64,000 nt of DNA, taken from Thermotoga sp. Ku-13t (GTDB lineage: Bacteria > Thermotogota > Thermotogae > Thermotogales > DSM-5069). The position numbers were made by a program, and so were the translations under genes. The notes beneath the pieces are model-generated. The model was not told the DNA's origin. It saw only the letters and a list, made by a program, of their open reading frames with translations, and made no database searches. The stretch lies in assembly GCF_011057685.1 (NCBI RefSeq), contig NZ_LNFY01000009.1, positions 1 through 64,000 of the forward strand, written 5' to 3'. Below are positions 1 to 64,000 of the stretch, piece by piece (within the stretch, counting starts at the first letter, position 1; the number at the start of each line of letters is the position of its first letter).

Positions 1-443
1 ATTGTCTTCCTTTGCTTTGAACTCAACAATTTTCGCATCCACAGCTCTCACGTACTCGACGTAGTCCTCCCAGCCCGCGCCCGGTCCTATTCCCAGCTTT
101 TTTGTGAAGTTGAACGTGTACTCAACGTCCCCGGCCGTGATGGGTGTTCCATCGCTCCAGAATGCCTGATCTCTGATCTTGATCCGCACGATCTTGTCAC
201 TCAGAAACTCGTAACCTTCGGCCAGGATCGGAAACCAGATGTCCCTGCCGGGTTCGTAAAGATACAGAGGCACATACAGAAACTGGTTTGTCCCCCAGGT
301 GGGCTGAGGTGAGTAAAGGTTCCACGCCGTTGCCACCGCGAAAGAGCCCACCGTGTAGAGCGTTTCGTTCCTGGGTAACGGACCTGCGAGAACGTCGTGA
401 CGATCGACACCAGGAACAGCATCACAGAAAGCCATTTTCTCAT
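1..443 (-). CDS. ABC transporter substrate-binding protein, family 5, partial, frame broken in the signal peptide
   Basis: Extracellular binding protein of the DppA/OppA family, used by Thermotogae for oligosaccharides or oligopeptides; the gene runs off the left edge. The start ATG follows AAAGGAGGAG and opens a typical signal peptide (MRKWLSVMLFLVSIVTT). After about 19 residues the mature protein continues in a different frame: it reads GPLPRNETLYTVGSF, then ILAEGYEF, and later FWSDGTPITAGDVEYTF, the classic family 5 motif. One base appears to be missing near position 388. An internal ATG at 433-435 lies in the mature frame but would give a protein without an export signal and has no good ribosome site. 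Either a real null mutation or a sequence error. Substrate unknown. Confidence 0.75.
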
Positions 444-669
444 TCGACACTCCTCCTTTGAGAAAGATTGAGGCTTTGTGAGCAGCTTCTGTTTCAACGA
501 TAACATTAACGTTCATGCAAATCAACCGACGATTTATGGTCCAAGGAAGAGAAAAAACAAGCATGTTGAAGATAAATTTAGAAAATGGAACGTTCCGTCA
601 CGGAATGGGTGTAACTGAGTTATTTCCAAGGGTCTGCAGCGGTTCCGCTGGAGACGATAACACATTAAA

Positions 670-698
670 GGAGCGCCTGCGCGATGAGCAAGCGCTCC
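670..698 (-). terminator. Possible intrinsic terminator after the exporter operon
   Basis: Arms GGAGCGC and GCGCTCC form a 7-bp stem with a 15-base loop, just past the stop codon of the exporter gene and followed on the minus strand by TTTAA. The T-run is short, so the call is modest. Confidence 0.4.
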
Positions 699-722
699 GA
701 TACAGCCGTTACAGATGGTGCG

Positions 723-2600
723 TCACTGAACTTCGACCAGCGCGCCCAGGAACTGGCTTTTGTAAAGCTCCGCGTAGAAACCTCCTTTGGCGAGCAACTC
801 TTTGTGAGTACCTTTCTCTATGATCTTTCCCTCGTTCATGACGAGTATCAGATCGGCGTTTTTTATCGTTGAAAGTCTGTGCGCGATGATGAAACAGGTC
901 CTACCTTTCATCAAATCGTCCATGGCCTTCTGAATGTAGATTTCGGTCAGCGTGTCCACGTTGCTCGTGGCTTCATCGAGGATGAGAATGTCCGGATTAG
1001 CTAAGAACGCCCTCGCGATGGTTATGAGCTGCTTTTCACCGTAGGATATGTTCGTCGCCTCTTCGTTGATCACAGTGTCGTACCCATCCGGTAGTGCCAT
1101 GATAAAGTGGTGCGCCTGCGCCATTTTGGCGGCCCTTATGATCTCTTCTTCAGTCGCGTTTTCCTTACCATACGCGATGTTTTCTCTTATCGTACCGTTG
1201 AAGAGCCACGTGTCCTGAAGCACCATGCCGAAGCATCTTCTCAAATTGTTCTTGTGGATGTCTCTTATGTCTATGCCATCGATCTTGATGCTACCTTTCT
1301 GTATCTCGTAGAACCTCATCAGAAGGTTCACAAGCGTAGTTTTCCCGGCTCCCGTTGGACCAACGATGGCGATCCTCTGGCCGCTCTTGACGTCCACGTT
1401 CAGATCTTCGATGAGCGGTTTTTCCGGTACGTAACTGAAGTAAACGTTTTCGAACTTGACATCACCTTTCACCTTTTCTATCCTCAGCGCGTCCGGTTTT
1501 TCAGGCTTTTCTTCTTCCTCATCGAGTATCTCGAAGACCCTCTCCGCCGCGGCGATCGTCGATTGGATCAAATTCGCTATGTTGGAGATCTGCACGATGG
1601 GTTGTGTGAACTGCTGAGAGTACTGTATGAAAGCCTGAACGTCTCCGATCGTTATGGCCCTCTTCGTGACGAGGATACCGCCGACCACCGAGACGATCAC
1701 GTAGCCCAGATTGCCGATGAAGCGCATCAATGGCATGATCATGCCAGATAGAAACTGCGCCTTGTGGCTCGCATCACAGAGCCTTTCGTTGATGTCCTCA
1801 AATCTCTCTATCACATCACGTTCTCTGTTGTAGGCCTTCACCACGATGTGGCCCGAATAGACCTCTTCGGCGTGCCCGCTCAGTTCTCCGAGTTCTTTCT
1901 GCTGCCTTGAGAAGAACCTCTGAGAGTGCTTCGCAATGATGACGGTCACGATTATGCTCAGTGGCAAAGTGAGGATCGTGACGCCGGTGAGTATGGAGCT
2001 TATGGTGAGCATCATGATCGTGACACCAACGATCGAAACGATACCTGAAACGAACTGCACAAGGCTCTGCTGGAGCGTGTTGCTGATCAGATCGACATCG
2101 TTTGTGACACGACTCAGAATCTCACCGTGAGTTCGAGAATCGTAGAATTTCAAAGGAAGCCTCGAGAGTTTCTCAGAAACGTCTTTCCTCATCTTCCTCA
2201 CGATCTTCTGAGAGACGCCCGCCATAATGAACTGTTGCAGATAGCTCAGCAGACCGCTCACAGAGTAAAGAACGCTCACCTGAATCAAAATCTTCGCCAC
2301 GTAGGAGAAATCTATCTTTGCGTTTGGAAGCCTGAGCATCTTCGCCATGATTCCGCGAAAGATTTCGGTGGTCGCCCTACCCAGAATCTTTGGGGCCATT
2401 ATGGTGAGGACTGTGGCGGTGATCGTCAGAGCCAGAACGATGATGATGGCAAGAAGGTACGGCCTCAGATAGGCGAGCAATCTTTTCAGCGTACCCCTGA
2501 AATCCTTCGCCTTTTCCGCAGGCCTGGCCAGAAGTGGACCACCGGGTCTGGGACCTCTCACCGGCAGGTTATGTGTCTGGACGTTCCTTTCACTTGCCAT
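723..2600 (-). CDS. Heterodimeric ABC exporter, subunit with catalytic glutamate (TM288-like)
   Basis: ATP-driven exporter half-transporter in the inner membrane: an N-terminal extension, six membrane helices, then a nucleotide-binding domain. Walker A is GPTGAGKTT, Walker B ends LILDEATS with the catalytic Glu, and the switch loop is IAHRLST with its His. Its signature motif is degenerate (ISYGEKQ instead of LSGGQ). This pattern matches T. maritima TM288, which pairs with TM287 to make one active and one degenerate ATP site. The start chosen is the ATG 5-6 bases after GGAGGTGA. It overlaps the preceding partner gene by 11 bp, so the two are translationally coupled. Substrate is inferred to be drugs or lipophilic compounds from the family and the MarR neighbour. 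Confidence 0.93.
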   Translation of the reverse strand: MASERNVQTHNLPVRGPRPGGPLLARPAEKAKDFRGTLKRLLAYLRPYLLAIIIVLALTITATVLTIMAPKILGRATTEIFRGIMAKMLRLPNAKIDFSYVAKILIQVSVLYSVSGLLSYLQQFIMAGVSQKIVRKMRKDVSEKLSRLPLKFYDSRTHGEILSRVTNDVDLISNTLQQSLVQFVSGIVSIVGVTIMMLTISSILTGVTILTLPLSIIVTVIIAKHSQRFFSRQQKELGELSGHAEEVYSGHIVVKAYNRERDVIERFEDINERLCDASHKAQFLSGMIMPLMRFIGNLGYVIVSVVGGILVTKRAITIGDVQAFIQYSQQFTQPIVQISNIANLIQSTIAAAERVFEILDEEEEKPEKPDALRIEKVKGDVKFENVYFSYVPEKPLIEDLNVDVKSGQRIAIVGPTGAGKTTLVNLLMRFYEIQKGSIKIDGIDIRDIHKNNLRRCFGMVLQDTWLFNGTIRENIAYGKENATEEEIIRAAKMAQAHHFIMALPDGYDTVINEEATNISYGEKQLITIARAFLANPDILILDEATSNVDTLTEIYIQKAMDDLMKGRTCFIIAHRLSTIKNADLILVMNEGKIIEKGTHKELLAKGGFYAELYKSQFLGALVEVQ

Positions 2601-4338
2601 TGTGCTCACCTCCAACCACAGCTTCTTCTTCGGAGATCTGCGACAGCACGATGTCTCTGTACACGGAGCACGTCTTCATGAGTTGTTCGTGTGTGCCTAT
2701 ACCTTCCACCCTACCATCCTTTAGAACGATGATCTGATCTGCGTGCATGATTGTTGCGACTCTCTGCGCGACGATGATCACCGTTGCGTCTTTCAGCTCT
2801 CTCATCAACCTCGAGCGGATCTTGGCATCTGTTCTAAAATCGAGAGCCGAAAAGGTGTCGTCGAAGAGATAAATTCTGTGTTTTTCTGCGATAGCGCGGG
2901 CGATCGAGATCCTCTGTTTCTGTCCTCCGGACAGGTTGGTTCCACCCTGGGCCACGGGGGCGTTGAGACCTTCGGGCAACTTTTGGGTGAATTCAGTCAC
3001 CTGGGCGATCTCGGCGGCCCTGAGGATGTCTTCGTCTGTCAGCTCGTTTCTGCCAAACCTTATGTTCTCGGCGATCGTGCCTGAAAAGATGATCGGTTTC
3101 TGTGGGGCGTAACCTATAAGCCTTCTGAGCTTTTCCAACGGAATCTTTCTCACATCGATTCCGTCGATTTTGACGGAACCTTCAGCCACATCGTAGAACC
3201 TCATGATCAGATTGAGGATGGTCGTCTTTCCAGAACCTGTGTTTCCAATGATCGCAGTTATCTGACCGTTCCTCGCGGTGAATGAGACGTTCGAGAGTGC
3301 CGGTTCCTTCGCTCCGGGATAGTAGAAGGTCACGTTCTCGAACTGGACCACGCCGTCTCCGGAAGGTTCTTCCACCTGTTCCGGCTCTCTTATGGACGGT
3401 TCGGTGCGCAACACTTCCAGGATCCTCTGTGCAGACACGGAAGCACGGGGTAGAAATACGAAGATGAGCGAAATCATGATGAAAGAAAACAGCACCTGCA
3501 TGACGTACTGCATGACGGCCATCATCGTGCCGACCTGGAGCTGTCCCATGTCTATCTGTTTGGCCCCGAACCATATGAGGGCGACGATCGTGAAGTTCAT
3601 GATGATCGTCATGATCGGAAAAACGATGGCACCGATCCTGTTGACCTTCAACGCTGTTTCGGTGAGGTCCACGTTCGCCTGTTCGAACCTTCCTTTTTCG
3701 TACTCTTCTTTGTTGAACGCCCTTATCACCCTGATGCCCGTGATCCTTTCTCTCAAGACGAGGTTCAGACGGTCTATCTTTTTCTGCATGCTCTTGAACA
3801 GGGGCATGACTTTAGCAAATATTAGATACATCGCGAGTGAAGCTGCAGGAACGGAGATCAGGAGTATCATCGTGAGCTTTGCGTCCTTCGAAATGGCCAT
3901 GAAGATGCTCCCAATGGCGATGATCGGGGCCCTTATGACCATCCTCTGGATCATGACAAGTGCCTGCTGCACCTGGGTTATATCGTTCGTGGTTCGTGTG
4001 ATCAAAGATGCGGGACTGAACCTGTCGATCTCTGCGAGGGAGAAGCTCTGAACCTTTTTGAAAAGATCGTTTCGAATGTCCCGGCTGGCACACGTGGCCG
4101 ATTTAGCGGATGTGAAACTCATCAAAACGATAGCGACAACCTGAACCAGTGAGACAAGGAGCATTTTTGCTCCAACCTTCCATATGTAATCGACGTTGCC
4201 CCTGGCGATGCCTTTGTCCACGATCTGAGACATGAGATCCGGCAGATACAGCGTCACGTAAGAGTCAACTATCACCAGCGAGATCGTGACGATCACCAGC
4301 CAGAGATAAGGTTTCAAATACTTCATGATCTCAATCAT
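2590..4338 (-). CDS. Heterodimeric ABC exporter, degenerate-site subunit (TM287-like)
   Basis: Partner of the downstream exporter gene, with six membrane helices and a C-terminal ATPase domain. Walker A (GNTGSGKTT) and signature (LSGGQKQR) are intact, but Walker B reads LFDDTFS with Asp in place of the catalytic Glu, and the switch loop reads VAQRVAT with Gln in place of His. These are the same two replacements known in T. maritima TM287, so the complex should have a single hydrolysing site made from this subunit's signature and the partner's Walker motifs. The ATG at the given start overlaps the stop of the marR gene; a second ATG lies four codons further in. Confidence 0.93.
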   Translation of the reverse strand: MIEIMKYLKPYLWLVIVTISLVIVDSYVTLYLPDLMSQIVDKGIARGNVDYIWKVGAKMLLVSLVQVVAIVLMSFTSAKSATCASRDIRNDLFKKVQSFSLAEIDRFSPASLITRTTNDITQVQQALVMIQRMVIRAPIIAIGSIFMAISKDAKLTMILLISVPAASLAMYLIFAKVMPLFKSMQKKIDRLNLVLRERITGIRVIRAFNKEEYEKGRFEQANVDLTETALKVNRIGAIVFPIMTIIMNFTIVALIWFGAKQIDMGQLQVGTMMAVMQYVMQVLFSFIMISLIFVFLPRASVSAQRILEVLRTEPSIREPEQVEEPSGDGVVQFENVTFYYPGAKEPALSNVSFTARNGQITAIIGNTGSGKTTILNLIMRFYDVAEGSVKIDGIDVRKIPLEKLRRLIGYAPQKPIIFSGTIAENIRFGRNELTDEDILRAAEIAQVTEFTQKLPEGLNAPVAQGGTNLSGGQKQRISIARAIAEKHRIYLFDDTFSALDFRTDAKIRSRLMRELKDATVIIVAQRVATIMHADQIIVLKDGRVEGIGTHEQLMKTCSVYRDIVLSQISEEEAVVGGEHNGK

Positions 4339-4774
4339 TCACTTCACCTCTCAAGTGGTTCTCAAGGTTTGTAATGATCCTGCTGAGAAAACTTTCCAGC
4401 TGTTTTTTCTCTGGATCGGTGAAACCTTTCGTGATTACGGTTTCCATACTCTGCGAATGCTGCTTCAGAAAATCGCAGTACAGTTTGCCTTTCTCTGTCA
4501 GATAAACCCTCTGAAGTCTTCTGTCCTTTTCATCCTGTTCTCTGCGTATCAAACCTGCTCTTTCCATTCTTCTCAGCATGATCGCGACCGTGGCAGGTTT
4601 CACGTTCAGTTCCTCGGCGATTCTGTTCTGCGTTATGCCTTCATGATTCGCGACGATCATGAGCATGGGAGGTTGACCCGGGTGGATACCGTGCTTTTCC
4701 AATTCTTTGTGGAGGATCTGGAACTGGAGCCTCTGGACCATGAAGAACTTTTTCAAAATACTGCTTTCATTCAT
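4331..4774 (-). CDS. MarR-family transcriptional regulator
   Basis: Winged-helix repressor of 147 residues, usual for MarR. The recognition region reads ITQNRIAEELNVKPATVAIM and the wing region LIRREQDEKDRRLQRVYLT, the typical DxRxxxVxLT form. It is the first gene of the exporter operon and overlaps the next gene by 8 bp, so it very likely controls the exporter and itself in response to a small ligand. Ribosome site AGAGGTGGT precedes the ATG. A short palindrome sits between its predicted -10 box and the gene. Confidence 0.92.
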   Translation of the reverse strand: MNESSILKKFFMVQRLQFQILHKELEKHGIHPGQPPMLMIVANHEGITQNRIAEELNVKPATVAIMLRRMERAGLIRREQDEKDRRLQRVYLTEKGKLYCDFLKQHSQSMETVITKGFTDPEKKQLESFLSRIITNLENHLRGEVND

Positions 4775-4804
4775 CCAAACACCACCTCTTAGACGCCAAA
4801 CAGT

Positions 4805-4844
4805 TTGACGTCAATATTCTAACGCGGCTCCGTCTGAGTTTCAA
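4805..4844 (-). promoter_or_regulatory. Promoter and candidate operator of the marR-exporter operon
   Basis: On the minus strand a TTGAAA box (4844-4839) is separated by 17 bases from TAGAAT (4821-4816). Immediately downstream, over the expected transcription start, lies the perfect palindrome TTGACGTCAA (4805-4814), a good position for MarR autorepression. The boxes are seen; protein binding is inferred. Confidence 0.6.
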
Positions 4845-4853
4845 CCTTGAGTT

Positions 4854-4882
4854 TTGACATATATATGTCATTGATATATAAT
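4854..4882 (+). promoter_or_regulatory. Consensus promoter overlapped by a 16-bp palindrome (PadR operator candidate)
   Basis: TTGACA (4854-4859), a 17-base spacer and TATAAT (4877-4882) give a full consensus sigma-A promoter for the small His-rich gene and padR. The perfect palindrome TGACATATATATGTCA (4855-4870) covers the -35 box and half the spacer, so a dimeric regulator bound there would block polymerase. The PadR protein encoded by the operon is the obvious candidate. Confidence 0.75.
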
Positions 4883-4902
4883 ATCCGTGGGAGGTGACAA
4901 GA

Positions 4903-5118
4903 ATGTACGGTCCGTACGGGTTGGGAATGAGGTGCAGGCACGGCTGGCACTGGCACGGCTGGCACTGGCATGGACATGGCTTTGGCTGGACGTGTTGTCC
5001 TTGGCGCAGACACGACAAAGAATCCTTGCGTGAGTACAGAAAGTGGCTCGAGGAAGAGATAAAATATGTAGATGAAGCACTGAAGGAGAGCGAAACGGTC
5101 AGGGAAGAATCGAAATGA
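4903..5118 (+). CDS. Small His/Trp/Gly/Cys-rich protein of unknown function
   Basis: A 71-residue protein with an unusual N-terminal half: HGWHWHGWHWHGHGFGW followed by CC, then a charged helical tail rich in Glu, Lys and Arg. The His repeats come from a 15-bp unit repeated twice (4939-4968). No known domain is certain; small proteins of this kind (DUF5320-like) occur beside PadR or metal-related genes. Histidines and cysteines suggest binding of a metal or a cofactor such as haem, which is inference. I chose the ATG five bases after GGAGGTGA; an in-frame GTG nine bases upstream lies inside that ribosome site. Its stop overlaps the padR start (ATGA). Confidence 0.75.
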   Translation: MYGPYGLGMRCRHGWHWHGWHWHGHGFGWTCCPWRRHDKESLREYRKWLEEEIKYVDEALKESETVREESK

Positions 5119-5480
5119 GGCACGGTTGTGGAAGAGGTCACGGGGGCCATCTTCTTGAGGTCCTCGTGTTGTTGTTCATCGCGGAGCAACCATCCCATGG
5201 CTATGAGATCGCCAAGAAGCTGAGCGAGCTCGGTGTCGAGTTCGACGGCGTTGGTCCCATGGGAAACCTCTACAGGTTGTTGATGCGACTCGAGGCCGAG
5301 GGGCTGGTTCAATCCGAATGGGATCTCTCCGAAGCAGGCCCTGCCAGGAGAAAATACACGATCACGGAAGCCGGAAAACGGTGGCTTTCTCTCTTGGGCG
5401 AAAGATTAGAGTTTCAGAAAAAGCTTCTGGAAGAGTTTTTCAAGAGGTATGGAGAACTATTTGACCAGCGAAGACAGTGA
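5115..5480 (+). CDS. PadR-family transcriptional regulator
   Basis: A 121-residue winged-helix protein. The N-terminus is again His/Gly/Cys-rich (MRHGCGRGHGGH), followed by the PadR core: LLFIAEQPSHGYEIAKKL, NLYRLLMRLEAEGLV and RRKYTITEAGKRWL, then a C-terminal dimerisation helix. It is translationally coupled to the small His-rich protein and probably represses their shared promoter through the palindrome there. Whether it also acts on the divergent exporter operon 50 bp away is open. Its 3' end overlaps the convergent M55 peptidase gene by 24 bp. Confidence 0.9.
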   Translation: MRHGCGRGHGGHLLEVLVLLFIAEQPSHGYEIAKKLSELGVEFDGVGPMGNLYRLLMRLEAEGLVQSEWDLSEAGPARRKYTITEAGKRWLSLLGERLEFQKKLLEEFFKRYGELFDQRRQ

Positions 5481-6275
5481 AAGGCAAACTCTGAGCAGTC
5501 TGTACGCTTCGAGGTAATTCTGCGCCGTGAAACGCAACATCCTGGCATCGAGCCGCTCCACGTTTGGAAGCAGAGAGGCAGCCTCTGCGAAGGCTGAATT
5601 GTAGAAGGTCAGCTTGATCTCAACGGGCTCCTTTTCGATCGTTGGTTTGAACCTGTCCAGTTTGCTCAGTGCCTCTTCGACACCCGCTCTGAGCTTTTCT
5701 TTCACAACCTCGAAAGGATAGATCTTCGCCGCGTACCTTCCCAGAGCCTCTTTCACAACTACGCCAACGAACTCGTTCAGTTCCTGCTTCGCGCACTCTA
5801 TGGTGAGCTGATCTCCACTCACCAGAACCACTGGGACGTTGAAGCAACCCGCGATTCTAGCGTTCAAACCGGCCTCACTCATCTTCTTTCCGTTGACCTC
5901 CACCGAAAAAACCCTTCCGGTGTACGTGTGATCCATGATCGCGGGTGCACTGCCGGCCCTCGCATGATAGCCGATGAAAAACACGGCATCGAAACTTTCG
6001 TCTATGCCCTCCATCATGCTCATGGGCTTCGGGCTGCCGCTGATCAGAACCGCTTTCGGGTGAAGTTCCTCGATCAGGATGTTGTCCATCGTGTTGTGTG
6101 AGTCGTTCACGACCACTTCTTTCGCACCACACTGGACAGCGGCTTCTACGACCGCGTTGATCTCACGCGTCATGAGCTTTCTGAACCTCTCGTACTCTCT
6201 GTTTTCAGGCGATACGTGTCCCAATCCCACGACCGCTGAGATACCTTCCATATCGGCAGAAATGTAAATCTTCAT
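5457..6275 (-). CDS. M55-family D-aminopeptidase (DppA-like)
   Basis: Zinc aminopeptidase that removes N-terminal D-amino acids (D-Ala or D-Ala-Gly type substrates in the Bacillus enzyme). All known metal ligands are in register: Asp8, Glu10, His60, His104 and Glu134, and the nucleophile-equivalent His116. Start ATG follows AAGGAGGAAG and overlaps the stop of the preceding C26 gene (ATGA). Last gene of an operon with an ABC importer and a gamma-glutamyl hydrolase-like protein, so it probably cleaves the imported peptide in the cytoplasm. No signal peptide. Confidence 0.9.
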   Translation of the reverse strand: MKIYISADMEGISAVVGLGHVSPENREYERFRKLMTREINAVVEAAVQCGAKEVVVNDSHNTMDNILIEELHPKAVLISGSPKPMSMMEGIDESFDAVFFIGYHARAGSAPAIMDHTYTGRVFSVEVNGKKMSEAGLNARIAGCFNVPVVLVSGDQLTIECAKQELNEFVGVVVKEALGRYAAKIYPFEVVKEKLRAGVEEALSKLDRFKPTIEKEPVEIKLTFYNSAFAEAASLLPNVERLDARMLRFTAQNYLEAYRLLRVCLSLSSLVK

Positions 6276-6985
6276 CCTCTCTTCCTCCTTCTCGCGCACT
6301 CTTCAACGAAGCGCCTGAACAGATCGAAATGTTCCCTGTAATGGTTGAACATCCTTTCAGGATGCCACTGAACTCCGAGAATGAACCTGTCGTCGTTCGA
6401 CTCCACCGCCTCGATGACGCCATCGCTGGCGCGTGCGGTGATCTTCAACACTGGTGCTACATCCTTCACGGCCTGGTGGTGGAAGCTGTTCACCGGCAAG
6501 ATTTCCGTTCTCACGATGGAGAACAGGATACTGTCTTTTTCGATGAAGACCTTGTGGGTTGGAGCATGGGCTGGAGCATCCTGCTGGTGTTTCAATACGT
6601 TGCTCAGCTGTGTTTTTATGTCCTGATACAGCGTACCGCCGAGCGCGACATTGATCAGCTGAGCACCCCTGCAGATACCAAAAATCGGCTTGTTCTTTTC
6701 GTAGAAGATCCTGCAGAGAGATATCTCTAACTCGTCCCTGTCGGGTGTTATCTGTCCGAGGTTCGGCAGAGGCTCTTCGTTGTAATGTTTTGGATCGATA
6801 TCGACACCACCAGAGAAGAGAATACCGTCCAGCAGTTCGCTCAGCTGAGAAAGGCTTTCAGGTGTTTGCAGAATTGCTACGAGGATGGGCAAACCGCCGG
6901 CTTCCTCGATCGCCCGAAAATAGCTCGTATTCAACCTGATCGATTCTTCATCCATGGAGCAGGTGATACCTACGATTGGCCGCAC
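6272..6985 (-). CDS. Class I glutamine-amidotransferase-like hydrolase, peptidase C26 (PuuD-like)
   Basis: Cytoplasmic hydrolase expected to cut gamma-glutamyl amide bonds. The nucleophile elbow GICRGAQ carries Cys105, and GVQWHPE supplies His208 and Glu210 of the triad; length 237 fits PuuD-type enzymes. It begins with GTG nine bases after the importer ATPase gene and is coupled to the D-aminopeptidase behind it. The neighbours suggest action on imported gamma-glutamyl compounds rather than on putrescine metabolism, for which no other genes are present. Confidence 0.88.
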   Translation of the reverse strand: MRPIVGITCSMDEESIRLNTSYFRAIEEAGGLPILVAILQTPESLSQLSELLDGILFSGGVDIDPKHYNEEPLPNLGQITPDRDELEISLCRIFYEKNKPIFGICRGAQLINVALGGTLYQDIKTQLSNVLKHQQDAPAHAPTHKVFIEKDSILFSIVRTEILPVNSFHHQAVKDVAPVLKITARASDGVIEAVESNDDRFILGVQWHPERMFNHYREHFDLFRRFVEECARRRKRG

Positions 6986-6994
6986 AATTTTATA

Positions 6995-8074
6995 CTAACT
7001 CAAATTGAGCGCTTCGTTGGTATCGAAATCGAAGAGTATCAAATCTTTCACCTCGACGCACAGATAAAGTTTCTGACCAATGTGGAACTTCTCTTCGGAA
7101 GGTCTGAGCACCTTCACCATCGTCTGCTCGATTGAGACGGTCACGATCTGTTCCCTACCCATGGATTCCACTTCGTAAATTTGAACCTCAACGCACAGGG
7201 CGTTCGGTATCGCACGATCGAGCAAAAGCCCCTTTTCCGGTCTGAAACCGACGATGAGTTTCTTGCTTGAAAATTTCTCCAGCAAAACCGACGGCGCTTC
7301 AATGGCTCTGCCTTCCATAAGGAACGTCTTGCCGTCGTGCTCAACCTTCAGAAGGTTGGCGGGTGGATTTCCAACGAAACTCGCAACGAAGGTGTGCTTC
7401 GGCCTGTAGTAGATCTCGTCGGGGGTGCCGACCTGAACGAGCTTGCCGTTGTTTATCACCGCGATCCTATCTGCGATGGCCAAGGCTTCTGCCTGGTCGT
7501 GCGTCACGTAAACGGAGGTGATGTTCAGATCTTTCTGCAGCCTTTTCAGTTCTGTTCTCACACTGATTCTCAACAGCGCATCGAGGTTGCTCAGAGGCTC
7601 ATCGAAGAGTAAGATTTGAGGTTGCTTCACCAGTGCCCTCGCTATCGCCACACGCTGTTGCTGACCCCCACTCAGTTGCCAGGGGTATCTGTCAAGCAAA
7701 GAATCGATCTTCAGCATGCTGGCGACTTGAAGGACCCTTTCCTGGATCGTTTTCCTGTCGAGTTTTTTCAGAGTCAAAGGAAAGGCTATGTTCTCGAACA
7801 CTTTCATGTGCGGATAGAGCGCCCAGTTTTGAAACACCAGCCCAACGTTTCTTTCCTTCGGTGGCAGGTTCGTGACGTCCTCATCGTTGAACAGGATGCG
7901 ACCCGAGGTGGGTTTGTAGATGCCTGCGATCAGATACATCAGCGTGGTTTTACCGCTGCCCGAAGGACCGAGCAGCACGACGAACTCACCTTCTTCTATC
8001 TGAAGGTTCACCCCATCGAGCGCGGTCACCTTGCCGAACTTCTTGGTGATGTTTTCGAGCACAATGCGTGCCAA
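6995..8074 (-). CDS. ABC importer ATPase, CUT1/MalK-like
   Basis: Energises the importer encoded just upstream. The ATPase domain has Walker A GPSGSGKTT, signature LSGGQQQR, Walker B LLFDEPLSNLD and H-loop VYVTHDQ, followed by a C-terminal OB-fold (TOBE) region as in MalK/MsmK. Of the three CUT1-type importers in this window only this one has an ATPase gene, so it may also serve the others, as multitask ATPases do elsewhere. Starts six bases after the permease gene. Confidence 0.93.
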   Translation of the reverse strand: MARIVLENITKKFGKVTALDGVNLQIEEGEFVVLLGPSGSGKTTLMYLIAGIYKPTSGRILFNDEDVTNLPPKERNVGLVFQNWALYPHMKVFENIAFPLTLKKLDRKTIQERVLQVASMLKIDSLLDRYPWQLSGGQQQRVAIARALVKQPQILLFDEPLSNLDALLRISVRTELKRLQKDLNITSVYVTHDQAEALAIADRIAVINNGKLVQVGTPDEIYYRPKHTFVASFVGNPPANLLKVEHDGKTFLMEGRAIEAPSVLLEKFSSKKLIVGFRPEKGLLLDRAIPNALCVEVQIYEVESMGREQIVTVSIEQTMVKVLRPSEEKFHIGQKLYLCVEVKDLILFDFDTNEALNLS

Positions 8075-8080
8075 AACCCT

Positions 8081-8956
8081 TCACCTCCTGATGCCACCGG
8101 CGTAGACTTTGAACAGCAGCTGCTGAGAACTTATGTAGAAGAAAATCGTCGGCAAAAGGTACAGCGTTGCCGCGGCTGCCAGCAGCGGCATGTACGCCAT
8201 CTCGGCTTCAAGGTTGGATTCTATGAAAGTCGCGAGCGTTTTATCTATGAGAAAGGTTCGCACGTAGATGATGTCCTGCCAGCCGGCGAGAAATCCAAAG
8301 ATCAGTATGGCCACCACACCGGGTTTTATGAGGGGCATCATGATCTTTGCCCAGGTCTTGAACCTCGATGCTCCATCGACGAGGGCGGACCATTCTATCT
8401 CCCAGGGTAGCAGATCGAAAAAACCTTTCATGAGCCAGACTGAGAGAGGAACTTCGAGCGCGGCACGCGCCACTATCACGTAGAAAAAGGAAAAGTACCT
8501 CAGCGCGTTGAGATTCGTCGGCATCCAGATTCTGTAAAGAAAGTAAACGCCCACGATGAGTATTGAACCGGGCAGTGCGTGCAACATGAGCATGGTAAGC
8601 AGAATGAATTTTCTGCCTCTGAACTTTATTCTGGAGATGGCATAGCCAGAGAGCGTCCCTACCAGGGTTGTGACGAGCGCCACACCGAGTGCAACTATTG
8701 CTGTGTTCAGTAAATAGAGAAAAACGTTTTCCCTCAATCCGCCCGTGATAGCGATCCTGCCCTGAAAGAGCAATTTCCAATTTCTCAACGTAAAAGTAAC
8801 CTTCGAGAAATCGAAGTTCGTCACCATCTGGTTTGCGAAGCTCGAAAGGATCAGCATGAAGAAAGCCGTCAGAACCGGAACAGACAGGGCTATCAGAACG
8901 ATCGAGTAAAGGACCTGCCTGCCTTTGCTTCGGACTTCTACATCCGTAAGGCTCAT
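8081..8956 (-). CDS. ABC importer permease, MalG-like
   Basis: Inner-membrane permease with about six helices and the coupling (EAA) motif around EIEWSALVDGASRFKTWAKI. The start ATG shares one base with the stop of the MalF-like gene. Works with the partner permease, the ATPase and the binding protein of this operon. Substrate not readable from sequence; the operon's peptidases argue for a peptide-like rather than sugar ligand despite the sugar-type family. Confidence 0.92.
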   Translation of the reverse strand: MSLTDVEVRSKGRQVLYSIVLIALSVPVLTAFFMLILSSFANQMVTNFDFSKVTFTLRNWKLLFQGRIAITGGLRENVFLYLLNTAIVALGVALVTTLVGTLSGYAISRIKFRGRKFILLTMLMLHALPGSILIVGVYFLYRIWMPTNLNALRYFSFFYVIVARAALEVPLSVWLMKGFFDLLPWEIEWSALVDGASRFKTWAKIMMPLIKPGVVAILIFGFLAGWQDIIYVRTFLIDKTLATFIESNLEAEMAYMPLLAAAATLYLLPTIFFYISSQQLLFKVYAGGIRR

Positions 8957-9900
8957 CAGATATCACCACGCGGCTCCACCATGAGTTTTCCAAAACCAAG
9001 GATCCTCAAAGTCATCAAACCGAGCAGTCCTCCAACCAGCACCAGCAGAGTCCCCGCCGCGGCTGCCAGCCCCTGGTCGAACACACCCGTGAAAGCGAGA
9101 TCGTACACGTAGAGTGCCCAGGGTGTTCCGTAAGATTTGTTCACCAGCCTCCAGCTCACCAGCAGATAGGTGTGTGCGTAAGAAGTTAGCAGGCTCAAAA
9201 GCTGCCAGGTTGTGACGTACATGATGTGCCACTTTATCTGGGGTATCAGCACCTTCCTGCAGATCTGCCAATCTGTAGCACCATCCACTCTCGCGGCGAT
9301 GACGAACTCACCGGGGATACTTTTGATCGCCGACGAGAGCACGATCATCCCGAAGCTCACACCTACCAGACCATTAACGAATATGATCACACTCCAGGGA
9401 CCGTAGGGGATGAATTCCTGACCCCAGGCGATGGGTCTGTCGATCAAACCAAGCTTCAAAAAAATCGAATTCAGCGTTCCAACACCACTACCGTGGAAGA
9501 AGTAATACCAGACCAAACCATAAACAGCGATGGGGGACATCCTGGGTAGAAGCCATATGGTACTCGCTATGGAATTTGTTTTCTTATCCACGAAGAAGGT
9601 GAGCAAGGCGAGTATCAGGCCACCGAGCACGTTCACAATCAGGGTGCAGAGAACGAACACGGCCGTCGTCAGAAAGACGGCTCTCACCGATGGATCGTTC
9701 GCGATGGCGTGGAACAGTTTCTGGTAATTGTAAAGGCCCACCAGTCTCGTCGCGTAGCGCTGTATGTTCCAGTTTCTGAGCGGCGTGAAGCTGGTGTAGA
9801 CCGTCAGGATCAGTGGGACAACGTAGAACACAACGACAACAATGAGAGCCGGGGCCAGGAAGGCCCACAGCTCCCACTTTCTCGAAAACTTTCCTTTCAT
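8956..9900 (-). CDS. ABC importer permease, MalF-like
   Basis: Permease of about 314 residues with a short basic N-terminus and six predicted helices; the EAA loop reads FVIAARVDGATDWQICRKV. I chose the ATG that overlaps the stop of the binding-protein gene (ATGA); an in-frame TTG 18 bases upstream has no spacing from its ribosome site. Second gene of the importer operon. Confidence 0.92.
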   Translation of the reverse strand: MKGKFSRKWELWAFLAPALIVVVVFYVVPLILTVYTSFTPLRNWNIQRYATRLVGLYNYQKLFHAIANDPSVRAVFLTTAVFVLCTLIVNVLGGLILALLTFFVDKKTNSIASTIWLLPRMSPIAVYGLVWYYFFHGSGVGTLNSIFLKLGLIDRPIAWGQEFIPYGPWSVIIFVNGLVGVSFGMIVLSSAIKSIPGEFVIAARVDGATDWQICRKVLIPQIKWHIMYVTTWQLLSLLTSYAHTYLLVSWRLVNKSYGTPWALYVYDLAFTGVFDQGLAAAAGTLLVLVGGLLGLMTLRILGFGKLMVEPRGDI

Positions 9901-11477
9901 TTTCCGCCGAATCTCCAATCCTTTGGAATATCGTTTATGATCTTCACGCCAGCTTTGAGATCGAGATCGGCGTTGATTTTTCCGATCGCGTAATCGATCG
10001 CTTTGGCGGGATCCATCTGACCCCTGAGTACGTAGTCAACCACTTCGGCGAAGATCGCGGAGAGCTTTGCGTACATCGGGTGCACGGGCGGGAAGTTGGT
10101 GTACTCGAGCATGTACGACACCTTCGAGAGGAACGCGGCGTTGATCGGATTGACTGTCGCTTTTACGATGCCCGCAATTTTTTCTTTCACACCTGGATCC
10201 AGATCGATCTGGAGGTTGTAGAGCTTGTCGAGCCACTCTTTGCTGGCGAGAAGCTCGGCCGAAGGCTTTCCAACCGGTAGGTGCGCGCTTATGATGCTGT
10301 GTATGGCGTTTATGTCTGGATCTGAAGCCTTCGCAACGATCAGGAACGCGAGTTCATCGTAGACAGATTTCAGGGCGCTGTATTTCGGGTTCTGCGCTCC
10401 GGCCTTCGAGCTGACCATCCACATGAACGGTTGGCTCAAAGTAACGGGTTTCTTTCCAGGTTCTCCGGCTGGGAACAGCGTGTAGTAGAACCACTGTTCG
10501 ACTTCTTCAGGCTTCAGGCCCCTCATCTGCCCAGTCTTTGGATCCGTGTAATAGTCCTTGGTTTGCCACTCGGTCCAGTACCAGGTGCCGCCGATGTCGA
10601 AGAGCGTCTTTCCATCAACGATCGCGGGATGCACCTGTTTTGCCCAGTCCCAGGCCATCATGTCGGAAGGCAGCAATTTTTCGCGTGCGAACGTCCATTC
10701 GATCGTCAGCCACTTGTATATGGCTTCTTTGTCGAACACGAGTTTCCCATCGGCTGGATCGTAGAGCTTGCTACCGAATGCGAGTATGAACTGCATCAGA
10801 TCTGGATGCGCACTGCCCCTTCTATGTATCAGGCCCCATTCGGAAGCTCCAGTTTGAACGGCTTTCTTCGCCCATTCGTAGACGTCGAACCAGGTGAACT
10901 CGCCTTTCAGGACCTTCTCGTCGAGGCCCTGCAGATCGAGTCCAACCTTCGCCGCGATGTCTTTTCTGATGTAGAACGGCCTGGCTTCGGTGTCCTGTGG
11001 TAGACCGTAGATCCTTCCTTTGTACTTGGCCACCTCGATGTGCGATGCAAAGAAATTGTTCAGAAGCTCTTTGTGTTTCTCAAGGTAGGACGTCAGATCG
11101 AGCAGGTACCCTTCCTCAGCGAGTGGCGCTATGTAGACGTACGAGTTCACTAGGAAGTCTCCCGCGGTTCCGAGCGGCTGCTTGCTCAAGAACTCCTGAT
11201 ACATCTGCGTGAAGTCGAGTTCGTAGCGGGTCTCTCTGATCGTGACCTTCACGTTGATACCATTTTTTGCCCAGATTTCGTTGATGCGCCTCGCAGCTTC
11301 AACGATACCCAGAACTCTCAGCACACTGTTGGGATCTCCGGTGCCCCAGACCGCGTAGCGTACCTCGTTGACACCGTTCTTTTCGAGCGTGCGACCCACC
11401 TGAACGATGCTGTCCTCGATACCTGCAAAGAGTAGAAGCGTCACGCCGAGCAGTGCAACCAGAAGCCACCTTCTCAC
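9897..11477 (-). CDS. ABC importer substrate-binding protein (family 1, large)
   Basis: Exported ligand-binding protein of about 526 residues, longer than usual for the family. The signal peptide is MRRWLLVALLGVTLLLFAG. The GTG chosen follows GGGAGGGG with good spacing; a TTG two codons upstream overlaps that region. First gene of the operon binding protein - two permeases - ATPase - C26 hydrolase - M55 aminopeptidase. Ligand unknown; the context favours a gamma-glutamyl or D-amino-acid-containing peptide or amide. Confidence 0.9.
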   Translation of the reverse strand: MRRWLLVALLGVTLLLFAGIEDSIVQVGRTLEKNGVNEVRYAVWGTGDPNSVLRVLGIVEAARRINEIWAKNGINVKVTIRETRYELDFTQMYQEFLSKQPLGTAGDFLVNSYVYIAPLAEEGYLLDLTSYLEKHKELLNNFFASHIEVAKYKGRIYGLPQDTEARPFYIRKDIAAKVGLDLQGLDEKVLKGEFTWFDVYEWAKKAVQTGASEWGLIHRRGSAHPDLMQFILAFGSKLYDPADGKLVFDKEAIYKWLTIEWTFAREKLLPSDMMAWDWAKQVHPAIVDGKTLFDIGGTWYWTEWQTKDYYTDPKTGQMRGLKPEEVEQWFYYTLFPAGEPGKKPVTLSQPFMWMVSSKAGAQNPKYSALKSVYDELAFLIVAKASDPDINAIHSIISAHLPVGKPSAELLASKEWLDKLYNLQIDLDPGVKEKIAGIVKATVNPINAAFLSKVSYMLEYTNFPPVHPMYAKLSAIFAEVVDYVLRGQMDPAKAIDYAIGKINADLDLKAGVKIINDIPKDWRFGGK

Positions 11478-11686
11478 ACACAACCCCTCCCTTCAGGAGT
11501 AGAATGGATATGAAAGATAAAACCAGATTCGAGAACTTTAAACATTTCTTGATCTGAACAAAGATTCACCCACCAGCACCATCAGGTACTTCTTGAAGCC
11601 GGAAAAGGGCTATAATAACTATAGCAAAAGTTACAAAAGGCGTCAATGTATTACGAAAAGTTTCAAAAGATTGCGAAAAACTGTGG
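11478..11686. promoter_or_regulatory. Divergent control region with repeats
   Basis: This 0.2-kb gap separates two divergent operons of the presumed peptide-catabolism island. TATAAT at 11611-11616 sits inside a short inverted repeat (CTATA ... TATAG, 11610-11624), with no clear -35 box. Two similar blocks, AAAAGTTACAAAAGG (11626-11640) and AAAAGTTTCAAAAGA (11656-11670), repeat 30 bp apart between that box and the rightward gene and could be tandem operator half-sites. No regulator gene lies nearby. Confidence 0.45.
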
Positions 11687-12565
11687 GTGGCAACTTTGGT
11701 CAAAGGTGTGGGCATAAACATCGACACACGACGTTTATCAGGTTCCCACGAAATTCTCAGGACAGAACTTGAGAAATTCCAGCGTTTTGGGTTTGATTAC
11801 GCAGAGATACCTCCTGCGGGTCTTGACGTGATCCTCGATGGCAAGATCGTTTCAAAGCGACTCGACCCCATCCTGCAGATCCTCAAAAGTTGCAGTCTGA
11901 AGTTCACAGTCCACGGTCCTGATCCGGTGAATCTCTCGTCAAACAGAGAAGAAGATTTTTCGATCGTGTTAGCCACCATAGATTTTGCCTCCTTCGTGGG
12001 TGCGGAAAGCGTGGTTTACCACTGTGGCTGGCTTGGTGAAGATCGAGAGAAAAAGGATAGAGAGATAGAAAATCTCAAAAAACTCTGTGATAAGCTTGAG
12101 AAGATGCGCGTGATTCTCGTTGTGGAAAACACCAGGCAAACGATCGAGCAGACGCTCGAAATCGTTCAGGCCGTAAATCATCCGAACGTGAGACTTTTGA
12201 TTGACGTGGGACATTTGTTCTTGAGGCTGAGAGGGAATGAGAAAGAATTTCTAAGACAGATTTCCCTCGGTCTTCCTCACGCCTTCGAGCTTCACGTGCA
12301 CGACAACTTCGGCAAGCCTGAGGAAGACTACGAGCCCATGATGGCATCATCATTGTTCGCTTACCTCTATGGAGTGGGGGACCTGCATTTGCCCATTGGT
12401 TATGGGAGAATACCTTTCGAAGAGCTTTTCAAGCTGGTCCGCGAGGAATTCGATGGCATCGTCGTGCTCGAAATAAACGATATGAACCGGTTCGAGAAGG
12501 ATATTCCTGAGAGCCTGGAAAAGCTGAGAACCTTGTCGACCGCTGGAGGTGTTGGACATGCTTGA
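11687..12565 (+). CDS. Sugar phosphate isomerase/epimerase-like TIM-barrel protein
   Basis: Protein of about 290 residues of the xylose isomerase-like (AP endonuclease 2) superfamily. Candidate metal and catalytic positions appear in VVENTRQ, LLIDVGHLFL, FELHVHDNFG and VVLEIND. The exact reaction cannot be read. The start is uncertain: GTG at the given position, TTG three codons later (after GGGTGG), or a GTG further in. It opens the rightward operon and overlaps the transglutaminase-like gene by 8 bp. Confidence 0.8.
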   Translation: MATLVKGVGINIDTRRLSGSHEILRTELEKFQRFGFDYAEIPPAGLDVILDGKIVSKRLDPILQILKSCSLKFTVHGPDPVNLSSNREEDFSIVLATIDFASFVGAESVVYHCGWLGEDREKKDREIENLKKLCDKLEKMRVILVVENTRQTIEQTLEIVQAVNHPNVRLLIDVGHLFLRLRGNEKEFLRQISLGLPHAFELHVHDNFGKPEEDYEPMMASSLFAYLYGVGDLHLPIGYGRIPFEELFKLVREEFDGIVVLEINDMNRFEKDIPESLEKLRTLSTAGGVGHA

Positions 12566-13880
12566 GTTCCTCATGTGTGGTTTACCTGAGAACGTTCGAC
12601 GTGCAGAGGAAATGGGCGATTGGGAAAACGCCATAAGCCTGATTGACAGATGGCTGAGGGACACACGCGTCAATGAGGTGCAGAGGCGACGTCTCGAATA
12701 CGAAAAGTTCAGGATCAGGAGGTTGCTCGCAGCGCATCCGTACGATGAAGCGGAAGCTTTAGAAAAAGCACAAGAGATGATTCGGGATTTCGATTACGAT
12801 GAATTTTACAGGCTCATAGACGAAGGTTGCGTCGATTTCATCCTCGTCAACAAGAGAAAGAGATTCTTCGAAAGATTCGTTCAGAACATTGCCTTCGCCC
12901 GGCCGGAATACAAGTCGAGGATATTGATCGATCCCGAAGAGGAAAAGAACAGACAGCTGATCGAGGAGAGGATAAAGGCGCTCGCCCACGGTTCAGCCCC
13001 GAAGAGTTACAGGGTACGAATAAAGTTGAAAGCAACGCTGGATTGGCCAGAAGATTATTTCAGAGTCTGGCTGCCCTTTCCAAAGGAAGGCTTTCAGATA
13101 GAAGATGTGAAGTTGCTGTACGTGAGCGAGGAGAACTACTTTCTGGCCGACAACGATGTTCCTCAGAGAACCATCTTCTTCGAAGGTACGAGTAGAGAGT
13201 ACATCGTCGAGTTCGGATACACTGTTCGCGAATGGATCAACAGGGTCGATCCTTCAAAGGTTCAGGAGTGCGATGTGGAGGATTTTCTTGGAGAGGAACC
13301 TCCTCACATAGTCTTCACACCGTACATCAGATACCTGACTCTCAAGATCATCGGTGACGAAAAGAACCCTTATTTGAAGGCCAAGCGCATCTACGACTGG
13401 ATCACGAGCAGGGTGAGATACTGCTACGTCAGGCCTTACGCGACTTATGAGAACATATCGCAGTACGTGGCTGAAAACCTCAAAGGTGATTGCGGCTTTC
13501 AAGCGCTGCTCTTCATAACGATGTGCAGGATCGCAGGTGTTCCTGCGAGGTGGCAGTCTGGCTGGTACGTCACACCGTACTTCGTATCGCCACACGATTG
13601 GGCGCTGTTCTACGTCAAACCGTACGGCTGGCTTCCTGCCGATCTTTCTTTCGGTGGGGCAAGGAGGCACAATGAGAAACTGCGCAGCTTCTATTTTGGA
13701 AACCTGGACGGCTTCAGGATGGTCGCGAATGATGATTTCATGAAACAATTCACTCCTGAACCAAAGTTCTACAGGGAAAATCCCACGGACAACCAACTCG
13801 GCGAGGCCGAAACACATAGCAAGAAGATTGGTCTGGAAACTCACATAAGCGTGGTACAGTTCGAAGGCTGGGAGGTCTGA
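12558..13880 (+). CDS. Transglutaminase-like cysteine protease/hydrolase
   Basis: About 440 residues: an N-terminal helical region, a beta-rich middle, and a C-terminal transglutaminase core with the triad Cys in LKGDCGFQALLF, His in SPHDWALFYV and Asp in LPADLSFG. Bacterial members usually act as proteases or amidases on peptides or peptidoglycan stem peptides. No signal peptide is visible, which points to a cytoplasmic role on imported material. The ATG chosen sits 8 bases after GGAGGTG. Flanked by the TIM-barrel gene and the dipeptide epimerase in one operon. Confidence 0.85.
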   Translation: MLEFLMCGLPENVRRAEEMGDWENAISLIDRWLRDTRVNEVQRRRLEYEKFRIRRLLAAHPYDEAEALEKAQEMIRDFDYDEFYRLIDEGCVDFILVNKRKRFFERFVQNIAFARPEYKSRILIDPEEEKNRQLIEERIKALAHGSAPKSYRVRIKLKATLDWPEDYFRVWLPFPKEGFQIEDVKLLYVSEENYFLADNDVPQRTIFFEGTSREYIVEFGYTVREWINRVDPSKVQECDVEDFLGEEPPHIVFTPYIRYLTLKIIGDEKNPYLKAKRIYDWITSRVRYCYVRPYATYENISQYVAENLKGDCGFQALLFITMCRIAGVPARWQSGWYVTPYFVSPHDWALFYVKPYGWLPADLSFGGARRHNEKLRSFYFGNLDGFRMVANDDFMKQFTPEPKFYRENPTDNQLGEAETHSKKIGLETHISVVQFEGWEV

Positions 13881-13883
13881 ACG

Positions 13884-14921
13884 GTGGGAAAGATAAAAGA
13901 TGTTCGGCTCACATTGAAAAAATACGTTTATCACAAACTGTTCCACATCACAGGAAGCATATCTTCCGAGGCGAGCAACGTCGAAGTTGAACTGTTTCTG
14001 GACAGTGGTGTTGTGGGAAAAGGCGAGGCATCCCCATCCTTCAGGGTCAACGGTGAAAGGGTCGAAATGCTCCTGGCGATGGAAAACTTTTTGAAAGAGA
14101 GCTTGGTGGGCCTCGATGTGCGCAACTACGCGAAGATCTTCGAGATCACCGACAAACTTCTGGCAACTCCGAGTTTGAAAGCCGCCGTTCAATTTGCCAC
14201 GCTCGATGCTCTCTGCGAAGAACTCAGTGTATCGGTGGCAGAGTTCCTCGGAGGGGTGAAGGAAGAGATCGAGACCGATAAGACTGTGGGTATAGACACC
14301 TTGGAAAACAGGGTGAAAGACGCCGAAAAGATTTTCAAGGAAGGTTTCAGAACGATCAAGATCAAGGTGGGTGAAAACCTCAAAGAAGACATCGAGGCGA
14401 TGCTCGAGATCGCAAAGGTAGCTAAGGGGGCGAAGTTCATAGTCGATGCGAACATGGGTTACACACCGAAGCAGGCGATCGAGTTCGCGAACGTCGTGTA
14501 CCACGGCGGTGTGGACATAGCCGTTTACGAACAGCCCGTGGTTTGGCATGACGTTGAGGGGCTCAGGTTCGTCAGGTTCCACTCTCCGTTCCCGGTGGCA
14601 GCGGACGAATCTGCGAAACGAAAGTACGATGTGCTGAAACTGATAAAGGAAGAAGCGGTGGATTACATCAACATAAAGCTCATGAAGAGTGGTCTGAGCG
14701 ACGCCATGGCTATAGTGGAGCTTGCGAGAGCTTCCAATTTAAAGTTGATGATCGGTTGCATGGCTGAATCGAGTCTTGGGATCAACCAGAGCGTCCAGTT
14801 CGCGCTCGGTACGGGCGCGTTCGACTTTCACGATCTGGACAGCCATCTGTTGCTCAACGAACCTTCGTTCAGAGGAAAGTTCGTTCAGGAAGGTCCGAAG
14901 ATGAAGCTGACACGGAGGTGA
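13884..14921 (+). CDS. Dipeptide epimerase, enolase superfamily (L-Ala-D/L-Glu epimerase type)
   Basis: Converts the D-residue of an imported dipeptide to L by proton transfer, as the T. maritima and E. coli enzymes do for L-Ala-D-Glu. Visible signatures: the KxK base in TIKIKVG, metal ligands in FIVDANMGY, YEQPV and VAADES, the lysine of NIKLMKSG, and the C-terminal DxD (DFHDLDSHLLL) that marks dipeptide epimerases. GTG start three bases after the previous stop. It links this operon to murein or glutamyl peptide catabolism. Confidence 0.9.
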   Translation: MGKIKDVRLTLKKYVYHKLFHITGSISSEASNVEVELFLDSGVVGKGEASPSFRVNGERVEMLLAMENFLKESLVGLDVRNYAKIFEITDKLLATPSLKAAVQFATLDALCEELSVSVAEFLGGVKEEIETDKTVGIDTLENRVKDAEKIFKEGFRTIKIKVGENLKEDIEAMLEIAKVAKGAKFIVDANMGYTPKQAIEFANVVYHGGVDIAVYEQPVVWHDVEGLRFVRFHSPFPVAADESAKRKYDVLKLIKEEAVDYINIKLMKSGLSDAMAIVELARASNLKLMIGCMAESSLGINQSVQFALGTGAFDFHDLDSHLLLNEPSFRGKFVQEGPKMKLTRR

Positions 14922-16267
14922 TCGAGATAAAGATAAAGGATCTGGTCGGGCTCTACGCTCGGAGAAAACTCAGACCGAAGGAGTTCGTCGAGGAATGTTT
15001 CAAAAAGATAGAAGCGCAGAAACACTTGGGGGCTTTCATAAGTCTCGACTACGAAGGTGCCATGAGGACGGCAGAATCTCTGGAAAACTCGTTCAGGAAC
15101 GAAGAGAACCTCCCTCCACTCTACGGAGTACCCATCGCGGTCAAGGACCTGATCGACGTTGCCAATCTGAAGACCACGGCGGGAAGCTTGTTCTTCAAAG
15201 ACAACATTGCGAAAGAAGATGCGTTCGTGGTGCAGCAGCTCAAGAAGGCCGGTGCCATAATCGTTGGGAAGACGAACCTTCACGAGATCGCGCTCGGTGT
15301 GACGAACAACAACCCGCATTTTGGTCCGTGCAGAAATCCACACGATCCGAGCAGGATCTCCGGTGGTTCTTCCGGTGGATCTGCAGTCGCCGTCGCCACG
15401 GACATGGTCGTGACGGCCCTCGGAACGGACACCGGCGGTTCGATACGCATTCCCGCCGCGCTGTGTGGAGTTGTTGGGTTGAAACCTACCTACGGAAGGG
15501 TGAGTGTGAGGGGTGTTCTTCCCCTGTCGTGGCACCTGGACCACGTGGGACCTCTGGCCAGCTGCGTCGAAGATGCCTGGATTGTGCTGAAGGTGATCTC
15601 CAGGTATGACGAGGAAGATCCCTTCTCGCTGAAAGCACCCCTCAGAGAACCAGATTTTGAGAGGTTCCCTGAGGGAATAAAGGTTCTCAAACCTGTGGGT
15701 GAATTCATTTCTAGGGCCGATGAGAGGATTCTGAACCTCGTCGACGAGGCGGCCCGCGTGCTGGAAAAACTCGGAGCCGTCGTGGAAGAAAGATACATCG
15801 AATGGTTGAAGGATGCCGCGGCGGCCAACGGTTTGATCACGCAAACGGAAGCGGCAGCATTCCACAGAGAAAGGTTGAAAGAGCATCCAGAACTGTTCGG
15901 GGAAGATGTCAGACAGAGGTTGATGGAAGGAGCCTCCACGAGTGGAGCAGATTACGCGCTGGCAAGGAGAGTTCAAACGATCGTTAAGCACAGCTTCAGG
16001 GAATTGTTCAAAGAATACGATCTTTTGATCCTACCAACGGTGCCCATCGTCGCACCTCCCATTCAGGGAGAAGGCGCGGTCGAAATGGCAAGAAAGCTCA
16101 CTCGTTTTACCGCTGAGTTCAACATCTCTGGCTTGCCCGCGCTGAACTTGCCGTTCGGTCGTGTTGATGGTTTACCAGCCGGAGTGCAGTTCGTCACGAA
16201 ATGGTGGAGGGAGGATCTGCTGGTCCAGGTTGCCCACGCAGTCGAGAGGACCGTGAACGTCGGTTGA
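14918..16267 (+). CDS. Amidase signature-family hydrolase (GatA-like)
   Basis: Serine amidohydrolase of 449 residues with the full Ser-cisSer-Lys triad: Lys in PIAVKDLID, cis-Ser in SGGSSGGSA and nucleophile Ser in DTGGSIRIP. It is not a clear GatA, as no gatB or gatC is present; a catabolic amide hydrolase fits better. The start is awkward: GTG within GGAGGTGA, which itself overlaps the stop of the epimerase gene; an unusual start just downstream cannot be excluded. Last gene of the rightward operon. Confidence 0.88.
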   Translation: MIEIKIKDLVGLYARRKLRPKEFVEECFKKIEAQKHLGAFISLDYEGAMRTAESLENSFRNEENLPPLYGVPIAVKDLIDVANLKTTAGSLFFKDNIAKEDAFVVQQLKKAGAIIVGKTNLHEIALGVTNNNPHFGPCRNPHDPSRISGGSSGGSAVAVATDMVVTALGTDTGGSIRIPAALCGVVGLKPTYGRVSVRGVLPLSWHLDHVGPLASCVEDAWIVLKVISRYDEEDPFSLKAPLREPDFERFPEGIKVLKPVGEFISRADERILNLVDEAARVLEKLGAVVEERYIEWLKDAAAANGLITQTEAAAFHRERLKEHPELFGEDVRQRLMEGASTSGADYALARRVQTIVKHSFRELFKEYDLLILPTVPIVAPPIQGEGAVEMARKLTRFTAEFNISGLPALNLPFGRVDGLPAGVQFVTKWWREDLLVQVAHAVERTVNVG

Positions 16268-16320
16268 GTGTCTCGATTGGAATGTTGAAATGGACTTAAA
16301 TTTAATGAGCCGAAAGATTC

Positions 16321-16350
16321 TTGACACAACATTGCAATCCTTGCTAAGAT
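16321..16350 (+). promoter_or_regulatory. Promoter of the second CUT1 importer operon
   Basis: TTGACA (16321-16326) and TAAGAT (16345-16350) with an 18-base spacer lie 130 bp upstream of the binding-protein gene. The rest of the 212-bp gap shows no clear terminator or RNA gene. Confidence 0.5.
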
Positions 16351-16479
16351 TTACACAAGATGAGTTGACTAACCACCGAATCTGCCTTGCTCGCTTGAAT
16401 CGCCACGACTCGGTTTGAAAAAGCTTTAAGGATTCTTTTGTGAATTGCTCGCTGTTCATATATTGAAGGAGGTGTTCTT

Positions 16480-17718
16480 ATGAGAAAGTGGTTACTGGTG
16501 GCACTCGTACTCTTGATGGTGGTATCTGTCCTCGGAAAGGTTAAGATCGTGTACTGGCAGTACTACTTCGAAACCAAAGTCAAGGCCATAGATGAACTTA
16601 TCAAAGAATTTCAAAAGCTCTATCCAGACATCGAGATTGAGCACGTCACGTTCCCGTACGAAACGTTCAACGAAAAGGTTGCCGCCTCTGTTCCCGCAGG
16701 AACAGGGCCGGATGTTGTGAACCTTTACTACGGCTGGATCCCGAAGTACGTGACTTCTGGTTATCTGCAACCACTTCCGAAAAGCGATTTTTCAGATCAA
16801 TATTTCGAAGAGAATTTCTTCCCATTCGTGGCAAAAGGAGTCGAGTTTTTGGGCGAACGGTACGCTGTACCGATTGCTGTAAGGAGTCTAGCACTCTTTT
16901 GGAACAAAGATCTCTTCAAGCAAGCGGGTCTGGATCCGGAGAAACCTCCAAGGACGCTCCAGGAACTCGTTGAAATCGCAAAGAAACTGACTAAGTATGA
17001 CAAACAGGGCAACATAGTCCAGGCCGGCCTTGCAACGCAACCTTCTGGCCAGGGCCACCACTGGATAAGGGAAGTGCTGGTCAGGCAGTTCGGCGGTCAA
17101 CCCTACAGTGATGATTACAGGAAGGTGCTTTACCAAAACGCTCCTGAGGCGCTCAAGTTCTACACAGATCTGATCACCGTTCACAAGGTCGGATACCCTG
17201 GCTTCATGAACGACGATATCACGGCGTTCGTGTCTTCATCAGCAGCGATGAACATCGATGGTTCTTTCCGAATAGCGGCCCTTAAGAAAGCAGGCTTGAA
17301 TTTCGGTGTGGCTGAACTTCCTGAGCATAACGGAATAAAGTCCAACTTCGCATCTTTCTGGGCGAACGCAATAACAAAGAATGCCACGGGTCCCAAGCTC
17401 GATGCGGCGATCAAGTTCATAAAGTTCTTGGCGAGCGAAAAAGTCATGGAATTCTGGCTCGATGCGGTTGGAGAACTTCCGGCCAATCCCAAGGTTGCTC
17501 AAAAATACTACAATGATCCCATCTATGGCCCGTTCTTGAAGGGTCTCGAGTATGCCCACGCGACTTTCTTCGTTGACGAGAAAGAGCAGAGACAGGTCAT
17601 CATGGATGCGGTTGACAAAGTCTGGTTGAAAGGAGTTCCACCTGAGCAGGCTTTCAGAGAAGCGGCGGAGATAGAGCAAAGACTTCTGGATGAATTCTGG
17701 AAGAACGTAGGTAAGTGA
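16480..17718 (+). CDS. ABC importer substrate-binding protein, family 1
   Basis: Exported binding protein of 412 residues with signal peptide MRKWLLVALVLLMVVSVLG after the strong site GAAGGAGG. The mature part shows the family pattern KIVYWQYYF, FQKLYPDIEIEH, GTGPDVVNLYYGW and GERYAVPIAVRSLALFWNKD. First gene of an operon with two permeases and an amidohydrolase. Ligand unknown. Confidence 0.92.
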   Translation: MRKWLLVALVLLMVVSVLGKVKIVYWQYYFETKVKAIDELIKEFQKLYPDIEIEHVTFPYETFNEKVAASVPAGTGPDVVNLYYGWIPKYVTSGYLQPLPKSDFSDQYFEENFFPFVAKGVEFLGERYAVPIAVRSLALFWNKDLFKQAGLDPEKPPRTLQELVEIAKKLTKYDKQGNIVQAGLATQPSGQGHHWIREVLVRQFGGQPYSDDYRKVLYQNAPEALKFYTDLITVHKVGYPGFMNDDITAFVSSSAAMNIDGSFRIAALKKAGLNFGVAELPEHNGIKSNFASFWANAITKNATGPKLDAAIKFIKFLASEKVMEFWLDAVGELPANPKVAQKYYNDPIYGPFLKGLEYAHATFFVDEKEQRQVIMDAVDKVWLKGVPPEQAFREAAEIEQRLLDEFWKNVGK

Positions 17719-17761
17719 AAGCTGGGCACGGTCTACGCCGTGCCCGTTCGGGGTGAAAGCA

Positions 17762-18649
17762 ATGAAGTTGAGACAGAAAAAGATCTTGACGGCATATCTT
17801 TTTCTGGCTCTACCGCTTTTTTTCTTTGTTTTCATTCGTTTTTATCCCATGCTTTCGGCGTTTTACATGAGTTTCACCAACTGGAACATCCTTTCTCCAA
17901 AAAAAGATTTCGTTGGTTTCTCCAACTACGTGAAGATCTTCAGCGATCCTGTTTTCAGAATAGCTCTCTTCAACACGCTCAAATACGTTCTGCTGGGCGT
18001 GCCGAGTGTAATCGTTGTTTCTCTGTTTCTTGCGCTTTTGTTGAACAACATGATCAGGTTCCGTAGCATGTACCGTCTCATTTATGTTATGCCTTACATT
18101 ACACCGATGGTCGCGACGAGCTGGGTTTGGCGCTGGATGTATCAGAGGCCACCGGCCGGGATTATAAACAACATTTTGAACGCTCTTGGCTTACCAACGA
18201 GAGGCTTTCTGATGAGTACAACTGAAGCGCTACCTTCCATCGTGGTCACAACCGTCTGGATCGAAATTGGTTACTGTGTGCTCATTTTTCTGGCAGGTCT
18301 ACAGAACATCCCAAAAGAGTACTTGGAAGCCGCAAGGGTTGATGGTGCAAACAGAAGGCAGTTACTGTTCAGGATAACTATTCCTCTTCTCAATCCGGTG
18401 ATAGTTTTTTTGTCGGTCATCGAGACCATCATCTTCCTGAGAATATTCACTCAAGTTTACAACATGACTGATCAGGGATCGGGAGGACCCCTCAATTCGA
18501 CAAAGCCACTGGTGCTTTACATATACCAGAAGGCGTTCAAGTCGTTCGACATGGGAACCGCGGCCGCCGCAACCGTCGTGCTCTTTGCGATCATACTCAC
18601 CATAACGATATTTCAGCTGAAAGTCTTGAACAGGAACGTTCAGTACTGA
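17762..18649 (+). CDS. ABC importer permease, MalF-like
   Basis: About 295 residues with six predicted helices and the EAA loop YLEAARVDGANRRQLLFRI. I chose the ATG five bases after GGGGTGA rather than the GTG three codons upstream. Partner of the next gene. No ATPase gene is present in the operon. Confidence 0.92.
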   Translation: MKLRQKKILTAYLFLALPLFFFVFIRFYPMLSAFYMSFTNWNILSPKKDFVGFSNYVKIFSDPVFRIALFNTLKYVLLGVPSVIVVSLFLALLLNNMIRFRSMYRLIYVMPYITPMVATSWVWRWMYQRPPAGIINNILNALGLPTRGFLMSTTEALPSIVVTTVWIEIGYCVLIFLAGLQNIPKEYLEAARVDGANRRQLLFRITIPLLNPVIVFLSVIETIIFLRIFTQVYNMTDQGSGGPLNSTKPLVLYIYQKAFKSFDMGTAAAATVVLFAIILTITIFQLKVLNRNVQY

Positions 18650-18664
18650 GGTGGTGGTATAAAG

Positions 18665-19486
18665 GTGACAAAATCCGACAGGATCGTCAAGGCAGTTGCT
18701 TACACCGTCTTGACTGCTTTGGCTATCGTCATGATCTTTCCCTTCGTGTGGATGGTTCTTTCATCCTTCAAGCCTTTCAGTGAGATTTACAGGCCTTATT
18801 TTTTCCCGAAGAATCCAACCCTGGATAATTACAGACAGATACTCGGTTCTTCTCTATTTCCAAGATGGTTTACGAACAGTATAATTGTTGCCCTTGTGAC
18901 TACTGCTTCTGTGCTGTTCTTCGATTCACTCGTCGGTTACACGCTCGCCAAATTCAGATTTCCCGGAAGGAACATTATATTCGTCTTCATCCTCAGCACG
19001 CTCATGATCCCGACCGAGATGCTCATAATACCCTGGTACGTGATGTCCTCGAAGTTCGGCTGGATCGATACGTACTGGGGAATCATGTTTCCAGGTATGA
19101 TAACAGCCTTTGGAATCTTCCTCATGAAACAGTTCATGGAGACGATTCCCGACGATCTGATAGATGCGGCGAGGATAGACGGTGTTTCGGAGTTTGGGAT
19201 ATTCTGGAGAATAGCCCTCCCACTCGTCAGACCGGCACTCGCATCTCTGGCGATTTTGAACTTCATCGGCAACTGGAACGCTTTCCTGTGGCCGTTGATC
19301 GTGTCTTCGAAACCGCAGATGTACACGCTTCCTGTCGGACTGGCGTACTTCTCGAGTGAAAATTTGATGAGGTGGGAATTGATCATGACGGGTGCGACTA
19401 TTTCAACCTTGCCGTTGATAGCTGTGTTCCTGATATTCCAGAGACAGATCATCAGGGGAATCATGCTCTCCGGCCTGAAGGGGTGA
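18665..19486 (+). CDS. ABC importer permease, MalG-like
   Basis: Six-helix permease with EAA loop LIDAARIDGVSEFGIFWRI, 273 residues. GTG start preceded by GAGGTGGTG. Forms the membrane channel with the preceding permease; it needs an ATPase encoded elsewhere, perhaps the MalK-like protein 11 kb upstream. Confidence 0.92.
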   Translation: MTKSDRIVKAVAYTVLTALAIVMIFPFVWMVLSSFKPFSEIYRPYFFPKNPTLDNYRQILGSSLFPRWFTNSIIVALVTTASVLFFDSLVGYTLAKFRFPGRNIIFVFILSTLMIPTEMLIIPWYVMSSKFGWIDTYWGIMFPGMITAFGIFLMKQFMETIPDDLIDAARIDGVSEFGIFWRIALPLVRPALASLAILNFIGNWNAFLWPLIVSSKPQMYTLPVGLAYFSSENLMRWELIMTGATISTLPLIAVFLIFQRQIIRGIMLSGLKG

Positions 19487-19491
19487 ATGAG

Positions 19492-20373
19492 ATGAGATTG
19501 ATAGACTCCCACGTTCATCTCTTGTTGAACCTTGGCGAAACGAAGGAAGGTGAAGAGGATCCGTGGTTGAAGAAGGAAAGAGAGAAATGGTTCAGAGCGT
19601 GGAACTTTCCAAAACCAGAACCGTTGGACGATGTGGATCAGCTTGGTGAGCTGTGGTACCAGGAAGCGAACAGGTACTCCATCGACAAGATAGTTTTCGT
19701 GACGGCGAACGGGAACGAGAACATGCTGAGAGTGGTTTCTAAGCATCCGGACAGGTTCATCGGGTACGCCCACCACGATCCAGCACAAGCGAACGCCGCG
19801 GAGGAACTGGAAAAGTTCATAAAGGCTGGATTGAAGGGATACAAGATACTGGGCCCGAAGGTGAGCGTGCCTCTCAACGATCGATCCCTGTATCCCGTGT
19901 GGGAGGTGGCGAACCATTACGGTATACCTGTGCTGGTACATTTTGGTATCCTCGGCGCTGCAGGTGGAATAGCTTACCACGTGAACATCAATCCGCTGAT
20001 CATCCACGATGTTGCGAAACAGTTCAGTAGAATAAGGTTCATAGTCCCACACTTCGGATGCGGATACGTTTTCGAAACGCTCAACCTGTGCTGGGCGTGC
20101 CCCAACGTTTACGTCGACACGAGTGGCTCCAACCAGTGGACGAGGTGGATGCCTTACGAGTTGAATCTGGAGATGCTCTTTAGAAAGTACAGAGAAACCA
20201 TAGGTCCAGAGAGAATAATCTTCGGTACGGATTCGAGCTGGTTTCCTCGCGGTTTCTGCAAAACTTACCTCGATGAGCAAGTCAGGGCCATGATCCATGT
20301 GGGTTTCAGCGATGACGAGATCGACCGTGTCCTGTACACGAACATCGCCGAAATACTTGGATTAACGCAATGA
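19492..20373 (+). CDS. Amidohydrolase family 2 (TIM-barrel metal hydrolase or decarboxylase)
   Basis: Metal-dependent hydrolase of 293 residues. It begins MRLIDSHVHLL with the HxH metal motif, followed by GYAHHDP, PVLVHFGI, IVPHFGCG and a late Asp in IIFGTDSSWFP, the usual order of metal ligands in this family. The ATG follows GGGGTGA just after the permease stop, so it belongs to the importer operon and probably acts on the imported compound. The family includes decarboxylases and lactonases, so the reaction stays open. Confidence 0.88.
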   Translation: MRLIDSHVHLLLNLGETKEGEEDPWLKKEREKWFRAWNFPKPEPLDDVDQLGELWYQEANRYSIDKIVFVTANGNENMLRVVSKHPDRFIGYAHHDPAQANAAEELEKFIKAGLKGYKILGPKVSVPLNDRSLYPVWEVANHYGIPVLVHFGILGAAGGIAYHVNINPLIIHDVAKQFSRIRFIVPHFGCGYVFETLNLCWACPNVYVDTSGSNQWTRWMPYELNLEMLFRKYRETIGPERIIFGTDSSWFPRGFCKTYLDEQVRAMIHVGFSDDEIDRVLYTNIAEILGLTQ

Positions 20374-20571
20374 ATCTTCGCACAGATTTCTCACACGATC
20401 GTTACCCCATTGCAAAATACATCTCCGTATCTACATAGTGGAGAGCGCTCTGAAGGCCGGCCTGAGGGTTCGAACCTGGAAGGTAAGGCCATAATGGGTC
20501 ATAGGTCTACCCCGTCGGTTCTCACGAGCTTGGCTCGGTCAATATTTTTACAAGGATTAAAGATTATTGTG
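20374..20571. other. Intergenic region between convergent genes, weak hairpins only
   Basis: No convincing gene. It holds CGAGC-TTG-GCTCG (20525-20537), followed after five bases by ATATTTTTA, a weak terminator for the rightward amidohydrolase operon, and the palindrome GGTTCGAACC (20467-20476), which resembles a tRNA T-arm but has no cloverleaf around it. Confidence 0.4.
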
Positions 20572-21207
20572 TCATCGCGTGAAGTTCTTCACCTGTAAGA
20601 GTAGATCCTCACTCGCCACTTTCTCGAAGTGTTCCCAGAGCCTGTGATCTTTCATGGTCACCATGGCGATGGCCTGGACGATGTCTTTCCTTATGTCTTC
20701 CGTGAACCGTTCGTCTTCGTACGCCTTAGCGAGCACTTCCACCGTTCGGAACGTTGGAACGTGAGACAGCGCCATGATCACCTGGGTTGCGAGTTCCTCT
20801 CTGTAATCGTCTTCGAGCAGATAGTAAGAGAGCACGTCGAGTATCCTCTCACCGTCTCCGAGCTTGCACATCGCTTCGTATATGACGAGCTGGGCGGTTT
20901 CATCGTCGTACCTGCACAACAGGTTCATCAAGTCCTTCTTTATACTCACTTCACCCAGGTCCGAGAGTATGTCCACAAGATAGAGCAGTATCACATCGTT
21001 CTGTTGACTTGCCTTCAGATGCTCTTTGTACTTCTGCAACAGAATCGGACGCGCCGAATCACCGAATCTGTAAATGATCTGCAGAACGATCTCTCTAACC
21101 TTCTCGTCTTCGTCCGTGAGCAGGTTTATCAAGCTGGGAATGGCTTCGACACCTTTTTCTGTCATTATCCTCTCAACCAGTTTTTCGACATCGCCGTTCA
21201 TATCCAT
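20572..21207 (-). CDS. HEAT-repeat protein
   Basis: All-helical protein of 211 residues built from HEAT-like repeats, seen in phrases such as AIPSLINLLTDEDEKVREIVL and ILDVLSYYLLEDDYREELATQVI. Such scaffolds mediate protein contacts; no catalytic motif is visible. It overlaps the sbcC stop, and a second ATG two codons in overlaps that stop as ATGA. Its place after sbcD-sbcC suggests, without proof, a link to DNA break processing. Confidence 0.75.
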   Translation of the reverse strand: MDMNGDVEKLVERIMTEKGVEAIPSLINLLTDEDEKVREIVLQIIYRFGDSARPILLQKYKEHLKASQQNDVILLYLVDILSDLGEVSIKKDLMNLLCRYDDETAQLVIYEAMCKLGDGERILDVLSYYLLEDDYREELATQVIMALSHVPTFRTVEVLAKAYEDERFTEDIRKDIVQAIAMVTMKDHRLWEHFEKVASEDLLLQVKNFTR

Positions 21208-23753
21208 CGCAGCTTACCACCCTTCTCGACCAGAAGTTTCCGTTCGAAATATTCTGCGAACTGTGGTTCATGCGTGACGAAACCTATCACTTTGTTCAGT
21301 TTCTCAAGCCTCTTCAGAGCGTCTGCAACCTTGGTCTTGTTGTCATTGTCCAGACTCGAAAAACCTTCATCTATAAAGAACGCTTCCATCTCACCCGTTG
21401 CCTCTTCAGCGATGCTCATCGCGAGCGCGATCGAAACGAGAGTCTTCTCTCCCCCCGAAAGCCCGCTCGCATCTCTCTTCACTCCCTCGTCTCTCACCAC
21501 GAAACCGTCCTCATCGATCGAGAGTGAGAACCTTCCGTCGGTCAGAAAATCCAGCAACTGGTTCGTGCGCTCCACGATGTTTCTCAGCACGAGGTCCGCA
21601 ACGTACGATTGAAATTCCCGCGCAGCGAGCGTGTCCTTCACCAGGGACAACACGGTGGACAGTTTCCGGGCCTGTTCGAACTTCTCTTCCAGCTCTTTCA
21701 GCTGAGCCTGCAGAAGTTTCCTTCTCTCTATGGACTGTTCAACGATGGCTTTCTTTTTGATCTTCTCATCCCTTTCATCCTTCAGCCTCTGCAATTCCTG
21801 CCGCAGCGATTCGGCCATCTTCTGGCACTCTTCCTTGCTCGTCTTCAACGATCTTCTGAACTGTTCTATCTGAGTCTTCAGCTGTTCTATCTCGGCTTCA
21901 ATCTTCGAAAGCTTCTCCTGAGCGCTGAATTTTGGCAGTTCCTTCGTGACGTACTTTTTGAAGGTCTCAAAATCCATGTTGATGCCTTCGAGCGCAAGGA
22001 AGAATTCTTTTTCGATTCTCTGTTTTTTCTCCAGAGCCGCGTCTCTCTCTTTCATCTGGTTTTCAAGTTCCTCGTTGAGTTCCTTCAATCTGCTTTGAAG
22101 TTGTTGTTTCGTACCGTCGAGCTTCGAAAGTTGCGAGGCCAGGATGGACTTTCTCTCCAGCAATCTCTGAAGTTCGGCAGAGAGTTCTCTGAGTTTCTTT
22201 TTGAGTTGCGTTGAGTAACTCATCTGCAAGAGTTCCTGAACGATCCGTCCTTCTTCCATCGAGATCGCTTTGAGCTCTTTTTCAAGTGAACTGACCTCTC
22301 GTTCGAGTTTTTCTGTGATCTCTAAGAGGTTCTGTAGCTCAGCGAAGAGCTGGGCCTTTTTTTCTTTGGTCTCGTCGATCGAATCTTTCAGCTTCCTGTA
22401 GCCTTCAAGGTCGTATTCGAGTTCCACCACCTTCCTCTTGCTGTAGATCCCTCCACAGACGGGACATCTGTCTCCGTCATTCAGCTCCTGTGCTATCTGG
22501 TCCGCCATCCAGACTATCGCGGAAGGCTTCATCTTTTCGAACTGTTCGATCAGCGAATTCAGCTTCTGTTCGAGCTCGGTGTGTTCTTTCTTTTTCTCTT
22601 CGATTCTTTTCCTCGCTTTCTCAAGCTCCTGTTTCTTACTCGACAATTGCTGTTCAAACATCACTTTGCGTTCTTTCAAGCTGGACGCGTTCTGCACCAG
22701 TGGCTCGCTCTGCTCGTCTATCTTCGAAAGTTTCTCGATCTGTGCCTGAACTTTCTGAACCGCACCCTCACATTCGGACAGTTCAAGTCTGGTCTTTTCG
22801 ATCTCCTGTTCCAGCTTCTGTGTTTCCTGCTGGATCTTCGTTCGGTTCGCCCTGAGCCTTTCGAGGGCGTTCTCAAGTCTGCTGAGAGACTCGGAGGCGT
22901 GGAGCAGCTCCCGATAGGGCAATTCCAGCGATTTGGCGATGGATATCTTCTTTTCTTCTTCGAGCGATCTGAGCAGGTTCTGCTTTTCTTCGAGCTTGGT
23001 CTGAAGCATTCTTTCGAAATTTTCTATCTGTCGGTGTATCTGAAGTTCCTGTTCTATCTCTCTCAGCCTTTCCTCTTTCAGCGCCAGCCCTTTCTCCAGA
23101 ATTTTGATCTCTTTCTCCAGCGTCTCGAGGGGAGTTTCTCTGATGTGAGACTCGATCTTTTCTATCTCACCGTTCAGATCGTTGATCCTCCGCAGAAGCT
23201 CGTCCCTTTCGTGCTGGGCATCTTTGAACGCGTCGCTGACTTTTTCGACGATCTTTGTGAGTTTCTTCTTTTCGAACAGGACATCGAAGACCACATCGTT
23301 GATCCTCGAACGCGTGGCGGTGAGCAGGCTCGCGACCATACCCTGTGGTAACAGGAAGGTGCTTATGAAGCTCTCGTAACTCGTTTCCATGGCTTCTTTG
23401 AGCTTTTCGTCCACCAGGCTACGCTGTGAGGCCACGATCCTGTCGTTGATGGTGAGGAGCGCTTCGCTCATCCTGTCTCTCATCCTGATGCGCCTGATCA
23501 CCTCGTACTTTTTCCCTTTCCTCAGGAAGGAGAACTTCACCAGGCACTGGTCTGCTCCGGATCTGACGTAATCGAAGGGGCTCCTCTTTCCGTAACGAAC
23601 ACCGACTCCGTAGAGCGAGAAAACGATCGCCTCGAGCAGGGAAGACTTTCCCGCCCCGTTCTGTCCGACGATCAGGAAAACGCCATCTTTGAAGTCGAGC
23701 TCACAGCTTTCTATCCCAAGAAAGTTCTTGATCTCAATCCTGAGCGGCCTCAG
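21198..23753 (-). CDS. sbcC: SbcC/Rad50-type DNA repair ATPase, probable CTG start
   Basis: SMC-like ATPase of about 851 residues that works with SbcD in double-strand break and hairpin processing. N-terminal Walker A is GQNGAGKSS; a long coiled coil follows, split by the zinc hook CPVCGG; the C-terminal half has signature GLSGGEKTLVS, Walker B AFFIDEGFSSLD and VTHEPQFAEYF. The Walker A region lies upstream of every in-frame ATG, GTG or TTG: an in-frame TGA closes the frame soon before it. The best start is CTG (MRPLRIEIKNF) nine bases after GGGAGG, with ATT five codons later as alternative. It overlaps sbcD by 20 bp. Confidence 0.9.
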   Translation of the reverse strand: MRPLRIEIKNFLGIESCELDFKDGVFLIVGQNGAGKSSLLEAIVFSLYGVGVRYGKRSPFDYVRSGADQCLVKFSFLRKGKKYEVIRRIRMRDRMSEALLTINDRIVASQRSLVDEKLKEAMETSYESFISTFLLPQGMVASLLTATRSRINDVVFDVLFEKKKLTKIVEKVSDAFKDAQHERDELLRRINDLNGEIEKIESHIRETPLETLEKEIKILEKGLALKEERLREIEQELQIHRQIENFERMLQTKLEEKQNLLRSLEEEKKISIAKSLELPYRELLHASESLSRLENALERLRANRTKIQQETQKLEQEIEKTRLELSECEGAVQKVQAQIEKLSKIDEQSEPLVQNASSLKERKVMFEQQLSSKKQELEKARKRIEEKKKEHTELEQKLNSLIEQFEKMKPSAIVWMADQIAQELNDGDRCPVCGGIYSKRKVVELEYDLEGYRKLKDSIDETKEKKAQLFAELQNLLEITEKLEREVSSLEKELKAISMEEGRIVQELLQMSYSTQLKKKLRELSAELQRLLERKSILASQLSKLDGTKQQLQSRLKELNEELENQMKERDAALEKKQRIEKEFFLALEGINMDFETFKKYVTKELPKFSAQEKLSKIEAEIEQLKTQIEQFRRSLKTSKEECQKMAESLRQELQRLKDERDEKIKKKAIVEQSIERRKLLQAQLKELEEKFEQARKLSTVLSLVKDTLAAREFQSYVADLVLRNIVERTNQLLDFLTDGRFSLSIDEDGFVVRDEGVKRDASGLSGGEKTLVSIALAMSIAEEATGEMEAFFIDEGFSSLDNDNKTKVADALKRLEKLNKVIGFVTHEPQFAEYFERKLLVEKGGKLRWI

Positions 23754-24843
23754 TTTGCTCGACCTCCCTCAATATTTCTTCCACGATCTTCACCATTTCA
23801 TCCTCGAAATCGGGATATCTCTGTTTGACGTAGTCCCTGTACATCTCTATTAGAGTCTTTCTCTCAGACGGTGCGCTGATCGATTCCTGTTGCCTCCACG
23901 CCGTTTCGAATTCGACCTTCACGACGGATTCGTACCGTTCCAGCAAATGCTTTCTGACCTCGTTCGAAGGGGAACATTTGAACAGTATGCGTGCATAGCC
24001 AGAGAAGTTTTCCAGATCGGACTCTATCCTGTTCAGGTTCGAAAGGCTGTAGTCCTCGTACTCAAAGGTCTTCAGGGTTGTGTGCGGTGTCCTCACCGGT
24101 TTGACGATGGTTCTTTGGGATATTTCAACGAGCAGCGCACCTTTTATATCTTTCTCTTCACCGAAATCCAGAGCGATGGGCGAACCGCAGTACCAGCCGA
24201 CAGGTTGCTGCGAGATCTGCATCTGGTTGTGCACGTGACCGAGCGCCACGTAATCGAAATCTGCGGGAAAACTGTTCGGTTTGAGCTGGTACTGAATGTT
24301 ATTCTCCCTCTCGGATTCGAAGCAACCTTCCAGCATCGCGTGCGTGACGAGAACGTTGGCCTTGTCTGGCTTGACATACCTTTTGAAATCGGCAAGACAG
24401 GAATCCAGAAAATCCATCATCGCGGCGATGGGATCTCTCGTTGCCCCCAGAAGCCTCTGATAGTCCACGTACGGTAAAAAGAACAGAACGGCTTCTTGAA
24501 GCTCAACCGTGTCCGGTCTTTCCACGATGTACAAATTCTTCAAATTGAAAGTCTTCCAGTGGTTCAGCCCCTGCCAGTCGTGGTTGCCGAAGACCACGAA
24601 GGTGGGCGCGATCGAGGCGAATTTCGCTATGGTTTCACTCAGAACGTTCAGAGCTTCGATCCTCGGATTGACCCTGTTGTGCAGCGCATCCCCTGCGACG
24701 ATCACGAGATCAACCTTTTCTTTTTTTGCAACATCGATGAGAAAGTGAATCGCCCGTTCGGTCTCTTCGAGCCTGTCGATAGCTTTTGAACCGATCCAGG
24801 ATTGCAGTCCAAGGTGCCAGTCTGACGTGTGGAGGATCTTCAT
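23734..24843 (-). CDS. sbcD: SbcD/Mre11-type nuclease
   Basis: Calcineurin-like phosphoesterase of 369 residues, the nuclease partner of SbcC. Metal motifs: Asp8 and His10 in DWHLG, Asp52 in GDALH, Asn87 and His88 in GNHDW, His in LVTHAML and GHVHNQ. GDALH has His where many Mre11 proteins have Asp; the T. maritima enzyme shows the same change. The C-terminal helices should bind the SbcC coiled coil. ATG follows GGGAGGAAG directly behind panB. Confidence 0.93.
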   Translation of the reverse strand: MKILHTSDWHLGLQSWIGSKAIDRLEETERAIHFLIDVAKKEKVDLVIVAGDALHNRVNPRIEALNVLSETIAKFASIAPTFVVFGNHDWQGLNHWKTFNLKNLYIVERPDTVELQEAVLFFLPYVDYQRLLGATRDPIAAMMDFLDSCLADFKRYVKPDKANVLVTHAMLEGCFESERENNIQYQLKPNSFPADFDYVALGHVHNQMQISQQPVGWYCGSPIALDFGEEKDIKGALLVEISQRTIVKPVRTPHTTLKTFEYEDYSLSNLNRIESDLENFSGYARILFKCSPSNEVRKHLLERYESVVKVEFETAWRQQESISAPSERKTLIEMYRDYVKQRYPDFEDEMVKIVEEILREVEQTEAAQD

Positions 24844-25644
24844 TCAGCTTCCTCCCAGCTTGAACACATTCTCTTCCGCAGGGAACGTTCTGTTTCTCAC
24901 TTCTTCGGCGTACTGAGAGATCGCCTTCAGCGAAATCTCATACAGATTCGCGTAGCGTTTGGCGAACTTTGGCTGGAAGGCCGGGTTCAACCCGAGCACG
25001 TCGTGCAGCACGAGCACCTGTCCGTCGCAGTATCTGCCCGAACCGATGCCGATCGTTGGTACGCTCACGCTCTCGGTGATCTGTTTCGCCACCTCTTCCA
25101 CGACCATCTCGAGTACGATGGCGAACACACCGGCCGCCTCGAGTGCCTTCGCATCTTCGAGCAATTTTTTCGCGGTTTTTTCGTCTTTACCCTGCACCCT
25201 GTAACCGCCGAAAACGTTCACAGACTGCGGTGTGAGGCCCAGATGCCCCATCACGGGGATACCACTTTCGACCATCCTCTTTATGAGGGACGCGAAGGCG
25301 GCACCTCCTTCGAGCTTCACCGCGTTCGCTCCACCTTCTTTCAAAAACCTTCCCGCGTTCCTGATCGCCTCATCTGTAGAGCATTGATAAGAGAGAAAGG
25401 GCATGTCACCGATTATGAACGCGTCCGGGGCGCCCCTCCTGACGGCCTGCGTGTGCCTGATCATGTCGTCCATGGTGGCGGGCAGTGTATCGGAAAAACC
25501 AAGAACGTTGTTCGCGAGAGAATCTCCAACCAGTATGGCGTCCACACCGGCTTCATGCACGATGCGGGCGAACGGAGCATCGTAGGCGGTGATCACCACT
25601 ATGGGTTGTTTGCCTTTCAAAGACATGAATTTCTGAACGTTCAT
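24844..25644 (-). CDS. panB: 3-methyl-2-oxobutanoate hydroxymethyltransferase
   Basis: First step of pantothenate (coenzyme A) synthesis: adds a hydroxymethyl group from methylene-tetrahydrofolate to ketoisovalerate. It reads VVITAYDAPFARIVHEAG, LVGDSLANNVLG, VMGHLGLTPQ and GIGSGRYCDGQVLV, all typical PanB blocks with Mg ligands in GDS. Length 266 is normal. The ATG overlaps the stop of the DUF2520 gene (ATGA), which supports a shared pathway. Confidence 0.95.
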   Translation of the reverse strand: MNVQKFMSLKGKQPIVVITAYDAPFARIVHEAGVDAILVGDSLANNVLGFSDTLPATMDDMIRHTQAVRRGAPDAFIIGDMPFLSYQCSTDEAIRNAGRFLKEGGANAVKLEGGAAFASLIKRMVESGIPVMGHLGLTPQSVNVFGGYRVQGKDEKTAKKLLEDAKALEAAGVFAIVLEMVVEEVAKQITESVSVPTIGIGSGRYCDGQVLVLHDVLGLNPAFQPKFAKRYANLYEISLKAISQYAEEVRNRTFPAEENVFKLGGS

Positions 25645-26456
25645 GCCCACAGTTTCCCCTCCCTTATCCTCTTGAGGAGCTCGACCATCTGATCGTAGAG
25701 CTGGGCGAACTCTGGGAATGTCTCCTTGAACAGCTTTCCTTCTTCCTGAACCACTTCCCAATCTCCCCTCGCTACGGGTCCTGTCAAAGAGCCAGCCACA
25801 CCTTTCGTTCTGATGTTCTGTGCGACGCTGTTTATGAGAACGCTGATCAGCTCGCGTGAATCTTTGATACCACTCTTTGTGTACATCTTCTCGGCGAGCG
25901 CCGCGAGTCCCACCGCGAAGTTCGAACAGAGAACCGCCGCGAGATGGTACGTGGCCTTTCCATCCTCAGACAGAAGAACGTACCTGCTTGGTATATCCTC
26001 AACCAATTTTATCGCCTTTTTCAATCCTTCTTCGTCTCCCTCAACGCCGAAGATGCAGTCTGGAAGGTTGCTGTAAGCGATCGATGGATCAGCGAAGGAA
26101 AGGTTCGGATGCATCGACGCTCTGTGAAAGCCCAGAAGTTCGGCATCTTTGAAGATCTTCGAGGAATGAAAACCACTGAAGTGTATCAGACAGGTTCCGG
26201 GCTGGATTTTTTTCTTGATCGTCTCGTAAACTTGATGGATGACAGAGTCCGGCACGGAGAAGAAGACCACATCGAAGAGCCCTTCGACTTCTTCATAGAT
26301 GGTCGGGATACCCGTGCCGAGTTCTTCGACGAAGCGCTGGGCTTTCTCCCTGGAGCGCGATACGACGAAGCGAACTCTGTGGGATTTTTCGATGAGCCTT
26401 CGACAGATGGTGAGCGTCACCTTGCTCGTACCCAGAACGTTCAGTTCCACACGCAT
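25641..26456 (-). CDS. Rossmann-fold plus DUF2520 reductase, candidate ketopantoate reductase (PanG-like)
   Basis: A 271-residue NAD(P)-binding protein: the Rossmann start is LNVLGTSKVTLTICRRL, then VVFFSVPDSVIHQV, LIHFSGFHSSKIF and a helical DUF2520 half containing ATYHLAAVLCSNF. It is coupled to panB by ATGA. Proteins with this architecture include PanG, an alternative ketopantoate reductase, and T. maritima TM1727 sits beside panB in the same way. The reductase role is inference from family and context; no classical panE is seen here. ATG start, with a GTG two codons later. Confidence 0.8.
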   Translation of the reverse strand: MRVELNVLGTSKVTLTICRRLIEKSHRVRFVVSRSREKAQRFVEELGTGIPTIYEEVEGLFDVVFFSVPDSVIHQVYETIKKKIQPGTCLIHFSGFHSSKIFKDAELLGFHRASMHPNLSFADPSIAYSNLPDCIFGVEGDEEGLKKAIKLVEDIPSRYVLLSEDGKATYHLAAVLCSNFAVGLAALAEKMYTKSGIKDSRELISVLINSVAQNIRTKGVAGSLTGPVARGDWEVVQEEGKLFKETFPEFAQLYDQMVELLKRIREGKLWA

Positions 26457-26484
26457 CCACCCAGTTAAGTTTTAACACGCGCAG

Positions 26485-32561
<6,077 letters not shown>

Positions 32562-32564
32562 GCC

Positions 32565-34148
32565 TCATTCCTCCAGGGTCTTCCTCAGTTCGGTGAAACT
32601 GACCTTTATCTCCGCGACCGTTTCACCGAGCAGCCCTGCCACTTCCTGAACCACCCTCATCTGCTTGACCAGCATCTCTTCCATCTTCCTGAGCGTCTCT
32701 TTCTTGATACGCCTGAGCGTCTCTTCCTGCTCTCTTTCTTTCGTGATGTCCACAAGAAGGTACACATCCGCCTTTTCTTCCGGAAGGATGAAGAACTTGA
32801 CGTAGTAAACGTGTGAATCTATCTGAAGGGGCTGGCCTTTGAAGAAGGATTCTCTCAGCCTCGGGATCAAATCTTCGTGATTGCTCCTCAGAAGGTTCAG
32901 GGCGGTCTTGTTGCGGTAAATTATTTTGCCGTCTTTCACCATGATGATCGCGTTGGGTGATTCTTCAACGACCTTGTGCGTCGCAGCCTTCAGTTTGTCG
33001 ACGAGGTAAGTGATGCACATCTCTTTTTCCGCTTTGCCCAGGATCACCGCAATCGCTTTCTCTCTGCAGCTGTTGTATCCACACGCTCCACAGTTCAACC
33101 TCTTGCTTTCATCCGCCTTTCCCATCTCGATCAAAACTTCTTCGATCCTCGCCTCGTCGATTTCGTGTTCTTTCTTCTTCGCAGCAAAAACTCTCTCAAG
33201 GTTCAACTGAGCCTGGAAGGAAGATTGCTGGAGTTGAGACATCCTCTTCGCGTGTTCAACGATGCGAGAGCGTTTTTCTGCGAGGCTGAGATCTTTTCTG
33301 ATCGCGGGCCCATTGATGCATCCCCCATGGCACGCCGAAGCTTCGATGAAGATTTTCCGTTCAGAAGGTGAGAATTTCTCGAAGAGTTCAATGAGATTCT
33401 CCACACCCTCAACGATGATGTGCGCATCGAACTGCGTCTGAACCGTGTAGTTGATGCCACTCGAAACCGGATACATCCTGGCCCTGGATGGATACGGGCC
33501 TTCCGGTAACTGCTCGTCGAAACGGGATGGATCCATTTTCTCTTCCTCGATGAAAGCGTCGAGCTCTTCGAAGGTCAGAACAACGTCAACGGTTCCTTCA
33601 GCTTTTTTCGCAACACAAGGACCGATGAACACCACAGGCAGTTCACCGTGAAGTTTCTTCAGAAACTTCGCATGCGTGACCATGGGAGAATCCACATTTG
33701 CAAGGTGACTCAGTACAGAAGGATAGTGCTTCTCTGCGAGCTCGACCACCACGGGACACGCCGTAGTAATGACGGTTCCACGTTCCTGGAAGATCCTCGA
33801 ATATTCCTTCGAGACGATCTCGGCACCGAGTGCGGTTTCCTGCACGATCTCTGCACCCAGAGACTTCAACACCGATACGATCCTGTAAGGCTCGTCGTAG
33901 TGGGCGAAGAAAGAAGGTGCGATAGAAACGAGGAAGGGTTTACCGCAAAGCTTTCTGAATTCCTCGATGTTCTTTGTGTAACCCTTCGCCTTCTGGGGAC
34001 AAACCGAAACGCACGTAGCGCAGTGGATACACTCTTCTTCCTGCACGTGAGTCTTCCCCGCACAGAACGAGATCGCCTTGACTGGACAGTTTCTCAAACA
34101 CTTGTAGCAGTAAAGACAGTCCACCTCGTTCGAAACGATCAATGGCAT
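32565..34148 (-). CDS. hydS: Sensory [FeFe]-hydrogenase with PAS domain
   Basis: A 527-residue HydS-type protein. Two ferredoxin motifs (CLYCYKCLRNC, CIHCATCVSVC) precede an H-cluster domain with TTACPVVVELAEK, GPCVAKK and SACHGGCINGP. Then come an extra cluster motif (NCGACGYNSC), a PAS domain (AIIMVKDGKIIYRNKTAL) and a C-terminal coiled coil. Ala replaces the proton-relay Cys (TTACP versus TSCCP), so H2 turnover should be slow, as known for HydS of T. maritima. Likely a sensor feeding the neighbouring phosphatase. It overlaps the ferredoxin gene by 10 bp. Confidence 0.92.
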   Translation of the reverse strand: MPLIVSNEVDCLYCYKCLRNCPVKAISFCAGKTHVQEEECIHCATCVSVCPQKAKGYTKNIEEFRKLCGKPFLVSIAPSFFAHYDEPYRIVSVLKSLGAEIVQETALGAEIVSKEYSRIFQERGTVITTACPVVVELAEKHYPSVLSHLANVDSPMVTHAKFLKKLHGELPVVFIGPCVAKKAEGTVDVVLTFEELDAFIEEEKMDPSRFDEQLPEGPYPSRARMYPVSSGINYTVQTQFDAHIIVEGVENLIELFEKFSPSERKIFIEASACHGGCINGPAIRKDLSLAEKRSRIVEHAKRMSQLQQSSFQAQLNLERVFAAKKKEHEIDEARIEEVLIEMGKADESKRLNCGACGYNSCREKAIAVILGKAEKEMCITYLVDKLKAATHKVVEESPNAIIMVKDGKIIYRNKTALNLLRSNHEDLIPRLRESFFKGQPLQIDSHVYYVKFFILPEEKADVYLLVDITKEREQEETLRRIKKETLRKMEEMLVKQMRVVQEVAGLLGETVAEIKVSFTELRKTLEE

Positions 34149-34366
34149 GTTTTCACTCCCAGAATCTGTTCGAGCTTCTCCACCGTGACGTTCGTGTGGA
34201 TCTGACCATCTATCTCAACGCAAATCCCTTCGGAACATTTTCCAAAACACAGCGAACCAGAAATGTCCAGGTTGAGACCCCGCTCCTTCAGTTGAAGGAG
34301 TTTCTCAACGATCTGGTACGAACCCTTTAAATGGCAAGAGCTTCCCATGCACACCCTCACCCGCAT
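34139..34366 (-). CDS. Thioredoxin-like [2Fe-2S] ferredoxin
   Basis: A 75-residue single-domain protein with the four cluster cysteines in VCMGSSCHLKG and SLCFGKCSEG, closely like the C-terminal domain of HydA. It heads the hydrogenase operon, as TM1420 does in T. maritima. Probably passes electrons to or from HydS. Confidence 0.9.
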   Translation of the reverse strand: MRVRVCMGSSCHLKGSYQIVEKLLQLKERGLNLDISGSLCFGKCSEGICVEIDGQIHTNVTVEKLEQILGVKTCH

Positions 34367-34379
34367 CGCACCACTCCAT

Positions 34380-34413
34380 ATCGTGAAATCTTTATCGTTA
34401 TTTTTTTCACGAT
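34380..34413 (-). promoter_or_regulatory. Rex-like operators in front of the hydrogenase operon
   Basis: On the minus strand three half-sites follow each other: ATCGTGA, TAACGAT and TCACGAT. The first two form ATCGTGA-N6-TAACGAT, the spacing of known Rex sites (TTGTGA-N6-TCACAA). The outer arms ATCGTGAAA and TTTCACGAT form a perfect 9-bp inverted repeat. The block ends 14 bp before the first start codon, and Rex is encoded at the end of the operon. Confidence 0.6.
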
Positions 34414-34557
34414 TAATTCTAAGCCACTTCCTGCAACCGAAGGTGAAATCAAGGAAAAGCTTTGACGACAGTTATGCGAAATAATTCACAAGTGCGCAGA
34501 GATTTTCACGAAGCACTTATTGTAAAATCTTTCTGTGCAGGAAGGAGGAAGATACGA

Positions 34558-35460
34558 GTGAAGTGCAGAAAATGCTCTCAGACGGCCGTCATACACTTAC
34601 CTCAGCACAACACCGCTTACTGTGAACAACACTTCAACGAGTATTTCTTGGGAAGGGTTCAGAAGGCGATAAAAACTTACTCGATGATAGAGAAGAACGA
34701 ACGGGTGCTCGTCGCTGTCTCGGGTGGAAAAGACAGCGTCTCTCTGTGGCACGCGCTGGTGAAGCTGAATTACAGATGCGACGCTTTGTTTCTCGATACT
34801 GGCATGGGTAGGCCGAGGCTCGAAGAGCTCCAGCAGCTGGCAGAGGGCATGAACAGCAGGTTCATCGTTTACGATGCGCACGAAGACCTGCTGGGTCTGG
34901 ACATACCGAAGATTGCGAAGCTTCTGAAAAGACCGACTTGTTCGGTCTGTGGAAACGTCAGAAGGTATTTGATGAACAAATTCGCCGTCGAGAACGGCTA
35001 CGACGTGGTGGCGACGGGTCACAATCTAGACGACGAGGTTTCCTTTTTACTCGGAAACGTTCTGAACTGGCAGGAGGGCTATCTGACCAGACAATCTCCA
35101 ACGTTACCGAAAACTCACGCAAAGTTCGTCAAGAAGATCAAACCGTTCATTTTGCTCACGGAGAAGGAAACTTACGCTTACGCGCTTTTGAACAACCTTC
35201 CTTTCTCCGAAGAAAAATGCCCGTTCTCGAAGGGGGCAAGCTCACTGCTTTACAAGAGGGTTCTGAACGAGATAGAACTGGTACAGCCAGGCACCAAGCT
35301 GAGGTTCTACACCGGTGCACAAAAATTTTTCAAGGAAGAGAAAGAGCCTATAGAGTTGCGTGAATGTGCGGTGTGTGGCTATCCGACGACGGAGGAAGTC
35401 TGCAGTTTTTGTAGGATGAAAGAGAGGTTGAAGAATGCCCTGGGAGAACAGGCGTTTTGA
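34558..35460 (+). CDS. ttuA: tRNA-5-methyluridine54 2-sulfurtransferase
   Basis: Thiolates T54 of tRNAs, a heat-stabilising modification of thermophiles. N-terminal zinc finger (CRKCSQTA ... YCEQHF), PP-loop VAVSGGKDSVSLWH, the CSVCGNVRR motif and a later Cys (EEKCPFSKG) for the catalytic iron-sulfur cluster, and a C-terminal zinc motif (CAVCGYPTTEEVCSFC). About 300 residues. The GTG follows AAGGAGGAAG; longer in-frame extensions upstream lack a ribosome site. Overlaps rodA by 26 bp. Confidence 0.93.
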   Translation: MKCRKCSQTAVIHLPQHNTAYCEQHFNEYFLGRVQKAIKTYSMIEKNERVLVAVSGGKDSVSLWHALVKLNYRCDALFLDTGMGRPRLEELQQLAEGMNSRFIVYDAHEDLLGLDIPKIAKLLKRPTCSVCGNVRRYLMNKFAVENGYDVVATGHNLDDEVSFLLGNVLNWQEGYLTRQSPTLPKTHAKFVKKIKPFILLTEKETYAYALLNNLPFSEEKCPFSKGASSLLYKRVLNEIELVQPGTKLRFYTGAQKFFKEEKEPIELRECAVCGYPTTEEVCSFCRMKERLKNALGEQAF

Positions 35461-36517
35461 GCTGTTCATTCCCATCATAGTAGCCTGCTTGATGATTGTA
35501 GGGCTTCTCGCCCTGTACAGTGCAACGAGGGATCACGGTCTGTACTTCGTCCGCAAGCAGATCGTCTGGGATATTCTCGGCATCGTTGCGATGTTTGCGA
35601 TGGTTCTGATGAGGGAACGCTATTTGAAGATCGCGGGCACAGTGCTTTACGTCGCTTCGATTTTTTCGCTCGTTCTGGTCCTCTTCTATGGTACGATTTC
35701 TGGTGGGGCGCGACGCTGGTTCGATCTAAAATTCGGTTACTTCCAACCTTCGGAGTTCGCAAGACTTTCTCTCCTGATACTCAACGCATCGTTGCTTTCG
35801 CAACCGAACAAGAGGAACTTCTACACCTCTTTTTTTCTGACTCTGATCTGTGTGGGTCTTGTGGCGATAGAGCCAGACCTCGGAACGGCGCTCCTGATGG
35901 GTGGGATCTGGTTCTCCATGGCGCTCGTCAGCCAGGTGAAGGTCAAGAGCTTGATGAGGATCGTGGTTGTGATATCCTTGATGGTGCTTTTGCTTTTCTT
36001 TTTTGGTTTGAAGGACTATCAGAGGGACAGGATCGTGTCGTTCTTCAACCCCGGAAGGTACGCTCAGGGTAGCGCGTACAACATGCTCCAATCGATCCAC
36101 ACGGTTGGCTCTGGTGGAGTTCTGGGAAGAGGTTTCCTCAAAGGTCCCGCGACCAGGCTCAAGTTCGTTCCGAAGAACCACACCGACTTCATCTTCTCGG
36201 TGGTGGGTGAGGAGTTCGGTTTTCTGGGAACAGCCCTTTTGATCTTTCTCTACTTTCTTCTGTGTTGGAGGATAGTGAAGGCGATCAAGTTCGCGAAGGA
36301 TGAGTTCTGGAGGATCCTGTGTTCCGGAGTGCTCGCGACCTTTTCGCTTCAGGTGTTCATAAACATGGGTATGTGCATGGGACTGGCACCGGTAACAGGC
36401 CTGCCGCTGCCGTTCGTGAGCTACGGTGGTTCAGCGACATTGTTTTTATCGATCCACCTGGGCCTGGTCATGAAAGCTATTGCGATCGCGAAGAGTGGAA
36501 CGGAGCTTCAAACGTGA
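35435..36517 (+). CDS. rodA: Peptidoglycan glycosyltransferase RodA (SEDS family)
   Basis: Polytopic membrane protein of 360 residues that polymerises lipid II during cell elongation. Typical SEDS segments are FQPSEFARL, AIEPDLGTALL with the conserved Asp, HTDFIFSVVGEEFG and LPFVSYGGSA. RodA is favoured over FtsW by length and the sequence style, with moderate certainty. Coupled to ttuA upstream. Confidence 0.9.
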   Translation: MPWENRRFELFIPIIVACLMIVGLLALYSATRDHGLYFVRKQIVWDILGIVAMFAMVLMRERYLKIAGTVLYVASIFSLVLVLFYGTISGGARRWFDLKFGYFQPSEFARLSLLILNASLLSQPNKRNFYTSFFLTLICVGLVAIEPDLGTALLMGGIWFSMALVSQVKVKSLMRIVVVISLMVLLLFFFGLKDYQRDRIVSFFNPGRYAQGSAYNMLQSIHTVGSGGVLGRGFLKGPATRLKFVPKNHTDFIFSVVGEEFGFLGTALLIFLYFLLCWRIVKAIKFAKDEFWRILCSGVLATFSLQVFINMGMCMGLAPVTGLPLPFVSYGGSATLFLSIHLGLVMKAIAIAKSGTELQT

Positions 36518-36527
36518 GGGGGCGTGG

Positions 36528-37175
36528 ATGATGCCTGTCACATCGGGAAGTGGTGGAAAAAGAAAGAGGGAGTTTCTCACCGACTTCTTCGTTTTCTTGC
36601 TGATCAGCATCTTCATCTGTGGCTTTGCGCTTTCCATCGTGTCTTTCTTCTACTATCTGAATCAAAAGAAACAGAACGAAAGAACCATCGTGGATCTGCA
36701 GCGAAGGATAGATGCTTTGTCGACGCGCGTTTCCAAACTCGAAGATCTGTTGAAATCGTCCAACATCGAGAAACTGATAACTTCGGCGAACTATCTTGCC
36801 AATTTCTCTACCGATTTGGAACGGATCATAGAAGAGCTCGTGGACGATCCCACCACGGGCTACATAAGATTATTCGTCATAGGACAGGAGAACGTCTGGG
36901 TGACCTTCAGGAAGGGCAACGAGATTTACTTCTCGAAGGAATTGAAGCCCGGTCTTGCTCCGTACAAGTTCTACTATTTCAAAGAACCATCCATACAGAC
37001 CCAGTACTCCATCAAGATTCCACGGGACTGTTCCATCGTTATAGGAAAACCTGGAATGGTTTTCTTCCTCGTCTACGGTGTAGGGACCACGAGGCATCCC
37101 ACAAAAGTCATCATATGGAAGGATGCCAGGGTGGACAATCTTGAAAAGGATTTTTCCCTCTACATACCGAAATGA
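36528..37175 (+). CDS. Single-pass membrane protein with coiled coil, unknown function
   Basis: About 215 residues: a basic cytoplasmic start (SGSGGKRKREF), one hydrophobic helix (residues about 20-43), a coiled coil (RTIVDLQRRIDALSTRVSKLEDLLK) and a beta-rich C-terminal domain ending KVIIWKDARVDNLEKDF. The layout resembles accessory cell-envelope proteins; its place right behind rodA suggests a role in wall elongation, which is inference. First of two adjacent ATGs taken, after GAGGGGGCG. Confidence 0.7.
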   Translation: MMPVTSGSGGKRKREFLTDFFVFLLISIFICGFALSIVSFFYYLNQKKQNERTIVDLQRRIDALSTRVSKLEDLLKSSNIEKLITSANYLANFSTDLERIIEELVDDPTTGYIRLFVIGQENVWVTFRKGNEIYFSKELKPGLAPYKFYYFKEPSIQTQYSIKIPRDCSIVIGKPGMVFFLVYGVGTTRHPTKVIIWKDARVDNLEKDFSLYIPK

Positions 37176-37303
37176 TTTGGAACGATGGGCTGGCCAGAGG
37201 TTAGAAAAGTGTGACAGATACCATATCAGCCCCCCGTTGCTTTTCGCACCATCAAGATCGAAGAATCCAGAGCTTTCCTTCAAAAACAGTGTCACACCCG
37301 CAA

Positions 37304-37462
37304 TTCGTGTATGAGCTAATCCAAATGCTGAAAGAAGCACAAATCCCCACCGAGGCCGAGCTCAAATGCCTGGAGCAGGCGATTCTGGACAGAGCCTTCC
37401 GTGGAGAACTTGTGATGTATCCAAAGGTTTGTGAAATACAGTCTACTGGGGAAAGTAGCTGA
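37304..37462 (+). pseudogene. Possible fragment of a type I restriction specificity subunit (hsdS C-terminus)
   Basis: A stretch reading ELIQMLKEAQIPTEAELK then LEQAILDRAFRGELV resembles the end of HsdS proteins, whose last helix typically reads like LxQxILxKAFxGELV. Nothing upstream matches the rest of HsdS, and no hsdM or hsdR is nearby, so it would be a leftover. Short match, so moderate to low confidence. Confidence 0.4.
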
Positions 37463-37490
37463 GGAGCTTTGATCGAGGTTTGTTCGTTTT

Positions 37491-37526
37491 GAAAACAAAA
37501 GAGGCGGGAGCTGAAATTCCCGCCTC
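37491..37526 (-). terminator. Intrinsic terminator
   Basis: Arms GAGGCGGGA and TCCCGCCTC give a 9-bp perfect stem with an 8-base loop, followed on the minus strand by TTTTGTTTT. It overlaps the stop codon of the leftward gene and ends that transcript. Confidence 0.9.
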
Positions 37527-38157
37527 ACTGTGCGTCCACGATCTTTGTGTAGAGCTGGGCCATCCTGAGCGTGACTTTTGAGATCTGATGGAACACGTTC
37601 TGGGTGTTGCTTGCGACGTTCAGGATTTCTTCTTCGAACCTGGTTTTCTCTTCTTCCGGAAGCTGGTTCAATATCTTTTCAAACTCTTCCATCATCGCCT
37701 GGAACATCCTGGCCGCATTGCCGAGAGATTCTTCACACGTACTGAGCGACTTGAAGAATCCACCCACAAAGCCCACCCCTTTCGATACGAAAATTTCACT
37801 TTCAACTTCGTTCGGATAGACGATCATCGTCATCTGGGGATCAAGTTTTTCGAAGAATGCGTCGAATTCTGTGAGTATCGACGGTATTATGTACATCATC
37901 TTCCCGTTCGCGCACACGCCCCTGATTGCTAACACGATGGACTTATCGTCGTCCGCTTCGAAATGCATCACACCGCTGAAAGCACAGGATCCTTTCTCGG
38001 CATCGACGTGGATCGTGTGCACGGTCACCGTCGCGCTCTTCGCAGATTTAATCCCAAACTTTGCGGGATCTTCGATATACGTTCCGCGTGAAAGTTTCGA
38101 ACTCAACTGTTTCAGAACTTTCCTCTCCTCAGCAGTCAGAGTCCAGTACGGCTTCAT
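37525..38157 (-). CDS. Conserved-looking hypothetical protein
   Basis: A 210-residue soluble protein: an N-terminal helical start (LTAEERKVLKQLSSKL), a beta-rich middle (AKSATVTVHTIHVDAEKGSCAFSG is one part), and long C-terminal helices rich in Glu (MMEEFEKILNQLPEEEK). No signal peptide, membrane helix or known motif. It has its own ribosome site (AAAGGAGG) and an intrinsic terminator, so it is a single-gene unit. Function not recognised. Confidence 0.75.
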   Translation of the reverse strand: MKPYWTLTAEERKVLKQLSSKLSRGTYIEDPAKFGIKSAKSATVTVHTIHVDAEKGSCAFSGVMHFEADDDKSIVLAIRGVCANGKMMYIIPSILTEFDAFFEKLDPQMTMIVYPNEVESEIFVSKGVGFVGGFFKSLSTCEESLGNAARMFQAMMEEFEKILNQLPEEEKTRFEEEILNVASNTQNVFHQISKVTLRMAQLYTKIVDAQ

Positions 38158-38779
38158 GGTCCACCCTCCTTTTCAGTGTGGATGTGTCCCACGGAAACAT
38201 GTACACTTTCCTGTGGCATCCGTTTCTGGAAGCTCTGTGTGTGGAAAACTCATGAAACGCAACGGAAAAAGAAAGATCGTATAATTGTTCTTGAAAAGAA
38301 CGCTTGAGTGCCTGAATGTTCTACACTTGCTGACACCGCACGGTACGGGTTTAGAAAAATCTGTGAGTACTGCCGTGCGCACACTGAGAAACGTCATTCA
38401 ATCGTTGTTAAGGAATCCGAAAGGCTGTCCAGGTTCAGGAAAATCCCGTGAGGTATCGAGCTTCGGTGACAAAATGAAAAAACGCAAATGCAACGGGTCA
38501 GAGGCAGGTGGAAGTCGATCTTGAATGATTTCACAGGTGCGAACCAAAGCGTGTTTGGTTCACAGAAACGAACCAGCAGAGCAGAGCGCGACGGCGGAAC
38601 CGTTTGGACAACGCCACTCGAGCATAAAAACAGACAGAGGGCCTGCTGGCGCAGACCCTCTGTCCTTTTTGGTTCCATCCAAGGGGGGATAAGGGGGCTA
38701 TCCAGAAAAACATATTAATCCAAACTCGTTACGGGGTGATGAAACGAATTGTACGGAAAATTTAATGGAGGGATGAGAC
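38158..38779. other. Non-coding block of about 0.6 kb with several hairpins
   Basis: No convincing gene. From left: an inverted repeat CCACAGGAAA ... TTTCCGTGG in the leader of the leftward gene; TATAAT at 38280-38285 reading right; a hairpin with GCACGGTAC/GTACTGCCGTGC (38338-38378); a perfect hairpin GAACCAAA-GCGTG-TTTGGTTC (38541-38561); and a strong rightward terminator (38633-38670). This could be a small RNA gene or a long leader. It does not match the core motifs I know of tmRNA, RNase P, SRP RNA or common riboswitches. Confidence 0.45.
38633..38670 (+). terminator. Strong intrinsic terminator with no gene upstream on its strand
   Basis: GACAGAGGG and CCCTCTGTC form a 9-bp stem with a 14-base loop, followed by CTTTTT. 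The nearest rightward coding sequence upstream is more than 1.1 kb away, so it probably ends an RNA transcribed from the non-coding block. Confidence 0.85.
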
Positions 38780-39616
38780 GTGAACGTGATTCGAAGAAAG
38801 CGTCGTTTGGCGCCGAGTGTGTACGAGTTTCTGATCGAGAATAAACATATAGTTAGATACGCACAGCCTGGGCAGTTCGTCGTGATAAGACTGCATGAAA
38901 AAGCCGAGCGCATCCCCATAACCATCGCCGGGAAGGAAGGAGATTGCTTCCGCGCCGTGGTCAGGGCCGTGGGCAAGAGCACCTACGAGCTCTGCCTTGC
39001 CGAAGAGGGAAGTTCGATCCTGGATGTGGCAGGTCCGCTGGGAAGGCCCAGCGAGATAGATCTCTACGGGAACGTGATGCTTGTCGGTGGAGGGGTAGGT
39101 ATCGCCACGTTATTGCCCATCGCCGAAGCGCTCAAGGCCAAAGGTAACAGGCTCTACGTTGTGCTCGGTGGGAGGAGCAAAGAGTACGTGATCATGCTCG
39201 AAGAATTCTCGAAGATCGCCGACGAATTGATAGTCACGACGGACGATGGCTCTTTCGGCATCAAGGGCGTTGTCACGGACGGCATGCAGCTTCTGTTCGA
39301 AAGAGAGAAGATAGACATCGTCTGGGCCGTGGGTCCAACGATCATGATGAAGTTCTGCAGCATGAAGGCGAAGGAGCATGGTGTGAAGATCTGGGTGTCT
39401 CTGAACCCCATCATGGTGGATGGAACTGGCATGTGTGGTGCGTGCAGAGTGAGCGTGGACGGAAAGATCAGATTCGCCTGCGTGGATGGACCGGAGTTCG
39501 AGGGAGACCGGGTCGATTGGGACGAACTTTTTAAGAGGCTGGCTCAGTACAGGAAAGAAGAGGAAGAGAGCCTGAAACTCTTCATTCAAAAAGTGGGTGA
39601 TCTGTCGTGGCTGTGA
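38780..39616 (+). CDS. nfnA: NADH-dependent ferredoxin:NADP+ oxidoreductase, small subunit
   Basis: Subunit of the bifurcating transhydrogenase NfnAB, which couples NADH and reduced ferredoxin to NADPH. An FAD domain (ERIPITIAG) is followed by an NAD domain (MLVGGGVGIATLLPIA) and a C-terminal [2Fe-2S] site (GTGMCGACRV ... FACVDGPEF). 278 residues. GTG start after GGAGGGATGAGAC. The PyrK-like family name could mislead, but the fused partner gene settles the call. Confidence 0.93.
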   Translation: MNVIRRKRRLAPSVYEFLIENKHIVRYAQPGQFVVIRLHEKAERIPITIAGKEGDCFRAVVRAVGKSTYELCLAEEGSSILDVAGPLGRPSEIDLYGNVMLVGGGVGIATLLPIAEALKAKGNRLYVVLGGRSKEYVIMLEEFSKIADELIVTTDDGSFGIKGVVTDGMQLLFEREKIDIVWAVGPTIMMKFCSMKAKEHGVKIWVSLNPIMVDGTGMCGACRVSVDGKIRFACVDGPEFEGDRVDWDELFKRLAQYRKEEEESLKLFIQKVGDLSWL

Positions 39617-41022
39617 AACCATCGCCGAAGAAAACCCCCATGAGAGAACAGGACCCGAAGGAAAGGATTACGAATTTCTTCGAAGTGCCTTACGGTTACA
39701 GCGAGGAAGAAGCGGTCGCGGAAGCGAACAGATGTCTACAATGTCCTGCAAAACCGTGTGTGAGTGGCTGTCCCGTCGAAATAGACATACCCGCGTTCAT
39801 AAGGAAGGTCAGAGAGAGGAACTTCGAAGAGGCAGCGAAGATCCTGAAGCAGTACAACAACTTACCCGCGATATGTGGAAGGGTGTGCCCTCAGGAGACT
39901 CAGTGCGAAGCCAGGTGTGTGGTTGGAAAGATCCCAAACTCAGAACCCGTTGCCATAGGCAGGCTTGAAAGGTTCGTGGCGGACTGGGAAGCCGAGCACG
40001 CGGTTCAGACCAGGATCGAGATCGCACCTGCCAAGCACAGGAAGGTGGCCGTCGTGGGCTCGGGCCCAGCGGGCTTGACGGTCGCGGCCGACCTTGCCAA
40101 AAAAGGTTACGAGGTGCACATCTTCGAAACTCTGCACAAAGCTGGTGGCGTGCTGGTTTACGGAATACCCGAATTCAGGCTTCCAAAGTCCATCGTCGAG
40201 AGGGAAGTGAATTACGTCAAATCCCTTTCGGTTCAGATCTTTCTGAACATGCCCGTTGGCCGGGCGATACCCGTGAAGGATCTGCTCGCAGAGTACGACG
40301 CCGTCTTCATAGGTGTTGGAGCGGGAACGCCCAAGTTCATGGGCATCGAGGGTACGAACCTCAACGGCGTCTATTCGGCCAACGAGTTCTTGACGCGTGT
40401 CAATCTCATGAAGGCTTATCTGTTCCCGGAGTACGACACGCCCGTGCGCAGGGGTAAGAAAGTCATCGTCGTGGGTGGAGGCAACGTTGCGATGGACGCT
40501 GCGAGGAGCGCGCTCAGACTCGGTGCCGAGAGCGTGACCGTGGTGTATCGAAGAACGGAAGAGGAGATGCCCGCCCGTCGGGAAGAATACATCCACGCCG
40601 TGGAGGAAGGTATAAAATTTTACTGGCTCACGCAACCCATCAGGTACGTTGGAAACGAGAAAGGAGAACTTGTGGGAGTCGAGTGCATCTCAATGATGCT
40701 CGGTGAGCCGGACGAATCCGGTCGGCGCCGCCCGATCCCCATAGAAGACAGCAGGTTCATCCTCGAGGCCGACACTGTCATAGAGGCCATCGGTACCGAG
40801 GCCAACAGGTTCTTGCTCAGTCAATTCGACGGTCTCAAACTCAACAAGTACGGCTACATCATCGCTGACGAGAAAACTGGTGCGACGAGTCTGAGGAAGG
40901 TCTTCGCCGGAGGGGACATCGTCACCGGTGCCGCGACGGTCATCGAAGCCATGGGTGCTGGAAAGAGGGCGGCCGAGTGGATCGACAGGTTTCTTTCCGG
41001 CGAATACGATCCCTGGAAATGA
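39607..41022 (+). CDS. nfnB: NADH-dependent ferredoxin:NADP+ oxidoreductase, large subunit
   Basis: GltD-like flavoprotein of 471 residues holding the bifurcating FAD, NADPH site and two [4Fe-4S] clusters. Cluster motifs CLQCPAKPCVSGC and CGRVCPQETQCEARC; FAD motif VAVVGSGPAGLT; NADP motif VVGGGNVAMDAARSALR; and the C-terminal FAD stretch KVFAGGDIVTGAATVI. Overlaps nfnA by 10 bp. Together with HydABC it balances NADH, NADPH, ferredoxin and H2. Confidence 0.94.
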   Translation: MAVKPSPKKTPMREQDPKERITNFFEVPYGYSEEEAVAEANRCLQCPAKPCVSGCPVEIDIPAFIRKVRERNFEEAAKILKQYNNLPAICGRVCPQETQCEARCVVGKIPNSEPVAIGRLERFVADWEAEHAVQTRIEIAPAKHRKVAVVGSGPAGLTVAADLAKKGYEVHIFETLHKAGGVLVYGIPEFRLPKSIVEREVNYVKSLSVQIFLNMPVGRAIPVKDLLAEYDAVFIGVGAGTPKFMGIEGTNLNGVYSANEFLTRVNLMKAYLFPEYDTPVRRGKKVIVVGGGNVAMDAARSALRLGAESVTVVYRRTEEEMPARREEYIHAVEEGIKFYWLTQPIRYVGNEKGELVGVECISMMLGEPDESGRRRPIPIEDSRFILEADTVIEAIGTEANRFLLSQFDGLKLNKYGYIIADEKTGATSLRKVFAGGDIVTGAATVIEAMGAGKRAAEWIDRFLSGEYDPWK

Positions 41023-41031
41023 GGGAGCATT

Positions 41032-41448
41032 ATGGTTGTATGCATCTTCGTGGACACTTCTGAACAGTTCGAAGAGAAGGTCAAAGCGTGGTTTTCAGAA
41101 AGATCGATCCAGGCACGGTACATCAAAACCGACGTGAGCGTGGACAAATTGACAGAGTTGCTCTTCGAATCTGCCCGGAACGACACAAAGCTCGTGCTCA
41201 TTTTTGGAGGAGTCGATGTCGAAAGGAAAGCGTTTTCGAGCATAGCAGTGAAGAGGATCATCGACGGAAGGATCTACACGCTCGAAACGTACCTCTGTGA
41301 GTACATCGCCGAGAATTGTCCAGAGTGCATGCTCACCTCGCCAACGGTGGGTATCAGGGACAGAACGCTCATAGTCTCTTTGCCAGATCACGAAGTGAGT
41401 TTGAAGGTACTGGACGTGATAATGAAAGCGTTGAAAGGAGGCGGCTGA
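41032..41448 (+). CDS. MoaB/MogA-like small protein with altered active-site loop
   Basis: A 138-residue protein; the C-terminal half (SPTVGIRDRTLIVSLPDHEV) resembles the molybdopterin-binding fold of MoaB/MogA, where the pattern is SRAxAGxRxxTLIxNLPGSP. The usual GGTG loop reads FGGVDVE here, so catalysis may be lost. It follows nfnB after nine bases and a bidirectional terminator follows it. Role with NfnAB unknown; the fold call rests on pattern matching by eye. Confidence 0.6.
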   Translation: MVVCIFVDTSEQFEEKVKAWFSERSIQARYIKTDVSVDKLTELLFESARNDTKLVLIFGGVDVERKAFSSIAVKRIIDGRIYTLETYLCEYIAENCPECMLTSPTVGIRDRTLIVSLPDHEVSLKVLDVIMKALKGGG

Positions 41449-41456
41449 GCCGCCTC
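41438..41456. terminator. Bidirectional terminator between convergent operons
   Basis: GAGGCGG and CCGCCTC flank CTGAG, forming a compact 7-bp stem that overlaps the rightward stop codon. It is followed by TTCATTT to the right; the leftward amidohydrolase gene ends two bases away. T-runs are modest on both sides. Confidence 0.7.
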
Positions 41457-41457
41457 T

Positions 41458-42612
41458 TCATTTGCTGTACACGAGCTGCCCATCGATGTACACTCTTTCC
41501 ACGACCGATTTCATGTCGAAGGGATGGCCGGACCAGACCACCAGGTCTGCATCCTTACCGACCTCTATCGAGCCGATCCTCTCTTCCAGTCCCAGTATCT
41601 TAGCGGGGTTGATCGTGAGCATCTTCAAAAGCTCTTCCTCTTTCATACCGTAACGCATCGCGGTTGCCGCTTGCACCGAAGCAAATTCCAGCGGTATCAC
41701 GGGATGGTCACACATGAGCGCCACCAAAACCTTCTTTTCGACGAGGATCTTCAAAGCTTCCATCGTCATGTTCCTGAGCTCGAGCTTCGTGGCGAAAGTC
41801 ATCAACGGTCCCGCGACCACGGGGATCTTCTTGCTCGCCAGCAGGTCCGCCACCCTGTAGCCCTCGGTGCAGTGTTCAAGAACGATCCTCAGGTTGAACT
41901 CCTCCGCCAGTCTGATCGCGGTGACGATGTCGTCCATGCGGTGCGCATGGATCCTCGCCGGAAGCTCGCGTTTAAGGAGCTTTTCTCCAACCTCGTACTT
42001 CGGATCTCTCTCCAAAAATTCTTTTCCTTCCTTCAGCGCCTGTTCTTTCTTCTTCATGTAATCCTGGGATTTGAGCAGGAAGGTTCTTATCACAGCCGCC
42101 GTTCCCATCCTCGTCGTCGGCATCATTTTCTTTTCGGAATAGACCCTCTTCGGGTTCTCCCCGAGCGCCATTTTCACTCCCGCGGGATTGACGAGGCACA
42201 TGTCCATGACTGTCTTTCCTTTGAACTTCGCGATGAATCCCATACCTCCCACGGGATTCCCACTGCCCATGACAACGAAGGCGGTCGTTACGCCTCCTGA
42301 GAGCGCCTTTTTGATGGACTCGTCCTCGGGGTAGAACGCGTCGAGCGCCTGCAGGTGCGCTGTGACGGGATCGGTCGTTTCGTTGCCCTCGCTCTCCGTT
42401 GATCCCAGGCCTTCGGGGTACAGTCCAATGTGTGCGTGCGCGTCGATAAAACCGGGAAGCAGGAATTTGCCTTCAAGATCGATCACTTCAACGGATCGTG
42501 TCGGCTTGATCTGACCAACTTTGCTGATCTTTCCATCCTCCACGAGCACGTCGCCCACGAAGGGTTTAGAGGTGATGGGAAAAACCGTCGCGTTCTTGAA
42601 CAGCAGTTTCAT
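41458..42612 (-). CDS. Amidohydrolase, imidazolonepropionase-like
   Basis: Cytoplasmic metal hydrolase of 384 residues. A beta-sandwich start (FKNATVFPIT, VLVEDGKISKVG) leads to the HxH motif GFIDAHAHIGLYPEG; later ligands are in ARIHAHRMDD, RIVLEHCTEGY and ALMCDHPVIP; it ends with the usual IGSIEVGKDADLVVW. The precise substrate (cyclic amide, dipeptide or N-acyl compound) is not readable. It lies 47 bp behind the pectin ABC permease with its own GGAGGTGG site, so it may be the last gene of that operon or only adjacent. Confidence 0.85.
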   Translation of the reverse strand: MKLLFKNATVFPITSKPFVGDVLVEDGKISKVGQIKPTRSVEVIDLEGKFLLPGFIDAHAHIGLYPEGLGSTESEGNETTDPVTAHLQALDAFYPEDESIKKALSGGVTTAFVVMGSGNPVGGMGFIAKFKGKTVMDMCLVNPAGVKMALGENPKRVYSEKKMMPTTRMGTAAVIRTFLLKSQDYMKKKEQALKEGKEFLERDPKYEVGEKLLKRELPARIHAHRMDDIVTAIRLAEEFNLRIVLEHCTEGYRVADLLASKKIPVVAGPLMTFATKLELRNMTMEALKILVEKKVLVALMCDHPVIPLEFASVQAATAMRYGMKEEELLKMLTINPAKILGLEERIGSIEVGKDADLVVWSGHPFDMKSVVERVYIDGQLVYSK

Positions 42613-42659
42613 TTGCCCACCTCCGATCGTTCGCTTTACTTACTTTTATGATAATACGT

Positions 42660-43490
42660 TCACGCCTTGATCGCACCCTGGGTTAAGCCTTCGACGATGT
42701 ACTTCTGCGCCAGCATGAACACCACGATCGTTGGTAGAAGCGCCATGACGATGCCTGCGGCCATCACGTTCCACTGGATGCCCGCCTTGGAAACGAACGA
42801 ATACAACGCGACGGGTACGGTCATCTTTCTGTCCGTGTGCAGAAACAAAACTGCGGTGAAGACCTCGTTCCAGCTGTTGACGAAGCAGAAGCTGAATATC
42901 GATCCAACGCCTGGCAAAAGCAGTGGAATCACGATTTTGAAGAGCACCTGCAATCTGTTGCAGCCATCTATCATCGCGGCTTCCTCGATCGTTCTCGGAA
43001 GGTTCTTCAAAAACGCTCGCGCCATGATCGTGCCGAACGCAGATCCAAAGCCTGTGTAGATGATGATCACCGAGGTGAGCGTGTTGGTGAGTTTGAGCTT
43101 CGAAAACATCGTGAACTGGGGTATCATGATCAGATAGGTCGGCAGCATCTGCACGAAGAAGAGAAGTAGGATCAGAAACGTCCTCAATCTGAATTGCTCG
43201 CGCGTGAGAATGTAACCCGCCACGATGGAAAAGAGCGTTGACAGTACTGCAGAAGTTGTCGCGACGATGAACGAGTTCTTGAAGTACACGTTGAACCTGG
43301 CGAAGCTGAAGAGGTACCTGTACGCTTCCAGCGTCGGCTTAGAAGGAAGATACTTCACCGGAAAGGTGTAGACTTCCGTGGCTGGTTTTATCGATGTGAG
43401 GAATATCCAGACCAGTGGAAAGATGGCCACGATGAGAAATATGGAAAGGCCGATGAACCTGAGAACATCCTGCAGCCTTCTCTTCTTCAC
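42660..43490 (-). CDS. ABC importer permease, MalG-like (pectin locus)
   Basis: Six-helix permease of 276 residues; EAA loop TIEEAAMIDGCNRLQVLFKI. Overlaps its MalF-like partner (ATGA). Located behind pectate lyase and exopolygalacturonase genes, so oligogalacturonate uptake is the likely job, as in the T. maritima locus TM0430-TM0433. No ATPase gene in the operon. Confidence 0.92.
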   Translation of the reverse strand: MKKRRLQDVLRFIGLSIFLIVAIFPLVWIFLTSIKPATEVYTFPVKYLPSKPTLEAYRYLFSFARFNVYFKNSFIVATTSAVLSTLFSIVAGYILTREQFRLRTFLILLLFFVQMLPTYLIMIPQFTMFSKLKLTNTLTSVIIIYTGFGSAFGTIMARAFLKNLPRTIEEAAMIDGCNRLQVLFKIVIPLLLPGVGSIFSFCFVNSWNEVFTAVLFLHTDRKMTVPVALYSFVSKAGIQWNVMAAGIVMALLPTIVVFMLAQKYIVEGLTQGAIKA

Positions 43491-44359
43491 AGCTCGAACT
43501 CACCCCGCTCGAGGAGAACCAGATAAATGATCGCGAAGACCAGCAAAATAGCGGTTATGATCATGCCGAGCGCCGATGCCAGGCCGAAGTTGTTCCTGTA
43601 ATAAACGATGTTTATCATGTTCACAGAAAGGATGTTGGTCGCTCCCGCGGGACCACCGCGCGTCATGCCGTAGATGATGTCTGGAAAGTTCATCACCCAG
43701 ATGATCCTCAGCAAAATCGTGCTGTAGATCGTCGGGCGGATGTACGGCAAGGTGACGTAGAAGAGCTTTCTGAACAAACCTGCACCATCGATCTGTGCTG
43801 CTTCATACAATTCGTTCGGGATCGACTGGATCGCCGCAAGGATCATGATAGCAAAGAAAGGTATGCCATACCAGACGTTCACCAGGATCACCGAAAACAT
43901 CGCGAACCTTTCGTCAGAGAGAAATCCTATCGGCACCTTTATCAAGCCGAGCCTCATGAGGATGTCGTTCACGATACCGAACTGACCGTTCAAGAGCCAC
44001 GACCAAAGCAGACCTATGGCGAAACCTGAGAGCGCCCACGGATAGAACACCAGTCCCATGTACAGTCCCCTACCGGGGAAGGGCTTTGCTAAAAGTAGCG
44101 CCAGGATCAGACCGAACAGGAACTGAAACGCCACGGAGCAGGCGATCCAGACGAACGTGTTCCAGAGCAAACGTGGAAAACCAGGATCAGTGATGATCGT
44201 TCTGTAATTGCTCCAGCCGACGAACCTCGGATTGTTCAAATTGAACACCGTGAGCCGCTGAAATGAAATTACCCCCCCGCGGACGAGGGGGTAAAGGTTC
44301 ACGAGGAAAACTAAAGCGAAGGTCGGAACAAGCATCAAAACCCAGAGCTTTTTTTTCAC
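43487..44359 (-). CDS. ABC importer permease, MalF-like (pectin locus)
   Basis: Permease of 290 residues with six helices and EAA loop LYEAAQIDGAGLFRKLFYV. Overlaps the binding-protein stop and the next permease start by four bases each, so the three are translated as a unit. Confidence 0.92.
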   Translation of the reverse strand: MKKKLWVLMLVPTFALVFLVNLYPLVRGGVISFQRLTVFNLNNPRFVGWSNYRTIITDPGFPRLLWNTFVWIACSVAFQFLFGLILALLLAKPFPGRGLYMGLVFYPWALSGFAIGLLWSWLLNGQFGIVNDILMRLGLIKVPIGFLSDERFAMFSVILVNVWYGIPFFAIMILAAIQSIPNELYEAAQIDGAGLFRKLFYVTLPYIRPTIYSTILLRIIWVMNFPDIIYGMTRGGPAGATNILSVNMINIVYYRNNFGLASALGMIITAILLVFAIIYLVLLERGEFEL

Positions 44360-45618
44360 TTCTTTCCGAGCCCCGCCTTCTTCCAGAAATCAGCCCAGAC
44401 CTTCAACGCCTCTTCCGGTTTCATCTTACCAAGGAGTACCTGCTGCATGGTGGTTTCGTGCAGTTCGTTCCACTCGCTCCAGGCTTCGTTGTCCAGCGGA
44501 TACTTCGTGAACTGATAGTGCACTTCGTCTTCGAACATCGCCGTCCAGCCGTAGAAAATCTCGCTCTTGAAGTAAGGATCGATCTCGTAGACTCTCATGT
44601 CCACGGGCAGAGCACCGTAATCTCTGCACCAGTAGGCGTTGATCTCGGGTGAATTGAAGAACTCTAAGAACTTCCACGCCAGGTCCTTGTGTTTCGAATA
44701 GCTTGTTATGCCCCAGCCTGCGAATCCGATCGTTGGATAAGCCTTTCCACCTTTTCCGATCGGTAGTGGTGCAGTCTTGTAGGTTCCTTCCTTCATGATC
44801 TCGTTGAGCAAGCCGACCGTGTCCGGATCCTGGAACAGATAGGGTGTGATGCCTGAGGCGAACGAGTTCACCTGCTCATCAAAACCCCAGTTGATGGAAT
44901 CTTTCGGAGCGGTCTTGAACAGCTCGATGTAGAACTTCAACCCTTCGAGTGCCCTGGGATCTTCGAAGATGAGTGTTCCATCTTTCTTGAGGTACATGCA
45001 GTTGGGGTCTATGTCGTCAAAGAAAGAGGTCATCACGATGTCGATGAACGCTGTGGGATAACCTTTACCTCTGAAATCGAAACCGAACTGACCGATCTCT
45101 GGCTTTGTGAGCTGTCGGCAGTGTTCGAGCAGTTCATCCATAGTTTTTGCGGGTGGCTTGATGCCGTACTTCGAGATCACGTCGGGTCTGTAGAAGAGCG
45201 TCTTCACGTAGATCGCGTTCGGCAAAAGGTAAGCGGTCCCTTTGTACGTCCTCGCGGCTTCCAGAACGCCGGGAACGAGGTGCTTCGTCAGCTCGGACTT
45301 TGCGAGGTAAGGTTCGAGCGAGAGCAATTTCCCCATGCTCGCAAGTGCACTCAAAGACCAGTCTCCAACCTCAACTATGTCGAGCGGTTCTTCCGCGCTC
45401 ACCATGAGATAGATCTTCTGATAGGCCGTTTCGTAAGGCGGGGAAATGAGCTCGATCTTCACTCCCGGGTTCTGTGCTTCGAACTTCGAGATGATGTCTT
45501 CAAGCACTCTGGTTCTGAGCGGGCTGGTGAACACCTGAATTATTCGGAGCGTCACCTGTTCGGAGAGCCCAACCACGCAGAACAGAAGAACGAGCGAAAC
45601 AATAGCCAGCTTCTTCAC
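44356..45618 (-). CDS. ABC importer substrate-binding protein, family 1 (oligogalacturonate candidate)
   Basis: Exported protein of 420 residues with signal peptide KKLAIVSLVLLFCVVGLSE after a GTG start and GGGAGGTGAAA. The mature part shows FEAQNPGVKIELI, EEPLDIVEVGDWS and PYLFQDPDTVGLL, typical of family 1. First gene of the ABC set; 84 bp separate it from the exopolygalacturonase. Ligand assignment comes from the pectin neighbours. Confidence 0.9.
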   Translation of the reverse strand: MKKLAIVSLVLLFCVVGLSEQVTLRIIQVFTSPLRTRVLEDIISKFEAQNPGVKIELISPPYETAYQKIYLMVSAEEPLDIVEVGDWSLSALASMGKLLSLEPYLAKSELTKHLVPGVLEAARTYKGTAYLLPNAIYVKTLFYRPDVISKYGIKPPAKTMDELLEHCRQLTKPEIGQFGFDFRGKGYPTAFIDIVMTSFFDDIDPNCMYLKKDGTLIFEDPRALEGLKFYIELFKTAPKDSINWGFDEQVNSFASGITPYLFQDPDTVGLLNEIMKEGTYKTAPLPIGKGGKAYPTIGFAGWGITSYSKHKDLAWKFLEFFNSPEINAYWCRDYGALPVDMRVYEIDPYFKSEIFYGWTAMFEDEVHYQFTKYPLDNEAWSEWNELHETTMQQVLLGKMKPEEALKVWADFWKKAGLGKK

Positions 45619-45702
45619 ACTTTCACCTCCCGAGAGTTATTTTACACAGGCGCTGCCGGTTCAACGCACAGGAAGAAGATCGTGAAAGGTGGGGATGGTC
45701 CT

Positions 45703-47034
45703 TCAGCGTGCCTCTATTCTTCCGTCCAGAGTGACGTCTGAGAAAACGTATTTTCCGATCCTGCTGTTTCTGATCCTCACTTCGCAATGTTCGATCTGAA
45801 CGGCGAATTCCACATCTTCCAGAACGCAGTCTTCCAGATAAATGCCAGTTATTTTCGAATTCTCCAGACCTTTGATCCTGACTCCGTATTTTCCACGGAT
45901 TCCCTTGAGGTTTTTCACAAAGATGTTCCTCAACAGCGGAGGATAATCGCCAGTTTCGTTGTCGTAATCTGTGTGGATCACGATGAACTCTTCGGACACG
46001 TTCACGGCGATGTTGTTGACAAAATGAACGTCCTCGACGAAGCCGCCCCTCCTCGGGTTCGACTTTATCCTCAAAACCCTCTCGAGGTTCACGAAGAGGT
46101 TGTTCACCGCAACGATCTTTCTCGCCCCACCCGACATCTCGCTTCCTATCACGAAACCTCCGTGGCTCTTTTCTCCGAACACCGTGTTGTTCCTCGCCAG
46201 AACGTACTCGCACGGCACGTTGATGCGCCTTCCGTCTTCATTCCTTCCGGACTTGATGACGATCGAATCGTCGCCCGTGTCGAAGAAGCAGTTTTCTATG
46301 AGCACGTACCTACACGACTCGGGGTCTATTCCATCGTTGTTCGGGCCTCTGCTGGAGACCTTCACGTTCCTCACGATCACGTTCTCGCACAGCACAGGGT
46401 GGATGCACCACATGGGGGAATTGATCAGCTCGAAACCTTCGAGGAGCACGTTTTTGCACCGGTGGAACTGAATGAAGCTGGGTCTGAGGAAATGGCCTTC
46501 TCCGAAGCTCCTCTCTTCCACAGCCACATTGTTTTTCACCATTTCCGTCAGCTTCGCCACATCTGGTCCCTGGTGGGGCATTCCCGCCTTCCAGCCGAAC
46601 TCTTCTTTACCCTTCCAGGTCCACCAGCTGGACTCGTTCGCTTGCCCGTCGAGAACACCACGGCCTGTAATCGCTACGTTCCGCCTACCGTGCGCGTAGA
46701 TCAGGGGAGAGTAGTTGTACAGTTCCATGCCTTCGAACCTGGTCAGGACCACGGGAAGGTACCTCTTCGGATCGGTGTGGAACTTTATCGTAGCTCCTTC
46801 GAGGTGGAGTTCGATGTTGCTTTCGAGGTGTATCGGGCCTGTCAGATAGATGCCTTCTGGAACAACGATTCTGCCGCCTCCAGCGCTCGCGGCCGTCTCT
46901 ATCGCTTTCTTGAAAGCATCGGTGCAGTCGCCTTTTCCATCGGCGACCGCACCGAAATCGAGGATATTGAACTCTCTGTCCGGTATCTCAGGTTCAGCAA
47001 TGCTATCCAAAATCTCTCTGATCAGTTCTTCCAT
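45703..47034 (-). CDS. pelB: Exopolygalacturonase, glycoside hydrolase family 28
   Basis: Right-handed beta-helix hydrolase of 443 residues that releases galacturonate from oligogalacturonides. The GH28 signatures are complete: NNDGIDPES, TGDDSIVIKSG, KSHGGFVIGSEMSGG and the RIKS motif. There is no signal peptide (it starts MEELIREILDSI), so it should act in the cytoplasm on imported oligomers, in line with T. maritima PelB. Begins six bases after the pectate lyase stop with a weak ribosome site. Confidence 0.93.
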   Translation of the reverse strand: MEELIREILDSIAEPEIPDREFNILDFGAVADGKGDCTDAFKKAIETAASAGGGRIVVPEGIYLTGPIHLESNIELHLEGATIKFHTDPKRYLPVVLTRFEGMELYNYSPLIYAHGRRNVAITGRGVLDGQANESSWWTWKGKEEFGWKAGMPHQGPDVAKLTEMVKNNVAVEERSFGEGHFLRPSFIQFHRCKNVLLEGFELINSPMWCIHPVLCENVIVRNVKVSSRGPNNDGIDPESCRYVLIENCFFDTGDDSIVIKSGRNEDGRRINVPCEYVLARNNTVFGEKSHGGFVIGSEMSGGARKIVAVNNLFVNLERVLRIKSNPRRGGFVEDVHFVNNIAVNVSEEFIVIHTDYDNETGDYPPLLRNIFVKNLKGIRGKYGVRIKGLENSKITGIYLEDCVLEDVEFAVQIEHCEVRIRNSRIGKYVFSDVTLDGRIEAR

Positions 47035-47040
47035 TCTTTT

Positions 47041-48141
47041 TCAGGAAGCCGGACAGCTCATCGGTATGTCGAAGATCAGCTTGCCCGCACCGGCACCTTC
47101 CACCACGATCGTTGGAACCTTTTCGGCAGGATCGAGCGTGTATTCGTAGAACTCTGCCGGGTTGAAGACGGGTTTACCTTCTTCGATGAGCTTCTCCTCA
47201 GCAGGTTTGCAGTACGTGAAGACGTTCTTCGCCTTATCCTTGCCGAGCGATATGTATCCTTCCGGGGATGTACCTGCCTTGACTATGGTGGGCACGAATG
47301 CGATGTTCGCACCTTCCATCAACGTGGCACCAAAGCCCATGAAGTTGTTCGCTTCAATGTGTACCCTCGCTTCGCAGGTAGAAGCGACGCCGTACTGCGG
47401 CACAACGTTGCCAGACACACCGCATCTGAAGCCTGCGCTGTAGAAATTGTTGAACACGTGTACCATACCGAACCTGACCCTCGGCATTCTCTGTATGCAG
47501 TTCTTGAAGTAGTTGTGATGGTAGGTCACTTTGTAGGCTTCCTTCGCTCTGGCTGGATCTTCATTGTCGCTGCTTCCAACGAGCGAGACCTTGTCGTGAT
47601 CGACGAACACGCACCAGGAGACCGTGATATAGCTAGAATACTTGGTGATGTCCACGGCCCCATCGTTGCCGTTCACGAACGTGCAGTGATCGATCCACAC
47701 ATGGTGTGAAGATTCGATGTTTATGTAGTCGTAGTCGTACATCTTACCCTGCGGATCGTCCTCCATGTAGAACCCTTCGAAGTGAATGTTCCTTATTATG
47801 ACGTTCTTCGCGTTCTTGATCACGAAACCACCACCGATGATCTTCGCGTTGTTGATCCCCACAATGGTTTTGTCCGAGGTTACGCTTATTTCTTTCTTGG
47901 GTTCAAACACTATGGTTCCATCGACCACTATGATGTACTTACCTTCCTTATTAGCCCACTCTTCGAGTTCTTCCGCACTCTTCACCAGCACGATCTCTCC
48001 ACCACAACCTCCTGTCGTTCCATCCTGGCCGAGCGCACTGACCGCGGCGAATCCGATCGGTCTGTCGCACAGATCTGCTTTGATCAAACCAAAAGCCAGG
48101 CTCACCAGCACGAGCAACCCCACAGTGAGAAGTTTTCTCAT
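47041..48141 (-). CDS. pelA: Secreted pectate lyase, polysaccharide lyase family 1
   Basis: Cleaves polygalacturonate by beta-elimination outside the cell. About 366 residues: signal peptide MRKLLTVGLLVLVSLAFG, then a parallel beta-helix with WIDHCTFVNGNDGAVDITK (calcium region), CVFVDHDKVSLVG and QRMPRVRFGMVHVFNN with the catalytic Arg. The ATG chosen follows GAGGGAG and gives a clean signal peptide; a longer in-frame extension upstream lacks one. Confidence 0.95.
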   Translation of the reverse strand: MRKLLTVGLLVLVSLAFGLIKADLCDRPIGFAAVSALGQDGTTGGCGGEIVLVKSAEELEEWANKEGKYIIVVDGTIVFEPKKEISVTSDKTIVGINNAKIIGGGFVIKNAKNVIIRNIHFEGFYMEDDPQGKMYDYDYINIESSHHVWIDHCTFVNGNDGAVDITKYSSYITVSWCVFVDHDKVSLVGSSDNEDPARAKEAYKVTYHHNYFKNCIQRMPRVRFGMVHVFNNFYSAGFRCGVSGNVVPQYGVASTCEARVHIEANNFMGFGATLMEGANIAFVPTIVKAGTSPEGYISLGKDKAKNVFTYCKPAEEKLIEEGKPVFNPAEFYEYTLDPAEKVPTIVVEGAGAGKLIFDIPMSCPAS

Positions 48142-48203
48142 GAAAACACTCCCTCGAACAAAATTACCTTTCCAATCTTTTGAAGCTGCGCCTTTCACAA
48201 AAA

Positions 48204-48232
48204 ATTTTATCACAAAGGGTCGAAGCTTCGAA
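48204..48232 (-). promoter_or_regulatory. Candidate internal promoter for pelA-pelB-ABC
   Basis: TTCGAA (48232-48227), 17 bases, TAAAAT (48209-48204) on the minus strand, inside the 114-bp gap between the TRAP transporter and pectate lyase. It would let the hydrolase half of the locus be expressed apart from the TRAP half. The -35 match is partial. Confidence 0.4.
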
Positions 48233-48255
48233 ACCTTCCGAGGTTCAAGAGCAGT

Positions 48256-49647
48256 TCAACGGACGAACCTTCCACCAAGAGACATCGTGAACCAGGGTAC
48301 GTAGGTGACCAGCAAAAGGATCGCGACCATTGCTATGTAAAATGGTATAGAAGCTTTTGCCACCCTCTCCATTGTGCTCTTTCCGATCGCACAGCCGACG
48401 AACAGCGTTGTTCCAACCGGTGGCGTGCACAGCCCTATACCGAGGTTTATCATCATGACTATTCCAAACTGGATCGGCGACATTCCCAGCGATCGGACCA
48501 GCGGAAGAAGGATGGGAGTGGTTATGAGTATGAGTGGCGCCATGTCCATGATCATGCCAAGGAAAAGGAGCATCAGGTTGATGAGCAACAGCAACACGTA
48601 TTTGTTCGTTGTGATGCTCGTCAGGGCGCTCGCGACTATTGCCGGCACCTTCAGATAGGCCAGGAGGTATCCGAAGGCAGAAGAGCTCGCTATTATGAAC
48701 ATGACCATCGCGATAACTACCGCGGTGCTCTGAAACGTCCTCAGCAGTTTCTTGAAGTCCATGGTTCTGTACACGAAGATGGTGATGATCAGAGCATACA
48801 CAGCCGCCACAACCGAAGCCTCGGTCGCAGTGAAGACGCCGAGTATTATTCCTGCAATGATGATGACACCGACCAAAAGTCCGAGGATCGAGTCCCTCGT
48901 TATGATGAGAGCCTCTTTTAACCCCACCTTGCCAGCCACCGGGTAGTTCCTCTTTCTGGAGATGATGTAGGCAACGATCATCTGTGCCACGCCCACCATG
49001 ATGCCGGGGATGTAACCCGCCATGAACAATGCCCCGATCGAGACACCGCCCGCCGCGAGTGAGTAGATGATCATGTTGTGACTGGGCGGAATGATGATAC
49101 CCAGGGTGGAGGAGGTGATGGTAACCGCGATGGAGAAGTCCCTGTCGTAACCTTGCTGGACCATCATGGGTATCAGGAAAGCTCCGATCGAAGATGTGTC
49201 TGCCACGGAGGAACCACTCACACCGCCGAAGAACATGCTCGCAAGTATGTTCACCATCGCGAGCCCACCGCGAACCCTACCTATGAGGATGTTCGAAAAT
49301 TCGACTATCTTCTGCGCGATCCCACCTTCCGCCATGATCTGTCCTGCCAGTATGAAGAAAGGGATCGCTATCAGTGAAAAAGCGTTTATCCCTGCGCCCA
49401 TCCTCTGGAAGATCACCATGACGGGAAGCTTCAAATAGACCGCAGTCAGAAAAGCAGGAATGCTCAGACAGAACGCTATGGGGACTCTGAGCATCATCAA
49501 CAGCACGAAGGAACTGAAGAGTACGATCCTTCCAGCTTCTTCCCGTGAGAAGTTCTGCGTGATGGGGAGTCTGAACATGAACGCCAGGAGCACTCCCAGA
49601 AGAAAGATCATGAAAGCACCGAAGATGTAGGCGAGAACCTTTTTCAT
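48256..49647 (-). CDS. dctM: TRAP transporter large membrane subunit (DctM)
   Basis: Ion-coupled permease of 463 residues with about 12 helices. Typical signatures include FGGVSGSSVADTSSIGAFL, GIIIPPSHNMIIYS and MGAGINAFSLIAIPFFILAG. Start overlaps the dctQ stop (ATGA). In this locus it probably imports galacturonate or an unsaturated breakdown product of pectin. Confidence 0.93.
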   Translation of the reverse strand: MKKVLAYIFGAFMIFLLGVLLAFMFRLPITQNFSREEAGRIVLFSSFVLLMMLRVPIAFCLSIPAFLTAVYLKLPVMVIFQRMGAGINAFSLIAIPFFILAGQIMAEGGIAQKIVEFSNILIGRVRGGLAMVNILASMFFGGVSGSSVADTSSIGAFLIPMMVQQGYDRDFSIAVTITSSTLGIIIPPSHNMIIYSLAAGGVSIGALFMAGYIPGIMVGVAQMIVAYIISRKRNYPVAGKVGLKEALIITRDSILGLLVGVIIIAGIILGVFTATEASVVAAVYALIITIFVYRTMDFKKLLRTFQSTAVVIAMVMFIIASSSAFGYLLAYLKVPAIVASALTSITTNKYVLLLLINLMLLFLGMIMDMAPLILITTPILLPLVRSLGMSPIQFGIVMMINLGIGLCTPPVGTTLFVGCAIGKSTMERVAKASIPFYIAMVAILLLVTYVPWFTMSLGGRFVR

Positions 49648-50138
49648 TGTTTTCCCTCACCTTTCAACATCATAAGCTGGTTTATGATTTTCAAAGCAAC
49701 ACATGCAACTATGAGAACGCCGCACGCGGCTATCGGCAAATACATCCACGCCACCGATATGCCCGTCGCGGCCAGTCTGTTCGGAAGACGCTGTACCATG
49801 ATTATGGTGTAGCGCGTCATCTGAATTCCGAAATAACCTATGAGCAGCATGATCGCAACCTCAACGATCCTCTGGATTTTGATCGGAAACACCGATAGAA
49901 ACACCTCAACACGCATGTGTATATCGTTCTTCAAGCCGATCCCTGCACCGAGCATGGCGATCCAGATCATCGTGACCAGCGCGATCTCTTCGGTCCATTT
50001 CGGAGGTCTGTTGAAGAAATACCTCGCCACGACCTGGTAGAACACGATCGCTACCATGAACATGAGTCCTGCGATGGAAAATCCCACCACGGCCTTCTCG
50101 ACCCAGTTCAGAATTTTCTCCAGCGCTTTCTTCATCAT
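49644..50138 (-). CDS. dctQ: TRAP transporter small membrane subunit (DctQ)
   Basis: About 164 residues with four helices and the family phrase RYFFNRPPKWTEEIAL. The start is one of two ATGs shortly after GAGGTGGAC. It lies just downstream of a strong hairpin, so its level should be lower than that of the binding protein. Confidence 0.9.
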   Translation of the reverse strand: MMKKALEKILNWVEKAVVGFSIAGLMFMVAIVFYQVVARYFFNRPPKWTEEIALVTMIWIAMLGAGIGLKNDIHMRVEVFLSVFPIKIQRIVEVAIMLLIGYFGIQMTRYTIIMVQRLPNRLAATGISVAWMYLPIAACGVLIVACVALKIINQLMMLKGEGKQ

Positions 50139-50148
50139 GTCCACCTCG

Positions 50149-50173
50149 AAAAACCGGGCGCAGCTGCGCCCGG
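50149..50173 (-). terminator. Intercistronic terminator between dctP and dctQ
   Basis: A perfect 20-bp palindrome (half CCGGGCGCAG) followed by TTTTTC on the minus strand. It sits between the binding-protein gene and the membrane genes of one transporter, which would give partial read-through and more binding protein than permease. Confidence 0.85.
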
Positions 50174-50178
50174 CCTGC

Positions 50179-51132
50179 TCATTTAACTTCCTGAATCCTC
50201 CTGATCAGATCTTTGTACTGCGGGAATTTGTCGTAAACAGCCTGAGCGAGTTTCTGGAAAGCTGTGATGTCCGGTTTGAAGATCTTGGCTCCGCCTTTTT
50301 GCACAGCTTCGAGTGCCTCTTCTTCCATCTTCTTCCACAGGTACTTTTCGTACTGTGCCGAAGCTATGGCAGCCGTCTTGAAGATGAGTTTTTCTTCTGG
50401 AGTGAGCGTGTCCCAGAAGGCTTTAGAGATCAGCAGGATTTCGGGAATTCTTGTGTGTCCATCGAGACAGTAATAGGGTGCGACTTCGAAGTGTCGAGCG
50501 GTGTAGTAAGATGGCGGGTTGTTCTCCGCTCCATCCACGACGCCCGTTTGCAGCGCCGTGTAGACTTCGGCGTACGCCATGGGCACACCCGTCGCGCCGA
50601 GTGCCTGCATCAACGCGACCATGACTTCGTTCATCTGGACCCTGATCTTCATTCCCTTCAGATCTTCTGGCTTCTGAACGGGCTTTCTCGTGTAGAAGCT
50701 CCTCGCACCGGCATCGTAGTAGCACAGACCTACGAGACCGATCTTTTCAACACCTTTCAGCAGTTCCTCACCGATCGGTCCTTCGAGAACCTTCCAGTAG
50801 TGTTCCTCGTCTCTGAACAGATAAGGCATCGCGAAGACTCCAATGGGATCGTAGAACGTCTGCAATGGGGCAACCGAAACGCGTGTCATCTGGATCACGT
50901 TCATGATCGTTTGTTCAATCGTTTCTTTCTCATCTCCGAGCTGTCCGCTGGTGTAGACTTCGATCCTGTACTTTCCGTTGGTCATGATTTCGATGATTCT
51001 GCCCATCATCTTGACAGCCTCTACCGTTGGATAACCATCCGGGTGCACGTCCGCCGATTTGAGCACGATCGGTGCGGCTAGACCCACAGCGAACATCGCT
51101 GAAACCAGTAAGACCACGAGCAACCTCTTCAT
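50179..51132 (-). CDS. dctP: TRAP transporter solute-binding protein (DctP)
   Basis: Periplasmic binding protein of 317 residues with signal peptide MKRLLVVLLVSAMFAVGLAA. The DctP features are SADVHPDGYPTVEAVKMM, the carboxylate-binding Arg region (MKIRVQMNEV) and AYAEVYTALQTGVVDGAENN. Ribosome site GGAGGTG. The ligand is probably a uronate, from the conserved Arg and the pectin neighbours. Confidence 0.93.
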   Translation of the reverse strand: MKRLLVVLLVSAMFAVGLAAPIVLKSADVHPDGYPTVEAVKMMGRIIEIMTNGKYRIEVYTSGQLGDEKETIEQTIMNVIQMTRVSVAPLQTFYDPIGVFAMPYLFRDEEHYWKVLEGPIGEELLKGVEKIGLVGLCYYDAGARSFYTRKPVQKPEDLKGMKIRVQMNEVMVALMQALGATGVPMAYAEVYTALQTGVVDGAENNPPSYYTARHFEVAPYYCLDGHTRIPEILLISKAFWDTLTPEEKLIFKTAAIASAQYEKYLWKKMEEEALEAVQKGGAKIFKPDITAFQKLAQAVYDKFPQYKDLIRRIQEVK

Positions 51133-51144
51133 AAGAACACCTCC

Positions 51145-51483
51145 TCACACAGATTGTGGTAGATAATCTTCCCTTATGGGTGTGAAGACGTCCAGAAGAA
51201 TCGCATCTGTGAGGGCTTCCACCTGATGCTTCACGTTACCTGGCACGTAGATGGCCGAACCTGCCTTCATGTGGTACTTCTCTTCTCCGACTCTGTAGAT
51301 GAATTCTCCCTCCACAACGTAGCTGATCTGTTCGTGAGGATGGCTGTGAAGGTCTCCGACGCTACCCTTTTTGAAGGTGACGTGCGTCATCATCATGTTT
51401 CCAGCCCACACGAGCACCCTCATTTCGATGCCTTCCTTGACCTTCTTTGGAGTTACCTGATCGATCTGCGCGAACACGTTCAT
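51145..51483 (-). CDS. kdgF: Cupin protein KdgF, uronate metabolism
   Basis: A 112-residue single-domain cupin. Metal ligands are visible in DLHSHPHEQISYVVEGEF and the second motif GNVKHQVEAL. KdgF speeds conversion of 4,5-unsaturated galacturonate to the linear keto form in pectin and alginate breakdown. Start overlaps the kduD stop (ATGA), which fits that pathway order. Confidence 0.85.
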   Translation of the reverse strand: MNVFAQIDQVTPKKVKEGIEMRVLVWAGNMMMTHVTFKKGSVGDLHSHPHEQISYVVEGEFIYRVGEEKYHMKAGSAIYVPGNVKHQVEALTDAILLDVFTPIREDYLPQSV

Positions 51484-52250
51484 CTGCTCATCCACCCTCC
51501 ATCCACAAAGATGACAGAACCCGTCACGTAATCGGAAGCGGAGCTTGCCAGAAACACCACCGCGCCCTTGAGATCTTCCGGCAATCCCCACCTGCCCATG
51601 GGAATTCTGGAGAGTATCTCGTTGTACCTCTTTTCATCCTTTCTGAGTGCTTCGGTGTTGTCTGTGACCATGTAGCCTGGTGCGATCGCGTTCACGTTGA
51701 TGCCGTACTTCGCCAGTTCGTTCGCAAAAATTCTTGTCAATCCGAGTAGACCGTGCTTCGAAGCGGTGTATGCGGTGGTGTAAATGCCACCCTGAAACGA
51801 GAGCAAGGACGCCACGTTGATGATCTTTCCTCTCTTGTTGTGCTCGATCAGATACCTCGCGAACTTCTGCGAAAGAAGAAAGACAGATTTCAGATTCACA
51901 TTCATCACTTCGTCCCAGTCCTTTTTGCTGTACTCGAGGATTGGGGCGCGCCTTATTATCCCGGCGTTGTTGACCAGTATGTCCACCGTACCGAACTCTT
52001 CCACGGCCATATCGACGATCGTTGTGACCCTTTCAGTCTGGTTCAGATCCAGCTCGATGGCTAAATATTTTCTATTCAGAGATTCTACCGCTTTCTTCGT
52101 TTCCTGTTGCTGCTCTTTCGATCTGCTCACTCCGACGATGTCTGCCCCGGCTTCTGCCAGCGCGATCGCCATCGCCTGGCCCAAACCTTTCGAAGATCCC
52201 GTCACGATGGCGATCTTGCCCTTCAGCGAAAAGCTCTCGAGCACGTGCAT
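51480..52250 (-). CDS. kduD: 2-dehydro-3-deoxy-D-gluconate 5-dehydrogenase
   Basis: Short-chain dehydrogenase of about 256 residues that reduces 2,5-diketo-3-deoxygluconate to KDG. Cofactor motif VTGSSKGLGQAMA, NNAG, catalytic YTASKHG with Tyr and Lys, and DILVNNAGIIRR. ATG chosen six bases after GAGGTG; a GTG three codons upstream is less well placed. Sits between the isomerase and kdgF genes. Confidence 0.88.
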   Translation of the reverse strand: MHVLESFSLKGKIAIVTGSSKGLGQAMAIALAEAGADIVGVSRSKEQQQETKKAVESLNRKYLAIELDLNQTERVTTIVDMAVEEFGTVDILVNNAGIIRRAPILEYSKKDWDEVMNVNLKSVFLLSQKFARYLIEHNKRGKIINVASLLSFQGGIYTTAYTASKHGLLGLTRIFANELAKYGINVNAIAPGYMVTDNTEALRKDEKRYNEILSRIPMGRWGLPEDLKGAVVFLASSASDYVTGSVIFVDGGWMSR

Positions 52251-52260
52251 CTTCTTCACC

Positions 52261-53100
52261 TCACAGAGAGAGATTGTCTTCGATATTCTTGATCATCTTC
52301 GTTGCCTGGTCGATGAACCTCATGTCTGGATCGACGTAAGGGAACTGCACCCTCTCTTCTCCCGCCAGGAACCACAGATAGTACACTGTGAAGCCCGGAG
52401 CGGCGACGGCGGTGTGATAGCCTTTCGGAATGAGGTGCAGCGTGTTGTCTTTAATGACACCGGCGAAATCTATCGTTCCATCGTCGCTGTAATGCCTTGC
52501 CAGTCCCCAACCCTTCGGATGGTCCACCCTGTAGTAGTAGATCTCTTCGAGGAAGACTTCTTCCGGTGGGTTGTGTCGCTCGTGCCTGTGAGGTGGATAG
52601 GTGGACCAGTTTCCAGAAGGTGTGAACGTCTCTCCGACCATGAGCTTCACTGCGGGGTGCTTTTCATCGACAGCTATCTGGTGGAACGTCCTCGAATAAT
52701 TCGAAATACCCCATTTGCCGCTGTTCACCTGAGAAGGAGTTATCAAATAAGGTTCGATCTTTGCAGCTTCACCTACCAGCGCTTTGGCAAGCGCAACTTC
52801 ACAGCCAAAACCGAGTACTTCGATGGAAAAATCCATTCTTGGCGGTATGTAGACTGCGTAGGGTTTGCCAGAAAAGACGTTCCTTCTTTCACCGATGTTC
52901 TCGAAGATCCTGTCTTTCACCTTTACCGTGCACCTTCCACCGAGCACAACGAGAAAGATTTCAAAATCTTGGCTGTTCGAAACGTGGAAATTCCCGGGGG
53001 AAAGAACGATCCTTTCAAATCCCAGATACTTCATCCCGTTTTGAGGTGGTTCACTCACAAAATGCGTTCCTTCATTTACTCTCAGGAAATACTGGTTCAT
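52261..53100 (-). CDS. KduI/IolB-family isomerase, predicted 5-keto-4-deoxyuronate isomerase
   Basis: Two-cupin protein of about 279 residues. The metal site is in YPPHRHERHNPPEEVFLEEIYYY and later LIPKGYHTAVAAPG; this wording is closer to IolB (5-deoxyglucuronate isomerase) than to classic KduI. Because it is followed by kduD and kdgF and no inositol genes are present, the KduI reaction is the better guess. ATG chosen nine bases after GGAGG. First gene of the long pectin operon. Confidence 0.85.
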   Translation of the reverse strand: MNQYFLRVNEGTHFVSEPPQNGMKYLGFERIVLSPGNFHVSNSQDFEIFLVVLGGRCTVKVKDRIFENIGERRNVFSGKPYAVYIPPRMDFSIEVLGFGCEVALAKALVGEAAKIEPYLITPSQVNSGKWGISNYSRTFHQIAVDEKHPAVKLMVGETFTPSGNWSTYPPHRHERHNPPEEVFLEEIYYYRVDHPKGWGLARHYSDDGTIDFAGVIKDNTLHLIPKGYHTAVAAPGFTVYYLWFLAGEERVQFPYVDPDMRFIDQATKMIKNIEDNLSL

Positions 53101-53149
53101 GCTTTTCATCCTCCATAGCATTATTTTACTGCCTTTTATTCAGTTATGT

Positions 53150-53178
53150 TCTCTATAGCGCTACAAAGTTGATGTCAA
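53150..53178 (-). promoter_or_regulatory. Promoter of the pectin operon
   Basis: Minus strand TTGACA (53178-53173), 17 bases, TAGAGA (53155-53150). It starts about 50 bp upstream of the isomerase gene. No operator is obvious; a KdgR- or UxaR-like site may overlap. Confidence 0.55.
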
Positions 53179-53207
53179 TTCACAGAGATTACTTTCGAAC
53201 CTTGCTG

Positions 53208-53213
53208 TATAAT
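53208..53213 (+). promoter_or_regulatory. -10 box of moaA, close to the start codon
   Basis: TATAAT ends nine bases before the moaA ATG, and no ribosome site lies between. The transcript would have almost no leader. The -35 region (GAGATT at 17 bases) is poor. Confidence 0.5.
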
Positions 53214-53222
53214 CTTTCTGGC

Positions 53223-54137
53223 ATGAACGATCTGTACGGAAGGAACGTGGATTATCTTCGTCTCTCCATCACAACGGAATGCAACTTCGACTGTTTCTTC
53301 TGTTCTTCGAACGGCTCGTCTGTTGATGCTCTGACGCTGGACGAGCTTCGAATCTTTTCTGAGATTTTCTCTGAACTCGGCATTCAAAGCATCAGGCTCA
53401 CCGGTGGAGAACCGTTGCTCAGAAGTGACCTTCCCCAGATAGTTGAGATGCTCTCGGAACGTTTTCACATCTTCATCACGACGAACGGCTCGAGGTTGAA
53501 AGATTACGCGAAACTGTTCAAAAAGTACGGGGTGCAGTCAATCAACCTCTCGCTGCACAGCCTCAACGAAGAGACCTTTTACAGAATCACGAGAGCGAGC
53601 CTGAGCCACGTTCTGGAAGGTCTGAACAGCGCCTTGAAGGAAAAACTGAACGTCAAACTGAACTGCGTCGTGAGCGAGCACAACGTTGATGAGATTCCCG
53701 AGCTGGTCCGTTTCGCGACGAAGTTGAAGTTGCCCATAAGGTTCATAGAGCTGATGCCCATCGGTAAAGACAACAGGGCTGTTCCGTTGAAGGAGATCTT
53801 CGAACGGTTACAGATCTTTGATCTCAAACCGATCGATGTGAAACTCGGCTTCGGCCCGGCGAGTTACTACGTCACGAAGGACGGAAACTATGTTGGCATC
53901 ATTGCTGCTCTGAGCAAGAACTTCTGTGAAACGTGCAACAAAGTGAGGTTGAGCAGCGACGGAAAGCTCTATCCATGCCTCGGCTCGAATTTTTACATAG
54001 ATCTCAGACAGATTCTGATGCAAGGTTCCAGGGAAAAACTCGTTGAAGCGGTGAAGACTGCTATTGAGAGCAAACCCTTGAAGCATGTGATGAACGAAGA
54101 GCAGGTTCCTAACAGCATGAGACAGCTTGGAGGTTGA
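53223..54137 (+). CDS. moaA: GTP 3',8-cyclase
   Basis: Radical SAM enzyme that starts molybdopterin (here probably tungstopterin) synthesis. N-terminal cluster cysteines 20, 24 and 27 in CNFDCFFC, GGEP motif RLTGGEPLL, and the C-terminal cluster CETC plus a Cys 13 residues later. The usual C-terminal GG is kept. About 304 residues. Start chosen at MNDLYGRNVDYLRLS by family similarity; longer in-frame ATGs upstream overlap the divergent promoter. First gene of a moa-tup operon. Confidence 0.93.
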   Translation: MNDLYGRNVDYLRLSITTECNFDCFFCSSNGSSVDALTLDELRIFSEIFSELGIQSIRLTGGEPLLRSDLPQIVEMLSERFHIFITTNGSRLKDYAKLFKKYGVQSINLSLHSLNEETFYRITRASLSHVLEGLNSALKEKLNVKLNCVVSEHNVDEIPELVRFATKLKLPIRFIELMPIGKDNRAVPLKEIFERLQIFDLKPIDVKLGFGPASYYVTKDGNYVGIIAALSKNFCETCNKVRLSSDGKLYPCLGSNFYIDLRQILMQGSREKLVEAVKTAIESKPLKHVMNEEQVPNSMRQLGG

Positions 54138-54140
54138 AGG

Positions 54141-54614
54141 ATGGAGAAGTTCTCCCACCTTGATGAGCACGGCAACGCGAGGATGGTGGATGTTTCCCAG
54201 AAGCAGGATACAGAAAGGATCGCGATCGCTCAGGCGAAGGTTCGAATGAAACCTGAAACACTCGAAGCGATACTCTCGGGCCATGTCAAAAAGGGTGACG
54301 TGCTCACGGTTGCGAAAATCGCCGCGATCATGGCTGCGAAAAAAACGTCCGATCTCATCCCGCTGTGTCACAACATAAATCTTTCTCACGTGGATGCAGA
54401 GTTCGAACCGGACATCGAAAGGGGGATTCTGACCATAAGAACCACTGCCAAATGCGTTGGAAAAACGGGTGTCGAGATGGAGGCGCTCGTCGCGGCGTCG
54501 ATCGCCGCCCTGACAGTTTACGACATGTGCAAGGCCGTTGATCGTGGCATGGTCATCGAGGAAGTCTGCCTTCTGTACAAAGCGGGTGGTGCGTCCGGTG
54601 AATGGAAGAAATGA
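54141..54614 (+). CDS. moaC: Cyclic pyranopterin monophosphate synthase
   Basis: A 157-residue enzyme acting just after MoaA. Family blocks: [49 protein letters not shown] and the catalytic Lys/His set. ATG four bases after moaA. Overlaps the MOSC gene by 17 bp. Confidence 0.95.
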
Positions 54615-55056
54615 GCTCGTCGGTGTCGTTCTTTCGGTCAACGTATCGAAGGTGAAGGGTGTGAAGAAGGTTCCTCAAGAGCAGATAATCCTGGTTGAGA
54701 ACCACGGCGTTCTGAACGATGCGCACGCGGGTAACTGGCACAGACAGGTTTCGATGCTCTCGAAGAGCAGCATCGACAAGGCAAGGATCTGGGGTATAGA
54801 GGTTTCTTTCGGTGATTTTGCTGAAAACATCACCGTGGACGGTGTGGACGTGTGGAAACTGCCGATCGGAACGAAGGTTTACATAAACGATGCGGTCCTC
54901 GAGGTGACACAGATCGGAAAAGAATGCCACGATCGCTGTGCGATCGCCAGGATGGTAGGAAAATGCGTTATGCCCGTGGAGGGCATCTTTCTGAGAGTAC
55001 TGAAGGGCGGAACGGTGAAACCGAACGACAGGGCGGTGTTCGTTCTCCCAGAATGA
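54598..55056 (+). CDS. MOSC-domain protein
   Basis: About 152 residues matching the stand-alone MOSC family: [21 protein letters not shown]-like [12 protein letters not shown], and [11 protein letters not shown] with the conserved Cys. MOSC domains handle sulfur for molybdenum/tungsten cofactors. GTG start chosen within the end of moaC. Next to the tungstate transporter genes, so it likely works on the tungsten cofactor. Confidence 0.85.
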
Positions 55057-55832
55057 AGAAGCTTTCGATCCTTCTGCTCCTTCTCGGAAGTCTTCTCTTC
55101 TCCAGGCAGCTCATCGTCGCCACGACCACGAGCCTCTACGAAACGGGCTTGCTCGATGCTTTAAAGAAGCTCTTCGAAGAAAGATACAACGTCCAAGTCG
55201 TGTTCGCAGCCGTCGGCAGCGGCATGGCTCTGGAAATGGGAAAAAGAGGAGAGGCGGACCTGCTTTTAGTGCATTCTCCGGAAGATGAAGAGCAGTTCAT
55301 GGAAGAAGGCTTTGGCTTGAAAAGGGTCAGCTTCATGTACAGCGAATTCGTCCTCGTCGGTCCGAAAGAATGGCAGCAGAGAAGTTTCGAAAACGTTCTG
55401 TCTTTCATGAAATACATCTATGAAAACCGGCTGCCCTTCGTCTCCAGATCCGACGGTTCCGGCACGCACAAAAAAGAACAACAGCTCTGGCACAGTCTGG
55501 GCATCGTTCCTTCCGGCAAATGGTACCACGCCGCCGGTGTGGGTATGTCTCAAACACTTTTGATCGCCAGCGAACTTGCGGCGTTCTGTCTCACAGACAG
55601 GGCCACCTTCGAAATGCTCAAAGACAAACTTGGCCTGAAGATCTGCCATGAGGGTGATGAGATCTTGAAAAACGTCTACAGCGTCATACTCGTCAATCCG
55701 AAGAACGGAAAAAGAGTGAACCATGAGGATGCAGAGAAATTCTTCAACTTCCTGCTGGAAGATAAGACGTTGAACTTCATAGAGAACTACACCATTGGTG
55801 GTATCAAACCATTCAGGGTGTTCAAAAAATGA
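55053..55832 (+). CDS. tupA: Tungstate ABC transporter, substrate-binding protein
   Basis: Exported 259-residue binding protein: signal peptide [17 protein letters not shown], then VATTTSLYETGLLD, the TTTS oxyanion-binding start typical of TupA, and VSRSDGSGTHKKE. TupA proteins prefer tungstate over molybdate. ATG overlaps the MOSC stop (ATGA). Confidence 0.92.
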   Translation: MKKLSILLLLLGSLLFSRQLIVATTTSLYETGLLDALKKLFEERYNVQVVFAAVGSGMALEMGKRGEADLLLVHSPEDEEQFMEEGFGLKRVSFMYSEFVLVGPKEWQQRSFENVLSFMKYIYENRLPFVSRSDGSGTHKKEQQLWHSLGIVPSGKWYHAAGVGMSQTLLIASELAAFCLTDRATFEMLKDKLGLKICHEGDEILKNVYSVILVNPKNGKRVNHEDAEKFFNFLLEDKTLNFIENYTIGGIKPFRVFKK

Positions 55833-56470
55833 GCGAGCTCGTGGAAGTTTCTCTCAGATCCATCTACGTGAACTGTTTCGCAACGTTCATCGCCGCACTG
55901 ATCGGTGTGCCTCTGGCGCTAGTTCTGGACGTTTCGAAGTCTCGCTTCAAAAACATCCTGATCCTCGTTTTTCAAACGCTCGTCGGAATCCCGCCGGTCC
56001 TGGTGGGTTTGCTCCTCTGGCTCTTACTTTCAAGGAGCGGGCCATTGGGAGGTTTGAATCTGCTCTTCACCACGACTGCCATGATCATCGCGCAGATCGT
56101 CATAGCCTTGCCTATCATCATCACGATCAGTCATTCACACCTCGCAAGGGTGGATGAAAGGATCAGGCTCCTGCTCTTAACACTTGGAGCGAACAAATTC
56201 CAGTTCATGGCCGCGATGCTGAGGGAATCTCTTTCAGGTGTGTTTTCTGCGATCCTCATCGCGTTCGGCAGGGTCGCGGGCGAGGTTGGGGCCGTCATGA
56301 TCGTTGGTGGGAACATCCTCGGTAGAACGCGCGTGCTCACCACGTCGATCGTGCTGTACACGAACACTGGCCAGTTCGAAAAGGCGATCTTTGCTGGTCT
56401 GATATTGCTTTCCATTGCCTTCACTGTGAACTTCATGGCTAATCTGCTCTCGAGGAAGGCGGAAGGATGA
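55829..56470 (+). CDS. tupB: Tungstate ABC transporter, permease
   Basis: A 213-residue membrane protein with five to six helices. Coupling loop RLLLLTLGANKFQFMAAML and the end RVAGEVGAVMIVGGNILG fit TupB. Overlaps tupA and tupC by four bases each. Confidence 0.92.
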   Translation: MSELVEVSLRSIYVNCFATFIAALIGVPLALVLDVSKSRFKNILILVFQTLVGIPPVLVGLLLWLLLSRSGPLGGLNLLFTTTAMIIAQIVIALPIIITISHSHLARVDERIRLLLLTLGANKFQFMAAMLRESLSGVFSAILIAFGRVAGEVGAVMIVGGNILGRTRVLTTSIVLYTNTGQFEKAIFAGLILLSIAFTVNFMANLLSRKAEG

Positions 56471-57129
56471 ACATCTACAGTCTTGAAGAGCTCAGGTTCA
56501 GTTACGATGGAAAATTCTTGCTGTACATCGAAAAGTTCGAAATGGACGAAAAGCGTGTCGGTATCTTCGGCCCGTCCGGAAGCGGCAAGACCACCTTCCT
56601 TCTCAACCTCGCCTTCCTTCTGAAAGGTGAATGGAAAAGCTTTAGATTCATGGGAGAAGATGTGAACGACGCCAGCTTGGAAAGGTTCAGGCGCCTGGTG
56701 AGTTACGTATCGCAGCATCCAGTCCTTTTGAAAAGGAGCGTTTTTGAAAACATCGCCTATCCACTGATGTTGAGAAAGTTCTCCAAACAAGAGATTCGGC
56801 GACGAGTTTTCGAAATCGCCGAACTGTTCAAGCTTGAAAAGCTCCTCGATGCCAAACCCTGGCAGTTGTCCGGCGGTCAGGCCAGACGCGTGTGCTTCGC
56901 GAGGGCCCTGGTGTTCGAACCGAAGCTGGTTCTGCTGGACGAACCCACCGCGGACCTTGACGAAGATGGCAGAAGGATGCTGGACGAAGCAATGAAAAAG
57001 TTCTCCGATCGGACCAGTTTCGTGATCGTCTCGCACGACATCAACTGGCTGACCAGCGTGTGTGAGAAACTATACGTGATGAGGAACGGTACGTTGAAGG
57101 AATACAAAACGAAAACTCGGAAGAATTGA
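56467..57129 (+). CDS. tupC: Tungstate ABC transporter, ATPase
   Basis: A 220-residue ATPase with GPSGSGKTT, LSGGQARRVCFARAL, LLDEPTADLDE and VIVSHD. Short form without the MOP domain that molybdate ATPases carry. Ends the moaA-moaC-MOSC-tupABC operon. Confidence 0.93.
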   Translation: MNIYSLEELRFSYDGKFLLYIEKFEMDEKRVGIFGPSGSGKTTFLLNLAFLLKGEWKSFRFMGEDVNDASLERFRRLVSYVSQHPVLLKRSVFENIAYPLMLRKFSKQEIRRRVFEIAELFKLEKLLDAKPWQLSGGQARRVCFARALVFEPKLVLLDEPTADLDEDGRRMLDEAMKKFSDRTSFVIVSHDINWLTSVCEKLYVMRNGTLKEYKTKTRKN

Positions 57130-57144
57130 TTGGGGGTGTGGACG

Positions 57145-59730
57145 TTGCAGAGAAAATGTCTCCTTTCGGTGGCGATGATCGTTAAAGACGAGGAGCACAA
57201 CATAAGACGCGCGCTGGAGAGCATCAAAGATGTGGTCGATGAGATCGTGGTCGTCGACACGGGTTCAACCGATAGAACCCCCCAGATCGTCCGAGAGTAC
57301 ACGGACAAACTCTATTTTCACCCGTGGAAGAACGACTTTTCGGAAGCGAGGAACAACTCTCTGAAGTATCCCACCTGCGAGTGGGTGCTGATACTTGACG
57401 CCGACGAAGAAGCATCCGAAGATTTCAGAAAAAACATAAGAAGCTTTTTAGAAAGCCTACCATCTGACGTGAGCACAGTCTATCTTCCCACGCTGAGCTA
57501 TCTTGACTGGGACTTCAAGCGCAGCGAGATCGCTTCCACACCCCGGATCTTTCGCAACGGCACGGTATACTACCAGAACATCGTGCACAACCAGGCGATC
57601 TACAAACCTAGGGTCGTGAACGCGAACTTTTTGATCTACCACTACGGCTACATCTGGACCAGAAAGCTCAAAAAGCAAAAGTACGAAAGAACGGGTAGTT
57701 TGATCAGAAAACACCTTCAGCAGTGCAAGAACGATCAGGAGAGGCTTTACTATTTGGTCCAGCTGTACAAGACCGAGAAGACCGGTGGAAAGCCGCACGA
57801 GGCCGCCTCGGTTGGCTGGGAAGCCCTGCAGCTCATAAGAAAGCTCACCTCCATCCCTGCGATAGGTCTTGAATTTCTCTATCTCTTTTCGATAGAGCTT
57901 CTCAACGCCGGCCTGAACGAGCTTGCGGAGCAACTTGCCAAGAGCGCACTCCAGGCCGTTCCAGAATATCCAGATCCATACCTTTCCCTCATCAACGTGA
58001 GTTTCAAGAGGAAGGACTGGCAGGTTCTTCTCAAACACTACGACGAGTTCAAAAAGGCTGTGGAGCATGCCTCGGCGAACGTGGAGAAGTTCGGCTGGAC
58101 GATCATGAGCTTCAAGGACATCCCGCTGGCCGACGTTTTGGCCATGATCGCTGCCATCGAAGTCGAGGACTACGAAAGATTCAACCAGATCGCGCTCGAA
58201 AGGTTCGAAAAGGACGAAGACGTGCGCGAAGACATACTTCAATATCTTCTCAACAAGGCGAGCAACAAAGATGTCGAGAAAGTCCTGCCAGGTTTGAAGA
58301 AACTTTTGGAGTTCGCGAGGAAGAAGGATTTACGTTTGAACGCACAACCACTGTATGAAAAAATCGTTGAAAAGCGTCTACCCGTGAAGGTGGAAGAGAT
58401 CGTGTTGAAACAGATCACTCCGTTCTCGTACTACCTGCTCAGACGGCTCGAGACCGGCGAGGACATGCTGCTCGATTTTCTCTGCGCGCGACAGCTCGAA
58501 AAACTGGTTCGTGAGAACGGCGTGGGAGGGTTTCTCTTCGTCTACACGATGCTTCCTGAAGGTGAAAAGAAAGCCTTCGTGGAGAAGTTCCTGGAAGATG
58601 AAGATGTCCTGATCAGGGGGATCGCGAAGGCGCTGCATGCGGACCATCTGCTGAAAGAATCGAAATTCCTCGAGGCGATAAGATCCTACAGGGACTCGAT
58701 CCAACTGGTAGCCGAGCTTTCTCGCTTCGTCAAGCCCATCGTGGAAGACCTCAAGACCAGGCTGGATCCCACGATCGAGGGTGTCTACGAAGAGCTGTAC
58801 AAATTCTACGCCACGCAGAAGGAGTTCATGGTGGATTTCAAGAAGTACGCTGGAAACGAGGTTTCGAAGCTCTATCTGATCTCGGACAGTGACGTGGCGC
58901 TCTACGTGTCCGCAGTTCACACGGACGATGCCAAAAAGGCTGTCGAACTCCTCGGCAAGATCAAAGATCCCTCGAAGTTCCCCATGTACCACTACAGGCT
59001 CGCGAAGTTCTACAGCAAGTTCGATAAAGAGAAAGCCTTCGTGCACCACGTGAAGGCTGTCGAAGAGAACGAACGACTCGCCGACATTGCCTTCGGAAGG
59101 TTCTTCTACAGCGGCCTATATCCGAACCTCACGATGAACTTCTTCGACAAGAACGATCCCATCCTCTGGGTTGGAAACGTGTCCGAGAAGTTCTCCACGC
59201 TGGGCGTGATCCATCCAGTAAGGGCCTGGAAGAAGGCGAAGAACGGCCTCATCTACGCCGCGCCCTATCCCGCCGACGAGTTCATAAGGGCTTACAGAGA
59301 TCTTGAGAAAGAGTTCGGCATCAAGCCGTTCTCGAAGGTGACAGACTCACAGCTCAGAAAAGTTCTGCTCGAAACCGGCTGGAACAGTGTCGAAAAGACG
59401 CAGGAACTGGAAGATTTCGCGCACGTTTTTGAGGACCTTGGAATAGAACTTTCACAGAACGCAAAAAAGAGGATCGTGCTCGAGGGAGTCGAAACTCAGC
59501 TCGAACTGAAACGCCTCGTTTCCGACGCAGAGGAAGCTTTGATCTTCCACCGCTTTCCGAACCTTTCGGACGAGAACGATCCGGTGTGGTTCTATCCGGC
59601 CTTCAGGCTCCTGCGCTCCTTCGCTCAGATCAAGAAAGAGCTTTCCAGTCTGGGCTATCAGATCGTCGATGAGTTCCTGTTCGAAAACGCTCTCAGGTGC
59701 GTGTGGGTGAAGCAAAAATCTCCACGCTGA
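57145..59730 (+). CDS. Family 2 glycosyltransferase with long helical (TPR-like) region
   Basis: About 861 residues. The N-terminal 230 form a GT-A domain: LSVAMIVKDEEHNIRRAL, VVVDTGSTDRTPQIV and the metal motif LILDADEEASEDF. The rest is mainly helical with repeat-like segments (LAEQLAKSALQAVPEYPDPYLS is one part), then a region ending in alternating strands that is not recognised. Such proteins glycosylate surface polymers or proteins. TTG chosen after GGGGGTGTGGACG. It starts 15 bases after tupC but function seems unrelated. Confidence 0.83.
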   Translation: MQRKCLLSVAMIVKDEEHNIRRALESIKDVVDEIVVVDTGSTDRTPQIVREYTDKLYFHPWKNDFSEARNNSLKYPTCEWVLILDADEEASEDFRKNIRSFLESLPSDVSTVYLPTLSYLDWDFKRSEIASTPRIFRNGTVYYQNIVHNQAIYKPRVVNANFLIYHYGYIWTRKLKKQKYERTGSLIRKHLQQCKNDQERLYYLVQLYKTEKTGGKPHEAASVGWEALQLIRKLTSIPAIGLEFLYLFSIELLNAGLNELAEQLAKSALQAVPEYPDPYLSLINVSFKRKDWQVLLKHYDEFKKAVEHASANVEKFGWTIMSFKDIPLADVLAMIAAIEVEDYERFNQIALERFEKDEDVREDILQYLLNKASNKDVEKVLPGLKKLLEFARKKDLRLNAQPLYEKIVEKRLPVKVEEIVLKQITPFSYYLLRRLETGEDMLLDFLCARQLEKLVRENGVGGFLFVYTMLPEGEKKAFVEKFLEDEDVLIRGIAKALHADHLLKESKFLEAIRSYRDSIQLVAELSRFVKPIVEDLKTRLDPTIEGVYEELYKFYATQKEFMVDFKKYAGNEVSKLYLISDSDVALYVSAVHTDDAKKAVELLGKIKDPSKFPMYHYRLAKFYSKFDKEKAFVHHVKAVEENERLADIAFGRFFYSGLYPNLTMNFFDKNDPILWVGNVSEKFSTLGVIHPVRAWKKAKNGLIYAAPYPADEFIRAYRDLEKEFGIKPFSKVTDSQLRKVLLETGWNSVEKTQELEDFAHVFEDLGIELSQNAKKRIVLEGVETQLELKRLVSDAEEALIFHRFPNLSDENDPVWFYPAFRLLRSFAQIKKELSSLGYQIVDEFLFENALRCVWVKQKSPR

Positions 59731-59807
59731 ACAAAAAATGCGAGATCACACCTGTCTGGATTGAAGTATAGAATAGAAGCGAACGAAAGTTTCACGTATC
59801 GATCCCG

Positions 59808-61938
59808 GTGAAGTTGGAAAATCCGTGGGGAGGTATGGTTGTGGACGGATTCGAACTGTCTTTGACGATAGTCAGGAACGCCTTCGATCTTCTTTGCAGG
59901 ATCGCCAAAGAAGAGCTCGAATTTCCAGATTTGAAACCAACCGGGATCTACGTCCTGGAAAGCACCGCCCAGCTTGTGGAACTCGATGGAAAGCTTTTCC
60001 CCTTGATGTTTCCCAACGAAGACAACCTCTACATCTACAAAAACGAAAAGTACGTCACCCCCTACGTGATAGTGCCTATGACGCCCGAAGGAAGGCCGAA
60101 AGAGCTGGACCTCGATGTGTTGAAGATCGTTCCGGCCTACTAGCTCGCGGTCGCTGATGAGCTCAGAAAGTACGCCAAGCAAAAGAAGGAGGGCAGAAAG
60201 GCTCAAACCCCACTGGCCTATCTGAACCACCTTTTCCGCTGTCAGCGACTGCACACAGTTACGTTTTCAAAAAATGGCTCCGAGGAACGATCCGATGAGG
60301 ACGAAGAAGAGAAGACTGGTTTCATGTTCAAAGTTTTCGAGCCATACGAACCCCTGAACGAACTGGAGGCCAACTTCCTCAGAAAGAAGGTCATCTACCC
60401 ACACGAGGAAGTGGCCGAGACCATAAGGTTGCCGCACGAGAGTCATCGTGGCAGGGTGGATCTGTTCGAAACGCCCGAGTCTGAAAAGATCGGCATTCTG
60501 CTGTGCATGTGCGAAGGCGCGACTTACGATCCGCACGGGCTAACCATAAAGAGAGGTTCAGCTTTCAGCCTCTCCACGTTCCAGATACCCTTTTTGAGAC
60601 ACAGCGACGGTGCCAGGATCCTCATGGGTTCGAAGAATCTAAAACAGTACATCCCCCCTTCAGAACTTGGAGGAGCCCATGCTGAAGACTCCGCACAGTT
60701 TGAAGATGGGCATCAACGCACTGGTCGTGTACATGCTATACAATGGGCTCAACTTCGAAGACGGGATAGTCGTAAGCAAGAGCTTCGCAAAGAAGATGTT
60801 CGCGATAGTCAAAGAACCCTACGAAATAAACGTCAGGGGCGTTCTGCCCGAAGATATATCGGTACAGGGCGATCAGATCTTCTTCACCTGGAAGGCGAGC
60901 AAGGCGGAGACTGGCAGTTTGGAAGAGATAGAGTCCGTTCTGACGATCAAAAAATCTGAAGGTGAAAGGATCGTCAAATCCGACGTGCTCGTGGTCCTCG
61001 AGACGAGAGTCAAAGTGAAGGACGTTGGAGAGTTCACGCTCAGAAAGAGAGAGTACAGATACGAAGGTTACTACGAAGCCAGGATCCTCTCCATAAAACC
61101 TTCGAGGGACGTCCTGTTCCCGCAGAAGTTCGAATCGATAACCGAGTTCAAAGAGAAGATGCTCAACTCAAGCGAATCCGAGAGGGAATCTTACTTTTCG
61201 AGTATCTCAAACACTTCGAAACTGAGTTCAACGTGGTGTTCGAACTCGAGGTCGAAAAACCGCTGAAGGTCGGAGACAAGATCAGCGGAAGGCATGGCAA
61301 CAAGGGTGTGATCAGCAGGATCCTGCCAGATGAGAAGATGCCCAAGGTTCTCATCGATGGAGAATGGACGACTGCGGACGTTCTGCTCAGTCCTCTGAGC
61401 GTCGTTTCGAGGATGAACCTTGGCCAGTTGTTCGAAACCCAGATAAGTTTGTTGATCAAGAAAGGTCTGTACAGAGACTGCTTCGACGTCACCGAAACTG
61501 TAGACGAACCACAGCGCAGAGAGATCCTCGAAAAATTGAAATCGCTCGGTGCCGACGATCTGGGCAGGTTCCCGGTCAGATTCGACGATACAGAGATCCG
61601 TGCGGTTGCGGGTTACCAGTACATGGTCAGACTCGACCACTGCGTCGGGGACAAGATCCATGCGATAGGCTTGCACGCACCAACCAGTCCGATCACCTTC
61701 CAACCTTTCAAGGGAAGGAGCAGGAATGGCGGGCAGAGGTTGGGCGAGATGGAGTTCTGGACCCTTCTGGACCACAACGCGTTCAAGACGCTCGAACTTT
61801 TCAAAGAGTGCAACAGAGATTCAACTGAAGATCGGGTCACCGAGAAGCTGAACGAATTCTTGAGTCACATTCTGAGCAGAGTTTACGGTGTACGATACAG
61901 CGTGAATAACAGTCAGGTTGTTTTCGAAAAGGGAAAAA
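59808..61938 (+). pseudogene. Divergent RNA polymerase, beta-like half (one amber codon, two frame changes)
   Basis: The reading starts at GTG (another GTG at 59841 has the better site GGGGAGG). A TAG at 60141-60143 interrupts an otherwise continuous frame. Beyond it follow beta-subunit blocks: VDLFETPESEKIG (beta: PIETPEGPNIG), IPFLRHSDGARILMGS, a frame change at the C6 run 60653-60658, NFEDGIVVS, a second change near 61145-61175 that restores the first frame, GDKISGRHGNKGV with both active-site Lys equivalents (61278, 61302), VSRMNLGQLFET and NGGQRLGEMEFW. About 710 residues, far shorter than host beta. It runs into the beta-prime-like part without a stop or a new ribosome site. Confidence 0.8.
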
Positions 61939-63624
61939 TCCACCGTCAGGGACGGACTCACCGAAGAACAGAGGATGTTCGTCGAAGGACTGTTCCACGG
62001 GAGAAGAGCGAAAGAAAGAATGAAAAAGATCATCTTCAAGAAAGAAGGATACGTGAGGAGCGTCATGGTCGGAAGGAGACTATTCAACTCGGCGAGGTCC
62101 GTCATCGTTCCGTGTCCAGAACTCGAACCGGACAGGGTACTCCTGCCCGCGGAGTTCGGAATGGTCTTCTTCGGAAAGCCATACGCAACGGTGGAGCAAC
62201 TCAACGCGCTCGCGAAGTTCAAATTCGTCCTCGTGAACAGACAGCCGTCTCTGCACAAGCACAACATACAGGCCTTCAAATTCGAGTTCTGGGAAGAGTG
62301 GGCCATAGGTTTCCCCATACTCGCGTGCAAAGGTTACAATGCTGACTTCGATGGCGACACGGTCGCGGTGTACTATCCCACGATCCAGCACGAAAACGAG
62401 CTGACAAGAATGACCCTCAAAGAAAATCCGTTCATCTTCGGAAGTGCCGAGCTGGCACTCAGCATCGACCAGGACATAGTTTACGGTATGAGCCTCATGG
62501 GTTTCAAGAACAAAAAAGAAGCGCAGAAGCACTTCAAGGAGTTGCTACTCGCCGGTGAATGGGACAGGGCCATGGATGTTTACAGAAAGGCGCTCGAGCT
62601 CGCAACGAAGAACAACCTCACATTGAGCATCTTCGAAATAGAGCGAGATTCGGAAAGTTTCGCGAAGATAAAGCAGACGGAGTGCAGGGGCAGCAGAGAA
62701 CAGTACGAACAGCTCAACAGGAACATAGATTACGGCTCTTTAAGGTTGAAAGGCAACTTCATCGAAGGTGTCAATCTCGAAGATTACCTCAGATACATCT
62801 CCGAGAGGGCGAGAAAATCGCTCATGGACAAAAAGCTCCACGTCGCCGAGGCGGGGGACTTCACGAGGTTCTTGGTGGAGGCGGCGGGTCACGTGGTACT
62901 TGGAGAAGGAGAAGAGAACGTGCTGGAATACAGCGAAGAGTTTGTCAGCAAGCTCGCGCAGCGCAACCTCCTGAAGAACGCTCTGCTGTGGAGGTACGAC
63001 GTGGACCTTGGAAAGTATCTCACCGAGGAGGACCTGGAGGACATCAAGAACAGACCGAGAAGGGTGAGGATCTATTCTCCTGTGGGCGGGACCGTGACGA
63101 AGAGATCGTTCGGACTGGACCCGAGCACAGGTAAAGAGTTGAAGATCAAGTACATCGGCGTGGCCTGCGCACATTCCACTGGTGAGAGAGGAACGCAACT
63201 TTCGATGCAGACCTTCCACACGGGCGGTAGCGGTGAACCATTCAGGATGTCCAGGGTCAGGAGCTACATAGTGAAATCGGCCAAGGAATCGAGGGATTTC
63301 CTCGATTTCCTCGAAAGGTTGATGGAACCCAGTGAGGCTGACGAAGACGCAAGAACGATTATCGAGATGCTGAACCTCAAAAGCAAGAGTAAAGGCATCT
63401 TCGAGTACTTCTCGGTTCAGTTCTCCCTGCTCGAGGTGCTCTACGAGCCGTTGAGGAGTTTCAGAGAAGCCATCTCGCTCGACAGAGGGCCACTCACGTG
63501 CATGAGTTACGAACGGGGTCACGAAGTGGTGAAAAAGATCAAGTCGCAGCTCTCGAACTCAGGTTCGTTGAAATTTTTTGAAAAACACCCCAGAGCGTTC
63601 TTCTTCGACGCGTTCGTTCTCTGA
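61939..63624 (+). CDS. Divergent RNA polymerase, beta-prime-like half (continues the beta-like half)
   Basis: After a frame change at the A5 run 61934-61938 the frame stays open for about 560 residues. It holds SARSVIVPCPEL (beta-prime: SGRSVIVPGPEL), LVNRQPSLHKHNIQAF, the magnesium-binding NADFDGD (62338-62358) and the trigger-loop helix GERGTQLSMQTFHTGG (from 63181). Host beta-prime is two to three times longer, so clamp and insert domains are missing. No start codon with a proper ribosome site lies at the junction, so I read it as a single beta/beta-prime chain of about 1,270 residues, comparable in idea to phage SPbeta YonO. Promoter, sigma and target unknown. Confidence 0.85.
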   Translation, partial: STVRDGLTEEQRMFVEGLFHGRRAKERMKKIIFKKEGYVRSVMVGRRLFNSARSVIVPCPELEPDRVLLPAEFGMVFFGKPYATVEQLNALAKFKFVLVNRQPSLHKHNIQAFKFEFWEEWAIGFPILACKGYNADFDGDTVAVYYPTIQHENELTRMTLKENPFIFGSAELALSIDQDIVYGMSLMGFKNKKEAQKHFKELLLAGEWDRAMDVYRKALELATKNNLTLSIFEIERDSESFAKIKQTECRGSREQYEQLNRNIDYGSLRLKGNFIEGVNLEDYLRYISERARKSLMDKKLHVAEAGDFTRFLVEAAGHVVLGEGEENVLEYSEEFVSKLAQRNLLKNALLWRYDVDLGKYLTEEDLEDIKNRPRRVRIYSPVGGTVTKRSFGLDPSTGKELKIKYIGVACAHSTGERGTQLSMQTFHTGGSGEPFRMSRVRSYIVKSAKESRDFLDFLERLMEPSEADEDARTIIEMLNLKSKSKGIFEYFSVQFSLLEVLYEPLRSFREAISLDRGPLTCMSYERGHEVVKKIKSQLSNSGSLKFFEKHPRAFFFDAFVL

Positions 63625-63639
63625 AAGGGGGTAGATTCG

Positions 63640-64000
63640 ATGGCGCAGAGGCAGAAACCTGTGGCAGGGACAGAAACAGAAACTTGTTCAGAAGCAGAAA
63701 CGGAGGGGTATAACACTCGCCCCAGAGCCACTAGAAGATCACTTCGCCGAAGTTTCCGAACCCAGCGAATACGATGAGGAAGATTCCAGGGCGAACCAGG
63801 CCGAGAAATCCGAAGTGTCTTTGCACACGATGGGTTTCAGATCGGGCCTCAGGAAGGTCGGATACATCTTGAAGACGCAGGCGGGCTTGCAGTTGTTCAC
63901 AACCGTCAGGAAAAAAGTGACCACGCGGCGGACCACGTGCTGGAGAAGATCTCAGAGCGCCTCAAATCCGTTCAGAGCAGCAGGGAACTCTTCGGCAAGA
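63640..64000 (+). pseudogene. Partial gene of unknown function with two frame changes
   Basis: ATG seven bases after AAAGGGGGT, 15 bp behind the polymerase-like gene, so likely co-transcribed. The first frame stops at 63775-63777, but codon use shows that coding passes to another frame by 63671 (QKQKLVQKQKRRGITLAPEP, then an acidic stretch SEPSEYDEEDSR) and back at the A6 run 63911-63916 (SDHAADHVLEKISERLKSV). Runs off the window. No domain recognised. Confidence 0.5.

Follow-up and report, generated by a model that had tools for sequence, protein, structure and literature searches.

Candidate catabolism of murein-derived peptides by a divergent ten-gene island of Thermotoga sp. Ku-13t

Why would a sugar-type ABC importer share a locus with peptidases and a dipeptide epimerase? 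The question arises from ten genes in the stretch of 64,000 nucleotides from Thermotoga sp. Ku-13t that we analyzed (the window). The original prediction, made from the DNA letters, was a ten-gene island of two divergent runs for the import and catabolism of murein peptides or glycopeptides. We found all ten open reading frames at the predicted coordinates, in two divergent and closely spaced runs, and both Pfam and NCBIfam confirmed every family that had been named. We propose that the island is a catabolic regulon, built from three modules, for D-amino-acid-containing peptides of murein origin; we consider the chances of this full proposal to be about even. That it includes a peptide/murein module is quite probable.

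The genes of the island

The genes on the minus strand encode a CUT1 ABC importer and two peptidases, and their matches to Pfam (SBP_bac_1, BPD_transp_1 twice, ABC_tran, Peptidase_C26, and Peptidase_M55) are all above the cut-offs. The importer's four components lie in one operon: a solute-binding protein (SBP) of 528 amino acids (9897..11483), a MalF-type permease (8956..9918), a MalG-type permease (8081..8956), and a MalK/UgpC-type ATPase (6995..8074), whose top NCBIfam match is the UgpC subfamily (score of 397, with a cut-off of 432). The ATPase gene is 9 bp from the gene for a gamma-glutamyl hydrolase-type peptidase of family C26 (6272..6985; PF07722, 238 bits). This protein has the Cys and His motifs, and its nearest relative in PDB is Lin1909 (3fij); it scores 131 against the PuuD equivalog NF008471, below the cut-off of 266. 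The C26 gene overlaps the gene for a DppA-like D-aminopeptidase of family M55 (5457..6299; PF04951, 351 bits), which probably starts at the ATG at 6275. The M55 protein aligns to DppA (1hi9) and retains its zinc-binding and catalytic motifs, although its score against the DppA equivalog NF058634 is 252.5, below the cut-off of 430.

The plus strand encodes a xylose-isomerase-like TIM-barrel protein (TIM; 11687..12565; AP_endonuc_2, PF01261), a transglutaminase-like protein with a papain-like peptidase fold and no obvious signal peptide (TG; 12549..13880; Transglut_core, PF01841), a dipeptide epimerase (DE; 13884..14921; MR_MLE_N/C), and an amidase-signature hydrolase (14918..16267; Amidase, PF01425, 375 bits). 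These matches are above the Pfam cut-offs as well. The TIM and TG genes overlap by 17 bp, TG and DE are 3 bp apart, and DE overlaps the amidase gene by 4 bp; spacing across the island is operon-like. Catalytic motifs are intact in six of the six enzymes. We rejected the identification of the amidase as GatA (NCBIfam score of 326, cut-off of 481) or AtzE (348, cut-off of 461).

Between the two operons, a near-palindromic block that is common to both contains a sigma-70-like promoter sequence (11609..11646), TTGACG-17-TATAGT with the bases TG, which is directed at the SBP operon on the minus strand. Shuffling gave 0.6 expected promoter-like matches, so a single match is weak on its own. Five genomes of the genus (G000-G004) have kept the intergenic block around this putative promoter, and the palindrome at 11609-11625 is unique within the window. 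We excluded another CUT1 importer, at 16480-19486, from the island, since it is not at that place in G001, G003, or G004. We also rejected PadR and MarR, whose genes are nearby, as regulators of the island, having found no evidence for such a role.

TG and the epimerase form a conserved core

TG has a Cys-His-Asp triad in a transglutaminase fold, as in transglutaminase-like cysteine peptidases. The triad (Cys315, His349, and Asp365) was invariant in two alignments, of 18 and 40 homologues. In a fold search with the AlphaFold model of TG (pLDDT 92.7), the nearest structure was a putative cysteine protease (3isr, E = 3.7e-15); other near folds were TgpA and TglA, and the pseudomurein endoisopeptidase PeiP was a weak match.

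DE passes the NCBIfam model for the Thermotoga L-Ala-D/L-Glu epimerase (NF041118, 599.7 with a cut-off of 500), has the DxD and Lys motifs, and is close to an epimerase from T. maritima (2zad, 557 bits). The T. maritima enzyme, which is the closest characterized relative, is reported to have high activity on L-Ala-D/L-Phe, -Tyr, and -His (PMC5808125), so L-Ala-D-Glu is not certain to be the natural substrate.

Among 61 genomes that we searched, 44 contain TG, and in 38 of the 44 Thermotogota genomes with TG, DE is at most 135 bp away. A scan of contigs with the TG alignment gave at least 552 confirmed relatives, and we examined the neighborhoods of the best 80 of these. DE was detected in 23 of the 80 loci, and in all 23 it is TG's immediate neighbor. 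These 23 loci come from several phyla and include Thermoanaerobacter, Enterococcus, a metagenome-assembled genome of Lachnospiraceae, and WOR-3. TG and DE are thus the conserved core of the island.

The other neighbors of TG and DE make murein-peptide catabolism the best reading: they include the peptide importer Opp, carboxypeptidases of families S66 (LD-carboxypeptidase) and M14, M55, glutamate racemase, and NagZ/AnmK. Opp adjoins TG in seven of the best 80 of the at least 552 relatives (L164, L175, L177, L185, L199, L223, and L235). Two genomes (G045 and G057) have the gene order M55, S66 LD-carboxypeptidase, TG, and another (G047) has DE, M55, Asp/Glu racemase. In Clostridium symbiosum, M55 comes after TG, an M19 dipeptidase lies two genes on, and Opp is upstream. 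Five Mesoaciditoga-type loci (L176, L177, L178, L185, and L199; L137 and L178 are one contig) have NagZ, a beta-lactamase-fold protein, and AnmK together with TG; in two of these five (L177 and L185), NamZ is TG's immediate neighbor. Because TG-DE recurs beside peptide importers in other bacteria, and TG is found in a few lineages within operons for recycling cell-wall sugars, the island looks like an unrecognized variant of cell-wall salvage. Among the papers accessible to us, a literature search found none linking transglutaminase-like proteins to dipeptide epimerases or to murein recycling.

The core might instead scavenge D-amino-acid or gamma-glutamyl peptides in general, such as fragments of poly-gamma-glutamate or racemised peptides, with the CUT1 importer having replaced the usual Opp. 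In three genomes (G007, G008, and G051), Opp occupies the CUT1 importer's place beside TG-DE(-amidase), which fits this idea, as does the activity of the T. maritima epimerase on aromatic and histidine dipeptides. Archaea lack murein. TG is found in archaea, and in Tissierella-type genomes that have M20, not DE, alongside, so the TG family may be broader than murein. But murein is indicated by the NagZ/AnmK operons that surround TG in genomes of the Mesoaciditoga type, and by the S66 LD-carboxypeptidase that adjoins TG. We view general scavenging as unlikely. For the TG-DE core, the support for murein-peptide catabolism is good; for the island it is moderate.

The importer and its ligand

The whole island is syntenic in three other genomes of the genus (G001, G003, and G004) and on two contigs of a fourth (G002). 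Because synteny holds across the genus, a chance arrangement can be excluded. A second genus (G006) keeps the importer together with TIM-TG-DE-amidase. But in a third genus (G007), an importer that is 73% identical stands by itself on a short contig, with neither TIM nor the peptidases, and TG-DE-amidase adjoins an M14 carboxypeptidase and a complete Opp importer. So the expectation that the two operons would be conserved together holds for the window's genus and one more, but fails in G007.

The C26-M55 pair occurs in G006, G007, G008, and G010 besides the window's genus, and only in the window's genus is it within the importer operon. It is located elsewhere in G006, G007, and G008, near genes for TRAP-type transporters (identified by Pfam in G007 and through similarity in the other two). 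In three other genomes (G009, G048, and G054), M55 adjoins NlpC/P60. Judging from these arrangements, the island consists of three modules: the TG-DE core, the CUT1 importer with TIM, and C26-M55.

As judged by comparative genomics, TIM and the importer are one module, and TIM belongs historically with the importer and not with the peptidase genes. In the 61 genomes, 27 of 28 TIM homologues have an SBP from the importer's family no more than 6 kb away, and 27 of 30 such SBPs are accompanied by TIM. We therefore rejected the idea that TIM and the peptidases are partners by descent.

The relatives of this module weigh against muropeptide import. Outside its own family, the window's SBP is closest to SBPs of about 450 amino acids from Thermotoga-type genomes. 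It is 30–35% identical to the SBPs of inositol loci, and other CUT1 SBPs are far weaker matches. One of these loci (L247) has the importer and then a TIM gene, together with IolG, IolN, and IolO, each of which exceeds its curated cut-off; we call this cluster InoEFGK because of that context. (InoEFGK has been assigned as the inositol transporter of T. maritima; PMC3750489.) The window's MalK and TIM are 53% and 44% identical to those of the cluster. By these comparisons the nearest relatives of the importer and TIM belong to a myo-inositol locus, and the SBP's relatives with solved structures bind sugars. (The predicted structure of the SBP itself has a pLDDT of 43.8, from an alignment of 3 sequences.)

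The main rival to muropeptide import is that the importer and TIM handle an inositol-like cyclitol or a plain sugar, and that the murein-peptide genes (TG-DE-amidase and C26-M55) merely share the divergent promoter region. The nearly constant pairing of TIM with the importer, the nearest relatives beside IolG, IolN, and IolO, the sugar-binding solved SBPs, and the lone importer of G007 are all as this rival would expect. On the other hand, both in the genus and in G006, TIM is the first gene of the TG-DE-amidase operon, and in the window it overlaps TG. Furthermore, the genus has brought C26-M55 into the importer operon, and the window's SBP is about 80 amino acids longer than the inositol-locus SBPs, with several insertions, although motifs such as PQDTEARPFYI are kept. 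None of the ten island genes is IolG, IolN, or IolO, and none is specific for murein sugars. We consider this rival to be rather unlikely, if a good deal less so than general scavenging.

Muropeptide uptake through a sugar-type importer, as originally suggested, is plausible, but the inositol-locus relatives, the sugar-binding relatives of the SBP, and the lone importer of G007 weigh against it. That the ligand carries both sugar and peptide seems to us somewhat short of an even chance.

A proposed pathway and known systems

For the murein reading, we propose that the inositol-type CUT1 importer would take up its ligand, which is most likely a muropeptide (an amino sugar bearing a peptide). 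In the cytoplasm, the amidase, TG, or both would cut the sugar-peptide bond or an isopeptide bond (of the gamma-D-Glu-Lys type); this step is suggested by fold, triad, and gene context, and in Bacillus its place is held by the NlpC/P60 protein YkfC. As expected from their families, DE would convert the released L-Ala-D-X to L-Ala-L-X, M55 would take off N-terminal D-amino acids, and C26 would open gamma-glutamyl bonds. The strict linkage of TIM to the importer family suggests that TIM might act on the part of the ligand that is a sugar or cyclitol. Elsewhere in the genome are a NagZ-MurQ pair, AnmK, and an OppABC-NlpC/P60-OppDF operon. NagZ, MurQ, and AnmK would complete the imported sugar, so muropeptide sugars could be finished in the cytoplasm. 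We found no Amidase_2 protein (AmpD-type amidase) in the genome; the amidase or TG could carry out the AmpD step in its stead.

If this proposal is correct, then Thermotogota salvage their cell wall by a route in which neither the peptidase (the TG family) nor the importer class belongs to the known schemes. More speculatively, and with doubt on our part, a CUT1 system derived from an inositol-type one would import muropeptides, and the TG family would be a widespread, unrecognized enzyme of the cytoplasm, either a murein (iso)peptidase or an amidase of muramyl peptides, that stands in for YkfC or AmpD in Thermotogota, Firmicutes, and other groups. Of all the island's parts, the TG family is of most interest. 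TG would be an obvious partner for neighboring epimerases from Thermotoga to Enterococcus. Its cleavage product would be the substrate of the adjoining epimerase, so TG's function is directly testable.

The dppA-E/ykfA-D operon of Bacillus subtilis is a murein-peptide operon. The island shares with it an ABC importer, M55 (whose nearest solved relative is DppA, 1hi9), an L-Ala-D/L-Glu-type epimerase (YkfB and its orthologues are treated in PMC5808125), and a peptidase with a papain-like fold. But the island's importer is of the CUT1 sugar type instead of the peptide type (Opp/Dpp). TG is present instead of NlpC/P60, which in this genome lies in the separate Opp operon. The island also lacks the S66 LD-carboxypeptidase, and has C26, the amidase, and the TIM barrel in addition.

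With the InoEFGK locus of Thermotoga (PMC3750489), the island shares an SBP, two permeases, MalK, and a TIM-barrel gene. It differs in the longer SBP (by about 80 amino acids), in the move of TIM into the divergent peptidase operon, and in having no IolG, IolN, or IolO. Finally, in Agrobacterium tumefaciens, the ABC importer YejBEF, with its dedicated SBP YepA, takes up muropeptides and replaces AmpG in murein recycling (PMC9790009). The window's importer is likewise an ABC importer with an SBP and a putative muropeptide transporter, but YejBEF is of the peptide type, whereas the window's importer belongs to CUT1.

Two further sugar-type importers

A second CUT1 importer (a solute-binding protein and two permeases, 16480-19486) lies directly 3' of the island's amidase gene; no ATPase gene for it was seen within 16480-19486. 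A synteny comparison with three genomes of the same genus that carry the island (G001, G003, and G004) places the next conserved gene after the amidase there, without this importer between them.

The window encodes another CUT1 importer at 42660-45618, within the 41458-49647 stretch. Its neighbors are proteins that resemble pectate lyase and polygalacturonase, an amidohydrolase, and a TRAP permease. Its homologs adjoin the dipeptide epimerase in G058 (L138) and are placed 3' of the amidase in G006 (L146), from a second genus.

Related enzymes outside the island

The Ku-13t genome also encodes a second dipeptide epimerase (C1:102663-103682; 551 bits to NF041118, the Thermotoga L-Ala-D/L-Glu epimerase model, whose cut-off is 500) and a second M55 peptidase (C1:14129-14932).

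In a third genus (L149, G007:C13), the C26-M55 pair adjoins an Amidohydro_3 amidohydrolase, an arginase-family protein, and a TAXI-TRAP transporter; it is possibly another locus for D-amino-acid peptides. In Clostridium symbiosum (L223:7878-13246), the transglutaminase-like peptidase and M55 lie between two PLP enzymes of the D-cysteine desulfhydrase type; an M19 dipeptidase follows.

A peptide-type importer

Elsewhere in the Ku-13t genome (L253:4385-10917, on C11), one operon encodes OppABC, then an NlpC/P60 protein whose N terminus carries a hydrophobic stretch, then OppDF. This putative murein-peptide import locus is more conventional than the island.

Follow-up and report, generated by a model that had tools for sequence, protein, structure and literature searches.

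The 64,000-nt stretch of Thermotoga sp. Ku-13t DNA analysed here (the window; NZ_LNFY01000009.1, positions 1–64,000) contains a block without coding sense ahead of nfnAB, at 38280–38670, which an initial annotation proposed as a structured RNA gene, either a small RNA or a terminator-controlled leader of nfnAB. The locus thus raises the question of whether an RNA is encoded here and, if so, on which strand and with what function. Our analysis points to a C-rich small RNA, very probably encoded on the minus strand at ~38626–38704. The terminator in the block ends this RNA, most of whose conserved part falls outside the reported interval, on its right.

Features of the reported block

The four features named in the annotation, TATAAT, a GC-rich hairpin, a perfect 8-bp hairpin, and a strong terminator-like hairpin, were all found in the sequence (Table 1). 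Folding of 38292–38620, with the terminator left out, gave a z-score of +0.41, and 67 of 100 shuffled sequences folded equally well; the block reaches z −1.7 only once the terminator is counted in. The promoter scan returned no two-hexamer match at TATAAT. Moreover, ~38172–38591, which includes both block hairpins, gave no blastn alignment with the nearest relative (G001), the flanks of this stretch being 83% and 91% identical. A 15-mer around TATAAT is shared with G001 with one mismatch, and global alignment of this stretch with its G001 counterpart scored −31.5, compared with a mean of −50 and a best score of −29.5 among 200 shuffles; by these sequence measures, the block and its counterpart are likely related to some degree. 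A structured plus-strand RNA in 38290–38620 was rejected, given the absent folding signal and the little conservation. A decayed gene in the block was also considered, but although a frame of 95 codons is open at this place in G001, no gene could be demonstrated. Of the proposed 390-bp RNA gene, the terminator is real, and the remainder folds no better than chance. An Rfam scan of the window gave no family at threshold (three matches up to E 10, far under gathering scores), and a tRNA search of the window found none.

A probable minus-strand small RNA gene

The terminator, thought to have no gene to serve, belongs to the minus-strand RNA, which folds with a z-score of −4.43. By sequence, this RNA has its own promoter and its own terminator. 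The promoter is weak in the window genome, as is its −35 element, and consensus-like promoters are found in relatives such as G009, with TTGACA and a 17-nt spacer. We infer that the gene is transcribed. The idea of a small RNA gene was therefore right in kind, while its strand and extent had to be revised. In line with the check suggested initially, comparison with other Thermotogae revealed conservation of the minus-strand RNA and found none at ~38290–38590.

The hairpin may serve both sides, that is, the minus-strand RNA and the plus-strand upstream gene, because it directly follows a homologue of the 231-aa gene in six of the ten other genomes of the window's family (f1). In the window and G001, ~1.4 kb of extra sequence lies between the upstream gene and the hairpin and carries an ORF with 83% identity between the two.

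Table 1. Positions of the features discussed, in the window and (last three rows) at loci of other genomes
Feature	Position	Strand	Remarks
231-aa gene	36480..37175	+	no Pfam match
210-aa ORF	37525..38157	−	no Pfam match; window genome and G001 only, among f1 loci read
Reported block	38280..38620	none	unstructured, poorly conserved filler; TATAAT and two chance-level hairpins
TATAAT	38280-38285		in reported block
GC-rich hairpin	CGCACGG 38338-38344 with CCGTGCG 38373-38379		in reported block
Perfect 8-bp hairpin	GAACCAAA 38541-38548 / TTTGGTTC 38554-38561		loop of 5; in reported block
Type A small RNA gene, ~79 nt	38626..38704	−	putative 5′ end, from promoter spacing in relatives
Intrinsic terminator hairpin, then GTTTTTATG	38632..38665	−	strong terminator-like hairpin of the initial annotation; minus strand only in terminator scan; weak plus-strand T-tail too
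Middle hairpin TTGG-ATGGAA-CCAA, f1 form	38667..38680	−	predicted folds and covariation
C-tract 2 (CCCCCC), putative seed	38683..38688	−	invariant in alignment A2
C-tract 1 (CCCCC), putative seed	38693..38697	−	followed by TTATC here, usually CTATC
Putative −10 element TAATAT	38712..38717	−	from sequence and relatives
GTAAC motif	38728..38732	−	shared by f1 and part of the f3 genomes, ahead of the gene
nfnA	38780..39616	+	divergent from the small RNA
Gene with GGGGGATAGGG near type A	L177:~1197-1211, G041 C1:1402756	+	
comM starts	L176:1200-1212, L173, L180, L181, L196		Pfam check on G041 and G056
28-aa membrane peptide	L251:173 onward; L221-L223, L230, L258, L262	+ (L251)	

Spread through Thermotogota and a sibling RNA

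A DNA search of 61 genomes matched 38592–38790 at 92% in G001 and ~38669–38732 across the genera of f1. With up to three mismatches, CCAAGGGGGGATAAGGGGGC was matched in 27 of the 45 genomes of the order, nearly always once; those in G035 and a second match each in G044 and G038 look like chance. On the complementary strand of f3 genomes (Fervidobacterium/Thermosipho family), the elements follow each other as promoter (TTGAAA-N17-TATAAA in G022), ~8 nt, GCAGCGACCCCCCUAUCCCCCCUUGG or a near variant, hairpin, GC-rich hairpin, and U-run. Promoter, core, hairpin, and terminator keep this one order at differing genomic places. A covariance model built from 13 f3 sequences detected the RNA, referred to here as type A, in 11 of 11 f1 and 18 of 20 f3 genomes; the model is weak in the window's genus, giving the window and G001 E-values of 5e-3 to 1e-2, and the calls there rest on DNA matches. 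Its overall tally of 90 of 103 genomes does not amount to a gene count because of a noise floor at ~20–26 bits. Among the fetched loci, type A variants were read in families f5, f6, f8, f10, and f11.

A second RNA, type B, comprises ACCCCCCUAUCCCCCUUGAGAUACACCCCCCACGGC and a terminator, and features a third C-tract, CCCCCCAC. At E ≤ 0.001, the type B model has matches in 76 of 103 genomes, nearly always a single one, with a few of the weakest matches being type A loci (e.g. G005 C73); the window's genome also carries it (C1:461041–461115), and in G021 it is located at C1:934661–934735 (minus). The impression that family f4 is devoid of the RNA was not upheld, as weak type B matches occur in G045 and G057. 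In G041, the type B locus (C1:1944518–1944590; L178 ~1150–1230, minus) retains the C-rich core, has seemingly lost the terminator hairpin, and is possibly decayed. Near the type A locus of the same genome lies a HEARO RNA (RF02033, 153 bits; L043:536–740, minus).

Of 103 genomes, 96 contain the core 11-mer, some of these being chance matches in long ORFs, and a collection of 84,980 species, scanned for exact matches, gave eight records, every one from Thermotogota. Rfam returned no family match at the RNA for 14 loci of both types. Types A and B are a pair of related predicted small RNAs across Thermotogota. No description of such an RNA was found in the literature searched, with most subscription papers and all supplements outside reach, and within that literature the pair would be a so far undescribed, phylum-wide family of C-rich small RNAs. 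The T. maritima transcriptome paper reports a paucity of non-coding RNAs and 13 putative ncRNAs (Latif et al, 2013), which may already include the type B transcript. A structured-RNA search from 2021 that included a Thermotogae genome calls its own method ill-suited to small RNAs.

Covarying stems and exposed C-tracts

In the model-based alignment, 96% of the pair cells are kept, and none of 500 shuffles attains the observed scores; since the alignment had been built to fit the model, this result leans toward structure. Two of the 25 rows of alignment A6 proved to be false matches on the opposite strand; a recount that left them out gave 295 paired cells out of 303, with compensatory types at all seven terminator pairs. 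The hairpins of G005 and G007, where the automated framing was wrong, were read by eye.

The most constant part of the RNA is sequence rather than structure: the C-tracts are nearly invariant and, in predicted folds, single-stranded or located in a small loop. In many of these RNAs, a small stem, UAUC...GAUA, is predicted to hold the second C-tract in its loop, in agreement with RNAalifold. Most f1 middle hairpins read UUGG-AUGGAA-CCAA, with a GGA inside the six-base loop. The middle stem of f3 RNAs is longer and has a different loop, the UUGG-AUGGAA-CCAA loop being absent.

Proposed mode of action and relation to known small RNAs

Comparison across genomes establishes, at the level of sequence, the gene and its strand, the stems and terminator, the spread, the sibling, and a G-run before hfq (see below); from there, we infer Hfq binding, pairing, and repression. 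Most likely, types A and B would be trans-acting antisense RNAs over G-rich Shine–Dalgarno sites. The type A RNA would be transcribed from the minus strand, away from nfnA, and stopped by its own intrinsic terminator. Its exposed C-tracts, CCCCCC-UAU-CCCCC(C), joined by the third tract in type B, would serve as seeds that pair in trans with Shine–Dalgarno sites of five or six G, and this pairing would block translation initiation. We regard such a Shine–Dalgarno-pairing regulator as rather likely. If it is real, the pair, with a nearly invariant seed over most of the phylum, would be an example of deep conservation in trans-acting small RNAs. Thermotogota are mostly heat-loving bacteria, and seeds made of G–C pairs only would suit life at high temperature.

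C-rich motifs that bind Shine–Dalgarno sequences are found in FsrA and RsaE/RoxS of Firmicutes, from which the Thermotogota RNAs differ in having no family match. The 6C RNA of Actinobacteria displays its C-tracts in or near hairpin loops, but its layout is unlike that of the Thermotogota RNAs, which were unmatched in Rfam scans. IsrR of Staphylococcus has several single-stranded C-rich regions and an intrinsic terminator, and pairs at the Shine–Dalgarno sequence and start codon (PMC9410917). The Thermotogota RNAs share the predicted single-stranded C-rich tracts and the terminator, but belong to another phylum and match no Rfam family. LhrC of Listeria carries redundant UCCC/CU-rich sites in a loop, a single strand, and the terminator, binds Hfq, and covers a G-rich site ahead of the start codon (PMC4132741). 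Sibling copies with redundant C-rich sites are thus common to LhrC and types A and B; however, LhrC comprises five near-identical copies, whereas the Thermotogota types are two, diverged, and unlike it in architecture (PMC4132741). Searched as sequence families, IsrR, LhrC, FsrA, RsaE, and 6C gave no Rfam match to the window RNA or the 14 loci, a result that holds for those that possess an Rfam model. By analogy, the working mode would resemble that of the C-rich small RNAs of Firmicutes, a likeness of mode and not of family membership. If this is true, control by C-rich RNAs at the Shine–Dalgarno site would not be confined to Firmicutes.

hfq as a candidate target

We found hfq (PF17209) in 98 of 103 genomes. 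Each of the 30 hfq loci returned has five or six G just before the start (six in 25), and so do, with five or more G, 15 of 20 further leaders chosen across families; the five exceptions have G4 or GGAGG only. Pooled, five or more G precede hfq in 45 of the 50 genomes read, compared with 1 of 72 starts of other genes at the first 30 loci and with 8 of 30 in an nfnA control, all counts taking genomes as they come, uncorrected for kinship. Among ortholog pairs, hfq alone has the G-run in every one of the three genome pairings. In 29 genomes, the RNA encoded in the genome is perfectly complementary to the leader of its hfq gene over 7–9 nt, compared with 3–7 nt for 70 control leaders, the length at hfq being due largely to the G-run itself. 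The 26 sites classed as non-RNA include three RNA genes (L184, L186, and L190). Ranking by duplex energy was not decisive as a target test: hfq came 12th to 41st, and scrambled controls in G000 were not clearly worse.

These comparisons make hfq the best conserved candidate target, and we give it an even chance of being a real one. Taken as a whole, the reading of a C-rich minus-strand RNA that would cover Shine–Dalgarno sites, with hfq as its best candidate, appears probable to us. Repression of hfq would link the RNA chaperone and its RNAs in a feedback loop. It is more doubtful that the siblings, kept since early Thermotogota, need Hfq for pairing, silence hfq via its conserved G-run, and so set the level of the whole small-RNA system. 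Were such an autoregulatory circuit true, this level would be set in a phylum regarded as having few small RNAs.

Alternative explanations

Several other readings were weighed against a Shine–Dalgarno-covering RNA. The RNA may be real and the hfq G-run nothing but a strong Shine–Dalgarno sequence, the targets being lineage-specific mRNAs such as those of secreted Pseudothermotoga proteins, a possibility that we treat as open to doubt yet worth keeping. The G-run indeed sits at Shine–Dalgarno distance, five hfq leaders are exceptions, and the extended complement GGGGGATA shows no enrichment ahead of RTG relative to the permuted control GGGGGAAT (f1 114 v 125, f3 363 v 311). It is enriched over a second one, GGGGGTAA (f1 114 v 61, f3 363 v 177), all sums covering f1 and f3, 31 of 103 genomes; as a start-codon signal, it was set aside for exceeding just one of the two controls. 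Signal-peptide genes are favoured by leaders with five or more G in a 400-kb sample of G000 C1 (12/42 v 18/230 for cytosolic genes), but the excess is missing in G019 (2/33 v 24/282) and G041 (3/39 v 36/244). A signal-peptide regulon, suggested by 10 of 14 G000 sites read by eye, was accordingly not retained, with one sample supporting it and two not. A plain Shine–Dalgarno sequence is further at odds with the rarity of such runs at neighbouring gene starts and with hfq being the sole gene to recur over all ortholog pairings. Binding of a protein instead of mRNAs, by a CsrA/RsmA-type sponge or to another RNA-binding protein, is improbable: the GGA in the middle-hairpin loop of most f1 genomes resembles CsrA sites, but f3 RNAs lack this loop, in contrast to the C-tracts, which hardly vary.

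The other two readings dispense with the minus-strand RNA. Its position upstream of nfnA in all 11 f1 genomes, together with a hairpin T-tail on both strands in g1, would fit a plus-strand terminator-controlled leader or riboswitch of nfnAB, as initially suggested. However, the five f1 genomes belonging to g3 and g4 lack a T-tail after the hairpin on the nfn strand and have one on the opposite strand, in 18 of 20 f3 genomes type A is found elsewhere, away from nfnA, and in f8 the element follows nfnB; with T-tails and neighbourhood against it, a leader is scarcely credible. The f8 copy (L128:2603–2672, plus, G049), encoded on the nfnB strand immediately after that gene, represents a second, different link to nfnAB. 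Little more probable, and still very unlikely, is a DNA element without any RNA, such as a protein-binding site or an unusual structure of two C/G runs. Conservation of sequence rather than structure would suit it, yet promoter, spacing, covarying hairpins, and terminator are consistent in one orientation only.

Other candidate targets of the C-rich RNAs

For a Shine–Dalgarno-pairing RNA, the 400-kb samples of G000, G019, and G041 offer five or more G before 37, 30, and 57 genes, out of 376, 397, and 376 called by our own script. A T after AGGGGGGA, compared with a GGAGGG control, shows a weak excess (30/53 v 51/132, p 0.03) in three of 11 genomes, those complete for both motifs. The exact 11-nt complement GGGGGATAGGG occurs at starts of comM, encoding an Mg-chelatase-like ATPase, in four f3 genomes (G034, G041, G022, and G038) and one of f11 (G056). 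Together with hfq, comM would provide testable targets where, within the literature searched, small-RNA control has hardly been studied.

In three genomes of the genus Fervidobacterium (G041, G012, and G042), GGGGGATAGGG also stands directly before the start codon of a gene ~740 bp from type A. Finally, several Pseudothermotoga-family genomes encode a conserved 28-aa membrane peptide, MKKLWKILL...SFLAMLISA.GNIE.W, with the ribosome-binding site AGGGGGGAT.
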